Notes under the pieces: generated by a model
What the model saw: only the letters and a program-made list of their open reading frames with translations
Databases searched by the model: none
What the model was told of the DNA's origin: nothing
Made by a program: the position numbers and the translations under genes
Shown here: positions 1 through 45,286 of the stretch, in pieces
Layout: each line of letters starts with the position of its first letter
Position numbering within the stretch: the first letter of the stretch is position 1
Assembly (NCBI RefSeq): GCF_016786325.1
Contig: NZ_JADWYU010000252.1
Coordinates: 6,897-52,182, forward strand
Source of the DNA: Frankia nepalensis
GTDB lineage: Bacteria; Actinomycetota; Actinomycetes; Frankiales; Frankiaceae
Length of the DNA: 45,286 bases
Direction of reading: 5' to 3'

Positions 1-280
1 ACCTGGGCGGCTCCCGCTTCGCTTCGCTCGCAAGGAGGGCCTCCGCGGAGGCGCGCCTGCGCGCCAGCTCGGTTGCGTACCGCTTCGACGTTACGGATCA
101 ACCACTTTCTGTCATGACCGGTTCTGGCGTACTCCACCTGGGCGGCTCCCGCTTCGCTTCGCTCGCAAGGAGGGCCTCCGCGGAGGCGCGCCTGCGCGCC
201 AGCTCGGTTGCGCGCCACTTTGGCGTTACGGATCAACTACTTTCTGTCATGACTGGTTCTGGTGTGCTCCGCCCGGGCGG
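1..280. repeat. 135-bp direct tandem repeat, two copies plus start of a third
   Basis: Positions 1-135 and 136-270 are near-identical; a third copy breaks down after about 10 bases at 271. The first copy starts at the window edge, so the array may extend to the left. Each unit carries a 12-bp palindrome (cctccgcggagg, 40-51) followed by a 7-bp stem with a 2-base loop (50-65). Copies differ mainly near 78-90 and 213-225. The period is 45 codons, so reading frames stay open through it, but the predicted peptide resembles no protein I know. I read it as a non-coding dispersed or tandem element downstream of aroQ. Confidence 0.85.
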
Positions 281-345
281 CGCGTCCTCTTGGTTGCTGG
301 ATCCTGAGTTTCCGGGCAGGTGACGCGCCCGCCGGAGCCTGGGCC

Positions 346-807
346 TCATGAGTCGGGCTGCTCAACCACGCCCGGCCCACCCATGGTCGCGAGCGCGCGC
401 AGCGCGAGCAGGTATCCCTGGATACCGAGTCCCGTGATGGTGCCCGTCGCCACCGGTCCGATGACGCTGACGTGCCGGAACGGCTCTCGCGCGGCCACCT
501 GGGACAGATGTACCTCGATCAGCGGTCCGGCCAGCGCCGCGGCGGCGTCCCGCAGCGCGTACGAGTAGTGCGTCCAGGCACCCGGATTGAGGATCACCGC
601 CGCGCCGGTGTCGGCGGCCTCGTGCAGCCAGCCGATCATCGTTGCCTCGTCGTCGGTCTGCCGGCAGGCGACGGCGACCCCGAGCTCCGCCGCGGTCTTC
701 TCGACCTCGGCGACCAGGTCGGCGTAGGTCGCCCGCCCGTAGACCGCCGGCTCCCGCTTGCCAAGCCTGCCCAGGTTCACCCCGGACAGCACCAGGATCG
801 GTGTCAT
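346..807 (-). CDS. aroQ: Type II 3-dehydroquinate dehydratase
   Basis: Dehydrates 3-dehydroquinate to 3-dehydroshikimate, step three of the cytoplasmic shikimate pathway. The 153-residue length fits the dodecameric type II family. Expected active-site residues are visible: N11 and R18 in the N-terminal loop, the catalytic Y23 in REPAVYG, the [14 protein letters not shown] segment at 74-87, the catalytic H100 in IEVHLS, and [16 protein letters not shown] at 107-122. The first motif reads SGVNLGRLG rather than the common NGPNLNLLG, a moderate divergence. The ATG at 807 follows a GGGAGGGAG ribosome site. It is the last gene of the aroC-aroK-aroB-aroQ set, 116 bp after aroB, so it may belong to the same transcript or have its own promoter. 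Confidence 0.95.
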
Positions 808-923
808 CGGCGCGCTCCCTCCCTCGCGGTGCCACGAACCCTCACGGAGCCACGATCACCCATCACGCGGCTTTTCCACGCCGAGGGTCCCCCACCAAGC
901 CGTTCTCACGGGGTCACCGCTCC

Positions 924-2027
924 TCACGCCTCGCTGTCCCCCACGGCCACCGCGTCGAACGCGGCCCGCACGAGGGCGGGGTCCGGGTCGGCGAGGATAC
1001 GGGCCGACCCGAGCCCGTCGAGGACGACGAAGCGCAGCACCCGCCCACGCGACTTCTTGTCCACCCGCATCGCGGCCAGCAGTTCCGGCCAGGCCGCCGC
1101 GGGATAGCTGACCGGGAGCCCGACCCGGGTGAGCAGTTCGCGGTGGCGCTCGGCGACGGCGGCGTCGAGGCCCGCGGCGAGCCGGGACAGCTCGGCGGCG
1201 AACACCATCCCGACGGAGATCGCCGCGCCGTGCCGCCAGGAGTAGTGCTCGACCTTCTCGATCGCGTGCCCCAGCGTGTGCCCGTAGTTGAGGATCTCGC
1301 GCCGGCCGGCCTCCTTCGGGTCCCCGGACACCACGTCCGCCTTCACCCGGATCGCGCGTTCGATCAGCTCGGGCAGGTGGGCCGCGCCGGTCGGGTCGGC
1401 GTCGAGCAGGTCGAGGATCGCCGGGTCGGCGATGAAGCCGGCCTTGACCACCTCGGCGAGCCCCGCCCGGGTCTCCACGGCCGGCAGGGTCGCCAGCAGC
1501 GCGGTGTCGCAGAGCACCGCCAGCGGCTGGTGGAACGCGCCGACCAGGTTCTTGCCGGCGGCGGTGTCGATGCCGGTCTTGCCGCCCACCGCCGCGTCGA
1601 CCATCGCCAGGACGGTCGTCGGCACCTGAACGACGTCCACCCCCCGCAGCCAGCAGGCGGCGACGAAGCCCGCGAGGTCGGTGACGGTGCCACCGCCGAG
1701 GCCGACGACCACGTCGTCGCGGGTGAAGCCAAGCCGGCCCAGCTCATCCCAGCAGCGCCCGGCGACCGCCAGCTCCTTGGCCGACTCGCCGTCGGGCACC
1801 TCGAGCGGGTGCGCCTCGACACCCGCGGCCCGCAGCGCGGCGACCGCGGCGCGGGCGGCCTCGGCCGTCGCCGCCGAGTGGATGACGGCGGCCCTGGTCC
1901 GCCCGGCGACGACACCGGGCAGCTCGCCGACCAGCCCGTCTCCGACGAGCACCTCGTAGGCCCGGTCCCCGGCCGGCCGCACCGGTACCCGCACCAGCCC
2001 GGACGTGGCGCCCCGCGTTCCCGTCAC
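924..2027 (-). CDS. aroB: 3-dehydroquinate synthase
   Basis: NAD- and metal-dependent cyclisation of DAHP to 3-dehydroquinate, step two of the shikimate pathway. I chose the GTG at 2027 because an AGAGGGGGA ribosome site lies about 6 bases upstream and homology starts just after it; the frame stays open to 2243, but that extension is Arg/Pro-rich shadow sequence. The product is 367 residues, normal for AroB. Visible motifs are [11 protein letters not shown] (about 111-121, nucleotide binding), [19 protein letters not shown] (136-154), [11 protein letters not shown] (158-168), the metal-ligand region around EVVKAGFI and [11 protein letters not shown]. It lies 130 bp after aroK on the same strand. 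No missing key residue was seen. Confidence 0.95.
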
Positions 2028-2157
2028 CTGGCATCCCCCTCTCGTCGTCCGGCCGCGCCGGACCGGTTCTGCTGCCCGCCCTGTGCTCTTGCCATGGCCA
2101 CGCGCCGCCTTCCGGCCTCCGCCGACGCGACGGCAGGGATCGATATCCCTGGGACGA

Positions 2158-2751
2158 TCAGCCGCCGGCCGACGACCGGTCGCGAAGACCGATGACGGGC
2201 GGCAGCGCGGCGAGCACGTCGTCCGCGACCTCCTGTGGGCCACGGCCGGCCGTGTCGACCACCACCGTCGCGACCTCGGCGTAGAGCGGGCGGCGCTCGC
2301 GCAGCAGCGCGGCCAGCCGGGCCCGGGGGGCCTCGATGAGCAACGGGCGGTCGCGGGCGAGTCCGACCCGGTGGGCCGCGTCGGAGACGTCGACCTCCAG
2401 GTAGACGACGGTGTGCCCGGCGAGCGCGGCCCTGGTCTCGTCGGCGAGCACCGCGCCGCCGCCGAGGGCGAGGATCCCCGGGTGCTCGGCGAGCGCGGCG
2501 GCGACCGCCGCCCGCTCGGCGGCCCGGAACGCCTCCTCGCCCTTCTCGATGAAGATGTCGGAGACGCTCATCCCGAACGTCGCCTCGACGTCGGTGTCGG
2601 TGTCGCGCAGCGTCACCCCGAGCCGGTCGGCGACCAGCTGGCCGATGGTCGTCTTGCCCGCCCCCGGCGCCCCGACCAGCACCGCCACCGGCCGGACGGC
2701 GACGACGGGCGCCGCCGCTGCCGCCGGTGCCGCCGGGTCGTTCGCCGTCAC
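2158..2751 (-). CDS. aroK: Shikimate kinase
   Basis: Phosphorylates shikimate to shikimate-3-phosphate with ATP. P-loop GAPGAGKT at residues 27-34, shikimate-binding DTDTDVE at 50-56, GGGA at 97-100, and the lid RDRPLL at 133-138 are all present. The GTG at 2751 overlaps the aroC stop codon (GTGA), indicating translational coupling, and fits homology; the frame is open to 2898 but that part lies inside aroC. The product is 197 residues, slightly longer than the usual 170 or so because of an Ala-rich N-terminal tail of about 20 residues. Cytoplasmic; the partner genes aroC and aroB flank it. Confidence 0.94.
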
Positions 2752-3947
2752 GACCGCACCGCCAGCGACTTCAGGTACGCCTCGTAGTTGCGCCGGGTCT
2801 CCTCGACCGAGTCGCCGCCGAACTTCTCCAGCGCGGCGTCGGCGAGCACCAATGCGACCATGGCCTCGGCGACCACCCCGGCCGCCGGCACCGCGCACAC
2901 GTCGGAGCGCTGCGCGATCGCCACCGCGGTCTCGCCGGTCGCGACGTCGACGGTCGACAGCGGCCGCGACAGCGTCGAGATCGGCTTCATCGCGGCCCGG
3001 ACCCGCAGGACCTCACCGTTGGTCATGCCGCCCTCGACGCCCCCGGCCCGGTCGGTCGCCCGCCGGACCCGCTGGACGCCGCCGTCCGGCGCGAGGACCT
3101 CGATCTCGTCGTGCGCCGCGGAGCCGCGGCGTCGAGCCGTTTCGAACCCGTCGCCGAACTCGACCCCCTTGACCGCCTGGATCCCCATCAGCTCGCCCGC
3201 CAGGCGGGCGTCGAGCCGACGGTCGCCGTGCACGTAGCTGCCGAGCCCCGGCGGGCAGCCGAAGACGAGCACCTCCACGACGCCACCGAGGGTGTCGGCG
3301 TCCTTGTGCGCCGCGTCGATCTCGGCGACCATCCGGGCGCTCGTGGCCGGGTCCGCGCAGCGGCACGGGTCCGCGTCGATCCCGGCCAGCGCGCCCGGCC
3401 CGGGCAGCGGCGTGTCCGCCGGGACCGCGACCGCGCCGATCGACAGCACGTGGGAGATGACCTCGATCCCATATGCCTGCCGCAGGAACGCCCTGGCGAC
3501 CGTGCCGAGGGCGACCCGGGCGGCCGTCTCCCGGGCACTCGCCCGCTCCAGCACCGGCCGGGCATCGTCGAAGCCGTACTTCTGCATTCCGGACAGGTCG
3601 GCGTGCCCTGGCCGCGGCCGGGTCAGCGGCGCGTTCCTGCTCAGCCCCGCCAGCTCCTCCGGATCCACCGGGTCCGGCGACATCACCTTCCGCCACTTCG
3701 GCCACTCGGTGTTGCGCACCACGATGCTCACCGGCCCGCCGAGGCTGGAGCCATGCCGCAGCCCGCCGAGCAGCTCGACCTCGTCGCGCTCGAACTTCAT
3801 CCGGGCACCCCGGCCGTAGCCGAGCCGCCGACGCGCCAGATCGTCCCCGATGTCCGAGCTGGTCACCCGGATCCCCGCCGGCAGGCCCTCCACGGTCGCC
3901 ACCAGCGCGGGCCCGTGCGACTCCCCTGCCGTCAACCAACGCACCAT
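2748..3947 (-). CDS. aroC: Chorismate synthase
   Basis: Converts EPSP to chorismate using reduced FMN, the last step of the shikimate pathway. Signature segments are GESHG near the N-terminus, [57 protein letters not shown] and [12 protein letters not shown]. The product is 399 residues, typical of actinobacterial AroC. The ATG at 3947 ([12 protein letters not shown]) is preferred because the family motif begins immediately after it. It is first in the aroC-aroK-aroB-aroQ order and its stop overlaps the aroK start by 4 bp. A 25-bp near-palindrome at 3981-4005 lies 34 bp upstream and could be its operator. Confidence 0.96.
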
Positions 3948-3980
3948 GCCGCCCAGTCTTTCACGCGCGGAGCAGTGCAC

Positions 3981-4005
3981 GTCGAGGCATGATCAATACC
4001 TCGAC
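3981..4005. promoter_or_regulatory. 25-bp imperfect palindrome upstream of aroC
   Basis: Arms gtcgagg (3981-3987) and cctcgac (3999-4005) surround a core containing tgatca, so almost the whole 25 bp is dyad-symmetric. It sits in the divergent gap between aroC (minus) and the secreted nuclease gene (plus), within a short lower-GC stretch. It could be a regulator site or a 5' leader hairpin for the aro operon; no known regulator is recognised. Confidence 0.4.
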
Positions 4006-4121
4006 CTGCCAGCCGGACAGTCGAACCGGTCCCTAATCCCGCGGCACCCCACGACACACCGAAATCGACCGCCCGCCTCGTTCAACCAGACCTGACGTCG
4101 ATCCGCGAGAGTCGTTGGCCG

Positions 4122-4892
4122 ATGGCCGTCATCGCCGACGGCCGTGGGAGGCGGCCGGTGCGGAAAGTACGGATGGGTGGTGCCACCAGCGCGCGGATGG
4201 GCGTCGCCGTCAGCGCCCTGGCGCTGGCGGCTGGGCCCTGCCAGGCGATGGCACCGGGTGCCGAGGCTCCCGCCGGTGCCGGCAGCATGGCGGCGCGGGC
4301 ACCGGCGCTGACGGTCCTGGATGCCCTGCCAGTGCGGGGCGAGACGGCACCGGGGTACCACCGAGACCTGTTCGAGGACCCGCGCGACCGCTGGCCGGAC
4401 GTCGACCGCAACGGCTGCGACACCCGCAACGACGTTCTGTTCCGTGATCTGCGCTCCGTCACGCGCCACGACGACGGTTGCCGCGTCACCGCCGGCGAGT
4501 TGTCCGACCCCTACACCGGCAACACCAAGCGGTTCGCCAGCGGCCGGGACACCTCGGGCGAGGTCGAGATCGACCATGTCGTGTCGCTCGCGAACGCCTG
4601 GCGGACCGGCGCGTTCGCGTGGCCCCACGAGCGCCGGGTCGGCTTCGCGAACGACCCGGCGAACCTGCTCGCCGTCGAGCGCGCGACGAACCGTGAGAAG
4701 AGCGATCAGGACGCGGCCTCGTGGCTGCCGCCGGCCCCCGGGCTTCGCTGCCCGTTCGTCGCTCGCCAGGTCGGCGTCAAGGAGCGTTACGGGCTGTGGG
4801 TGACGCCGACGGAGGCCTCCTCGATGCGCGCGGTGCTGGCGACCTGTCCTGGGCAGCCCGCCCTTGGCCGCCCGCCGGCCGAGGGCGGATAG
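4122..4892 (+). CDS. Secreted HNH-type nuclease (DUF1524/GmrSD C-terminal-like)
   Basis: Probable exported DNase-like protein of 256 residues. The N-terminus has basic residues and then an Ala-rich hydrophobic stretch (about 26-42, ending near GPCQA), consistent with a signal peptide. The nuclease core carries DRNGCDTRNDVLFRDL (95-110), a second Cys at 120, the catalytic-type EIDHVVSLANAW (149-160), FANDPANLLAV (176-185) and NREKSDQDAASWLPP (190-204). That set is typical of actinobacterial HNH family proteins; the two Cys may form a disulfide. The start is uncertain: ATG at 4122 or ATG at 4173, neither with a strong ribosome site. Its last 106 bp overlap the end of the opposite-strand DUF222 nuclease gene. 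The role may be nutrient acquisition from DNA or competition; this is inference. Confidence 0.85.
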   Translation: MAVIADGRGRRPVRKVRMGGATSARMGVAVSALALAAGPCQAMAPGAEAPAGAGSMAARAPALTVLDALPVRGETAPGYHRDLFEDPRDRWPDVDRNGCDTRNDVLFRDLRSVTRHDDGCRVTAGELSDPYTGNTKRFASGRDTSGEVEIDHVVSLANAWRTGAFAWPHERRVGFANDPANLLAVERATNREKSDQDAASWLPPAPGLRCPFVARQVGVKERYGLWVTPTEASSMRAVLATCPGQPALGRPPAEGG

Positions 4893-6520
4893 TCGATCAG
4901 GCCGTCGACCCGTTCCTCGCCGGACCGCCCCCGGCGGGGTTCGGGCACGGTCGGCCGGCACGCTGGCTCATGGGTCGGCGCGGTGGGACCCGGGCCGGGC
5001 TGGTGCCGGTGCTGGAGCAGGACGTAGAGCGAGTCGTCCCAGCTGAGCCGGCCGCCGCCGCGGGTGTGGATCGCGTCGGCCGTCACGTGGCCGGCGGCCC
5101 GGGCGAGGCTCTCGGCGGGCCGTTCGCCGGCGTCGATGCCGGGTGCCGCGCCCAGGACGGATCCGTCAGCCAGGACCGCCTCGATTCCACGGCCATCGCC
5201 ACGGCGCAGCGTGATGCCCTCGTCATGGATCAGACCGTGGTGGCGGCTGCACACCAACGCCAGATTCTCCAGGTCAGTCTCGCCCTCACCAGCGAGCCAC
5301 TCGCGCAGATGGTGAACCTGCAGCCAGCGGGTGCGGGCGCAACCCGGGTACTGACAGGCCCCCTGGTCACGGGAGTAGACCGCCTCCCGCAACCGCCGCG
5401 TCGGGACCCGCCGGCGCCGCCCCAGCGCAAGTGGGTTGCCCGCCTCGTCGGACAGCAACGCGCGGACCAGCGCGTCGCAGCCCAACCGCCTCAGCACCGC
5501 CCGCGGCAGCCCGATCCCCGGCTCCGCGTCGCACCGCGCCGACCCATGAGCCAGCCTGCTGACCGGGTCGGTCCCGACCGCCGCCGCGCGGGCCCCCGCC
5601 ACGTCCTCGGGCTCCACGCCCGTCGCGGAGGTCCCCGCCGACGGCACCCCGGTGTCCCGGCCGTCGTCGTCACGGTCGCTGGCCGTGCCGCCCCTGGCCG
5701 CTTCGCGCGTCGAGTCCGCGTCGCCACGCGGCCCGGCCGGCCGGGTTCGGCCCAGCAGGGTCTCGGCGTCGATGTGCACGGTCAGCGTGTGCGCGGACGG
5801 CGACAACCCAGGTGCCGGCCGGCTCAGGAACCCCTCCGCCAGGGTGACCAGCGCGTCCGCGTCCGCCCGCCGGTCCCGCGGCGCGGCCGCGATCTCCCCG
5901 TCGGCCGGCGCCGCGCCTGGCTCCTCGGCCGTCGGCGGCGGGCTCGAGTCGTCCAGGCTGGCCCGGGCGGCGTCGATCGCCGCCGCCAGTCGCGCGCCCT
6001 CCTCGGCCGTCAGCACCGCGGACAGCCGGAACAGGCCGTCCGAGCGGGTACTCCAGGACACTCTCCGTGCCGCGCGCTGCTGGCTCGGGTCGGCGGTCAG
6101 CTGGTGGTAACGCGACGCCAGCCGCTCCAACTGTCCTGCCGTGCAGTGCAACGCGTGCTTCAGCCAGGTCTGTTCGGTCTCGGGGCCGGCCACCCGCGCG
6201 ACGGCCCGGACCTTGGAGTACGACAGCCGCCCCGCCGCGAACGCCGCGCGCACGCCGGACAGTTCCTCCAACGCGCGCGCCACCGCCATGTGCTCCTGGG
6301 CGGTACGGACCGACAGACCGCAGCGCCACGACAGCCAGTGCGCGCAGGTTGCCATCCCCAGCCCCGACCAGCCCTTCCGGCGGTCGAACGCCGCCAGCGC
6401 CAGCAGCATCCGGCAGGTCGCGGCGGCGATGCGACCCGCCCAACCGCAGATCTCGCGCTCCAGATCCGCCAACTCGGCGGTCTCCAGGTCCAGCGCGGAA
6501 CCGGTCATCCCGTCAGGCAT
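4787..6520 (-). CDS. DUF222 / HNH endonuclease (13E12-repeat type)
   Basis: A 577-residue protein of the actinobacterial DUF222-HNH family, which is often multicopy and of unknown cellular role. The N-terminal DUF222 part (about 1-300) includes a GWSGLGMATCAHWLSWRCGLS-like helical segment. The C-terminal HNH domain begins at about residue 389 with CQYPGC, then VHHLREWL, a downstream CSRHH and GLIHDEG, giving a CxxxxC...HH...CxxHH zinc-finger-like HNH. I chose the ATG at 6520 because GGGAG lies about 6 bases upstream and homology starts there; the frame is open to 7300 but that extension is Arg/Pro-rich. The middle (about 290-345) is acidic and low in complexity. About 35 C-terminal codons run antisense to the neighbouring secreted nuclease gene. 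Confidence 0.85.
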   Translation of the reverse strand: MPDGMTGSALDLETAELADLEREICGWAGRIAAATCRMLLALAAFDRRKGWSGLGMATCAHWLSWRCGLSVRTAQEHMAVARALEELSGVRAAFAAGRLSYSKVRAVARVAGPETEQTWLKHALHCTAGQLERLASRYHQLTADPSQQRAARRVSWSTRSDGLFRLSAVLTAEEGARLAAAIDAARASLDDSSPPPTAEEPGAAPADGEIAAAPRDRRADADALVTLAEGFLSRPAPGLSPSAHTLTVHIDAETLLGRTRPAGPRGDADSTREAARGGTASDRDDDGRDTGVPSAGTSATGVEPEDVAGARAAAVGTDPVSRLAHGSARCDAEPGIGLPRAVLRRLGCDALVRALLSDEAGNPLALGRRRRVPTRRLREAVYSRDQGACQYPGCARTRWLQVHHLREWLAGEGETDLENLALVCSRHHGLIHDEGITLRRGDGRGIEAVLADGSVLGAAPGIDAGERPAESLARAAGHVTADAIHTRGGGRLSWDDSLYVLLQHRHQPGPGPTAPTHEPACRPTVPEPRRGRSGEERVDGLIDYPPSAGGRPRAGCPGQVASTARIEEASVGVTHSP

Positions 6521-7232
6521 CACGATCTCCCAGGTCAGGGGACAGATCGACAACGCCACAATGCTCCCACCCTCCTCCGACAATTTTCGCGCCCGGGCTC
6601 CTGGTCGGCCGCCCACCCGCTCGCCCCGCTCGGCCATGGGACCCGACCTGGGCCCTGGAACCCGACCTGGCGAGGTCACCGCGCCGACGGACCGCCTGCC
6701 TACTGGGCTCCTCCCGCCAAGGCCCGCTCCGGCTCCGCGCCACCAGTGCGCGGCGGAGACGATCTCCGCGTTCCGCTGGACGCACGGGTCAGCTCTCCGC
6801 CTCCGGGCTGACGACGAGGCGACCGGAGCCCCGTCCATCCCGCCCTGGGAGCGCGGGCCGGTTCGGTCGGCGCGGGCGCCGTTCCGGCAGCCGCCGGTGA
6901 GTTGCCAGTGAGTGAGCACCGGCATCGGCCGGCCCTCGCCGGGCCCTCGCACCGTCAGGCCATGCCCCTGCCGGCGACCGGGAGGCCTGACCCGACGAGG
7001 GGAAGGGCAGGACTCGTCGCGAGCGACGGCGGGCGGTTCCGTTCCGTTCCGCGGCCGGCGTGGAACGCGCGTCGGCTGGAAGGCGGGCGGCGGGGCAAAC
7101 ACGCTTGTCAGCGACACACGGTGGCCACGCGCCCGGTCGGACCTGGCCCGCCGTGGGAGATGGCGAGCCGATCTCCGCGTTCCGCGGCGCGCCGGGCCAG
7201 GCCGGACGCGCGGTGCAGGCAGGCCGCCGTCA

Positions 7233-7320
7233 ACCGGCCAGCGAACCAACGCCGACCGGCCAATGCGCTGGCGTCGACCGGCCAGCGAACCAGCGTTCAT
7301 CGGTCAACGAATCCGCGGAG
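7233..7320. repeat. Four degenerate 22-bp tandem repeats
   Basis: Units start at 7233, 7255, 7277 and 7299, each beginning accggcca or atcggtca. Units 1 and 3 are closest, sharing accggccagcgaacca. The 22-bp period is about two helical turns, so all units face the same side of the helix, as in iteron or operator arrays. The period is not a multiple of three, which argues against a coding repeat. Confidence 0.65.
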
Positions 7321-7375
7321 CGCCTGGGGTCCTTCCCGGGACGGATCCTGCCGGGGCGGCTCGACCGCCGAACAG

Positions 7376-7491
7376 CGCACACATCCGAGGATCACTAGCC
7401 GGTGGGGAGCCCACCGGCCTCCTCGATCGCCAGATGTGTGCGTCATTCGGCGCTTTCTGTCCGTTTTATCCCTTAATCGCGCACAGATCTG
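7376..7491. other. Competing inverted-repeat arms around a hairpin
   Basis: Arm A cgcacacatc (7376-7385) is perfectly complementary to A' gatgtgtgcg (7433-7442). A' also pairs, with one mismatch, with A'' at 7480-7491 (cgcacagatctg). Between A and A' lies a 9-bp perfect stem with a gag loop (7398-7418, gccggtggg/cccaccggc). A-A' and A'-A'' are mutually exclusive. No T-run follows, and no gene starts just downstream on either strand, so this may be a structured small RNA, a read-through barrier after the prepilin peptidase gene, or a protein-binding site. Confidence 0.45.
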
Positions 7492-7641
7492 GTGATCTAC
7501 CAAGGAGACCGGGCCGGGACGGGGTGACGATCGCTGCTTGCGTACGCGGATCGGCGGTCCGGGACCGCCGGCCAACATCCACGGGAAGCGCCCTGGAGGG
7601 CCGGCGGAGTGTTCTCCGGAACGGCGACGCCGAGAGGCGCG

Positions 7642-8346
7642 TCAGACGCCGACAGCGCCGACGAGGATCGCGAGGAAGGCGCCCAAGAGGAGATGGGGGC
7701 CGTACGCGATGGGATCGCTTCGACCAGCCCGCCGCGTGGCGAGTAGGAAGCCGGCGTAGGCGCCGGCGGACAGCAGACCGGCGAGCAGGCCGAGCAGAAC
7801 GAGTTCCAGCGAGCCGAGCCAGCCAAGAGAGGCGCCGAGCAGGCCGACCAGCTTCACGTCGCCCAGGCCCAGGCCGCCACCAGGAATCAGGTACAGCAGG
7901 CCAAAGGCGGCCAGGAGAAGGCCGGCGCCCATGGCGGCGCCGGCCGCGTGCCCACCGTCCCAGGTGTCGGCGGTGAGGCCGTCGAGGACGGCCGCCAGGC
8001 CGAACAACGCGGCGAGGATCGGATAGGACGGGAGCACGAGCGCGTCCGGTAGGCGGTGGACCCGCAGGTCGACGGCGGCCAGCACCACGCCGACCACGGT
8101 CAGGTACAGGTAGGCGGGCAGCCAGCTAGGACGGTGGTGCAGGGCCAGCGCGACCGCGCCGACGGCGAGGACCGTCACCGCCGCGAACGTCCTCGTGGAC
8201 GGGACGGGCCGGCGCGCCGCCTCGCCCTCGAAGGGGGCGAACGCCCCGACGAGCCGTGGCATCACCCGCACCGACGCGAGGGCGGCCACCGCGAGGACCA
8301 TGCTGGCCGTCAGCGCCAGCGGGCTCACCTGGACGTCGACGGCCAT
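7642..8346 (-). CDS. A24-family prepilin peptidase (leader peptidase)
   Basis: Integral membrane aspartyl protease that trims type IV pilin or Tad-type prepilin leaders. The 234 residues are mostly hydrophobic, with about six to seven predicted membrane helices. The two catalytic aspartates are visible: D93 in AAVDLRVHRLPD and D163 in GLGLGDVKL. The N-terminal cysteine-containing methyltransferase domain of E. coli-type PilD is absent, as is usual for short actinobacterial forms. ATG at 8346 with GGGGAAG a few bases upstream. It lies downstream of aroE on the same strand with a 130-bp repeat-bearing gap. No pilin gene is in the window, so the substrate is unknown. Confidence 0.88.
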   Translation of the reverse strand: MAVDVQVSPLALTASMVLAVAALASVRVMPRLVGAFAPFEGEAARRPVPSTRTFAAVTVLAVGAVALALHHRPSWLPAYLYLTVVGVVLAAVDLRVHRLPDALVLPSYPILAALFGLAAVLDGLTADTWDGGHAAGAAMGAGLLLAAFGLLYLIPGGGLGLGDVKLVGLLGASLGWLGSLELVLLGLLAGLLSAGAYAGFLLATRRAGRSDPIAYGPHLLLGAFLAILVGAVGV

Positions 8347-8385
8347 CCGCTTCCCCGCTTCCGTCCGAAGGCCCGGCGAACCATG

Positions 8386-8503
8386 ACATCACGCCAGGGA
8401 CGGGCACGACATCACGCCAGGAACGGACGCCGGCGGCACGCCAGGAACGGGTGTCCGCCGCCGTGGGTGGGGATGGTCAGCGGGCGTGGGTGGGGATGGT
8501 CAG
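8386..8503. repeat. Short direct repeats with 23-bp spacing around the aroE stop
   Basis: acatcacgccagg recurs at 8386 and 8409, with a third cacgccaggaacggg near 8437. Then cgtgggtggggatggtcag occurs twice, at 8462-8480 and 8485-8503. Both pairs have 23-bp spacing. The last copy lies in the aroE coding end and the preceding copy spans the stop codon, so the end of aroE appears to have been duplicated. Confidence 0.6.
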
Positions 8504-9505
8504 GGAGGCCGCGGTGGCGCGGCGGGTGAGGGTCTGGGTACCGGCGGTGAGCAGGGTGGCGACGTCAACGGTTCGACCGGTGAAAAGCCGGACCTGCTCG
8601 ACCGCCTGGGCCGCGAGGACCACCAATCCGCCGGACACCCGGGCACCGGAGCGGTAGGCCGTCACGGCGAGCGCGGTCGGCCAGGGGTGGTAGAGCAGCT
8701 CGACCAGGGGGCAGCCCGCGGGCCAGGTCCACTCGGCGATCTGGTCGGTGACGCCCTCGGGGGTCGTCGCGATCACCAGGTCCGGGCCGGAGCGCAGGCC
8801 GCCGGCGACGATCTCCCAGGGCAGCGCGGTGACGGCGAGGCCGACGCGCTCGCCGATCTGGGCGAGCGGGGCGACGGCCGCCGCGCGGCGGGCGACCACA
8901 CCGACGCGGCGGACCCCGACGCTGGCGAGCGCGGCGACGGCGGCGCGGGCCGTTCCCCCGGCGCCGAGCACCAGCGCGCGCACCGGCGGCGAGGCCAGCG
9001 CCGGCCACGTCGACGACCCGTCCCAATGGCTCGGCTGCCAGCCGGCCCCCGACGAGCCGGCCGCCGACAAGCCGGCCGCCGACGACGAACCGGGGGCGAG
9101 CGGCGCCGCCTCGGGGTGGGCGAGCGCCGGGATGGCGCCGAGGGCCTGGAGGACGGCGTACCGGATGCCGGCGATGTCCGTGTTGTGGCCGGCGAGCGTC
9201 CCATCCGGCTCGACGACGACCGTGTTGACCGCCCCGACCAGCGCGGCGGTGTCGTCAAGGCGGTCGACGAGACCGACGGCGGCCGTCTTCAACGGCATCG
9301 TCAGCGAGAGGCCGGCCCAGCTCGGCTCCGACCGGAGCCAGGTCAGCAGGCTCGGCAGGGCCGCCTCGTCGGTGTTGATGGCCGTGTACGTCCAGTCGCT
9401 CAGGCCGAGCGCCTGATACGCGGCGCGGTGCAGGACGGGCGAGAGCGAGTGCCCGATCGGCGAGCCGAGCACGGCTGCCTGCCGGGGACCATTCATCTCA
9501 GCCAC
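8477..9505 (-). CDS. aroE: Shikimate dehydrogenase
   Basis: NADP-dependent reduction of 3-dehydroshikimate to shikimate. Motifs: GSPIGHSLSPVLH (14-26, shikimate binding), catalytic K73 in MPLKTAA, N94 and D110 (HNTD), and the dinucleotide loop GAGGTARA (181-188). I prefer the GTG at 9505, which has GAGGGAG about 6 bases upstream and overlaps the mltG stop by 8 bp; ATG at 9496 is the alternative. The product is 342 residues, longer than the usual 270-290. The excess is an Ala/Ser/Gly/Pro-rich insertion at about 128-172, between the substrate and nucleotide domains. It completes the pathway steps found at 346-3947, although it sits in the alaS-ruvX-mltG operon. Confidence 0.93.
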   Translation of the reverse strand: MAEMNGPRQAAVLGSPIGHSLSPVLHRAAYQALGLSDWTYTAINTDEAALPSLLTWLRSEPSWAGLSLTMPLKTAAVGLVDRLDDTAALVGAVNTVVVEPDGTLAGHNTDIAGIRYAVLQALGAIPALAHPEAAPLAPGSSSAAGLSAAGSSGAGWQPSHWDGSSTWPALASPPVRALVLGAGGTARAAVAALASVGVRRVGVVARRAAAVAPLAQIGERVGLAVTALPWEIVAGGLRSGPDLVIATTPEGVTDQIAEWTWPAGCPLVELLYHPWPTALAVTAYRSGARVSGGLVVLAAQAVEQVRLFTGRTVDVATLLTAGTQTLTRRATAASLTIPTHAR

Positions 9506-12299
9506 CGGTGCTCCCTCCCTCGGCCAGGTACCGGGCATACAGCGTGTCCCACTCCGCCTGGGTGGTGGCGAACTCCGTCCGCTTCGACTGCGGGAGGTAG
9601 GCGAAGTAGAACCAGGTTCCGTCCGCGCCCTGGTAGGGGTTCAGCGCCGACTCCAAAGCCCATCGCCCGGGGTTCGCGATCGCGCCCGGCGGCAGTCCCC
9701 TCACCTTACGGGTGTTGTAGGGATGGGACGTATTGATGACGTCGTCGATGGCCCCCGTGGGCCGGTCGAAGGCGTACCTCGTCGTCGAGTCCATGTCGAG
9801 CCTCGTGAACGCGCCAGTCTGGTCGCTCAGCCGGTTGTAGATCACCCGGGCGACCTTCGCGCCCTCGTCATGGCCGTTGACTTCCATCTCGATGATCGAC
9901 GCGATGGTCACGATCTCGCTCGGGGTCTTGCCGAGCTGCGCCGCCTTGCTCTCCAACTGGAGCTCGGTGGTCTGGCGGTTGAACTCGTCGATCATCATCT
10001 GCAGCGTCTGCTCGGGCGTCGCCTTCGGGTCCAGGTTGTAGGTCGTCGGGAAGAGGTACCCCTCGACCTGGTTCTTCGCGCTGTCGCCAGGGTTGGTCGC
10101 AAAGCTCGGCAGGGTCAGCTTGCCGGCCGGGTTCTTCACGATCGCCTCGTATGCCTCCTTTGGCACACCGAGGCGCTTGGACAGCTCGGTGATGATCCAG
10201 TCGACGGTCCTGCCCTCAGGAATCGTGAGCCGGTACTTCGACGCCGCCGGGTCGAGCAGCGCGCCGAGCGCGCCCGAGGCGCTCATCTCCTTCTGCAGGA
10301 CATAGGTCCCGGGCTGGATCTTCACCGAGTTCGGATCGTTGGCCGCGGCCGTGATGAACGCCTTCTGGCTCTTGACCACCCCGGCGTCGAAGAGCACCTT
10401 CGCGATGTCGGTCGCGGTCGCGCCACCGGCCACCGTGACCGTTACCTCGCCGCTGCCGGGTCCTGGGAAGTCCGGGATCTCGTCGTCACCGGTGATCTTG
10501 CCCAGCATCTTGCCGCCCACGAGGATGACACCGCCGAGCAGCACCGCGACCACCACCAGCATGGCGACGAGCTTCGGCAGCGCCCGGCGGCGGCGGCCGG
10601 CATCCGTGCCGTGTACGCGGCTCATCGTGCCCAACGGATGGGCGCCGTCACGCGCGCGACCACGGATGGGTGGCTCATCGTCGAGGTCCTCGTCCACGTC
10701 GTCATGCTCGTACTCATCGTCAGGCTCGAAGTCGTCCTCGTGGTCCGGATAGCCGCCCGCGCCGGCCCGGTCACGCCGCTCGTCCGGGTAGCCCTGGTCG
10801 CCGGAGCCGTACAGGTCCTCGGGCGGGGCGATCCGGAAGCGCAGCGCCTCGGTACGCCGCTCCGTCCCGCCGTGGCCGCCGCCCGTCCGGCGCGCGCCAC
10901 CGCGCGTCCCGCCTTCCCCTGGCGGAGGCGGCGGCGGTGGCGGTGGCGGCGGGGGCGGGGGCGGGGCGGGGAGCGCCCCGGTGCCGGGCTGGGACGGGCC
11001 GCCCGGGTAGTCGAAGGGCTCGCCGTGCTCGGGGCCGGTCGGCGGGCCCCCGTAGCCGCCGTGACCACCGGCGGGCGGGTAGCCGACGCCCGCCTCCTGG
11101 TACCCGCCGGGCCCGGTACCGCCGAGAGGTCCGGGATCGCCGGGATAGCCGGGGGCGCTGGGATAGCCGGGGTCACCGGAACGTCCGGGGTCGCCGGAAC
11201 GCCGGGGCTGGTCGCCGGTCCTGGGGTACGGATCGGCGAGGAACGGGGCCTGCTCGTGGCCGGTCACGGACGGACCGGTTCCCCCCGCGAGGCCCCCGTA
11301 GCCATATCCGTCGGCCGGCGCGGCCTGCTGGTAACCGGAATCTTCCTGATAACCGGCGGCCGGCGGATAGCCCGTGTCGCCGTAGGCGCCCGCGCCGGCG
11401 GGGTAGCCGGCGGCCTGGTAGGCCGCCCGCTGGTAGGCGGCGTCGGCCTGACCCGTGTCGACCTGGGAGGCGTCCTGGTAACCGGCCGGGTACCCCGACG
11501 GCTGCTGGCCACCGGTAGACGCGCCGGCGGCCGGGTAGCCGCCGCTCTGGTAGCCGAACGCCTCGTGGACGGACGCCGCGATGCCGTAACCGGGTTCGCC
11601 GTACGCGGGTTCGGCGTACGCGGGTTCGGCGTACCCGGGTTCGGCGTAGCCGGGATCGCCGTGGCCCGGCGCGCCGGAGCCGCCGGCCGAGCCGGCGACG
11701 GTGCCCGAGACCAGCGGTCCTGGGGTAAGCGGGCCCGGGACGAGCGGGCCGGTGACTGTCGGCCCGGCCGCGTAGGGGTCGGGGACGCCAGGGCCGGCGA
11801 CCTCCGGCGGCCCGTAGACCGAGGCGGCCGACGGCCCGGCGACCGCCTGGCCCGACACCGTCGGCGTCTGGTAGTTGGTGTCGTAGCCCGCCGAGCGAGC
11901 AGGCTCGTGACCGACAGTGAATCCGTCGGCGCCATAGCCGGAATCGGAATACCCAGGAGCATCGCCCCCGGACGTGCCGTAATTAGAATTACCGTAGCCG
12001 GACGCACCGTAATCAGGTGAACCGTAATTGGACGCGTCGTAAGTGGATGCGCCGTAACTGGGTGCGCCGTAGTCAGACGTGCCGTAATCAGAGCCGTGGT
12101 AATCCGGCGAGGCGGCCGGATATCCGCCGGTGGGGCCAGCCGCGGGTCCGCCGCCGATGATGATGTCAGCCGCGTCGTCGCGGGGGCCACCCACCGCGAA
12201 TGGGTCTACTGGCCGGGTGCTGTCCGATGGCGGGTTCGACCAGGGATCCTGTCCGTACCCGCCCCCGACGCCGTTGTCGAGGTCCCAGCGCTCGTTCAC
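9498..12299 (-). CDS. mltG: Endolytic peptidoglycan transglycosylase MltG with long disordered N-terminus
   Basis: Membrane-anchored lytic transglycosylase that cuts nascent glycan strands and is thought to terminate their synthesis. Residues 1 to about 558 are cytoplasmic by prediction and of low complexity. They contain a Tyr-Gly-Ser repeat zone (about 65-125), Tyr/Pro/Ala/Gly-rich segments, a run of 14 prolines and an acidic stretch just before the membrane. One helix follows at about 575-597, then the YceG/MltG domain with YLFPTTYNL, catalytic E804 in SIIEMEV, NRL, LPPGAIANPG and a C-terminal WFYFAYLP. At 933 residues it is far longer than E. coli MltG (about 340). GTG at 12299 overlaps the ruvX stop (GTGA). 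It acts at the cell envelope; the tail may recruit cell-wall or division proteins (inference). Confidence 0.93.
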   Translation of the reverse strand: MNERWDLDNGVGGGYGQDPWSNPPSDSTRPVDPFAVGGPRDDAADIIIGGGPAAGPTGGYPAASPDYHGSDYGTSDYGAPSYGASTYDASNYGSPDYGASGYGNSNYGTSGGDAPGYSDSGYGADGFTVGHEPARSAGYDTNYQTPTVSGQAVAGPSAASVYGPPEVAGPGVPDPYAAGPTVTGPLVPGPLTPGPLVSGTVAGSAGGSGAPGHGDPGYAEPGYAEPAYAEPAYGEPGYGIAASVHEAFGYQSGGYPAAGASTGGQQPSGYPAGYQDASQVDTGQADAAYQRAAYQAAGYPAGAGAYGDTGYPPAAGYQEDSGYQQAAPADGYGYGGLAGGTGPSVTGHEQAPFLADPYPRTGDQPRRSGDPGRSGDPGYPSAPGYPGDPGPLGGTGPGGYQEAGVGYPPAGGHGGYGGPPTGPEHGEPFDYPGGPSQPGTGALPAPPPPPPPPPPPPPPPGEGGTRGGARRTGGGHGGTERRTEALRFRIAPPEDLYGSGDQGYPDERRDRAGAGGYPDHEDDFEPDDEYEHDDVDEDLDDEPPIRGRARDGAHPLGTMSRVHGTDAGRRRRALPKLVAMLVVVAVLLGGVILVGGKMLGKITGDDEIPDFPGPGSGEVTVTVAGGATATDIAKVLFDAGVVKSQKAFITAAANDPNSVKIQPGTYVLQKEMSASGALGALLDPAASKYRLTIPEGRTVDWIITELSKRLGVPKEAYEAIVKNPAGKLTLPSFATNPGDSAKNQVEGYLFPTTYNLDPKATPEQTLQMMIDEFNRQTTELQLESKAAQLGKTPSEIVTIASIIEMEVNGHDEGAKVARVIYNRLSDQTGAFTRLDMDSTTRYAFDRPTGAIDDVINTSHPYNTRKVRGLPPGAIANPGRWALESALNPYQGADGTWFYFAYLPQSKRTEFATTQAEWDTLYARYLAEGGSTGG

Positions 12300-12802
12300 C
12301 GATCTTCCGGCGAGCAGCCAGCGGGGGGCGCGCCCTGCGCGCCGCCGCGGGCGTCCAGGGCGTGTTGCAGAATCTGCACGGCTGCCTCCTGGTCGACGAG
12401 ATCGCGGCGGGCGCGCTCACTGAGCCCACTCTCGGCCATTCTGCGGTGCGCCACCGCCGTAGTCAGCCGCTCGTCGACGAGCCGGACGGGCACGGGCGCG
12501 ACGCGAGCGGCCAGCTGCCGCGCGTACTGCCGCGCCTGCTGAGCCGCTGGACCCTCCTCACCGGAGAGGGTCCTTGGCAGACCGACCACCACCGCCACAG
12601 CATGCCGTTCCGTGACAAGCTCGGCTAGCTGGGCGAGATCTCTGTTGTCAGACACGTCGCGACGAAGAGTACCGACCGGTAGCGCGAGCACCCCATCCGG
12701 GTCGCTCGCGGCCACCCCCACCCGCACCGTGCCGACGTCGACGCCGAGCCACACGCCGCGCGGAAGCGGCCGGCGGGCGGCCCGGTGACGCGGCTTGCGC
12801 AT
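12296..12802 (-). CDS. ruvX: RuvX/YqgF family RNase H-fold nuclease
   Basis: Putative Holliday junction resolvase, also implicated in pre-16S rRNA 5'-end maturation. The 168 residues carry the RNase H-fold motifs: D22 in LGVDVGTVRVGVA, VVGLPRTLSGEEG in the middle, VRLVDERLTT and the C-terminal DLVDQEAAVQIL. The N-terminal 15 residues are Arg-rich. ATG at 12802 sits 2 bp after the alaS stop, and its own stop overlaps the mltG GTG, so alaS, ruvX, mltG and aroE look like one translationally coupled operon. This order is conserved in actinobacteria. Confidence 0.93.
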   Translation of the reverse strand: MRKPRHRAARRPLPRGVWLGVDVGTVRVGVAASDPDGVLALPVGTLRRDVSDNRDLAQLAELVTERHAVAVVVGLPRTLSGEEGPAAQQARQYARQLAARVAPVPVRLVDERLTTAVAHRRMAESGLSERARRDLVDQEAAVQILQHALDARGGAQGAPPAGCSPEDR

Positions 12803-12804
12803 CG

Positions 12805-15465
12805 CTACGAGGAGGCGGTCGCCGCGACGAGCTCGCGGACCTTGCCAAGCGCGCGCCCGACGCCGCTCGCGTCGCCGCCGCCGCCCTGGGCGACGTCCGG
12901 CTTGCCGCCGCCGCGGCCACCGAGCTCGGCGGTGGCCACCTTGACCAGGTCGCCCGCCTTCAGGCCGCGGCCGCGCGCGCCCTCGGTGGTGACGACGACG
13001 AGGAACGCCCGGTCGCCGGCCGCGGCCGCGGCCGCCACCACCGCGGGACGGTCCATGAGCCGGCCGCGCACGTCGAGCGCCAGCTTGCGCAGGTCGTCCG
13101 CGGAGGTGCCGTTCGGCGCCTCGGCGGCGACGAGCGCGATCCCGTTCACGTCGACCGCGCCGCCCGCGAGCCCCGCCGCCCCCGCGAGCACGGCCTCGCC
13201 GCGCAGCCGCTCCAGCTCCTTCTCCGCGTCACGGAGCCGGCTGACCACGTCGGACACCCGGTCGGGCAGCTCGTCGGCGCGGACCTTGAGAAGCCCGGAC
13301 AGCCGCGAGACCAGCAGGTGCTCGCGGGCCAGGTAACGGAACGCGTCCAGCCCGACCAGGCCCTCGACCCGGCGGGTGCCGGCGGAGATCGACGACTCGG
13401 AGAGCAGCTTGACCGCGCCGAGCTGGGCGGAGCGGGCCACGTGCGTGCCGCCGCACAGCTCGCGCGCGTAGTCGCCGACGTCGACGACGCGCACCCGCTC
13501 GCCGTACTTCTCGCCGAACAGCGCCATCGCGCCGAGCCGGCGGGCCTCGTCCTGGGTGGTCACGAACGCGGTCACCTCGAGGTCGCGCAGCGCGACCTCG
13601 TTGACCTCGTCCTCGACGTCGGCGAGCACCGACGCCGGCACGGCGCCCATCGCGTGGAAGTCGAACCGCAGGCGGCCGGGCGAGTTCAGCGAGCCGGCCT
13701 GGGTGGCGGACTCGCCGAGCGCGCGGCGGAACGCCGTGTGCACCAGGTGGGTGGCGGTGTGCGAGCGCGAGACCGCCCGGCGCCGGTCGGCGTCGACCGT
13801 CACCTCGACCTCGGCGCCGAGCCGCAGCTCGCCGCGCAGCACCCTGCCGCGGTGCAGCACCAGGTCCGGGATCGGCTTCTGCACGTCGAGGATCTCCACC
13901 TCGCCGCCGTCGAAGACGAACCTGCCGAGGTCGGCCTCCTGGCCGCCGGACTCCGCGTAGAACGGCGTGGTGTCGATGACGATGCCGACGTCCTCGCCCT
14001 CGCCGGCCGCCGGCACGCCCTGCCCGGTGGCCGCCGAGATGAGGCCGACGACGGACGCCGTGCGGGCCAGCTCGGCGTAGCCGGTGAAGGTCGTCGGCCC
14101 GGAGCGGGACAGGATCGGCCGGAACACCGACAGGTCGACGTTGCCGATCCGCCGCGCCGCGCGGTCGGCCTTGGCCAGCTCCCGCTGGCGGTCCATGAGC
14201 CGGCGGAAACCCGTCTCGTCGACCGTCAGGCCCGCCTCGGCCGCCATCTCCAGCGTCAGGTCGATCGGGAAGCCGTAGGTGTCGTGCAGCTGGAACGCCT
14301 CGTCGCCGCCGAGCTCGGTGGCGCCGGCGGCGCGCGCCCTGCCGACCGCGGTGTCGAAGATCGTGGTACCGGTGCGCAGGGTCTCCAGGAACGCCTGCTC
14401 CTCGGCGACGGCGACGCTGGTGATCGCCGCGCCCCGGTCGACCAGGTCCGGGTAGATCGAGCCCATCGCGGCGCGGACGACACCGAACAGGTCCTCCATC
14501 ACCGGCGCGCGCCCGCCGAGCAGGCGCACGTTGCGCACCGCGCGGCGCAGCATCCGGCGCAGCACGTAGCCGCGGCCCTCGTTGGAGGGGACGACGCCGT
14601 CGGCGATCAGCATGGCGGCGGTGCGGGTGTGGTCCGCGATGACCCGCAGCCGGACGTCGTCGGCCGCCTCGGCGCCGTAGCGGTGGCCGGTCAGCTCGCC
14701 GGCGCGGTCGAGCACCGGGCGGGAGATGTCGATCTCGTAGAGGTTCTCGACGCCCTGCAGCAGGGTCGCCATCCGCTCGAGGCCCATGCCGGTGTCGATG
14801 CTCTTCGCCGGCAGGTCGCCCAGGATCGGGTAGTCGTAGCCGGCGCCCTCGCCCCGCTCGTACTGCATGAAGACGAGGTTCCAGACCTCGAGGTAGCGGT
14901 TCTCGTCGGCGACGGGGCCGCCGTCGCGGCCGTAGGCCGGGCCGCGGTCGAAGTAGATCTCACTGCACGGGCCGCACGGGCCCGGGACGCCCATCGACCA
15001 GTAGTTGTCCTCCTTGCCCCGGCGCTGGATGCGCTCCGCGGGAAGGAGTCCCTTCCAGATCTCCTCGGCCTCGTCGTCGTCGAGGTAGACCGTCGCCCAC
15101 AGGTCGTCGGGCTTGAAGCCGAAACCCTCCGTGAGCAGCTCGAAGGCCCACGGGATCACTTCGGCCTTGAAGTAGTCGCCGAACGAGAAGTTCCCGCACA
15201 TCTGGAAGAACGACGCGTGCCGGGCGGTCTGGCCGACGTTGTCGATGTCGACCGTGCGGACGCATTTCTGCACGCTGGTCGCCCGGGGAGCGGGCGGGGT
15301 GAGGTCACCGAGGAAGTACGGCTTGAACGGCACCATGCCGGCGTTGACCAGCAGCAGCGTCGGGTCCTCAGCGATCAGCGACGCGCTGGGGACAACAAGG
15401 TGGCCGCGCTGCTCGAAGTGGGAGAGAAAGCGTCGGCGGATCTCGGCCGTTTCCATCGGATTCAC
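12805..15465 (-). CDS. alaS: Alanyl-tRNA synthetase
   Basis: Class II synthetase that charges tRNA-Ala. At 886 residues it is full length: the catalytic domain begins [17 protein letters not shown], with motif-2 region [19 protein letters not shown]. The editing domain has the zinc-binding SHTATHLVH (HxxxH) and CGGTHVARS. The C-Ala domain ends with [13 protein letters not shown]-like Gly-rich sequence. The start is at 15465 or at the ATG three codons on (15456); no clear ribosome site separates them. It heads the alaS-ruvX-mltG-aroE operon. A 197-bp gap separates it from the upstream membrane-protein gene and probably holds its promoter; I saw no T-box. Confidence 0.97.
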
Positions 15466-15662
15466 GTCGTCCAGAGTCGAGGCGGTAGCGGGTCGGTCCA
15501 GGTCCAGGGTGGGGCTGGGACTGGGTACGTTGTCCGGCTTGGGCTGTTGGGCCGAGCGCCGTCGTTCACTTCCGTATGGCCGACGCCGCGTGCCCAGGCC
15601 ACCGTACCGCTGGCCGTCCCGGCGTCTCCACGACGTTTCGGATCGAGTGGGCGCGTCGAGGT

Positions 15663-15941
15663 CTACGGGCGGCGCACCCGCGGCAGGTGGACGGTGGCGT
15701 CGGGGTCGGCCGGGGGCAGTTCGTCCTCGTCCGGGTCGTCGTAGAGACCGAGCGCGTCGCGCAGCTCGTCCTCGCGCTCGGCCATGAACTCGCGGACGTC
15801 GGCCATGAAGTCCGACAACGACGCCACCAGCGAGCCCGCCACGCTTCCCGGCGAAAGCGCCGCCGCGGCCTTGGCCGCCTGACGGACCACCAGCACCCCG
15901 GCGACCGCGCCGAAGGTGACATAGAACAACCGGCGCGGCAT
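15663..15941 (-). CDS. DUF6167-like small membrane-anchored protein
   Basis: A 92-residue protein with one N-terminal hydrophobic helix (about 5-30, [21 protein letters not shown]), then an amphipathic segment ([26 protein letters not shown]) and an acidic, proline-containing tail. Its position between alaS and a DUF948 gene matches a conserved actinobacterial pair, which I associate with the DUF6167 family from memory. Its ATG at 15941 directly follows the TAG of the DUF948 gene, so the two are coupled. Function unknown; an envelope-associated role is likely from topology alone. Confidence 0.8.
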
Positions 15942-16445
15942 CTAACGGCCCCGCACCGGCTCGTCGAAATCGGCCGCCGTGGGCTGGGCCGGCGCGGCGC
16001 GCCGCCCCGGCCGTTCGGCCTTCTTCTCCGCCTTTATCTCGGCGGCGACCCGGGAACTGACCTCGGCGCGGGCCCGCTTGGCCGCGGCCTGGCGCACCCC
16101 GTAGGAGAACGCGGCGACCCGCACGATCGGGCCACCGACGGTCGCCGCGAACAGCGAGGTCATCGATGACACGTTGGTGCTGATCGTCTGCACGTTGGCC
16201 GTGATCGCGTCGATCCGGTCCAGCTCCTTGTTCACATGCGCGAGCGCGACGTTCACCTCGTCGACGGTCGCGCCCGCCTGGCGGACCCGCGCCGTGCCCT
16301 CGTCGATCGCGATACCGGTCTGGCGCACCCGCGCCGCGGTCTCGTCGAAGATCTTCCCGAGCTTGTACAGCGCGTAGCAGCCGAAGAGGACGAGCACGGC
16401 GAAGGCGCCCGAGGCGATCAGGCCCGCCATCGCGCCACCGGACAT
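15942..16445 (-). CDS. DUF948 membrane protein
   Basis: A 167-residue protein with one N-terminal membrane helix (about 6-28) and a long helical region with heptad-like spacing, including two similar segments ([19 protein letters not shown] and [19 protein letters not shown]). This is typical of DUF948 proteins found in Gram-positive bacteria. The C-terminal third is basic and Ala-rich ([22 protein letters not shown]). The ATG at 16445 has a TTGGAGG ribosome site 8 bases upstream, which beats the in-frame ATG at 16475. It is directly coupled to the DUF6167-like gene; function unknown, and a coiled-coil envelope role is inferred. Confidence 0.85.
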
Positions 16446-16660
16446 CTTCGCGCCTCCAATGCGGTCGGCCGGCACCCCGTCACCGGCCCGAGCTGGCCGG
16501 AACGCAACACCGGTCGTGAGAGGACCTTACCGACCGGATGGGGCGATCGTCCGGAAGGGCGCTAGCGCGCCCGCCGGACGCACCGCCGCCGGGCGCCGGC
16601 GCGCCCGGCCACACCCGACACGAGGTCGATGTGAAATCCCTGGCCAGCACCGGCCACGGG

Positions 16661-18346
16661 TCAGTCTGCTGGCCGCGCTCCGTCCGACAGACGCTCGGGC
16701 GCCTCGCGCCGCTGGTCGCGCAGGGCCGCGCGCAGCTCGTCGACCCGCGCAGCCGCGCGCCGCTCGAACCCGGCGTCGCCGGGGCGGTAGTAGTCGACGC
16801 CGGCCAGTTCGTCCGGCGCGTACTGCTGGCGGACGACCCCGCCCGGGTGGTCGTGCGGGTAGCGGTAGCCGTCGCCGTGCCCGAGCCGGCGCGCGCCCTG
16901 GTAATGCGCGTCACGCAGGTGAGCCGGCACCGGGCCGCCCCTGCCCGCCCGCACGTCGGCGGTCGCCGCGTCGATCGCGCGGATCACCGCGTTCGACTTG
17001 GGGGCGAGCGCCAGGTGGATGACCGCCTGCGCGAGCGCGAGCCGGGCCTCGGGCAGCCCGACCAGGTCCAGGGCCTGCGCGGCGGACACCGCGACACCGA
17101 GCGCGCCCGGGTCGGCCATCCCGACGTCCTCGCTGGCCAGGATGATGATCCGGCGGGCGATGAAGCGCGGGTCCTCGCCGGCCTCGATCATCCGGGCCAG
17201 GTAGTGCAGCGCCGCGTCGGCGTCGCCGCCGCGCATCGACTTGATGAACGCGCTGACCACGTCGTAGTGCTGGTCGCCGTCCCGGTCATAGCGCACCGCC
17301 GCGCGGTCGACGGCCCGCTCCAGCAGCTCCAGGTCCACGGCGGCCGCCGGCGCCGCCTCCTCGGCGGGCTCCCCGGCCGTCGCCCCGGCCGTCGTCCCGG
17401 CCGCGGCCCCGGACGAGGCGCCGCCCGCCGGCCGGTCGCCGGAACCGCCCGCGGCGGTGGCGTCGGCGCGGGCCGCCTCGGCGCCCGGGGCCGCCGGCAC
17501 GCCGGGGGCCGCCGGCGGGGGTTCGGCCCTCGTCGCGGCCAGGGCCGCCTCGGCGCTGGCCTCGAGCGCGGTGAGCGCCCGGCGGGCGTCGCCGCCGGCG
17601 AGCCGGACGAGGTGCTCGAGCGCGTCGTCCGCGATGCGCACCCGGCCGCCGTAGCCGCGCGGGTCGACCAGCGCCCGGCGCACCAGGAAACGGATGTCGT
17701 CGTCGGTCAGCGGGGTGAGCGTGAACAGCAGCGAGCGGGACAGCAGCGGCGCCACGACCGAGAACGACGGGTTCTCGGTCGTCGCGGCGACCAGGGTGAT
17801 CCAGCCGCGTTCCACCGCGGGCAGCAGGGCGTCCTGCTGGGTCTTGGTGAAGCGGTGCACCTCGTCGATGAACAGCACCGTGCGCAGGTCGGCGGCGAGC
17901 GCGCCACCCGGCGCGCGTTCACCCTCGGCCGGCCCGAACAGGCCGGCCTCACGCACCAGCCGCCGGGACTGGCTGGACCGGCTGCTCGACAGCGCCTCGC
18001 GCGCCTCGTCGATCACCGCCCGGACGTCCTTCACCCCCGCCGTGACGGCGGACAGCTCGCGAAAGCGCCGGCCGGTCGCGCGCGACACGATGTGCGCGAG
18101 CGTCGTCTTGCCGGTGCCGGGAGGGCCCCACAGGACGACGGACGTCGTCCCACCGCCCTCGACGAGACGGCGCAGCGGGCTGCCCGGCCCGAGCAGGTGG
18201 CGCTGCCCGACGAGCTCGTCGAGGCCGCGGGGACGCAGCCGCTCCGCCAGCGGCCCCGTCGGCGCGCCGGGCCCGCCGGCGGGAGACGGGGCGTCGGCGG
18301 TGGGAGCGGCGTCAGCGGTGGGAGCAACCGTGTCGAACAGGCTCAC
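16661..18346 (-). CDS. rarA: Replication-associated recombination protein A (RarA/MgsA)
   Basis: AAA+ clamp-loader-like ATPase that acts at stalled forks. Visible parts: Walker A GPPGTGKT at 74-81, Walker [11 protein letters not shown] at 157-166, sensor-1 type [10 protein letters not shown], and the RarA-specific C-terminal tetramerisation region with [22 protein letters not shown] and an [10 protein letters not shown] segment. At 561 residues it exceeds the usual 430-460, mainly through an Ala/Gly/Pro-rich insertion between the lid and the C-terminal domain (about 275-340) and a 30-residue Ala/Pro N-terminal tail. It is transcribed toward the DUF948 gene with a 215-bp gap. Confidence 0.95.
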
Positions 18347-18367
18347 CCACCAACCGTACGGCGATCG

Positions 18368-19375
18368 TCACCGCGGGGCGGGACCGGCCGTCGTTCCGGA
18401 GGAGCCGTCGGCGCGCTGGTAGCTGGCCAGCGGGGCGAGGTCGGGGGCGGTCTGGGCGAGGCGTGCCCGGAAGTGCTCGGCGGCGGGCGGGCCGAGGCTG
18501 CCGTAGGTCTCGGCGAACAGCTCGCGGGCCCCCCGGCGCGGCCAGCGCTCGGGCAGCAGCTCCAGCGGCAGGTCGGGGTCCGAGCTCGGGAAACGCCACC
18601 AGGCGTTGAGCAGGCCGACCCGGGCGACCATCGCCTCGGCGCCGCTGATCTCACCGGCCAGGGCCCGGTCACGCAGCCCGGCGTTGGTGGCGATGAACTC
18701 CTCGTAGTCGGCGCGCAGCTCGGTGAGGTCCCAGGCGGCCATCGGCGGGCGCGGGTCGCTGCGGCGGGCGTCGACGGTCGTGGTCAGCACGGTGGAGGCG
18801 AGCACGCCGAGCTCGGCGAACACCCGCCGGGCCGGCTCGGCGACCGGGCGCGGGCTCACCCACATGCCGTCGTAGAGGGGGGCGAAGCCCAGCCAGCGCA
18901 GCCGGCTGCGCACGCTGTGCCGCACGTCGCGCTGGTCCTCGGGCAGCGAGAACGCGGCGACGGTCCAGCGGCCGTCCCACGGGTCGTGCCGCGCGCCGAA
19001 CGCGCGCAGCCGGTGCACGTTCTCCAGCACGACGACGGCGGCCTGCGCGGTCAGCCCGTAGTAGGTGTTGCGCCCGACCCGGCTGGACTCCAGCACCCCG
19101 CGCCGGGACAGCCGGGACAGCGCGGCCCGCGCCCCGACCGTCGTCACGTCGAAGTCGGCGAGCAGCGCGACCAGGGCCGCCGACGGCAGGTGCTCGCGCC
19201 GGCCGTGCCAGAAGTCACCGAGCAGGACGGTCAGCAGCCGCTGCGGCTGCTGCCCCTCCTGGGACCGTGGCAGGTCGACCTCGGGATTGCCGGGCACGGC
19301 GCGCAGGACCGGCCGCCCCATGGAGGGGTGCGCGGGCAGCTGGTCCGACCCGGTCGTCCGGCGCGGCGACGTCAC
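18368..19375 (-). CDS. PaaX-family transcriptional regulator
   Basis: GntR-like winged-helix repressor of the PaaX type, 335 residues. PaaX in E. coli senses phenylacetyl-CoA. The N-terminal DNA-binding part contains LLTVLLGDFWHGRREHLPSA and the recognition segment TTVGARAALSRLSRRGVLESSRVGRNTYY, followed by the PaaX central domain (WDGRWTVAAFSLPED, LRWLGFAPLYDGMWVSP) and the C-terminal WWRFPSSDPDLPLELLPERWP. The GTG at 19375 has no good ribosome site; the first 40 or so residues are poorly conserved in look, so ATG at 19321 is possible. It is divergent from the GluRS paralogue with 110 bp between starts and may control it or itself. No phenylacetate genes are nearby, although acyl-CoA genes lie downstream. 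Confidence 0.85.
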   Translation of the reverse strand: MTSPRRTTGSDQLPAHPSMGRPVLRAVPGNPEVDLPRSQEGQQPQRLLTVLLGDFWHGRREHLPSAALVALLADFDVTTVGARAALSRLSRRGVLESSRVGRNTYYGLTAQAAVVVLENVHRLRAFGARHDPWDGRWTVAAFSLPEDQRDVRHSVRSRLRWLGFAPLYDGMWVSPRPVAEPARRVFAELGVLASTVLTTTVDARRSDPRPPMAAWDLTELRADYEEFIATNAGLRDRALAGEISGAEAMVARVGLLNAWWRFPSSDPDLPLELLPERWPRRGARELFAETYGSLGPPAAEHFRARLAQTAPDLAPLASYQRADGSSGTTAGPAPR

Positions 19376-19448
19376 AACCGGGCATTTTACGAGCGACCGG
19401 GGCGACCCGGATCGATCATGCGGTCATCTCGCCTTCGACGATCATCGG

Positions 19449-19466
19449 TAGGCTGCTGTCGACAGC
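19449..19466 (+). promoter_or_regulatory. Promoter -10 and 12-bp palindrome before the GluRS paralogue
   Basis: TAGGCT at 19449-19454 fits an actinobacterial -10 box. It abuts the perfect palindrome gctgtcgacagc (19455-19466), which would cover the transcription start. A GGAGG ribosome site follows at 19473-19477. The site could bind the divergently encoded PaaX-like regulator; that link is inference. Confidence 0.4.
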
Positions 19467-19485
19467 GACAGTGGAGGTACCCGCC

Positions 19486-21135
19486 ATGCTCGACCGGGAC
19501 GAGATCGACGCCCTGTTCCCGTCCGATCTGCCGGAGCCGGCGTCCTGGGAGGGGCAGTACCCGCCCCGGGACCTGCCCGCCGGCGCGATGGTGACCCGCC
19601 TCGGCCCGAGCCCGACCGGCTTCGCCCACCTCGGCGGGGTGTACGTCGCGATGCTGGACAAGGACCTCGCCCGGCAGACCGGAGGCGTCTACTTCGTCCG
19701 GGTCGAGGACACCGACACCGCCAGGACCGTCGAGGGCGCCACCGCCCAGTTCGACGCGGCCTTCAGCTATTTCGGGGTGACGGCGGACGAGACCGAGCAG
19801 AACGGGGCCTACGGCCCGTACACCCAGTCGGCGCGGGAGCGGATCTACCTGAGCTACGCCCGGGAGTTCCTCCGTGACGGCCGGGCCTACCTGTGCTTCG
19901 CGACGAAGGAGGAGCTCGCGGCCGCCGCCGACGAGCAGCGCGCGGCGAAGGTGCCCACCGGCTACCACGGCCGGTGGGCGCTGTGGCGCGACGCGCCGGC
20001 CGAGCGGGTCCGCGCGGCGCTGGCGGCGGGCCGGCCGTACGTGGTCCGGTTCCGCTCCCCCGGTGAGGAGGCCGGCCGGGTCACCTTCACCGACCTGGTG
20101 CGCGGCGAGCTGTCAGCGGACGCGAACCGCAACGACGTCGTCATCCTGAAGAGCTCCGACAACCCGACGCGGCTGCCGACCTACCACTTCGCGCACGTGG
20201 TGGACGACCACCTGATGCGGGTCACCCACGTGATCCGCGGCGACGAGTGGCTGTCCTCGGTCCCGGTGCATCTGCAGCTGTTCGCCGCGGCGGGCTTCGA
20301 GCCCGTGGCGTACGCGCACATCGCGCCGCTGCTCAAGCAGGACGGCTCGGCGAAGCGGAAGCTGTCCAAGCGCAAGGATCCCGAGGCGTCGGTCGAGTTC
20401 TTCATCGCGGCGGGCTACCCGGCGCCGGCGATGCTGTACTACCTACGCGGGCTGATCAACGGGCGGCTCGCGGAGCTGCCGCTCGAGCAGGCGCTGCGCG
20501 AGCCGCTGCGGCTGTCCGAGGCGGGCGTGTCCGGCGCGCTGGTCGACCTGGTCAAGCTGGAGGACATCTCCGCCGACCACATCGCGACCATGGCGAGCCC
20601 CGCCGTGCTCGACGAGGTGCTGGCCTGGGCCGACACGCACGACACGGAGCTGGCGGCCGCGGCGCGCGCCGAGCCGGAGCTGGCCGTGCGGGCGCTCGAC
20701 ATCGAGCGGGCCGGAGTGGACAACCCGCGCAAGGACCTGCGCAAGTGGTCGGACTTCCGCCCGGTCTACGGCTACTTCTTCACGGCGCTGTTCGAGGCCG
20801 TCACCGACCCCGCGGACGGCCGGCTCGGCGGGCTCGCGCCGGAGGTGACGCGCGCGCTGTGCGCCGACTTCCTGGCCGGCTACCAGGATCTGACCGACGG
20901 CGACGCCTGGTTCGGCCAGATCCGCGCGGCGGCGGCCGCGAACGGCTTCGCGTCGAGCCCGAAGGAGTACAAGGCCAACAAGGACGCGTACCCCGGCTCG
21001 ATCCGCGAGGCGTCCCAGGTCATCCGGGTACTGCTCACCGGATCCACCCGCAGCCCGGGCCTGCATCTCGTCGCGAACGCGCTCGGCGAGGCCGAGACGC
21101 GCCGCCGGGTCGGGGCCGTCCTCGACGGCGCCTGA
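19486..21135 (+). CDS. gltX: Glutamyl-tRNA synthetase, second (clostridial-like) type
   Basis: Class I aminoacyl-tRNA synthetase, 549 residues. The HIGH-type motif is PSPTGFAHLGG (41-51) and the KMSKS-type motif is KLSKRK (292-297). Glu-binding sequences RVEDTD and HVIRGDEWLSSVP are present, so catalysis should be intact. It lacks the look of the usual actinobacterial GltX: it has a roughly 35-residue N-terminal extension (DRDEIDALFPSDLPEP), a long C-terminal domain with FRPVYGYFFTALFE and KEYKANKDAYPGS, and a final VIRVLLTG segment. I recall these from the longer GluRS type of clostridia. ATG at 19486 follows GGAGG by 8 bases. A housekeeping GltX is probably elsewhere; this copy may serve a special tRNA, stress resistance, or tRNA-dependent glutamylation (inference). 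Confidence 0.85.
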   Translation: MLDRDEIDALFPSDLPEPASWEGQYPPRDLPAGAMVTRLGPSPTGFAHLGGVYVAMLDKDLARQTGGVYFVRVEDTDTARTVEGATAQFDAAFSYFGVTADETEQNGAYGPYTQSARERIYLSYAREFLRDGRAYLCFATKEELAAAADEQRAAKVPTGYHGRWALWRDAPAERVRAALAAGRPYVVRFRSPGEEAGRVTFTDLVRGELSADANRNDVVILKSSDNPTRLPTYHFAHVVDDHLMRVTHVIRGDEWLSSVPVHLQLFAAAGFEPVAYAHIAPLLKQDGSAKRKLSKRKDPEASVEFFIAAGYPAPAMLYYLRGLINGRLAELPLEQALREPLRLSEAGVSGALVDLVKLEDISADHIATMASPAVLDEVLAWADTHDTELAAAARAEPELAVRALDIERAGVDNPRKDLRKWSDFRPVYGYFFTALFEAVTDPADGRLGGLAPEVTRALCADFLAGYQDLTDGDAWFGQIRAAAAANGFASSPKEYKANKDAYPGSIREASQVIRVLLTGSTRSPGLHLVANALGEAETRRRVGAVLDGA

Positions 21136-21171
21136 CCGGCGGCGCGCGCCCGGCCTCGCTACCCGGCCCCG

Positions 21172-21459
21172 CTACCCGCCGGCGATCGACGGGATCACCT
21201 GGATCTCGGCGCCGTCGCGCAGCGGGGTGTCGGCTCCCGCGAGGCGGCGGCACTCCTCGCCGTCGACGAACAGGTTGACGTAGCGGCGCAGCGCGCCGCG
21301 CTCGTCGCGCAGCCGCCGTTCCAGCCCGGGATGGCGGCCGGCGACGACGTCGAGGGCGGCGGCGAGCGTCGCCGCCTGGCCCGGCAGGTCCAGCTCCAGT
21401 TGGCCGGCGCCGGCGGCGTGCTCGCGCAGCACGCCCGGCAGCAGCATCGTGACCCGCAT
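21172..21459 (-). CDS. MoaD/ThiS-like ubiquitin-fold sulfur-carrier protein
   Basis: A 95-residue beta-grasp protein ending in Gly-Gly (SIAGG), the terminus that is adenylated and thiocarboxylated in MoaD, ThiS and related carriers. Other family marks are the start MRVTMLLPGVLREHAAG, a central LRRYVNLFVDGEE and the RDGAEIQVIPSIAGG end. The ATG at 21459 has GAGGCGGGCGG upstream. It lies 11 bp after the stop of the Asp-box propeller gene on the same strand, so the two are probably co-transcribed. No MoaE, ThiG, MoeB/ThiF or cysteine desulfurase gene is in the window. The carrier could serve molybdopterin, thiamine, cysteine synthesis or protein modification; context does not decide. Confidence 0.85.
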   Translation of the reverse strand: MRVTMLLPGVLREHAAGAGQLELDLPGQAATLAAALDVVAGRHPGLERRLRDERGALRRYVNLFVDGEECRRLAGADTPLRDGAEIQVIPSIAGG

Positions 21460-21470
21460 CGCCGCCCGCC

Positions 21471-22562
21471 TCAGACCACGGCCGCGCGCACGCAGGTCAC
21501 GTCCGGCAGGTGCGCGGCGACGAGGGCCCAGCTGTCCCCCTCGTCGCGGCTGGCGTAGACCTCCCCGGTGCGGGAGCCGAAGTAGACCCCGGCCGGGTCG
21601 GCGTCGTCGGCGCACATCGAGTCGCGCAGCACCGCGGTCCAGAAGCCCTCCGTGGGCAGGCCGGCGGCGCACGCCTCCCAGGAGGCGCCGGCGTCCTCGC
21701 TGCGGTACACGCGGCAGGCGCCGTCCGGCGGGAACCGCTCGGCGTCGGCCTTCAGCGGGAAGTTGTAGATGACGTCCGGCCGGCGGGGGTGGGCGACCAT
21801 CGCGAAGCCGAAGTCACTGGGCAGGCCGTCCGCGATCGAGACCCAGCTGTCGGCGCCGTCGTCGCTGCGGTAGACGCCGCCGTGGTTCTGCGCGTACAGC
21901 CGCCCGGGCCGCGCCGGGCAGGGGGCGACCTTGTGCACGCACTGGCCGAACTCCGGGTACGGGTCGGGCAGGTAGCCCGCCTTGATCCCCCTGTTCGCCG
22001 CGGCCCAGCTCTCGCCGCCGTCAAGGGTGCGGTAGACGCCGCCGGACGACATCGCGACGGTGATCCGCTTGTGGTCGACCCGGTCGGGCAGCACGGTGTG
22101 GATCGCCTGCCCGCCGTAGCCGGGGGCCCAGTCCGGCCGGTGCGGATGGTCCCACAGCGCGCGGACCAGCTCGAAGCTCTGCCCGCCGTCGGTCGACCGG
22201 AACAGCGCGGACGGCTCCACGCCCGCGTACACGACGTCGGGCTCGTCGGCGGGCCCCGGGGTGATCTGCCAGACGCGCCGCAGCGCCGCGTCGGTGCCCT
22301 CGGGGAACGCGATGGGCGCCGTCGCCGGCTCCCGCCAGCTCGCCCCCAGGTCGTCGCTGGTCACGACGGTGGGCCCGAACCACTCGCTCGACAGCCCCAC
22401 GAACACCCGCGGCACCGGGCCGCGGGTGTCGATCGCCGCCGAGTACACCTCGACCATCGGGTGGTGCGGGCCGGTGACCTCCCAGGTCGCCCGCCCATCC
22501 CGGCTGCGTGCCAGCCACAGCCCCTTGCGCGTGCCGATCACCAGCAGCACCGTCGCCGCCAT
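21471..22562 (-). CDS. Asp-box (BNR/sialidase-like) beta-propeller protein
   Basis: A 363-residue protein with seven Asp-box type motifs spread along its length: SRDGRATW (20-27), SDDLGASW, STDGGQSF, TLDGGESW, SDDGADSW, SEDAGASW and SRDEGDSW. This predicts a six- to seven-bladed propeller of the Vps10/photosystem-stability-factor/exo-sialidase type. No signal peptide is seen (start MAATVLLVIGTRKGLWLARS), so it is likely cytoplasmic and unlikely to be a true sialidase. ATG at 22562 follows GGGAGG. It is paired with the MoaD/ThiS-like gene 11 bp downstream, an arrangement I believe recurs in actinobacteria and whose function is not established. Confidence 0.85.
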   Translation of the reverse strand: MAATVLLVIGTRKGLWLARSRDGRATWEVTGPHHPMVEVYSAAIDTRGPVPRVFVGLSSEWFGPTVVTSDDLGASWREPATAPIAFPEGTDAALRRVWQITPGPADEPDVVYAGVEPSALFRSTDGGQSFELVRALWDHPHRPDWAPGYGGQAIHTVLPDRVDHKRITVAMSSGGVYRTLDGGESWAAANRGIKAGYLPDPYPEFGQCVHKVAPCPARPGRLYAQNHGGVYRSDDGADSWVSIADGLPSDFGFAMVAHPRRPDVIYNFPLKADAERFPPDGACRVYRSEDAGASWEACAAGLPTEGFWTAVLRDSMCADDADPAGVYFGSRTGEVYASRDEGDSWALVAAHLPDVTCVRAAVV

Positions 22563-22730
22563 CAGACCTCCCGGAGCTCCACGATCAGACCGAGCCCCGG
22601 CACCCCGTGCCGGCGCCCCGACAATGCAGACCGCCGCGCGGCGGCGAACTCATCGCAGAAATTGAATGTCGGATTCGCCCGTGACTACCGTCGTGCCGAC
22701 CCAGCGCCGTCGGCCCGCGAGGAGACGCCC

Positions 22731-24530
22731 GTGTCCGAATCCGTGTTGCTGTCACGTCGGGACCTGGACTTCCTGCTGTACAAGTGGCTGGACGTGGTGG
22801 CGCTGACGGCGCGCGAGCGGTTCGCCGAGCACGGCCGGGAGACGTTCGACGCGGTGCTCGACCTCGCCGAGCAGGTCGCGACCGAGCATTTCTACCCGCA
22901 CCTGCGGGCGACGGACACGCATGAGCCCACGTTCGACGGCGAGCGGGTCCACCTGATCCCGCAGGTCGGCGCGGCGCTGGAGGTGCTCGCGAAGACCGGG
23001 CTGACCGCGGCCGCGTTCGACACGGACCTCGGCGGGGCGCAGCTGCCCGAGGTGGTCGCGGGCGCCTGCTTCGCCTGGTTCCAGGCGGCGAACATCTCCG
23101 CGTTCGCCTACCCGTTCCTGTCGATGGGCAACGCGAACCTGCTGGTTCAGCACGGCACGCCCGAGCAGATCGACCGCTACGTCCGCCCCGAGCTCGCGGG
23201 GCGCTTCTTCGGCACGATGTGCCTGTCCGAGCCGCAGGCCGGCTCGTCGCTGTCGGACATCACCACCCGGGCCGAGCCGCGGGCCGACGGCACCTACCGG
23301 CTGTTCGGCAACAAGATGTGGATCTCGGGCGGCGAGCACGAGCTGTCCGAGAACATCGTCCACCTGGTGCTGGCGAGGATTCCCGGCGGCCCGGCCGGGG
23401 TGAAGGGCATCAGCCTGTTCATCGTCCCGAAGTTCCTGGTGAACGACGACGGCTCGCTCGGCGAGCGCAACGACGTCACGCTCGCCGGGCTCAACCACAA
23501 GATGGGCTACCGCGGCACCACGAACACCCTGCTGAACTTCGGCGAGGGCCGTCACCTTCCGGGAGGCGAGCCGGGCGCCATCGGCTTTCTCGTCGGCGAG
23601 GCCCACAAAGGCCTTTCCTACATGTTCACGATGATGAACTCGGCCCGGGTCCATGTCGGCGCGGGCGCGATGGCGCTCGGCTACACCGGTTACCTGAAGT
23701 CGCTGAAATACGCGAAGGAGCGCCCGCAGGGCCGCCCGCCGGCCGGCAAGGACCCGCGCGCCCCGCAGGTCCCGATCATCGAGCACTCGGACGTCCGGCG
23801 GATGCTGCTCGCGCAGAAGTCCTACGTCGAGGGCGCCCTCGCGCTGGTCCTCTACGCCGGCAGGCTGCTCGACGAGGAGCGCACCGCGCCGACGCCGGCG
23901 GAGCGCGAGCGCGCGCACCTGCTGCTCGACACGCTCACCCCGATCGTGAAGAGCTGGCCGTCGCAGTGGTGCCTGGAGGCGAACGACCTCGCCATCCAGG
24001 TCCACGGCGGCTACGGCTACACCCGCGAGTACGACGTCGAGCTGCATTTCCGCGACAACCGGCTGAACCCGATCCACGAGGGCACGCACGGGATCCAGGC
24101 CATGGACCTGCTCGGCCGCAAGGTCGCGATCCACGGGGGCGCGGGTCTCGCCGCGCTCGGCGAGGTCATGCGGGCGACGGTCGCGGCGGCCACGGCGGCG
24201 GGCGGCGAGCTGGCGGCGCTCGGCGGCCAGCTCGCGGCCACCGTCGACCGGATCATCGAGGTCACCGCCGTCCTGCACGGCGCCGGCGACCCGGACGTCA
24301 CGCTCGCGAACGCCACCGTCTACCTGGAGGCCGTCGGGCACGCGGTGGTCGCCTGGCTGTGGCTGGAGCAGGCGCTGGCCGCCGCTGGCGGGCAGGGCGC
24401 CTTCTACGAGGGCAAGCGGGCAGCCACGCGATACTTCTACCGCTTCGAGCTCCCGAAGACCGGCCCAGCGCTCGACCTGCTGGCCAGCCTCGACCGCACC
24501 ACTCTCGACACCGACCCGGCCTGGCTGTGA
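22731..24530 (+). CDS. Acyl-CoA dehydrogenase, large (DmdC/FadE5-like)
   Basis: FAD-dependent alpha,beta-dehydrogenation of acyl-CoA. At 599 residues it belongs to the long subfamily, with the ordinary three-domain fold plus an N-terminal helical part and a C-terminal extra domain (about 470-599). Motifs: MCLSEPQAGSSLSDI (FAD region), GNKMWISGGEHE, NHKMGYRGTTNTLLNF, SARVHVGAGAMALGY, and catalytic-base region IHEGTHGIQAMDLLG with E450. I chose the GTG at 22731 because GAGGAG lies about 7 bases upstream and the family N-terminus starts there; the frame runs open far upstream, antisense to the propeller gene. The substrate is not decided by sequence; fatty acyl-CoA or methylthiopropionyl-like CoA are options. 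Confidence 0.92.
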   Translation: MSESVLLSRRDLDFLLYKWLDVVALTARERFAEHGRETFDAVLDLAEQVATEHFYPHLRATDTHEPTFDGERVHLIPQVGAALEVLAKTGLTAAAFDTDLGGAQLPEVVAGACFAWFQAANISAFAYPFLSMGNANLLVQHGTPEQIDRYVRPELAGRFFGTMCLSEPQAGSSLSDITTRAEPRADGTYRLFGNKMWISGGEHELSENIVHLVLARIPGGPAGVKGISLFIVPKFLVNDDGSLGERNDVTLAGLNHKMGYRGTTNTLLNFGEGRHLPGGEPGAIGFLVGEAHKGLSYMFTMMNSARVHVGAGAMALGYTGYLKSLKYAKERPQGRPPAGKDPRAPQVPIIEHSDVRRMLLAQKSYVEGALALVLYAGRLLDEERTAPTPAERERAHLLLDTLTPIVKSWPSQWCLEANDLAIQVHGGYGYTREYDVELHFRDNRLNPIHEGTHGIQAMDLLGRKVAIHGGAGLAALGEVMRATVAAATAAGGELAALGGQLAATVDRIIEVTAVLHGAGDPDVTLANATVYLEAVGHAVVAWLWLEQALAAAGGQGAFYEGKRAATRYFYRFELPKTGPALDLLASLDRTTLDTDPAWL

Positions 24531-24633
24531 ACCCGTCGCGGCGGTGACGCGGGACAATCAGCGCACGATCTACCGATTGGCGCACATTCTCGACGAACAA
24601 CGTCCTTCATTCCTGGCCGCGCGCGGCCCGGAT

Positions 24634-24639
24634 TAGGTT
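24634..24639 (+). promoter_or_regulatory. -10 box for a leaderless DUF202 transcript
   Basis: TAGGTT lies 6 bases before the ATG at 24646 and there is no ribosome site between them. This spacing is typical of actinobacterial leaderless mRNAs, where transcription starts at the A of ATG. Confidence 0.45.
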
Positions 24640-24645
24640 GGCGCC

Positions 24646-25056
24646 ATGGGGTGGCTGGCCGGGCCGCGCGCGCGGGCGCGCGGGGGCGTGGGCTCGCCGA
24701 GGCGCGCCGTGGGCGAGGAACCCGACTACCGGTTCAGCCTGGCGAACGAGCGCACCTTCCTGGCCTGGATCAGGACCGCGCTCGCGCTGCTCGCGGGTGG
24801 CATCGCGGTGGTGCAGTTCGTCCCGAGCTTCGGCATCGGCTGGGCCCGCCACCTGCTCGGGATATCCCTGGTCGCGGTGGCGACCATGATCTCGGCGACC
24901 AGCTACAGCCGCTGGCAGCGCCGGGAACGCGCGATCCGGCTCGGCGCGCCGCTGCCCGCCTCGCTGTTCCCCCGGCTCCTCACCGTCGGGATCGCCGTCA
25001 TCATGGTCTTCGCGCTGGCGTTCATCCTGATCGACGTGGCGACCGGCCGGGCATGA
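24646..25056 (+). CDS. DUF202 (YidH-type) membrane protein
   Basis: A 136-residue membrane protein with three predicted helices (about 42-60, 68-86 and 111-131). The DUF202 signature LANERTFLAWIRTALALLAGG (32-52) is clear. The N-terminal 25 residues are Arg/Gly-rich. No Shine-Dalgarno sequence precedes the ATG; a TAGGTT box 6 bases away suggests a leaderless transcript. Its stop overlaps the start of the second DUF202 gene (ATGA). Tandem DUF202 genes are common; function unknown. Confidence 0.88.
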   Translation: MGWLAGPRARARGGVGSPRRAVGEEPDYRFSLANERTFLAWIRTALALLAGGIAVVQFVPSFGIGWARHLLGISLVAVATMISATSYSRWQRRERAIRLGAPLPASLFPRLLTVGIAVIMVFALAFILIDVATGRA

Positions 25057-25406
25057 CGGACGACCGCCGTGCGCGGGCCCCCGAGCCCTGCGCCGACGCC
25101 GTCGACCCTGGCCTGCAGAGCGAGCGCACCTACCTGTCCTGGCAGCGCACCGGCCTCAGCCTCGCCGGCATCGGCGCGCTCCTCGCGCATGACGCGCTCG
25201 GCCGTCACCGGCCGCTGCTCGCCGGCGGCCTGCTGACCGCGCTCGCCGGCCTCCTGCTGACGGCCCGGGCCCAGCGGCGCTACCGCGCGACGGTGGCCGC
25301 CGTCCGCGCGGGCCGCTCCCCGACCGACCAGCGCGCCGTCGCCGTCACGGCCGCCCTGACGACCGTTCTCTGCCTCGTCGGCCTCGCCGCGATCCTGTTC
25401 TCCTGA
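25053..25406 (+). CDS. Second DUF202 membrane protein
   Basis: A 117-residue protein with the family motif QSERTYLSWQRTGLSLAGIG (22-41) and three predicted helices (about 32-48, 53-70, 95-115). It is divergent from its upstream neighbour: the two share only the core motif, so this is an ancient pair rather than a recent duplication. ATG at 25053 overlaps the upstream stop by 4 bp, indicating coupled translation and perhaps a heteromer. The stop codon lies in an 18-bp direct repeat (25401-25418 and 25422-25439, period 21). Function unknown. Confidence 0.86.
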   Translation: MTDDRRARAPEPCADAVDPGLQSERTYLSWQRTGLSLAGIGALLAHDALGRHRPLLAGGLLTALAGLLLTARAQRRYRATVAAVRAGRSPTDQRAVAVTAALTTVLCLVGLAAILFS

Positions 25407-25522
25407 CGCCTTCGTCGCCTCTCCTGACGCCTTCGTCGCTGGCACCCGCGCCGGGCCCGGCATGGACGGCTCGTGCCGGCTCCATGACTTCTGCCGAAAT
25501 TCGCGGTCTTGGTCGAACAGCG

Positions 25523-25549
25523 CGCTAGCTAGCTATACGCTAGCTAGCG
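25523..25549. promoter_or_regulatory. CTAG-rich palindromic operator over a promoter
   Basis: Perfect 11-bp inverted repeat cgctagctagc (25523-25533) and gctagctagcg (25539-25549) around a tatac spacer. CTAG, usually rare in bacterial DNA, occurs four times in 27 bp. The AT core could be the -10, with TTGGTC at 25509-25514 as a -35. It lies 50 bp before the RHH-HTH gene start, so autoregulation is the simplest reading. Confidence 0.65.
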
Positions 25550-25599
25550 ACATACGCCGGCGGTGGGCAGGTCGCTCAGCGCCATGCAGAGGAGGCCCG

Positions 25600-26085
25600 A
25601 TGACACCCTCCGAGCCGACCAGGGCGGTCTACGTCCGGATGCCAGACAAGATCGCGCAGAAGCTCGACCGCGCCGCCGAACGCCTCGGCGTGAGCAAGCG
25701 CGACCTGATCGCCACCCTCGTCTCCGATCATCTCGACATCGAGGGCGACGAGTTCGTCATCCGCCCGCAAGGCCGTGCCGCGGGCGGGCACAGGCGCGGC
25801 GAGCACGGCGCGGGCGAGCGCCCGGCCGACTTCTGGCGCAAGCGCCCCACCACCGACACCCCGGGCACGGGAACACGCCAGGCCAAGGCCGACGCCCCGG
25901 TCAGCGAGGTCCTGACGCTGGCCGAGGCCGCCGAGCTGCTGCGCGTTCCCGAGGACGACGTCCGCGCCCTCGTCGAGTCCGGCGAGATCCCCGCCCGCAG
26001 GATCGGCGAGACCTGGCGCCTCACCCGCGCCGCGGTCCTGGCCTGGCTGGGCGGCGAGAGCCCGGCCGCCGGCCAGCCCGCGTAG
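25600..26085 (+). CDS. Ribbon-helix-helix plus MerR/excisionase-type HTH fusion protein
   Basis: A 161-residue regulator with two DNA-binding modules. Residues about 9-46 look like a ribbon-helix-helix (AVYVRMPDKIAQKLDRAAERL, then GVSKRDLIATLVSDHL). Residues about 101-152 are an excisionase/MerR-like winged helix (LTLAEAAELLRVPEDDVRALV, then GEIPARRIGETWRLTRAAVLAWL). A charged, Gly/Arg-rich linker joins them. The ATG at 25600 has an excellent AGAGGAGG site 6 bases upstream, which outweighs earlier in-frame starts. The palindrome at 25523-25549 is its probable operator. No toxin-like partner is adjacent; the next gene on the same strand is the siderophore-interacting protein, 87 bp on. Confidence 0.82.
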   Translation: MTPSEPTRAVYVRMPDKIAQKLDRAAERLGVSKRDLIATLVSDHLDIEGDEFVIRPQGRAAGGHRRGEHGAGERPADFWRKRPTTDTPGTGTRQAKADAPVSEVLTLAEAAELLRVPEDDVRALVESGEIPARRIGETWRLTRAAVLAWLGGESPAAGQPA

Positions 26086-26172
26086 CGCGCACGACCGACG
26101 TTCCGCGGAACGCGCCCGGCGCCGTGACGCCGACCGGGACGGCCGCGACCACTCCACAGATCCGGAGGAGCA

Positions 26173-26946
26173 ATGGACACGGCAACCCCCGCGCCGGCGC
26201 CCCGCGCCGGGCGGTCCCGCAACCCGCTGGGCCGGCTGCTGCGCCGGGCCGAGGTCGTCGGGGTCGAGCAGCTGGCCGCCCGCACCCGGCGGGTCACGCT
26301 CGCCGGTGAGGCCCTCGCCGGGCTGGCCTGGACACCGGGCCAGCACGTCAGCGTCGTGCTCGCGGACCCGTCCGCTCCCGGCACGTGGCTGCGTGACCCG
26401 CGGGATCTCAAACGCACCTACTCCGTGTGGGACTACCAGCCCGACGGCCGGCTCGACCTGGCCGTCTACGACCACGGCGGCGACGCGCCCGGCGCCCGCT
26501 GGGCGCGCGCCGCCGCGGCGGGGCGCGGCGTGCTGGTCAAGGGGCCAGAGGGCCACCTCGTGGCCCAGCCGGACGCCCCCTACCACGTGTTCGCCGGCGA
26601 CGACACCGCCGCGGTCGCGTTCGGCGCGATCCTGCGCTCCCTGCCGGCGACGGCGCCGGTGTTCGGCGCGATCGAGCACGACCGTCCCGACGACGCGCTC
26701 CCGCTCGCCCGCCGCGACGAGCTGACCCTCGTCTACCGCCAGGGCGCGCCGGCCGCCGACTCGCCCCGGCTGCCCGCCACCCTCGCCGCGCTCACGCTGC
26801 CCGCCGAGCCCGGGGTCGCCTACGTCGCCGGCGAGGCGCGGGCCATCCAGGCCATCCGCCGTCACCTCGTCGACGACCGTGGCTGGCCGCGTCGCGCCGT
26901 CGTCACCCACCCGTTCTGGACCCCGGGCCGCCGCGGCATGGACTGA
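26173..26946 (+). CDS. Siderophore-interacting protein (FAD-dependent ferric-siderophore reductase)
   Basis: A 257-residue flavoprotein of the SIP/ViuB family that reduces ferric siderophores to release iron in the cytoplasm. Family features are the FAD-domain sequences ARTRRVTLAGEALAGL, WTPGQHVSVVL, the FAD-binding RTYSVWDY, LAVYDHGGDAPGARWA, and GRGVLVKGPEGH; the NAD(P)H-domain sequence HVFAGDDTAAVAFGAIL; and the typical end PFWTPGRRG. ATG at 26173 with GGAGGAG just upstream. No siderophore biosynthesis or uptake gene is adjacent. It may be co-transcribed with the RHH-HTH gene. Confidence 0.9.
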   Translation: MDTATPAPAPRAGRSRNPLGRLLRRAEVVGVEQLAARTRRVTLAGEALAGLAWTPGQHVSVVLADPSAPGTWLRDPRDLKRTYSVWDYQPDGRLDLAVYDHGGDAPGARWARAAAAGRGVLVKGPEGHLVAQPDAPYHVFAGDDTAAVAFGAILRSLPATAPVFGAIEHDRPDDALPLARRDELTLVYRQGAPAADSPRLPATLAALTLPAEPGVAYVAGEARAIQAIRRHLVDDRGWPRRAVVTHPFWTPGRRGMD

Positions 26947-26967
26947 CGGGCCGCGCTCGCCGCCCGG

Positions 26968-27021
26968 CGCCGCCCACGAGACCGGCGGCGCCCACGAGAC
27001 CGGCGGCGCCTACGAGACCAG
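26968..27021. repeat. 18-bp triplication at the end of the MDR gene
   Basis: The sequence cgcccacgagaccggcgg and variants occur three times in tandem between the SIP stop and the convergent MDR gene stop. The third, altered unit covers the last codons and TAG of the MDR gene, so repeat expansion has copied its coding end. Confidence 0.6.
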
Positions 27022-28104
27022 CAGCACGGTCTTGCCCGGGCGACGGGGCAGGCGTCCGCTCTCGAAGGCCGCCCGGCCCTCGGCGAGCGGGAACGCGCGG
27101 GCCACCACGGGGCGCAGCCCGCCCTCGTCGACGAGCCGCGCCAGGTAGGCGAGCTGGTCGCGGTCGGGGCGGGCGACGAAGAAGATGGCGACGATGCCGT
27201 ACCGGTCGGTGACCTCGGCCGGCGGCTGGGCGGACAGCGTCACCAGCCGGCCGCCGGGGCGGACGAGCGGGTAGGCCCGCTCGAGGGCCGCGCCGCCGAC
27301 CGTGTCGAGCACGACGTCGAACGCGGCGCCGGAGCGCTCCAGGTCGGCGGTGGTGTGGTCGAAGAAGTCCTCGGCGCCCAGGGAGCGCACGAGCGCGGCG
27401 TGCCCCGCCGCGTCCGTCGCGGTCACGCGCGCCCCGAGGCAGGCGGCGATCTGCACGCCGTACACGCCGACGCCGCCCGCGCCGCCGAGCACGAGCACCC
27501 GCTCCCCCGGCGCGAGCACCGCGTGCTCGACGAGCGCCTGGAACGCGGTCAGCGCGGCGAGCGGCAGGGCGGCGGCCCGCGCGTCGTCGACGGTGCGCGG
27601 CCTGGGCGCGAGGTCGCCCGCCCAGACGGTCGCGTACTCGGCGGCGGCGCCGTCCCGGTCGAAGTCGATCAGCCCGTAGACCTGGTCACCGGCCGCGAGG
27701 CCGCGCACCCCCGGGCCCAGCTCGGCGACGACACCGGACACCTCGCGCGCGGGGATGACCGGGGTGCGGTCGGAGCCGTCGAGCCGCGTCCAGGACAGGT
27801 CCCAGCCCAGCTCGGCGAACGTGATCGCGGCGGCGCGCACCTCGACGAGCACCTCCCCCGCCGCCGGGACGGGCCGCGGCGCCCGCTCGTAGACCAGCTT
27901 CTCCGGCCCGCCGCGGCTGTGCGCGCGCAGGGCCATCATCGTCCCGGTATCCCGGGCCAACGGGGCGGCCGACGCCGACGGGAGTGCCGCCCGGGCGACC
28001 TTGGCCGCCGGCGCCCTGGCCGCCTTCGCCGGCGGCGCCGGCCGCGCGGGTGCCGCCGGGGTCGCCGCGGCCGGTTCCGTCGCCCTCGTCGGCGTCGTGT
28101 CCAT
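27010..28104 (-). CDS. Zinc-independent MDR oxidoreductase (NADPH:quinone reductase-like)
   Basis: Medium-chain dehydrogenase/reductase of the quinone oxidoreductase type. GroES-like domain with GEVLVEVRAAAITFAELGWD and PAREVSGVVAELGPGV; Rossmann domain with GERVLVLGGAGGVGVYGVQIA; the end is RLPRRPGKTVLLVS. Structural and catalytic zinc ligands are not seen. The 364-residue product includes about 55 N-terminal residues rich in Ala, Pro and Lys/Arg (repeats like PAKAARAPAAKVARA) not usual for the family. ATG at 28104 has AGGA just upstream; ATG codons at 27939/27936 would remove the tail. It is convergent with the siderophore-interacting gene. Substrate unknown. Confidence 0.85.
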   Translation of the reverse strand: MDTTPTRATEPAAATPAAPARPAPPAKAARAPAAKVARAALPSASAAPLARDTGTMMALRAHSRGGPEKLVYERAPRPVPAAGEVLVEVRAAAITFAELGWDLSWTRLDGSDRTPVIPAREVSGVVAELGPGVRGLAAGDQVYGLIDFDRDGAAAEYATVWAGDLAPRPRTVDDARAAALPLAALTAFQALVEHAVLAPGERVLVLGGAGGVGVYGVQIAACLGARVTATDAAGHAALVRSLGAEDFFDHTTADLERSGAAFDVVLDTVGGAALERAYPLVRPGGRLVTLSAQPPAEVTDRYGIVAIFFVARPDRDQLAYLARLVDEGGLRPVVARAFPLAEGRAAFESGRLPRRPGKTVLLVS

Positions 28105-28465
28105 CGGTCCTGCCGCCCTTCTCCCGCCCAGGCGACCCGCCCGCCACCCGGCGGCCCATCGGCCGGCGCCACCGCGTCGAACCGCTCTCGCTCATCCCCA
28201 GACCTGACATAACTCACCTATCAGCCTGGGCGGAACAAACGGTTGGACCTACCGTCCTCGGACGTGAAGACCGCGCCAAAACTCGTGGATGCCTCCATGA
28301 GCGCGCCGGTCCAGGAGCCCGCCGGGCTCGTGGCGAGCCCGGGCGCGCCGAGGGCCGGCCCGGCCGGACGAGCCAGACGGGCCAGACGAGCCGGGTGGGC
28401 CAGACGAGCCGGGTGGGCCGGGGGCCGGGGGCCGGACGAGCCAGACGGGCCGGGCGGACGCCGGC
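28105..28465. other. Intergenic region with GC-rich minisatellite
   Basis: No supported gene. About 28360-28460 is a run of short imperfect direct repeats built on gacgagc, cagacgggc and cgagccgggtgggc, two units of the last being adjacent. Frames through it give collagen-like Gly-Pro-Ser repeats that I take as repeat artefacts. 28200-28270 is less GC-rich and probably holds the promoter of the MDR gene. Confidence 0.55.
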
Positions 28466-30046
28466 TCAGCGGAGCAGGCGGCGCAGGATCTTGCCGCTGG
28501 GAGATCTGGGGATCTCGTCGGTGAACTCGACGGCGCGGATCTTCTTGTAGGGCGCGACCCGCTCACGGACCCAGGCCGCCACGGCATCGGCCGTGGGCGC
28601 CGCGGCGGCGTCCTCGGGGACGACGAAGGCCTTGGGCGCCTCGCCGCCCTCGGGGTCGGGAACGCCGACGACGGCGGCGTCCCGGACCTGGGGGTGGGTG
28701 AGCAGCAGCGCCTCCAGCTCCGCGGGTGCCACCTGGTAGCCCTTGTACTTGATCATCTCCTTGAGCCGGTCGACGACCCAGAAGCAGCCGGACTCGTCGA
28801 CACGGACGAGGTCGCCGGTGCGCAGCCAGCCGTCGTCGAGCAGGACCGCGGCGGTCGCCGCCGGGTCGCCGAGATAGCCGGCCATGATCTGCGGCCCGCG
28901 CACCCACAGCTCGCCTCGTTCGCCCGCCGGCACGTCCTGGAGGGTCTCCGGGTCGACGACCCGGGCCTGCGTGTTCGCCAGGAGGCGGCCGACGGAGCCG
29001 GCCGGGGTCGTCGCGAACTCGGCGTCCGGCGTCTGGTGGGTGCCAGGACCGGCCTCGGTCAGGCCGAAGCCCTGCCGGATCGAGCACCCGAGCCGGGCCT
29101 CGGCGCGGCGGACCACGTCGAGGTCGAGCGGGGCGGCGCCGCAGATCCCGACGCGCAGCGCGGAGAGGTCGTGGCGCTCGACCGCGCCGGGCGGGGCGGT
29201 GGCGATCGCGAGCACCATCGGCGGGGCGAAGAAGGCGCGGGTGATCCTGTGGTCGGCCGCCATCCGCAGGAAGCCGTCGAAGGTGTACGGGGCGAGCGTG
29301 ACGATCGTGGCCCCCGCGCGCAGCCCGGCGTTGAGCACCAGCGTGAACGCGTAGCAGTGCGTGAACGGCAGCGTGGCCGGCAGCACGTCGTCCTCGCCGA
29401 GCGGCCAGCCGACGGCGTTCTGCTCGACGTTCGCCACCTGGTTTCGGTGGGTGAGCATGACGCCCTTGGCGGCACCGGTCGTCCCGCTGGAGTACGGCAG
29501 CATCGACACCGCCGCGCGGGGGTCGACGTCCGGCCGCGGCACGCCCGCGCCCGCGGCGGCGGCGCCGCGGGCCACCAGCTCGGCGAAGGGACGAAATCCC
29601 GGCGCCTCGCCGAGCACGAACCGCAGGGACGGTTCCAGGCCCGCCGCGTCCGCCGCCTCGGCGACCTTCGCCGCGGCGGCCTCGGAGGCGACGACCACCG
29701 TCGCGCGGGAGGCGACCAGCTGCCCGGTCAGCTCCCCCGCCGTCAGCAGCGCGCCCGCCGGGGTGACCGCGGCGCCGGCGGCGATCGCGCCGTGCAGCGC
29801 GAGCGCGAACCGCGGCTGGTTGTGGCTCACCAGCGCGACCACCCCGCCGGGCCCCACCCCCAGCTCGGTGAGGGCCGCCGCGACGGCCGCGACGCCGTCG
29901 GCGAGCTCGGCATAGGTGAGCACCTCGCCCGAGGTCGCGTCGACGAGGGCCGGCTTCGCGCCCCGCGCGCGGGCGCCCGCGAACAGGTGCTCGGTGAGCG
30001 TGACGTCCGGGATCTCGACGTCCGCCGCCGGGCTACGGTAGATCAT
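28466..30046 (-). CDS. AMP-forming acyl-CoA ligase (4-coumarate-CoA ligase-like)
   Basis: ANL-superfamily enzyme that adenylates a carboxylic acid and transfers it to CoA; 526 residues, full length. Core motifs: YSSGTTGAAKGVMLTH (P-loop/A3), YAFTLVLNAG, FGLTEAGPGTH (A5), GELWVRGPQIMAGYL, GWLRTGDLV (A7/A8), DRLKEMIKYKGYQVAPAELE and the catalytic lysine in PRSPSGKILRRLL (A10). The sequence is closest by eye to 4-coumarate or medium-chain acyl-CoA ligases; the acid is not predictable. ATG at 30046 (MIYRSPAADVEIPD). Together with the acyl-CoA dehydrogenase at 22731 and a PaaX-like regulator, it suggests acyl-CoA catabolism in the region, although the genes are not one operon. Confidence 0.92.
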   Translation of the reverse strand: MIYRSPAADVEIPDVTLTEHLFAGARARGAKPALVDATSGEVLTYAELADGVAAVAAALTELGVGPGGVVALVSHNQPRFALALHGAIAAGAAVTPAGALLTAGELTGQLVASRATVVVASEAAAAKVAEAADAAGLEPSLRFVLGEAPGFRPFAELVARGAAAAGAGVPRPDVDPRAAVSMLPYSSGTTGAAKGVMLTHRNQVANVEQNAVGWPLGEDDVLPATLPFTHCYAFTLVLNAGLRAGATIVTLAPYTFDGFLRMAADHRITRAFFAPPMVLAIATAPPGAVERHDLSALRVGICGAAPLDLDVVRRAEARLGCSIRQGFGLTEAGPGTHQTPDAEFATTPAGSVGRLLANTQARVVDPETLQDVPAGERGELWVRGPQIMAGYLGDPAATAAVLLDDGWLRTGDLVRVDESGCFWVVDRLKEMIKYKGYQVAPAELEALLLTHPQVRDAAVVGVPDPEGGEAPKAFVVPEDAAAAPTADAVAAWVRERVAPYKKIRAVEFTDEIPRSPSGKILRRLLR

Positions 30047-30350
30047 GACGCCGTCTCCAGCGACTCCAGGTCACGGCCGGACGGCGGCGCGGCCCGGGAC
30101 GGCGTCACGTCGGGCACGAGCGGCTCCTCCCCGGGTGTGCGCTGCGCCACAGCGACGTTGACGCTACGAAGGGCCACAACGCCCGTCAATGGCGCATTTC
30201 ACGGGACGGGCGGCGTGACCCGTGCGCCGCCGGCGAGCCGTGTGGCCGCGTGTCACGCCGAAACGCCCTGTGGGCCGGGAGGATCGCTCCCGGGCCCGCA
30301 GGGCGCCCATGTCACGGAAAAGCGGGTCAGGAGGTCATCAGCTGGCGGGG
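30047..30350. other. Intergenic gap between two minus-strand genes
   Basis: No gene seen. The part next to 30047 should carry the acyl-CoA ligase promoter; the part next to 30350 carries the narK terminator hairpin. Confidence 0.5.
30261..30305 (-). terminator. Rho-independent-type terminator after narK
   Basis: On the minus strand an 18-bp GC stem (arms about 30305-30287 and 30281-30264, one G-T pair and one bulge) with a 5-base loop is followed by TTT. It begins about 45 bp after the narK stop. The short T-tract is usual for high-GC actinobacteria. Confidence 0.65.
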
Positions 30351-31727
30351 TCAGACGCCGGGGAGGCGGCGGGGGGACGGACGCAGGTAGACGGCCCAGG
30401 TGACGACGAAGCAGAGCGCGTAGAAGGCCAGGAAGGCGACATAAGCGCCGTTGCCGGTGTGGTAGGTCAGGAACGACTGACGGAAGGCCAGGTTGACCAG
30501 CACACCACCGAAGGCGCCGATGGCGCCGGCCAAGCCGATGAGCGCGCCCGACAGGCGGCGCGCCTCCCGGTCCGCGGCCGCGGTGTCCGAGTCCGCGGCC
30601 AGGACGGCCTTCGCCCGGAAGATCGCCGGGATCATCTTGTAGGTGGAGCCGTTGCCGATGCCGGCGAAGGTGAACAGCAGCAGGAACCCGGTGATGAACA
30701 GGGGCAGCGACTTCTCCAGCGACGCCACCAGCACCAGCGTCGCGCTGAGGGCCATCGCCACGAAGTTGACGAAGGTGATCTTCGCGCCGCCGTATCGGTC
30801 CGCGAGCATGCCACCGACCGGACGGATCAGCGACCCGATCAGCGGGCCGAGGAACGTCAGGTAGGCGGCCTTGATCGGGGTGGAGAAGTCGGCCTTGAAC
30901 TGCACCTGCAGCACCTGGCCGAAGGCGAAGCCGAAGCCGATGAACGAGCCGAAGGTGCCGATGTAGAGCAGCGACATCACCCACGTGTGGCCGTCGCGGG
31001 CAACGTCGCGCATCGCGTGGGTGTCGTTGCGGGCCGAGGTGATGTTGTCCATGAACAGCGCCGCGCCGAGCGCCGAGACCACGATCAGCGGCAGGTAGAT
31101 CGCCAGGATCAGTCGCGGGTGCTCCTTGCCGGCGGTCGCGAGCACCAGCAGCCCGATGAGCTGCACCGCGGCGACGCCGAGGTTGCCGCCGCCGGCGTTC
31201 AGGCCGAGGGCGCGGCCCTTGAGCCGGTCCGGGTAGAACGTGTTGATGTTGGCCATGGACGAGGCGAAGTTGCCACCGCCGACGCCAGCCAGCGTGGCCG
31301 TGACCAGCAGGGTCGTGTAGCTCACGCCCGGTTCGAGGATGACGGCGGTGACCACCAGCGGCACCAGCAGCATCACCGCGGAGAAGATCGTCCAGTTCCG
31401 GCCGCCGAACTTCGCGACGGCGAACGTGTACGGCAGCCGCAGCACCGCGCCGACCAGGGTCGGGACGGTGGTGAGCAGGAACTTCCCGGCCGCGTCGATC
31501 CCGTACTGGGGGCCGAGGAACAGCACCATGACCGACCACAGGCTCCAGATCGAGAAGCCGATGTGCTCGGAGAAAATCGAGAAAACCAGGTTGCGGCGGG
31601 CGACGCGCGCCCCGCCGTTCTCCCAAAACACCGGGTCCTCGGGTCGCCAGTCGTCGATCCACCGGCCGCCGCTGGCCGGCGCGCCGACCCGGCCGACCGG
31701 CCGTACGCCTTCCGCCGTCGTACTCAT
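30351..31727 (-). CDS. narK: Nitrate/nitrite transporter, NarK family
   Basis: Major-facilitator protein of 458 residues with about 12 membrane helices. It has both nitrate/nitrite-porter signatures: GVGGGNFASSMANINTFYP in the first half and AGIGNGSTYKMIPAIF in the second. The first half also keeps LGPQYGIDAAGKFLLTTVPTLVGAVLR-like sequence with the conserved Arg (LRLPY). It imports nitrate or exchanges nitrate and nitrite at the cytoplasmic membrane. A 40-residue hydrophilic N-terminus precedes helix 1 (WRPEDPVFWENGG is conserved in actinobacterial NarK). A strong terminator follows. The neighbours nrtA-nrtB-nrtD-like genes and nnaR across the IS remnants support a role in nitrate assimilation. 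Confidence 0.95.
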   Translation of the reverse strand: MSTTAEGVRPVGRVGAPASGGRWIDDWRPEDPVFWENGGARVARRNLVFSIFSEHIGFSIWSLWSVMVLFLGPQYGIDAAGKFLLTTVPTLVGAVLRLPYTFAVAKFGGRNWTIFSAVMLLVPLVVTAVILEPGVSYTTLLVTATLAGVGGGNFASSMANINTFYPDRLKGRALGLNAGGGNLGVAAVQLIGLLVLATAGKEHPRLILAIYLPLIVVSALGAALFMDNITSARNDTHAMRDVARDGHTWVMSLLYIGTFGSFIGFGFAFGQVLQVQFKADFSTPIKAAYLTFLGPLIGSLIRPVGGMLADRYGGAKITFVNFVAMALSATLVLVASLEKSLPLFITGFLLLFTFAGIGNGSTYKMIPAIFRAKAVLAADSDTAAADREARRLSGALIGLAGAIGAFGGVLVNLAFRQSFLTYHTGNGAYVAFLAFYALCFVVTWAVYLRPSPRRLPGV

Positions 31728-31988
31728 GTCATTCCCTCCACTGCGCCTGGGGCCGCGAGGGTACGCGGGAAGAGATTTTCCACGCCGCCGCCAGCCCGAC
31801 GTCGGTACCGGGTCTCGACACGAACATAGGAAGCCGCCGTTACGGCAGCAGCCTCCGGCGGTGACGATTCTTGATCCTTTCGCTCACGACGTCCGCGCGG
31901 CCGACGTGAGGAACCAGCCGATGCGAAATCAGGCATGGGTGAGCAAATACGTGAGCAGAGTCACTCTTTGTTTGTGTATCCTGCTCGA
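31728..31988. promoter_or_regulatory. narK upstream region
   Basis: About 260 bp between narK and the IS remnant. It is AT-richer near 31930-31985, with gtgagca repeated at 12-bp spacing (31937 and 31949 region) followed by agtcactc. The narK promoter is expected here; I could not place a convincing GlnR box. Confidence 0.35.
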
Positions 31989-31989
31989 C

Positions 31990-32150
31990 CTGGGAGCGTG
32001 AGGTCCGAATGCGCCGCACAGGACGATCTTGATGCTTGCAACGGGGAGTCCGGCCACTTCGGCGATCTCGGGGACGGTGTGTCCTCCGGCTGCCCGTAGT
32101 TCTCGGATGGCGTCGTCTCGCTCGCGGCGCGCGGCGCCCGGGTCAAGAGG
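31990..32150 (-). pseudogene. Helix-turn-helix fragment fused to the transposase remnant
   Basis: Frame reads RERDDAIRELRAAGGHTVPE and then IAEVAGLPVASIKIVL, a helix-turn-helix of the kind found in transposases or small regulators. It is in a different frame from the IS6-like fragment directly upstream and has no plausible start of its own, so it is a remnant. The parent gene is not recognised. Confidence 0.5.
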
Positions 32151-32500
32151 CGGCGGGTCGCGGCCAGGTCCCGATGCTCGCGGGCAAGCACGTCGATGAC
32201 CTGGCGGAACTGGTCGACCGCTCCGTAGCGACAGGCCCACCGGCCAGCGACCTTGAGGTACGTCTCATCGGCGAACCCTCGATCCAGGCAGGTGGCGACA
32301 CGGCCGGGCGGCGTTCGTCAGGAGCGGGATGAACCGCCGCACCCATCGGAACAGCGTTACTACATGGCCGACGATGACGCCGCGTTCGGCGAGCAGTTCC
32401 TCACCGCCCGGTAGGACAGTGGACAGCGCAAGTACCAGCGCACCGCCAGCACGATCACTTCGGCGGGAACGGAACTCCCGCGGGCTCGGAGGCCGCAGCC
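32150..32500 (-). pseudogene. IS6-family (IS26-like) transposase remnant
   Basis: Recognisable transposase pieces lie in three successive frames: VIVLAVRWYLRCPLSYRAV (from about 32458), then EELLAERGVIVGHVVTLFRW with RFIPLLTNAARPCRH, then FADETYLKVAGRW (first catalytic Asp) with QVIDVLAREHRDLAATRRLL ending near 32160. At least two frameshifts separate them. The second and third DDE residues and the C-terminus are missing. No intact terminal inverted repeats were found. It is dead on its own but marks an insertion between narK and the nitrate ABC genes. Confidence 0.75.
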
Positions 32501-32789
32501 GCGGGACGGACACGACGACACCCCACTCGATCATGCCTGACCGGGCCGGCACCGTACCCAGCCAACGCAACTGCGCCCACCGCCATCCCCCGCCGCTCGA
32601 CCGGGAGCCTCGACCACACCCGCTGGGGCTTCCCGCGTTCGTCGAACACACGGCACCACGTCCGGCGCGCCTGTCACCGACCGCAACCAGTCAACCAAAG
32701 CCGCCAGCCACGGCAACGCATACCCGCTGATGATCGGTCCGCCCGCCGCAGAGCGGCCACTTTCAGATGCACTGCGCGTGGTCGACTTC

Positions 32790-33120
32790 GACGGTCAGCG
32801 CTGACCGGCGACACGGGCCAGCGCCCGCCGGGGACGGGGCCGGGAGCGAGGGTGCGGTAGAGCGAGGGTGCGGTAGAGCGAGGGTGCGGTAGAAGGCGTA
32901 CTCGCCGGTGGCCTGGTTGCGGCGGACGAGCAGCCAGCGCCGGCCGGGCAGGTCGCCGTCGATGATGTCGATCAGGGCACAGTCGTGGTAGCGGTGGCCC
33001 GCGGAGCCGACCCGGCGGGCAGGGACTGCCAGCTGCTGGCGGGCAGGCGGACAGCGAGTTCGACGGCCCGGCGGGCCCCGACGCCGGTGACAATCCGGTG
33101 GTCCTTGGCGTCATGCCCCC
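32790..33120 (-). pseudogene. IS701/IS4-type transposase remnant
   Basis: Fragments typical of an IS701-like DDE transposase are seen: KDHRIVTGVGARRAVELAVR followed by LPASSWQ in one frame, then, after a shift, GHRYHDCALIDIIDGDLPGR and RRWLLVRRNQATGEYAFYRT, then RALARVAGQR beyond a triplicated 16-bp repeat. Frames change at least twice and both ends are missing. It cannot make a working enzyme. It lies just upstream of the promoter of the nitrate ABC genes. Confidence 0.7.
32845..32892. repeat. Three perfect 16-bp tandem repeats
   Basis: agcgagggtgcggtag occurs at 32845-32860, 32861-32876 and 32877-32892. It lies inside the IS701-like remnant. Two extra copies add 32 bp, which shifts the reading frame, so slipped-strand expansion probably helped inactivate the gene. 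Confidence 0.9.
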
Positions 33121-33127
33121 GTCCCGG

Positions 33128-33281
33128 CTGGCCAACGGCGCCCGCGTTAACGGAGTATGACGACGTTTCCAATATATGTCGGGAGGGTCACGGTGCACCA
33201 GGCGAGGCAAGTTAGCGCGACGTGACTGAAGTTTGACGGGCATGAAACTCCTCGATCCTCCCGTCGCGGGACGCTTCCAGG
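33128..33281 (+). promoter_or_regulatory. Promoter region of the nitrate ABC operon
   Basis: A lower-GC stretch with gttaac and an AT-rich ccaatatatg patch near 33168-33177 that could serve as promoter elements. At 33225-33237 an AC-n9-AC pattern (gtgactgaagtttgac) resembles one half of a GlnR-type box, but such a short pattern arises easily by chance. Confidence 0.35.
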
Positions 33282-34502
33282 GTGGACAGACGAACCTTCT
33301 TCAAATCGGCCGGCGTAGCCGCCCTCGGTGCCACCGCCCTGGCGGCCTGCGGCTCGGACAGCAGTTCATCCTCGACGTCGGGAACGAGCGGCAACCGGAA
33401 GGTTCGCCTCGGGTTTATCGCGCTGACGGACTGTGCGCCCATCCTGATGGCGAGCGAGCTCGGCTACTTCGCTGAGCGAGGCCTCGACGTGTCGGTCGTT
33501 AAGCAGGCCTCGTGGCCGGCTACCCGGGACGCGCTGCTCAACAACCAGATCGACGGCGCGCACTGCCTCTACAGCATGCCGCTCTCGGTCGCCACGAAAA
33601 TCGGCGGCAGCGGGTCGACCGCGCTGAAAGTCGCGATGATATTGAACAACAACGGCCAGGCGATCACGCTGGCCAAGGAGTTCTCCAGTGTCGGCTATGC
33701 CGACCTGGACAAGGCGAAGGCCGCGCTCGAGTCCAAGCAGCCGACGTTGGCGATGACCTTCCCCGGCGGTACGCATGACCTCTGGATACGGTACTGGCTG
33801 CGCGCCGCCAAGGTGGACATGTCGGCGGTCAAGGTAATCCCGATCCCGCCGCCCCAGATGGTTGCGAACATGAAGGTCGGCACGATGACGGGCTACTGTG
33901 TGGGTGAGCCCTGGAACGCCGTCGCCGTGAGCCAGAACGTCGGTTTCACCCACCTCACCACACAGGATCTCTGGACCGGGCACCCGGAGAAGGCGCTGGT
34001 GGTGGGAGAGAAGTTCGCCACCGAGCAGGAGGACGCCCTGCGCGACACCATGGGCGCGATCCTGAAGGCCGCCCGGTGGCTTGACGATCCGGCCAACCGA
34101 GCGAAGGCCGTGGACGTGCTCGCCCAACAGAAGTACCTGAACACACCCGCCGCCGGGATCAGAGGTCGGCTGCTGGGCGAGTACGACTTCGGCGCTGGCA
34201 TCCCGGGACGTACCTATCCCGCCGCGGAGAACATGCGCTTCTTCGGTGATGGCTTCGTCAGCGCACCGCGTCGGGGGCACGCGCTGTGGGCGCTGGCCCA
34301 GTACCAGCGCCTCGGCCTCGTCGACAGCGTCGCCGACCCGGAGGGCCTCGTCAACAAGATCGTGCTCAGGGGCCTCTATGAAGAGGTCGCCGCCGCGGAG
34401 AAGATCGACGTCCCCGATGACGACCTTGCCTCGTTCACGGTGAAGCTCGACGGTGCCAGCTTCGACCCGAAGGAGTTCGCTAAGGAGGTGGCCAGGGTAT
34501 GA
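33282..34502 (+). CDS. nrtA: Nitrate-type ABC transporter substrate-binding lipoprotein (NrtA/CmpA-like)
   Basis: A 406-residue extracytoplasmic binding protein. The N-terminus has a twin-arginine-like DRRTFFKSAG and a lipobox LAAC with lipidated C23, then a Ser/Thr-rich linker. NrtA/CmpA-type ligand motifs follow: LGFIALTDCAPILMASELGY, LLNNQIDGAHCLYSMPLSVA, FPGGTHDLWIRYWL and IPPPQMVANMKVG with YCVGEPWNAVAV. These match nitrate/bicarbonate binders better than SsuA or TauA. GTG at 33282 has only a weak ribosome site. The stop overlaps the permease start (ATGA). GC content and codon use (ATA, TTG, AAC) are visibly less extreme than in flanking genes, hinting at transfer. Confidence 0.88.
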   Translation: MDRRTFFKSAGVAALGATALAACGSDSSSSSTSGTSGNRKVRLGFIALTDCAPILMASELGYFAERGLDVSVVKQASWPATRDALLNNQIDGAHCLYSMPLSVATKIGGSGSTALKVAMILNNNGQAITLAKEFSSVGYADLDKAKAALESKQPTLAMTFPGGTHDLWIRYWLRAAKVDMSAVKVIPIPPPQMVANMKVGTMTGYCVGEPWNAVAVSQNVGFTHLTTQDLWTGHPEKALVVGEKFATEQEDALRDTMGAILKAARWLDDPANRAKAVDVLAQQKYLNTPAAGIRGRLLGEYDFGAGIPGRTYPAAENMRFFGDGFVSAPRRGHALWALAQYQRLGLVDSVADPEGLVNKIVLRGLYEEVAAAEKIDVPDDDLASFTVKLDGASFDPKEFAKEVARV

Positions 34503-35458
34503 GCGTCACCGGCCACGTGACGAAGGTGGAGAATACCGCCGTCGCCATGCCGCCCCAGCCAGCGCCCGAGTCGCCGGTCGCACCCGAATCGGAAGCCGCC
34601 GTGGAATCGGCCGCCGCCCCGGAGCCGGGGGCGGCGGCCGCGCCGAGTCCCGACGCGGCGAGGCCGACGTGGCTGGCTCCGGTCCAGCGGACCGCCGCCG
34701 CCGTCGGTTGGGGCCTCCTTGGCGGCTTGCTGTTCGTCGGGCTGTGGGCTGTCGTGGCGTACCGCTCAGGTGATCTGCCGTCTCCGTCAAGCGCGTTTTC
34801 TACCCTTATCGACCTGCTGGCCGATCCGTTCCGCGACGGTGGCGAGACCGACAAGGGCATCGGCCTGCAGCTCGCGATCTCGCTGGGGCGGGTGTTCAGC
34901 GGGTTTGCCCTGGCCGCTTTGGTCGGGGTGCCGCTGGGACTGCTCATCGGCGGCAGCCGGCGGGCCTGGCAGGCGGTGAACCCCGTCGTCCAAATTCTGC
35001 GTCCGGTCTCCCCGCTCGCCTGGTTCCCGCTCGGCCTCGTAGTGTTTAAGGACGCCCCCAACGCGGCTGTCTTTGTCATCTTCGTCACCGCGCTCTGGCC
35101 GACCGTACTGAACACGGCAGCCGGGGCGGCCTCGGTGCCGGAGGACCAGCACAACGTGGCCCGAGTATTCCGTTTCTCCCGGTTCTCCTACGTCCGGAAC
35201 ATCGTGATCCCGCACGCGCTGCCATCGGTCGTCACCGGCCTGCGGCTGTCCATGGGTATCGCCTGGATGGTTATCGTCGCGGTTGAGATGCTCTCTGGCG
35301 GCACCGGGATCGGATTCTTTGTATGGGATTCGTACAATGCGTCCAACCTGTCCGCGGTCATCAGTGCGATCTTGCTGATCGGTTGTATCGGTGTCGTCCT
35401 GGACTGCCTTTTCCTGTGGCTTTCCCGGCTGGTTGGCGCGAAGGAGTCGGGACAGTGA
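34499..35458 (+). CDS. nrtB: Nitrate-type ABC transporter permease (NrtB-like)
   Basis: A 319-residue inner-membrane permease of the BPD_transp_1 type. A 60-residue Ala/Pro/Glu-rich cytoplasmic N-terminus is followed by about six helices (first near 72-90). The EAA loop that contacts the ATPase reads AASVPEDQHNVARVFRFSR with NIVIPHALPSVVTGLRL. The last helices contain GGTGIGFFVWDSYNASNLSA. It partners the NrtA-like lipoprotein upstream and the ATPase downstream, with 4-bp overlaps on both sides, so the three subunits are coupled. The homologous SsuC/TauC permeases are excluded mainly by the NrtA-type binding protein. Confidence 0.86.
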   Translation: MSVTGHVTKVENTAVAMPPQPAPESPVAPESEAAVESAAAPEPGAAAAPSPDAARPTWLAPVQRTAAAVGWGLLGGLLFVGLWAVVAYRSGDLPSPSSAFSTLIDLLADPFRDGGETDKGIGLQLAISLGRVFSGFALAALVGVPLGLLIGGSRRAWQAVNPVVQILRPVSPLAWFPLGLVVFKDAPNAAVFVIFVTALWPTVLNTAAGAASVPEDQHNVARVFRFSRFSYVRNIVIPHALPSVVTGLRLSMGIAWMVIVAVEMLSGGTGIGFFVWDSYNASNLSAVISAILLIGCIGVVLDCLFLWLSRLVGAKESGQ

Positions 35459-36249
35459 GCCAGCTGGAGATCGACGGACTGCACATGTCCTTCCCTGGTC
35501 GCCGTGGCATCGCCCCGCAGCACGTCCTGCGAGGCGTCGATCTGCAGGTCGGTCAGGGTGAGTTCGTCTCGCTCATCGGACATTCGGGTTGTGGCAAGTC
35601 AACGCTGCTGAACGTCGTGGCGGGTCTGCTTCGGCCGAACTCCGGGCGGGTGCTCGTGGGGGGTCAGCCGGTCACCGCGCCGGGGCCCGACCGGGCGATG
35701 GTGTTCCAGAACTACTCCCTGCTGCCTCGGCTGAGCCTGCTGGCAAACGTGCGGGAGGCGGCTCGTTCGGCGAACCCGCAGGCACCCCGGGAGCGGATCG
35801 ACGAGACGGTCGAGCGCTACCTCTCGGCGGTTGGGTTGTGGGAGCACCGCAACAAGCGGCCCCGTCAGGTGTCCGGTGGCATGCAGCAACGGACCGCGGT
35901 GGCTCGCGCGTTCGCGGTCGGACCCCGGATCCTTCTGTTGGACGAGCCGTTCGGCGCCCTTGACGCGCTTACCCGGGCGCGGCTGCAGGAGCAGTTGCTC
36001 GAGCTGTGGGCGAACGAGTCCACGACTGAGACCGTTCTGATGGTCACCCACGGCATCGACGAGGCGATTCTGCTCGCGGACCGGATCGTGGTGATGGGCA
36101 ATCCGCCTCAGCCGTCCATCGTCGACATCATCCCGGTCGAACTTCCCCGCCCGCGGGACCGGGTAACGGTCATCGACGACCCTGCCTACCGGCAGGTCCA
36201 ACAGCGCCTCCTCGACCTGCTCCATGCTGACCAGCAAGCGGTGGCCTAG
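35455..36249 (+). CDS. nrtD: Nitrate-type ABC transporter ATP-binding protein (NrtD-like)
   Basis: A 264-residue ATPase. Walker A GHSGCGKST at 42-50, Q-loop MVFQNYSLLP, signature VSGGMQQRTAVARA, Walker B ILLLDEPFGALDA and H-loop VTHGIDEA are intact. GTG at 35455 overlaps the permease stop (GTGA) and has AAGGAG 8 bases upstream; the frame is open further up but inside nrtB. It lacks the extra NrtA-like domain of cyanobacterial NrtC, so it is the NrtD type and probably works as a homodimer. It is convergent with nnaR. Confidence 0.9.
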   Translation: MSQLEIDGLHMSFPGRRGIAPQHVLRGVDLQVGQGEFVSLIGHSGCGKSTLLNVVAGLLRPNSGRVLVGGQPVTAPGPDRAMVFQNYSLLPRLSLLANVREAARSANPQAPRERIDETVERYLSAVGLWEHRNKRPRQVSGGMQQRTAVARAFAVGPRILLLDEPFGALDALTRARLQEQLLELWANESTTETVLMVTHGIDEAILLADRIVVMGNPPQPSIVDIIPVELPRPRDRVTVIDDPAYRQVQQRLLDLLHADQQAVA

Positions 36250-36261
36250 GGCCGAATGCTT

Positions 36262-36351
36262 CCCGCGGATCGCTACGACGATGATCTGTTCGTCAAGCGC
36301 AAACCCCACCCGGGCACCCCATCGCCCGGTGCGCGGGTAGCGATCCGCGGG
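36262..36351. terminator. 90-bp inverted-repeat element between convergent nrtD and nnaR
   Basis: Perfect 15-bp arms cccgcggatcgctac (36262-36276) and gtagcgatccgcggg (36337-36351) enclose 60 bp that contains a second, smaller stem (about 36308-36332, cccgggc/gcccgg). It lies between two convergent genes and could be a bidirectional terminator. It could instead be a small MITE-like element. Confidence 0.5.
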
Positions 36352-36408
36352 GACCTGAAGCGGGCCGCCACCGTAGCCAACGGGCGAGACGTCCGGCGGC
36401 GGGCAGCG

Positions 36409-37539
36409 TCAGCTGGCGGCCAGGCGGTAGCCGCGCTTGAGGACGGTCTCGATCGCGCGGCCGGCGGGGCCGAGCGCGGTGCGCAGGCGGGCGACCGTCA
36501 TCTCCATCGCGTGCTCGTCGGCGCCCGCGCCCGCGCCGGTGCGGGTCAGCAGCTCGGCGCGGGAGAGCACCCGGCCGGGCCGCTCGGCGAGCGCGACCAG
36601 CACCGCCGCCGCCTTCGGCGCGAGCATCACCGTGCGCCCGCCGTCCACGACGACCGCGCAGCCCTGCACCCGCAGCCGGTGCCCGCCGGCGTCGACCTCG
36701 CGGGCGCGCCGCGCGGGCAGCTCGTCGCAGATCGTGCGGACCAGCGCGCCCAGCCGGAACCGCTCCGGGTTCACGATCGGGATGTCGAGCCGCCGCAGCG
36801 GCGCGGCGCACACCGGGCCGACGCAGGCGGCCAGCACGGGGCCGCGCAGCGCCTCGACCAGCGCCTCGCGCTGGCCCAGGTCGGCCGCGGTGGACAGCAG
36901 GCTCAGCACCGCCGGGGCGCTGGTGAACGCGAGCGCGTCGACGCCGCCGGCAACCGTCTGCTCGACGAGCCGGCGCACCGGCCGGACGTCCTCCGGCTGC
37001 TCCCAGCGGTAGACCGGGACCTCCACGACGTCGGCGCCGGCCGCGCGCAGCCCGTCGACCATCCCGGGCAGCGGCTCGCCGTGCAGCTGCACCGCGATCC
37101 GCTTCCCGCGCAGGTCCTGGCCGAGCAGGTGGTCGAGAAGCTCCGCGCCGGACTCGGAGACCGGCGACCAGCACTCGGACAGGCCTGCGGCCCGCACCGC
37201 GCCGGTGACCTTCGGGCCGCGGGTGAACAGCCGGGCGGCGGCCAGCGCGTCGGCCAGGTCGTCGCCCAGCCCCCAGCCGTGCGCGGCCTCCATCCAGCCG
37301 CGAAAGCCGATCCCGGTGGTGGCGACGACGGCGTCCAGCGGCGCCGCGAGGCAGGCCTTCGTCGCGTCGAGCAGCCGGCCGTCGTCCTCCAGCGGCACGA
37401 TCCGCAGCGCCGGAGCCTGCACGACCCGGGCGCCGCGCCGCTCCAGCAGGCTCGCCAGCTCGTCGCGCCGGCGCGCGGCGGTCAGACCGATGGTGAACCC
37501 GAGCAGCGGGGGCACCGGGCCGACGTCCGCTTCCGGCAT
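36409..37539 (-). CDS. nnaR: HemD-like / OmpR-type winged-helix regulator of nitrate-nitrite assimilation (NnaR homologue)
   Basis: A 376-residue protein with a uroporphyrinogen-III-synthase-like domain (about 12-265; motifs VVATTGIGFRGWM, AVQLHGEPLPGMVDGLRAAGA, VDALAFTSAPAVLSLL, ACVGPVCAAPL) fused to an OmpR-type winged helix (about 290-376; LAPKAAAVLVALAERPGRVLSRAELL, MTVARLRTALG, TVLKRGYRL). This architecture is that of NnaR, which works with GlnR on nitrate/nitrite genes in Streptomyces and mycobacteria. Position beside narK and an NrtABD-type importer supports the same role here. ATG at 37539 has GGGAGG about 4-8 bases upstream; the open extension to 37695 is shadow. Whether the HemD domain is catalytic or only a sensor cannot be told. 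Confidence 0.88.
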   Translation of the reverse strand: MPEADVGPVPPLLGFTIGLTAARRRDELASLLERRGARVVQAPALRIVPLEDDGRLLDATKACLAAPLDAVVATTGIGFRGWMEAAHGWGLGDDLADALAAARLFTRGPKVTGAVRAAGLSECWSPVSESGAELLDHLLGQDLRGKRIAVQLHGEPLPGMVDGLRAAGADVVEVPVYRWEQPEDVRPVRRLVEQTVAGGVDALAFTSAPAVLSLLSTAADLGQREALVEALRGPVLAACVGPVCAAPLRRLDIPIVNPERFRLGALVRTICDELPARRAREVDAGGHRLRVQGCAVVVDGGRTVMLAPKAAAVLVALAERPGRVLSRAELLTRTGAGAGADEHAMEMTVARLRTALGPAGRAIETVLKRGYRLAAS

Positions 37540-38051
37540 GCCGCCTCCCTCGCTGGCTAGGTCGCCGATGGCTCGGCCGGTCGAGGATCCGACCGGGGTC
37601 TGTCGTCGTGATCTGTCAGCGCGCCCCGCGGGGCCTGCCCGCGTGCTCTGGTGGACGGTCGATTCCGGGCTGGTGCCGCCTGGAGACGACGTCATGGAGC
37701 CGATGTCTTCGTGGAGCTGGTGCGGTGGAGCTGATGTCGTCGTGATACTGGCCGGCCAGGCGCGCCGCCTGCCCGACCTTACTCGGCCAGCATGGCCGAA
37801 CGCCGTGTCCTGTCAATTTCGTCACGACGTCGCGTGCGTAACAACACTCACCGCCGAAAACGATCTCAGAAGCGCCTCACATCACGTTGGGATGCCGTGT
37901 GAACTGGCCGACCCGGGGCCGTTCCAGGAGGCAACAATGCCGAAATACAAGCAGGCCGGAGGACGGCGCGATCATTGTTCGGCGCGATATCGCCACGGCC
38001 GCGGAAATGGGCCGGGCGCCCGGCCGCCGGTGCCTGGCCGCCGGCGCGGGG
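37540..38051. other. Gap upstream of nnaR
   Basis: About 510 bp. Contains an imperfect direct repeat (ggagccgatgtcttcgtg at 37696 and ggagctgatgtcgtcgtg at 37727, 31-bp spacing), an AT-richer strip at 37800-37900 that looks promoter-like, and one small candidate ORF on the plus strand at 37937. Confidence 0.5.
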
Positions 38052-38095
38052 CTACTGGTGGCCGGGCGGCTCGGGGTCGTGCAGCCGGTCGGTGA
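37937..38095 (+). CDS. Candidate small ORF with a strong ribosome site
   Basis: An ideal AGGAGG (37928-37933 region) sits a few bases before ATG at 37937. The 52-codon frame starts MPKYKQAGGRRDH and then becomes Arg/Gly/Pro-rich. MPKYKQ is a common start of GntR-type regulators, so this may be the 5' stump of a deleted regulator rather than a real small protein. An AT-richer, promoter-like strip lies upstream. The 3' part runs antisense to the end of the XRE-TPR gene. Confidence 0.3.
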   Translation: MPKYKQAGGRRDHCSARYRHGRGNGPGARPPVPGRRRGATGGRAARGRAAGR

Positions 38096-39764
38096 GCTCG
38101 GTGACGGCCGGGAGCGTCGGCCACTGCTGGGCGACCCGGTTGTGCAGCCTGCGCACCTGCCCCATCACCCGGCGTGAGCCGGTCGCCTGGGCGATCGCGG
38201 CCGCGGTCAACGTGTCCGCGCAGGCCGCCTCCGGCTCGGCGGTGTGGATGTGGGCGACCGCCAGGTGGTAGACGTACTCGGCCGCCCACTCGGCGCGGCG
38301 CATCGGTTCGGGCAGGCCGGCGAGCCCCGCCGAGAGGTCCTCCGCCGCCCTGCGAGCCCGGCGCGCGTTCTGGCGAGCCAGGTAGCGGTGGGCGAGCCCC
38401 TCCTGGAGCTGGGCGAACGCGGGTGAGAAGTAGTAGCTCCACGGCGGCGGCCCGTCGGGATGGTCACGGGCCAGCTGCCACAGCTCGCGCGCCCGGGCGA
38501 GCCCGCGGTCGGTCGCCTCGGCGTCGCCGGTCATCGCGTGGCCGCGGGCCTCCTGACCGGCGTCGTAGGCCCGCTGCCCCGGGTAGACGCCCGCGACCCG
38601 CTGCGCCGCCTGGGACAGTCCGATCAGCGGCCCGACGGCGCCCGACTCCCAGGCGAGGTGGCCCTTGTAGCTCAGGATGTTCGCCGTGAGGCTCGGGTTG
38701 CCGGACTCGGCGGCCCACTCGGCCCCCCGGTCGAGCCACACCCGGGCCTGGGCGGTCGAGCCGGTGTTGGCGTACAGCCAGCCGGCGAACTGGGCCCACT
38801 GGGCCGCGACGTCGACCATCGCGCGCCGCGCCGCGCCGCGCGCCTCGAACACCAGCGGCATCAGCGCGGCCAACTGCGCGGTGACCGGGCCGAGCAGCGG
38901 CGCCGAGCCGACCGTGTCCTCGACGTCCCGCTGCGCGGCGAGGATCACCGCCAGCGCCTCGGCGAGCGGGACGTCCGCCGTCCGCGCGGACCGGCTGGCC
39001 GCGGCCCGCAGCCGGTCGGAGGCCAGTGCCCGCGCCGCCGCCTCCTGGGCGCCCATCGGCCGGCCCGCGTCGGCATCGACGTCCGCGGCCGCCTCCGCCG
39101 CCGCCAGCGCGCCGTACGGGTCGGACCAGTCGTCCGCGCCAGGCCGGTCGCGCTCCTGGTCCGGGGCGTGCCCGTGCGGCGCCGGGCGGAGCACCGCCGG
39201 CCTCGCCATGCGGGCCGTCACCGTCAGGTCGGCGCCGCCGCGCGCCGTCTGGTCCGAGACCGCCTGGGCCGAGATGACCTGGGTGGAGACGGCCTGGGTG
39301 GAGACGGCCCGCGCGAACGCGGCCCGCCCGCGCGCGGCCGCCTCTAGCCGCGCGAGCCCGGCCGGGTCCGTCGCGGGGTCGATCGTGGCCAGCTCGGCCA
39401 GGCCCGCCAGCTCCGCGAGCTCGGCCGGGTCCGAGAGCCCTCCCGGCCGGCGCGGCCGCTGGCCGGGGGCGCCGGAGCGGCCGGCCCGCGTGGCGGCCAC
39501 CTCCGCGGGCAGCGGAGCGCGAAAGCCCAGCTCGACGTCGGAGACGCCGAACAGTTCGCGGTAGGCGCGCTGGTAACGCGGTCCGGGATACGACTCCCCG
39601 CGTTCATGCCGGCCAACTGTCTGAAACGTCGCGTTTGGCGGAGTGAAACCATCCAGGGCCAGATTGCGCACCGCGTCGGCCACCTGGTCCAGGGTCAGGC
39701 CGTGCCGTTCCCGGTGCCGACGGAGCCGATCCGGATCCCAGCCTTGTCGCACGCTCGATGGCAT
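38052..39764 (-). CDS. XRE-family regulator with large TPR-like C-terminal region
   Basis: A 570-residue protein. An XRE helix-turn-helix lies at about 10-68 (DPDRLRRHRERHGLTLDQVA, TFQTVGRHERGESYPG). The middle (about 75-230) is Ala/Arg-rich with a short repeat of AVSTQ type. The C-terminal 300 residues are helical and TPR-like (VWLDRGAEWAAESGNPSLTA, ANILSYKGHLAWESGA, RYLARQNARRARRAAEDL). This form is common in actinobacterial developmental or secondary-metabolism regulators. I chose ATG at 39764 (MPSSVRQGWDP) because GGAAGGAG lies upstream and the HTH begins nearby; starts up to 39836 are possible. Ligand and targets unknown. Confidence 0.85.
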   Translation of the reverse strand: MPSSVRQGWDPDRLRRHRERHGLTLDQVADAVRNLALDGFTPPNATFQTVGRHERGESYPGPRYQRAYRELFGVSDVELGFRAPLPAEVAATRAGRSGAPGQRPRRPGGLSDPAELAELAGLAELATIDPATDPAGLARLEAAARGRAAFARAVSTQAVSTQVISAQAVSDQTARGGADLTVTARMARPAVLRPAPHGHAPDQERDRPGADDWSDPYGALAAAEAAADVDADAGRPMGAQEAAARALASDRLRAAASRSARTADVPLAEALAVILAAQRDVEDTVGSAPLLGPVTAQLAALMPLVFEARGAARRAMVDVAAQWAQFAGWLYANTGSTAQARVWLDRGAEWAAESGNPSLTANILSYKGHLAWESGAVGPLIGLSQAAQRVAGVYPGQRAYDAGQEARGHAMTGDAEATDRGLARARELWQLARDHPDGPPPWSYYFSPAFAQLQEGLAHRYLARQNARRARRAAEDLSAGLAGLPEPMRRAEWAAEYVYHLAVAHIHTAEPEAACADTLTAAAIAQATGSRRVMGQVRRLHNRVAQQWPTLPAVTELTDRLHDPEPPGHQ

Positions 39765-39984
39765 CGGCTCCAGCACTCCTTCCATCCCCGACCAGAGCAT
39801 AACGGCACCCATGGACGGGACGATTGGCACGGACACCTATGGGCCAGAAGTCGGCTAGCAAAACGACTAATTCGAGGTCCGCCTTGGCGCTATCCCCTAG
39901 TTAGGTCGACTGCTTCCGCCGCCCCAGGTGATTAGCTCAACGTGCTGGAGATACTGCCCTGCGGAGTCGAAGCTAGGTGCGCCG

Positions 39985-40020
39985 GCCCCGCTCGGTCCCG
40001 GCCCCGGGACCGAGCGGGGC
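39985..40020. repeat. Near-perfect 36-bp palindrome (17-bp arms, 2-base spacer)
   Basis: Arms gccccgctcggtcccgg (39985-40001) and its exact complement at 40004-40020, separated by cc. No T-run follows on either strand. It could form a cruciform or very stable RNA hairpin. Confidence 0.85.
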
Positions 40021-40168
40021 ACGGTGGCGGCGCGCCGACGAGGTCGTCGGGCGCCGCGGGGCACGGACCGTGCTTCGCCAGGTCCTCGCGCCGCATCCAC
40101 CCTGATCCCGGCGGCCTTCCCCCAAGGAGGCCGGGGTGCCGGTCGCCCCTCCCGGCCGGCCCGCGGGT

Positions 40169-40195
40169 CCGGCGGGGCCCACGTGGCCCCGCCGG
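40169..40195. repeat. Second hairpin, 11-bp arms
   Basis: ccggcggggcc (40169-40179) pairs perfectly with ggccccgccgg (40185-40195) around cacgt. It lies in the possible leader of the unknown gene at 40401. Confidence 0.8.
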
Positions 40196-40400
40196 CTCCG
40201 GGCCGGTCGGCGACCGCGCCGACGGGTGACGACACGCGCGCCAGCGCGCGAGCGGGCGACCAACGCGGAGAACAGCCCGCGCCGCTCGCGACGCTCAACC
40301 GTGAGGGGGCACCTCCTGTGGACGTTCCGGCGCGTTGCGCGGACCGGGATGGCCGTGGCAATCCGGCCAGAATCGGATCGCCGGCTTCTTGGCGCGGCCC

Positions 40401-41219
40401 ATGGGCCGCGCCCACAAACATGTTCGACTGCTTGTCGAAACTCCGGCCGACCGGATTTCGAAACACGGCCCGGGTGGCTCGGCCGAGACCGGGGCCTTTC
40501 TGGATCGAGCCCTCGAGACCCGCTTCATCGCGTCTGGTGGCGACGCGCCTCGCCTCGTCCCGGCTGAGCCGGCCATGGTCGTGACCGACGGCCTGCCCGG
40601 CCTGCATGCCCAGCTGAGGACACGGAGCGGCTGGGCGGACTTCGCTCTGCTGCCCGAGGGCTTCGACGTCCCGGACGAGGACGGCCTGATCGTGCTGCGG
40701 GCGCGCAGCCGGCCGGCGCGGCTCGGCGGCGCCCAGCTGCTCTGGGGCGACGGCGAGTTCATCGGGGTGTACGAGCGGGCCCTGGTACGGGTGGCCCTCC
40801 GCTTCGCGGAGGCGAACGACGTCGCGGTGGTGCTGCACTGGCGCGACGTACCAGCCCGCGCCACGGCGCTCGCGGTGGCGGTCGCCGGCTGGCTGCGCGA
40901 CACCCGGGCCGGGACCGGCCAGCGCCGCGCCGTCGTGACCAGCGCCGTCCGCCCACGGCCAGAGGGCGGCTTCGTCGCGTTCCCGCACGCGGTCCGCCTC
41001 GTCGGCGAGCCCTCGGCGAACGTGTGGGAGCTGCGCCACGGCCACGCGCCGGACCCGGATCCGGACCGCGGTGCCCCGCCCCGGCCCAGCCCGGCCCCGG
41101 CCACCGGCCCGCGACCGGTCCACTCCGCCGACTCGGCCCGGGCCTCCGCCTGGCTCGCCCGTTCCCATCCGAGCCCGGGCACCGCCCGCGTCGTCCGCCC
41201 CGGCCGGCCGCCGCGGTGA
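40401..41219 (+). CDS. Unrecognised protein
   Basis: I do not recognise this 272-residue product. The ordered-looking core runs from about MVVTDGLPGLHAQLRTRSGW (ATG at 40575) to VRLVGEPSANVWELRHG, with segments WADFALLPEGFDVPDEDGLI, RALVRVALRFAEANDVAVVL and ATALAVAVAGWLRDTRAG. The last 60 residues are Pro/Ser/Arg-rich and probably disordered. No signal peptide, membrane helix or known catalytic motif is evident. Start is uncertain: ATG at 40401, ATG at 40575, or TTG at 40335; none has a clear ribosome site. It is convergent with the Rdx-type gene 16 bp away. Confidence 0.6.
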   Translation: MGRAHKHVRLLVETPADRISKHGPGGSAETGAFLDRALETRFIASGGDAPRLVPAEPAMVVTDGLPGLHAQLRTRSGWADFALLPEGFDVPDEDGLIVLRARSRPARLGGAQLLWGDGEFIGVYERALVRVALRFAEANDVAVVLHWRDVPARATALAVAVAGWLRDTRAGTGQRRAVVTSAVRPRPEGGFVAFPHAVRLVGEPSANVWELRHGHAPDPDPDRGAPPRPSPAPATGPRPVHSADSARASAWLARSHPSPGTARVVRPGRPPR

Positions 41220-41235
41220 CCCAGACGGATCCCCG

Positions 41236-41598
41236 TCAGGTCACGGCGGGTGGCTGGCCGTCCGTGTGGCCCAGGCCGCGGCCGGGGGCGACGAGGTCAC
41301 GGACGGCGCGCTTCACGGCGGTGGGCTCGGGGAACCCCTGGGCGCGCCGGTCCCAGACGACGGCGTCGTCGACCCGCACGGTGAAGACCCCGCCGGTGCC
41401 GGGGACGAGGGCCACGGCGCCGACGTCGGACTCGAAGGTGACGAGCAGCTCCTGGGCCAGCCAGGCCGCGCGCGGCAGCCAGCGGCAGCGGGTGCAGTAC
41501 TCGATCTCCAGGCGTGGCTTGTCCCCGGCGGCGGCCGGGGCGGCGCCCGCGCCGGGCTCCGGCCGGGCCGTCGGGGTGTCGTCACTCGCGGCGGGCAC
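41236..41598 (-). CDS. Rdx/SelT-SelW-SelH family CxxC protein
   Basis: A 120-residue thioredoxin-like fold protein. The redox motif is CTRC in IEYCTRCRWLPRAAWLAQELL (about 32-52), followed by the family sequence VALVPGTGGVFTVRVDD and a C-terminal PEPTAVKRAVRDLVAPGRGLGH. Both positions of the motif are Cys, so this is the non-selenocysteine form common in bacteria. The first 28 residues are Ala/Pro-rich. It probably acts as a cytoplasmic redox protein; partner unknown. It is divergent from the MarR-GNAT gene with 141 bp between starts and might share its operators. Confidence 0.85.
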   Translation of the reverse strand: MPAASDDTPTARPEPGAGAAPAAAGDKPRLEIEYCTRCRWLPRAAWLAQELLVTFESDVGAVALVPGTGGVFTVRVDDAVVWDRRAQGFPEPTAVKRAVRDLVAPGRGLGHTDGQPPAVT

Positions 41599-41700
41599 GC
41601 TCGCACGCTACCCGGCGACAGCCCGCCGGTTTGGCCGACGCGACAAAGGCGTCCCCCCGGTGGGCGCGATCTCACCGGAGCCGGGACGCCGGCCAGTTGT

Positions 41701-41734
41701 CTGACTAAAGTCAGCTACTTCTGACTAAAGTCAG
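41701..41734. promoter_or_regulatory. Twin 14-bp palindromic operators before the MarR-GNAT gene
   Basis: ctgactaaagtcag occurs twice, at 41701-41714 and 41721-41734, 20 bp apart (two helical turns). TAAAGT inside the second copy (41726-41731) fits a -10 box placed 8 bases before the ATG, and the first copy falls at about -35. No ribosome site exists, so the mRNA is probably leaderless. MarR dimers bind such palindromes. Confidence 0.8.
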
Positions 41735-41739
41735 CGGCT

Positions 41740-42630
41740 ATGGACGAGATCACCGCCACCACCGTCGTGCGGCGCTTCAACCGGGCCTACACCCAGCGGA
41801 TCGGCGCGCTGGAGGACTCGTTCCTCGGCGTGGGCCTGCCTCTGGGCACGGCGCGGCTGCTGTTCGAGATCGGCGCCGAACCGGCGACCGTCCAGGCGTT
41901 GCGGGCGCGGCTCGGCCTGGACTCCGGCTATCTCAGCCGGCTGTTGCGGCGGCTGGAGGACGACGGCCTGGTGGCGCTCGAGCCGGACGCGGACGACCGG
42001 CGTCGCCGGCGGGTCGACCTGACCGGCGCGGGCCGCGGGCGGTGGGCCGAGCTGGAGGAACGGGCGGGCGCGCGGGCGCGCCAGCTGCTCGAGCCCCTCT
42101 CCGAACGGCACCGGGAGCGGCTCGTCGCGGCCCTGGCCGAGGCCGACCTCCTCGTGCGGGCCGCGACCGTGACGTTCGAGCCGGTGGACCCGGGCTCGCC
42201 GCCCGCCCGCGAGGCCGTCGACCGCTACTTCGCCGACATCGCCCGGAGGTTCGACTTCGACCCCGCGGGCGAACCGGAGAAGGACGCCGTCCTGCTGGCC
42301 CCGCCGCGCGGCGTCTTCCTGGTCGCGGTCAGCGACGGCGAGCCGGTCGCCGGTGGCGGGGTGCGGACCATCGACGACGGCGTCGGCGAGGTGAAACGCA
42401 TGTGGGTCCACGAGGCCTGGCGGGGAGCCGGCCTCGGCTCCCGCCTGCTGCGGCTCCTCGAGGACGCCGCCCGCGCCCTCGGGCACCACACCGCGCGCCT
42501 GGACACCAACGAGACCCTCACCGAGGCGATCGCGCTGTACGAACGCTTCGGCTACCGGCCCATCGCCCGCTACGGTGACAACCCGTTCGCCACCCACTTC
42601 TTCGAGAAGCCGCTGACGGCGCCGGCCTGA
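41740..42630 (+). CDS. MarR-GNAT fusion: regulator with N-acetyltransferase domain
   Basis: A 296-residue bifunctional protein. The MarR winged helix occupies about 1-145 (FNRAYTQRIGALEDSFLG, LRARLGLDSGYLSRLLRRLEDDGLVALEPDADDRRRRRVDLT). A GNAT domain occupies about 155-296, with KRMWVHEAWRGAGLGSRLLRLLEDAA as acetyl-CoA loop and TNETLTEAIALYERFGYRPIARY as the C-terminal motif. Fused MarR-GNAT proteins are widespread; their substrates are mostly unknown. ATG at 41740 lies 5 bases after the second operator copy and has no Shine-Dalgarno sequence. It is convergent with the solute-binding protein gene, 2 bp apart. The tight operator-promoter overlap suggests self-repression relieved by a ligand. 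Confidence 0.9.
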   Translation: MDEITATTVVRRFNRAYTQRIGALEDSFLGVGLPLGTARLLFEIGAEPATVQALRARLGLDSGYLSRLLRRLEDDGLVALEPDADDRRRRRVDLTGAGRGRWAELEERAGARARQLLEPLSERHRERLVAALAEADLLVRAATVTFEPVDPGSPPAREAVDRYFADIARRFDFDPAGEPEKDAVLLAPPRGVFLVAVSDGEPVAGGGVRTIDDGVGEVKRMWVHEAWRGAGLGSRLLRLLEDAARALGHHTARLDTNETLTEAIALYERFGYRPIARYGDNPFATHFFEKPLTAPA

Positions 42631-42632
42631 CG

Positions 42633-43970
42633 TCAGCAGGACGGCGCGGTGCCGGGCGTCGCGGCGCCGGCCTCGGCCGCGGCCGGATAGGACCGTTTCC
42701 TGATCTCGTCGAGGCCGGTGAGGATGGTGCCCAGCGCCGCGGGGTTGGCGACGAACTCCAGGACCGCCCGGTAGAAGGCGGTGCGCATCGGCGCGGGCAT
42801 GGTGTCGGAGGCGTCGAAGACCACGCCCGCGCAGTCCGCCTCCTGGACGGAACGGACGAGCTGCCGGGTGGCCTCGTCCGGGTAGTCCGTCACGGCGCTG
42901 TTCGGCGCGATCGTGCCGCCCGCCCGCGCCCAGGCCGTCTGGGCCTCGGCGCCGGTCAGGTACTCCGCGAGCTCCGCCGCGGCGGACGTGTGGTCGAACA
43001 TCGCCAGGATGTCCCCCGCGATGATGATCCGCCGCTCGCCGCCGGCCGACGGGAACTCGACGTGGGCGGCCGTCGCGGGCGACCCGGCCGAGTCCTGGTA
43101 GGAGGCGAAGGAGCCGGACAGGTTCAGGTAGCAGCCGGGCCGCTCGTCGAACATGGGCGTGGCGGCGTCCCCGAAACGGGTGAGCAGGGCGCCGGTCGCG
43201 TCGCCGCGCACCATGCCCGGGGCGAGCAGCCGGCCCCAGGTCGTCCACGCGGTCCGGACGGTGTCGCTGGTCCAGGGCAGCCGGCCCTGCGCCCACGCCC
43301 GGTAGGCCTCGGCGCCCGACTGGTGGAGCAGGATGTCCTCGACCCAGTCGGTGCCGGGCCAGCCCGAGTCGGAGCTGGACCGCAGCCCCAGGCACCAGGG
43401 CGGGGTGCCGGTCGCGGCGATGGTCTCGCCGGTGGCGACCAGCTCGTCCAGGGTGGCCGGCAGCGGCCAGGAGAACGCGTCGGCCGAGTACCAGAGCAGG
43501 CTCTTGCGGGCGCCCTTCACGAGGAGGCCGTACTGCCGCGCGCGGCCGTCCGGGCCGGCCGTCACGCCGGCCTGCAGCCACGTCGGCTGGTACTCGCGCC
43601 GGACGCGGCCGAGGTCGACGGACGGGGAAGGGCCGTCGAGGGCGACCAGCTCGCCGTCGCGCGCGTACTGCTCCAGGTCGCCGAGGCTCGGCATCAGCGC
43701 CAGGTCCGGCGGGTCGCCGCCGTCGATCCGGCCGGCGAGCACCGCCTCGAAGTCCCGGGTGCCCTCGTACTCGACGCGCGTTCCGGTGCGTTCCTCGAAC
43801 GCCGCCAGGACGTTCTCGAAACGTTCCTGCTCCTCGCCGGTCCAGGTGCCGAGCACGGTGACGGTCGCGCGCGGCGTGACCGCGCCGCACCCGCAGAGCC
43901 CGACGCCGGCGGCGAGCACGGTGAGAGCCGCCAGGAACGCGGCCAGCCGGGGGCCCCCACGCATCGTCAT
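42633..43970 (-). CDS. Extracellular solute-binding lipoprotein (sugar-type, MalE-like fold)
   Basis: A 445-residue lipoprotein with signal peptide (hydrophobic about 9-25) and lipobox LCGC, lipidated C28 likely. The mature part has family-1 binding-protein features: TVTVLGTWTGEEQERFENVL, FEERTGTRVEYEG, PDLALMPSLGDLEQYA, LDELVATGETIAATGTPPWC, IIIAGDILAMFDH and AEYLTGAEAQTAWARAGG. No ABC permease or ATPase gene is beside it. It follows the membrane-protein gene at 44025 on the same strand with a 54-bp gap. That pairing recalls the GlnX-GlnH arrangement of mycobacteria and corynebacteria, where a binding lipoprotein works with a membrane sensor; that function is inference here. Confidence 0.85.
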   Translation of the reverse strand: MTMRGGPRLAAFLAALTVLAAGVGLCGCGAVTPRATVTVLGTWTGEEQERFENVLAAFEERTGTRVEYEGTRDFEAVLAGRIDGGDPPDLALMPSLGDLEQYARDGELVALDGPSPSVDLGRVRREYQPTWLQAGVTAGPDGRARQYGLLVKGARKSLLWYSADAFSWPLPATLDELVATGETIAATGTPPWCLGLRSSSDSGWPGTDWVEDILLHQSGAEAYRAWAQGRLPWTSDTVRTAWTTWGRLLAPGMVRGDATGALLTRFGDAATPMFDERPGCYLNLSGSFASYQDSAGSPATAAHVEFPSAGGERRIIIAGDILAMFDHTSAAAELAEYLTGAEAQTAWARAGGTIAPNSAVTDYPDEATRQLVRSVQEADCAGVVFDASDTMPAPMRTAFYRAVLEFVANPAALGTILTGLDEIRKRSYPAAAEAGAATPGTAPSC

Positions 43971-44024
43971 GTCCGCTACCCGCCCACTTCCGGTGCTCGG
44001 CCGCCCGTCCGTCTCCGGTACTCG

Positions 44025-45248
44025 CTACTTCCGGTACTCGACCAGGCGCGGTGAGACGCCGCTGGCGGTGAGGGCGAGGAGCGCGACGGTTCCCACCGCC
44101 AGCACCCCGAACCACCCGGCCGCGGGAACCGTCGCGGCGCGGGCGTCCTCCAGCCTCGCCGCCTGGTCGTCGAGGAGCCGGTCGAGCTCCGGCACCGACG
44201 CGGCGGACGCGGCAGCCGGCGCGGGGCAGTCGGCCCTGGTTCCGCCGTCCTGGGCGCCTGTCCCGCCGCGCTGGGCGCCGTCCGCCGGCGGGCGCGCGGT
44301 GTCCTGGCCGGCGCCGGCGTACTCACCCACGACCCGTTCCCGCTCGAGGGTCACCGCGGTGGCGCGCGCCTGCCACAGGCACTCGGTCACGGTGGTCTCC
44401 CGCCCGGTCGTGTCGACGTCGTGGGAGGTCCGCGCGGCCAGCAGCGTCGTCCCGGCGGCCAGGAGGACCAGCAGCACGGCCGCGCCCAGCGGCCCGAGGC
44501 TGAGCCGGCGGCGGAACCGGCGGCGCAGGTACACCTGGGCGACGACGAGCAGGCCCAGCAGGACGAGGGCGAGGCCCAGGTGCAGGCCGAGCGGGAGCCA
44601 GGGCCAGGACCCGCGGTCCGGCAGCGCCGCGCTGTTGGCCGCCTCGAACGCGGCCACCGTCGGCAGGATGTTGGTCCCCTCGCGCATCAGGTCCGCGGCG
44701 TAGATGAGGTAGACCAGCTCGAGGTCGGCGACCGGGCCCGCGGGGGGCACACCCGCGGCGCCGGTGCCGGTCGCGCCGGTGTCGGTCGCGCCGTACCGGT
44801 ATGCCTGGGCGACGTTGTCCTGGTAGGCGACGAGCAGGCTGGTGACGGCCAGGAGCTGGGCCCGCGCGGCCGTGCCCGTGGTGCCGTTCTCGGCCGCGCT
44901 CTCCAGCGCCTGGATCGCCGTCTTGATGTCCTTCAGGTACTGGTCGCCGGGCCCGCCCCAGGAGTTCGGCGGGAGCAGGCTGCGCGCGGCGACCAGGTCG
45001 GCGTCGGCCAGCAGCGCCCCGGCCCTGGCCGCGTCGACCACGGCGGGCGAGGTCCGCTCGGCCACGGTGCGCGCCGTGTCCCGCGTCGAGACGAGCGTCG
45101 CGGCGGCGGTCGCCGCCACGGCGAGGGTGAGCGTGGTCACCAGCGCGGCGAGCACCCACAGCCGCCCCGGGGTGGTCGCCGTGGCCACGGCGGCCCGGCG
45201 GCGCAGCGCGCCGTGCGGCGGGGGGAGCCCCGCGAGCGTCGGGGTCAC
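44025..45248 (-). CDS. Four-helix membrane protein, probable extracytoplasmic sensor; 5' end unclear
   Basis: At least 407 residues from GTG 45248. Predicted topology: helix at about 30-52 after a TTPGRLWVLAALV start, an external helical domain (about 55-215; TRDTARTVAERTSPAVVDAA, AGALLADADLVAARSLL), helices at about 219-241 and 252-271, a second external domain (about 275-375) with two Cys, and a last helix near 378-398. The design resembles GlnX-like partners of binding proteins. The same frame stays open through 45286, and its upstream part reads AVGRFFADHDLLVTPTLAGL, which looks like an amidase C-terminal motif. So the gene is either 5'-partial or starts inside an amidase-like frame; GTG 45248 and 45188 both lack a ribosome site. 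Confidence 0.75.
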   Translation of the reverse strand: MTPTLAGLPPPHGALRRRAAVATATTPGRLWVLAALVTTLTLAVAATAAATLVSTRDTARTVAERTSPAVVDAARAGALLADADLVAARSLLPPNSWGGPGDQYLKDIKTAIQALESAAENGTTGTAARAQLLAVTSLLVAYQDNVAQAYRYGATDTGATGTGAAGVPPAGPVADLELVYLIYAADLMREGTNILPTVAAFEAANSAALPDRGSWPWLPLGLHLGLALVLLGLLVVAQVYLRRRFRRRLSLGPLGAAVLLVLLAAGTTLLAARTSHDVDTTGRETTVTECLWQARATAVTLERERVVGEYAGAGQDTARPPADGAQRGGTGAQDGGTRADCPAPAAASAASVPELDRLLDDQAARLEDARAATVPAAGWFGVLAVGTVALLALTASGVSPRLVEYRK

Positions 45249-45286
45249 GAGCAGGTCGTGGTCGGCGAAGAAGCGGCCGACGGCCT

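Follow-up and report, generated by a model that had tools for sequence, protein, structure and literature searches.

A predicted nitrate ABC importer operon with a candidate GlnR-type promoter, probably inserted between nnaR and narK in Frankia nepalensis

In the 45,286-nucleotide stretch of Frankia nepalensis DNA analysed here (the window), a predicted ABC importer operon, nrtABD, lies between the regulator gene nnaR and the transporter gene narK. The sequence suggests that nrtABD was probably acquired by insertion between these two resident genes and that it has a GlnR-type promoter of its own; narK would be controlled through NnaR, and nrtABD directly through GlnR. The parts of the locus are of known kinds, and the point of interest is the insertion together with the portable promoter. 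The locus comprises the following features:

30351–31727, minus strand: narK, MFS nitrate/nitrite transporter, resident (TIGR00886, 4u4t, relatives)
31883–31910: candidate NnaR box, exact, upstream of narK (motif scan)
about 31955–36395: presumed inserted segment of about 4.4 kb, absent in the congeners G004, G005 and G006; ends accurate to about ±10–15 bp
32114–32577, minus strand: decayed IS6-family transposase pieces in differing frames (DDE_Tnp_IS240, 1e-11; NF033587, 5.7e-10 and 0.0044)
32916–33063, minus strand: decayed IS701-type piece (70% DNA match to G000:C15 elsewhere in the genome)
33211–33248, plus strand: candidate GlnR box of a-b-a-b layout, matching 14 of 18 letters, start at −71 relative to nrtA
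33282–34502, plus strand: nrtA, predicted nitrate-binding lipoprotein, 406 aa (NMT1_2, 2G29)
34499–35458, plus strand: nrtB, permease, 319 aa (TIGR01183, 8w9m_B)
35455–36249, plus strand: nrtD, ATPase, 264 aa (TIGR01184)
36262–36351: perfect 15-bp inverted repeat with a 60-nt spacer, between nrtD and nnaR
36409–37539, minus strand: nnaR, HemD-like domain and winged helix, resident (NF005568, HEM4, Trans_reg_C)
37805–37842, minus strand: weak GlnR-like box, 12 of 18 letters, upstream of nnaR (eight places in the window reach this score)
37876–37903: NnaR-like box ahead of nnaR, differing from the motif at one letter (motif scan)

The original prediction had placed narK, an nrtABD importer and nnaR together at this locus. 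This was confirmed; all are open frames. The nnaR start proposed at 37539 is backed by the same N-terminus in G006. NarK matched the solved NarK proteins 4u4t (E 6.6e-85) and 4jr9 (E 1.2e-84), scored 292.4 bits in a profile search with TIGR00886 (model cut-off 311.7) and contains GGGNFASS, which we take to be the NarK signature motif. NnaR scored 521.9 bits with NF005568 (cut-off 273) and contains a HEM4 and a Trans_reg_C domain. A second HEM4 match, stronger than that of NnaR, is present elsewhere in the genome. Identity to the counterparts in G004, G005 and G006 is 89% for narK and 90–92% for nnaR.

The three ABC genes together occupy positions 33282–36249 of the plus strand, and the stop codon of each of the first two overlaps the start codon of the next (ATGA for nrtA/nrtB, GTGA for nrtB/nrtD). 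NrtA matched NMT1_2 (5.9e-83) and the nitrate-binding protein 2G29 (1.4e-68); an RR signal and a lipobox were recognized by eye. NrtB exceeded the cut-off of the ntrB equivalog model TIGR01183 (243.8 bits, cut-off 209.05) and matched 8w9m_B (5e-62). For NrtD the ntrCD model TIGR01184 ranked first among 186 families (289.3 bits, cut-off 291.8), and Walker A, signature and Walker B motifs were all seen.

Of the seven other same-genus genomes searched, three (G004, G005 and G006) have nnaR directly before narK without the ABC genes. In these genomes the sequence corresponding to window positions 31910–31944 joins that of 36395–36408, with 48–247 bp between. Because three congeners have this empty site, the segment from about 31955 to 36395 was interpreted as an insertion. 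Among 117 relatives, the seven other same-genus genomes included, only the own genome gave an NrtA match at E≤1e-60. It was found in 3 of 393 genomes of the class at the same threshold, and in 3 of 396 genomes of the phylum at E≤1e-50, the own genome being counted in both cases. The ABC genes also differ from their surroundings in composition: GC3 is 0.87 in nrtA, 0.83 in nrtB and 0.84 in nrtD, as against 0.88–0.98 in eight other measured genes including narK, and their Karlin codon distance is 0.305–0.347, compared with 0.174 for narK and 0.133–0.236 for seven others. The predicted atypical composition of the ABC genes was confirmed, and their acquisition beside a resident narK/nnaR pair, adjoining each other in three congeners, is well supported; the gene order including the ABC genes, named beforehand as a refuting outcome, was not found in relatives.

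In a tree of 82 rows the window NrtA fell inside an 8-row clade made up entirely of Actinomycetota (support 100/100), and within the reading proposed above the operon appears to be of Actinomycetota origin. A close plasmid donor was rejected: 350 plasmid records matched NrtA at E≤1e-40, all with less than 60% identity, the best among those listed being Deinococcus gobiensis with 50.7%.

The ABC genes had been described as bordered by transposase wreckage. This proved true of the narK side, where both the IS6- and the IS701-type pieces sit between narK and nrtA. The stretch 32152–32577 is 74% identical to G000:C381 of the same genome. The G000:C15 gene matched by the IS701-type piece was recognized by NF033540 at 1e-91, and an HMM search of the piece itself gave no match. 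On the nnaR side no wreckage was found; the gap between nrtD and nnaR is only about 150 bp and has no match elsewhere in the genome. A composite IS6 transposon was rejected, the pieces being on the left side only and no flanking direct repeat being recognized; neither a target-site duplication nor a second IS copy was recognized. The right end does not look like a repeated element either: its 166-bp stretch matched only itself in the genome, where no second copy of the 15-bp inverted repeat was found.

The five residues contacting nitrate in 2G29 (W102, Q155, H196, G240 and K269) are all present in the window NrtA (W78, Q126, H165, G208 and K237), and they are invariant in all ten aligned sequences. 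In bicarbonate-binding CmpA (2i48), the contacts Q, H and K are replaced by N, Q and E. NasC-like or strong NirB-like matches occur in the flanking DNA covered at 59 of 80 NrtA loci, and at 53 of the 63 where this covers at least 15 kb, and in other phyla nitrate reductase-like genes are the usual neighbours of NrtA relatives. Because the five contacts are kept, three of them differing in CmpA, and because of these neighbours in other phyla, the substrate of nrtABD is very probably nitrate. Nitrate assimilation itself is uncertain, since nasC reads in two frames in this assembly.

Two alternative interpretations concern what was acquired, and whether it was acquired. The operon might encode an importer for another anion (bicarbonate, taurine, sulfonate or cyanate). 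The sole NCBIfam match of NrtA is SsuA_fam (51.4, cut-off 163.5), the related protein NrtT binds sulfonates according to the accessible text of PMC5623697, and within the flanking DNA examined NasC/NirB was found near the ABC genes neither at the six named Actinomycetota loci nor at L062, L063, G561 and G713. We nevertheless regard this reading as highly improbable: the pocket letters are of the nitrate and not the bicarbonate type, so that another substrate, which the original prediction had named as a refuting outcome, was not borne out; NrtB exceeds the nitrate permease cut-off; and the loci in other phyla usually adjoin nitrate reductase-like genes. Bicarbonate, taurine and sulfonate were set aside on the pocket letters and the permease model. 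Alternatively, nrtABD could already have been present in an ancestor of the genus or family, with later loss in the relatives and a subsequent arrival of the IS pieces. The clustering of the window NrtA with other Actinomycetota means that the family was present somewhere in the phylum. Against ancestry stand the 116 other relatives, seven of the same genus among them, without NrtA at E≤1e-60, the short and plain nnaR–narK junction of three congeners, and the foreign codon use of nrtABD, which make this scenario very unlikely.

GlnR sites were sought with the 18-letter a-b-a-b consensus given in the accessible part of PMC10704036. The site before nrtA, which had been spotted by eye ahead of the scan, is the best-scoring one of the whole window; of 200 simulated windows, 11 contained an equally good site somewhere by chance. 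Among 11 Actinomycetota orthologues, seven have the best GlnR box at −71/−72. When random stretches of 200 bp from these loci serve as the background, the combined p is 2e-8, and the summed score of the first nine orthologues was reached by none of 1000 shuffles. Boxes of at least 12 letters are present in 7 of the 11, and the other four (L062, L066, L172r and L173) have 10–11 only. The non-actinomycete control consisted of 70 of 74 loci, four having too little upstream DNA; one of the 70 was below 0.05, and none had its best box at −71/−72. As a positive control, the best consensus match in the 10.7-Mb genome was located about 112 bp before an ammonium transporter gene (amtB). Sites with at least 15 letters number three genome-wide, only one of them before a gene that could be linked to nitrogen. 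The GlnR-like box upstream of nnaR is also present in three relatives (12–13 of 18 letters).

The NnaR box motif, CTCAC-N18-GTGAG, was taken from the accessible part of PMC6277429. The box before narK is exact in all three close relatives as well (expected 0.005 per shuffled window), and an exact box also precedes the unlinked nasC. The NnaR-like box upstream of nnaR has 9 of 10 letters in three relatives too, with a chance expectation of 1.5 per window. Within 1 kb before nrtA there is no NnaR box at up to two mismatches. The suggestion that NnaR is the one regulator of both uptake systems was therefore not sustained: exact boxes precede narK and nasC, whereas nrtA has a GlnR box instead. GlnR is the likelier common regulator of the two systems, and NnaR would add a GlnR-dependent step for narK; dependence of NnaR on GlnR is described for other species in the accessible text of PMC10704036 and PMC6277429.

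Direct control of both narK and nrtABD by NnaR would fit the Acidimicrobiia locus L067, where nnaR is divergent beside nrtA, so that the pairing occurs at least twice. NnaR may also bind poorer sites, as genes with imperfect motifs are among the NnaR-dependent ones in the portion of PMC6277429 available. We consider joint control decidedly unlikely in view of the kilobase before nrtA, free of NnaR boxes at up to two mismatches, the exactness of the boxes before narK and nasC in this genome, and L067 itself, where the 320 bp ahead of nrtA, spanning the shared intergenic region, offer a best match of 7 of 10. The GlnR-like element could also be just a conserved promoter −35 (TTGAC), and three of the four weak orthologues retain TTGAC-N6-GCAAT alone at that place. 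This is unlikely, because L067, L069 and L071 keep the offset with a GAAAC half-site but no TTGAC, and because the control site before amtB shows that the GlnR consensus is matched in this genome.

According to the preferred interpretation, insertion with a GlnR-type promoter, an Actinomycetota nrtABD would have entered the genome and landed between nnaR and narK, sparing the narK promoter region with its NnaR box. IS6/IS701-type elements, arriving with or beside the operon and since decayed, may have had a part in the move. Under nitrogen limitation GlnR would bind and switch on nrtABD directly and would also switch on nnaR; NnaR, with GlnR, would then bind and switch on narK as well as nasC-nirB, which is unlinked. 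Outside the membrane, NrtA would bind nitrate, and NrtB and NrtD would import it with ATP, beside NarK. We are evenly divided on a wider reading, in which the Actinomycetota nrtABD is a rare travelling module whose GlnR box keeps a constant spacing, so that any host with GlnR would take it into its nitrogen regulon immediately. In this genome it would lie inside the host nitrate locus with the resident NnaR-driven promoter unbroken, and the cell would run an MFS and an ABC pump from separate branches of a single nitrogen cascade.

Acquired genes usually need wiring into host control; this operon appears to bring with it a promoter box of a type recognized by the nitrogen regulator of the host. 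Thanks to the empty site in close relatives, the states before and after can be compared directly. The locus offers a clean natural case for studying how an actinomycete with NarK gains a second, ATP-driven nitrate route, and whether travel with the operon is the reason for the conserved box position. A literature search found no paper joining nnaR with nrtABC, which does not establish absence from print, and among the matches listed none was on topic by title for nrtABC/narK horizontal transfer in actinobacteria or for Frankia nitrate/narK genomes.

Cyanobacterial NrtABCD (NrtA 2G29; NrtBCD 8w9m, 8wm7) shares the five nitrate contacts and a homologous permease and ATPase. The window operon differs in lacking NrtC, which carries a fused NrtA-like domain, and in the actinobacterial-type lipoprotein signal of NrtA, as judged by eye. 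Cyanobacterial NrtABCD is under NtcA-type control, whereas GlnR-type control is to be expected here. The order of the resident genes also varies: in the window nnaR precedes narK, both on one strand, and narK is upstream of nnaR in G051, G071, G088 and G103, presumably Streptomyces. Streptomyces lincolnensis is reported to have a nitrate-specific ABC transporter under GlnR (Meng et al. 2017, as cited in PMC10704036 and PMC7014725), and the available passages of the citing texts mention no insertion between nnaR and narK. The narK/nnaR pairs of Streptomyces coelicolor (SCO2959, SCO2958) and Mycobacterium smegmatis (msmeg_0433, msmeg_0432) belong to the same two protein families and have an NnaR box before narK, as far as described in the accessible text of PMC6277429 and PMC10704036. 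The window differs from both in that 4.4 kb of presumably foreign DNA separates nnaR from narK.

In the F. nepalensis genome (10.7 Mb, 398 contigs; the window lies on contig C359) the genes of a candidate nitrate ABC importer separate nnaR, encoding the HemD-winged-helix regulator, from narK, encoding the MFS nitrate transporter. Both ABC gene junctions (nrtA/nrtB and nrtB/nrtD) are 4-bp overlaps, and the locus proteins gave matches to family profiles and to solved structures. The features are, in window positions:

31727 to 30351, minus strand: narK, uninterrupted open frame, beyond nnaR on the same strand
32002-32136: third piece, with 79% identity to part of contig C60
about 32114-32577: IS6-family transposase pieces in differing frames, between narK and nrtA
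32916-33063: IS701-type piece, matching an IS701-family gene elsewhere in the same genome
33282-36249, plus strand: nrtA-nrtB-nrtD, uninterrupted open frames, between nnaR and narK
37539 to 36409, minus strand: nnaR, uninterrupted open frame

In three genomes of the same genus (G004, G005 and G006) nnaR passes directly into narK: window 31910-31944 is joined to 36395-36408 across 48 to 247 bp of variable intergenic DNA. This places the inserted DNA at about 31955-36395. Its ends are accurate to ~10-15 bp, since the relatives themselves also differ in this intergenic stretch. Rightward synteny with these genomes goes on from 38062 to 42631 in blocks of ~79-85% identity, and their NnaR proteins are 90-92% identical to that of the window. 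The original prediction had the ABC operon placed beside a resident narK/nnaR pair, and the direct neighbourhood of the two genes without ABC genes in these three genomes agrees with this. Since the tandem order of the window was found in three of the six other same-genus genomes having both genes, the pair is resident in this lineage without being universal. The other four same-genus genomes lack the direct nnaR-narK junction: G001, G002 and G003 have narK on the opposite strand at 2-6 kb from nnaR, and the searches detected neither gene in G007.

NnaR is present in 68 of 117 relatives (own genome included). For the 62 other relatives that carry the two genes, the distance of narK from nnaR is at most 500 bp in 17 and 0.5-12 kb in 24; in 7 narK is found farther along the same contig, and in 14 on a different one. 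NrtA was found at E<=1e-60 in the F. nepalensis genome alone among the 117 relatives, in 3/393 class genomes (a spread sample, own included) and, at E<=1e-50, in 3/396 phylum genomes (own included); the best 4 to 15 candidates were scored per genome, so that a few could be missed. The insertion is known from one genome. The narK side is variable too: window 26946-30348, which adjoins narK and carries a quinone-oxidoreductase-like gene (identified by eye) and an acyl-CoA ligase gene, is not matched at the DNA level next to narK in G004, G005 and G006. An NsdA-family regulator gene (38052-39836) adjoins nnaR, a position kept in the three close relatives.

The composition of the insert sets it apart (GC 0.676 vs 0.737 for the window). 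The lower GC and deviating codon use foreseen for the ABC genes were confirmed: their GC3 is 0.83-0.87, compared with 0.95 for narK, 0.98 for nnaR and 0.88-0.98 for six other genes, and their Karlin codon distance is 0.305-0.347, compared with 0.174 for narK and 0.133-0.236 for seven other genes (reference, five chosen resident genes, each excluded from its own comparison). The lower overall GC of narK stems from codon positions one and two and recurs in G006, and is therefore no sign of transfer. Transposase wreckage, predicted to border the ABC genes, stands on the narK-nrtA side, where the IS701-type piece itself gave no HMM match; the gap between the convergent nrtD and nnaR holds a perfect 15-bp inverted repeat (36262-36351, 60-nt spacer), of which no second copy was found in the genome. 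No target duplication was recognised at the insert. Directly beside the IS701-type piece an 18-nt unit occurs in three exact copies with 16-bp spacing (32844-32893).

When 82 NrtA rows (81 loci plus the window; L063 was omitted as too short) were placed in a tree by maximum likelihood, the window fell in an Actinomycetota-only clade of eight rows with 100/100 support, inside which the branching order is unsettled, with several long branches and a program warning on them. The nearest NrtA proteins are 62-64% identical (G561 and G713, 63%), and the comparisons, plasmids included, gave no close donor.

The nitrate contacts of cyanobacterial NrtA (2G29) named in the accessible text of PMC13204499, W102, Q155, H196, G240 and K269, correspond in the NrtA of the window to W78, Q126, H165, G208 and K237; with our own offset (chain position plus 29) all five fit the correct letters. 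These columns are invariant in 10/10 aligned sequences, and the bicarbonate-binding CmpA (2i48), read through Lyngbya NrtA, has N, Q and E where NrtA holds Q, H and K. In the available flanks of the best 80 of 558 NrtA loci a NasC-like match occurs in 55, and a NasC-like or strong NirB match in 59; for the 63 of these with at least 15 kb available the counts are 51 and 53. No NasC or NirB neighbours were found in the available flanks of Actinomycetota loci (six named loci, L062, L063, G561, G713), which counts against the reading as a nitrate importer. In one of the six named loci, from an Acidimicrobiia MAG (nzgw84; L067, 8686-11281), an NnaR gene divergently adjoins the nrtA of an nrtABD operon, an independent nnaR/nrtABD pairing in a distantly related Actinomycetota genome.

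The proposal that NnaR governs both uptake systems was not supported as worded. The NnaR motif in the accessible text of PMC6277429, CTCAC, 18 bases, GTGAG, was scanned for with the weak inner positions disregarded. Its single exact match in the window (31883-31910; 0.005 expected per window) precedes narK and is exact at the corresponding place in the three close relatives too, and the motif before nnaR has one mismatch. Within 1 kb upstream of nrtA no motif with up to two mismatches was found. The insertion starts ~45 bp past the narK box and leaves it intact, which may be why it was tolerated.

The best match of the window to the GlnR consensus taken from the accessible text of PMC10704036 (33211-33248, 14 of 18 letters) lies 71 bp before nrtA. 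Because this site had been spotted by eye ahead of the scan, orthologous operons were examined: the best box lies at -71 or -72 in 7/11 Actinomycetota operons, five with 12-14 letters and two with 10, several nrtA start codons having been set through homology to the RR signal, and at other offsets in L063, L070, L062 and L066. Compared with random stretches drawn from these loci, the boxes give a combined p of 2e-8; among 70 non-actinomycete loci the box reached p <0.05 in one and lay best at -71/-72 in none. In the whole F. nepalensis genome three sites have at least 15 letters, and the reversed control gave none. The top site, with 16 letters, is found ~112 bp ahead of a gene for an ammonium transporter, which is a classic target of GlnR; this genome therefore probably uses the consensus. 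The accessible text of PMC10704036 mentions amtB regulation by GlnR. No tie to nitrogen genes was found for the other two sites. In the proposed mechanism, nitrogen limitation would render GlnR active, GlnR would act directly on nrtABD and on nnaR, and NnaR with GlnR would act on narK and nasC-nirB.

An exact NnaR motif also lies upstream of nasC on contig C354 (L166 4891-4918; nasC starts at 4985 or later); upstream of nasC in G005 no exact motif was found (6 of 10 letters). The nasC gene (L166 4985-8051), presumably encoding the assimilatory nitrate reductase, is split over two frames in this assembly. G006 shows a split as well, at another place, and G004 and G005 have the gene as one open frame; the two frames may reflect sequencing error or decay. 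A second narK, 77% identical, stands beside nasC-nirB in G005 (C50:15891-17267) and G006 (C1:725364-726734), and was not found in F. nepalensis or G004 at E<=1e-30; given this distribution, the ABC importer may take the place of a pump that this genome lost or never had. Downstream of nirB (L166 14184-17440) lies a separate ABC transporter, comprising an ATPase, a probable permease and a weakly SsuA-like binding protein.
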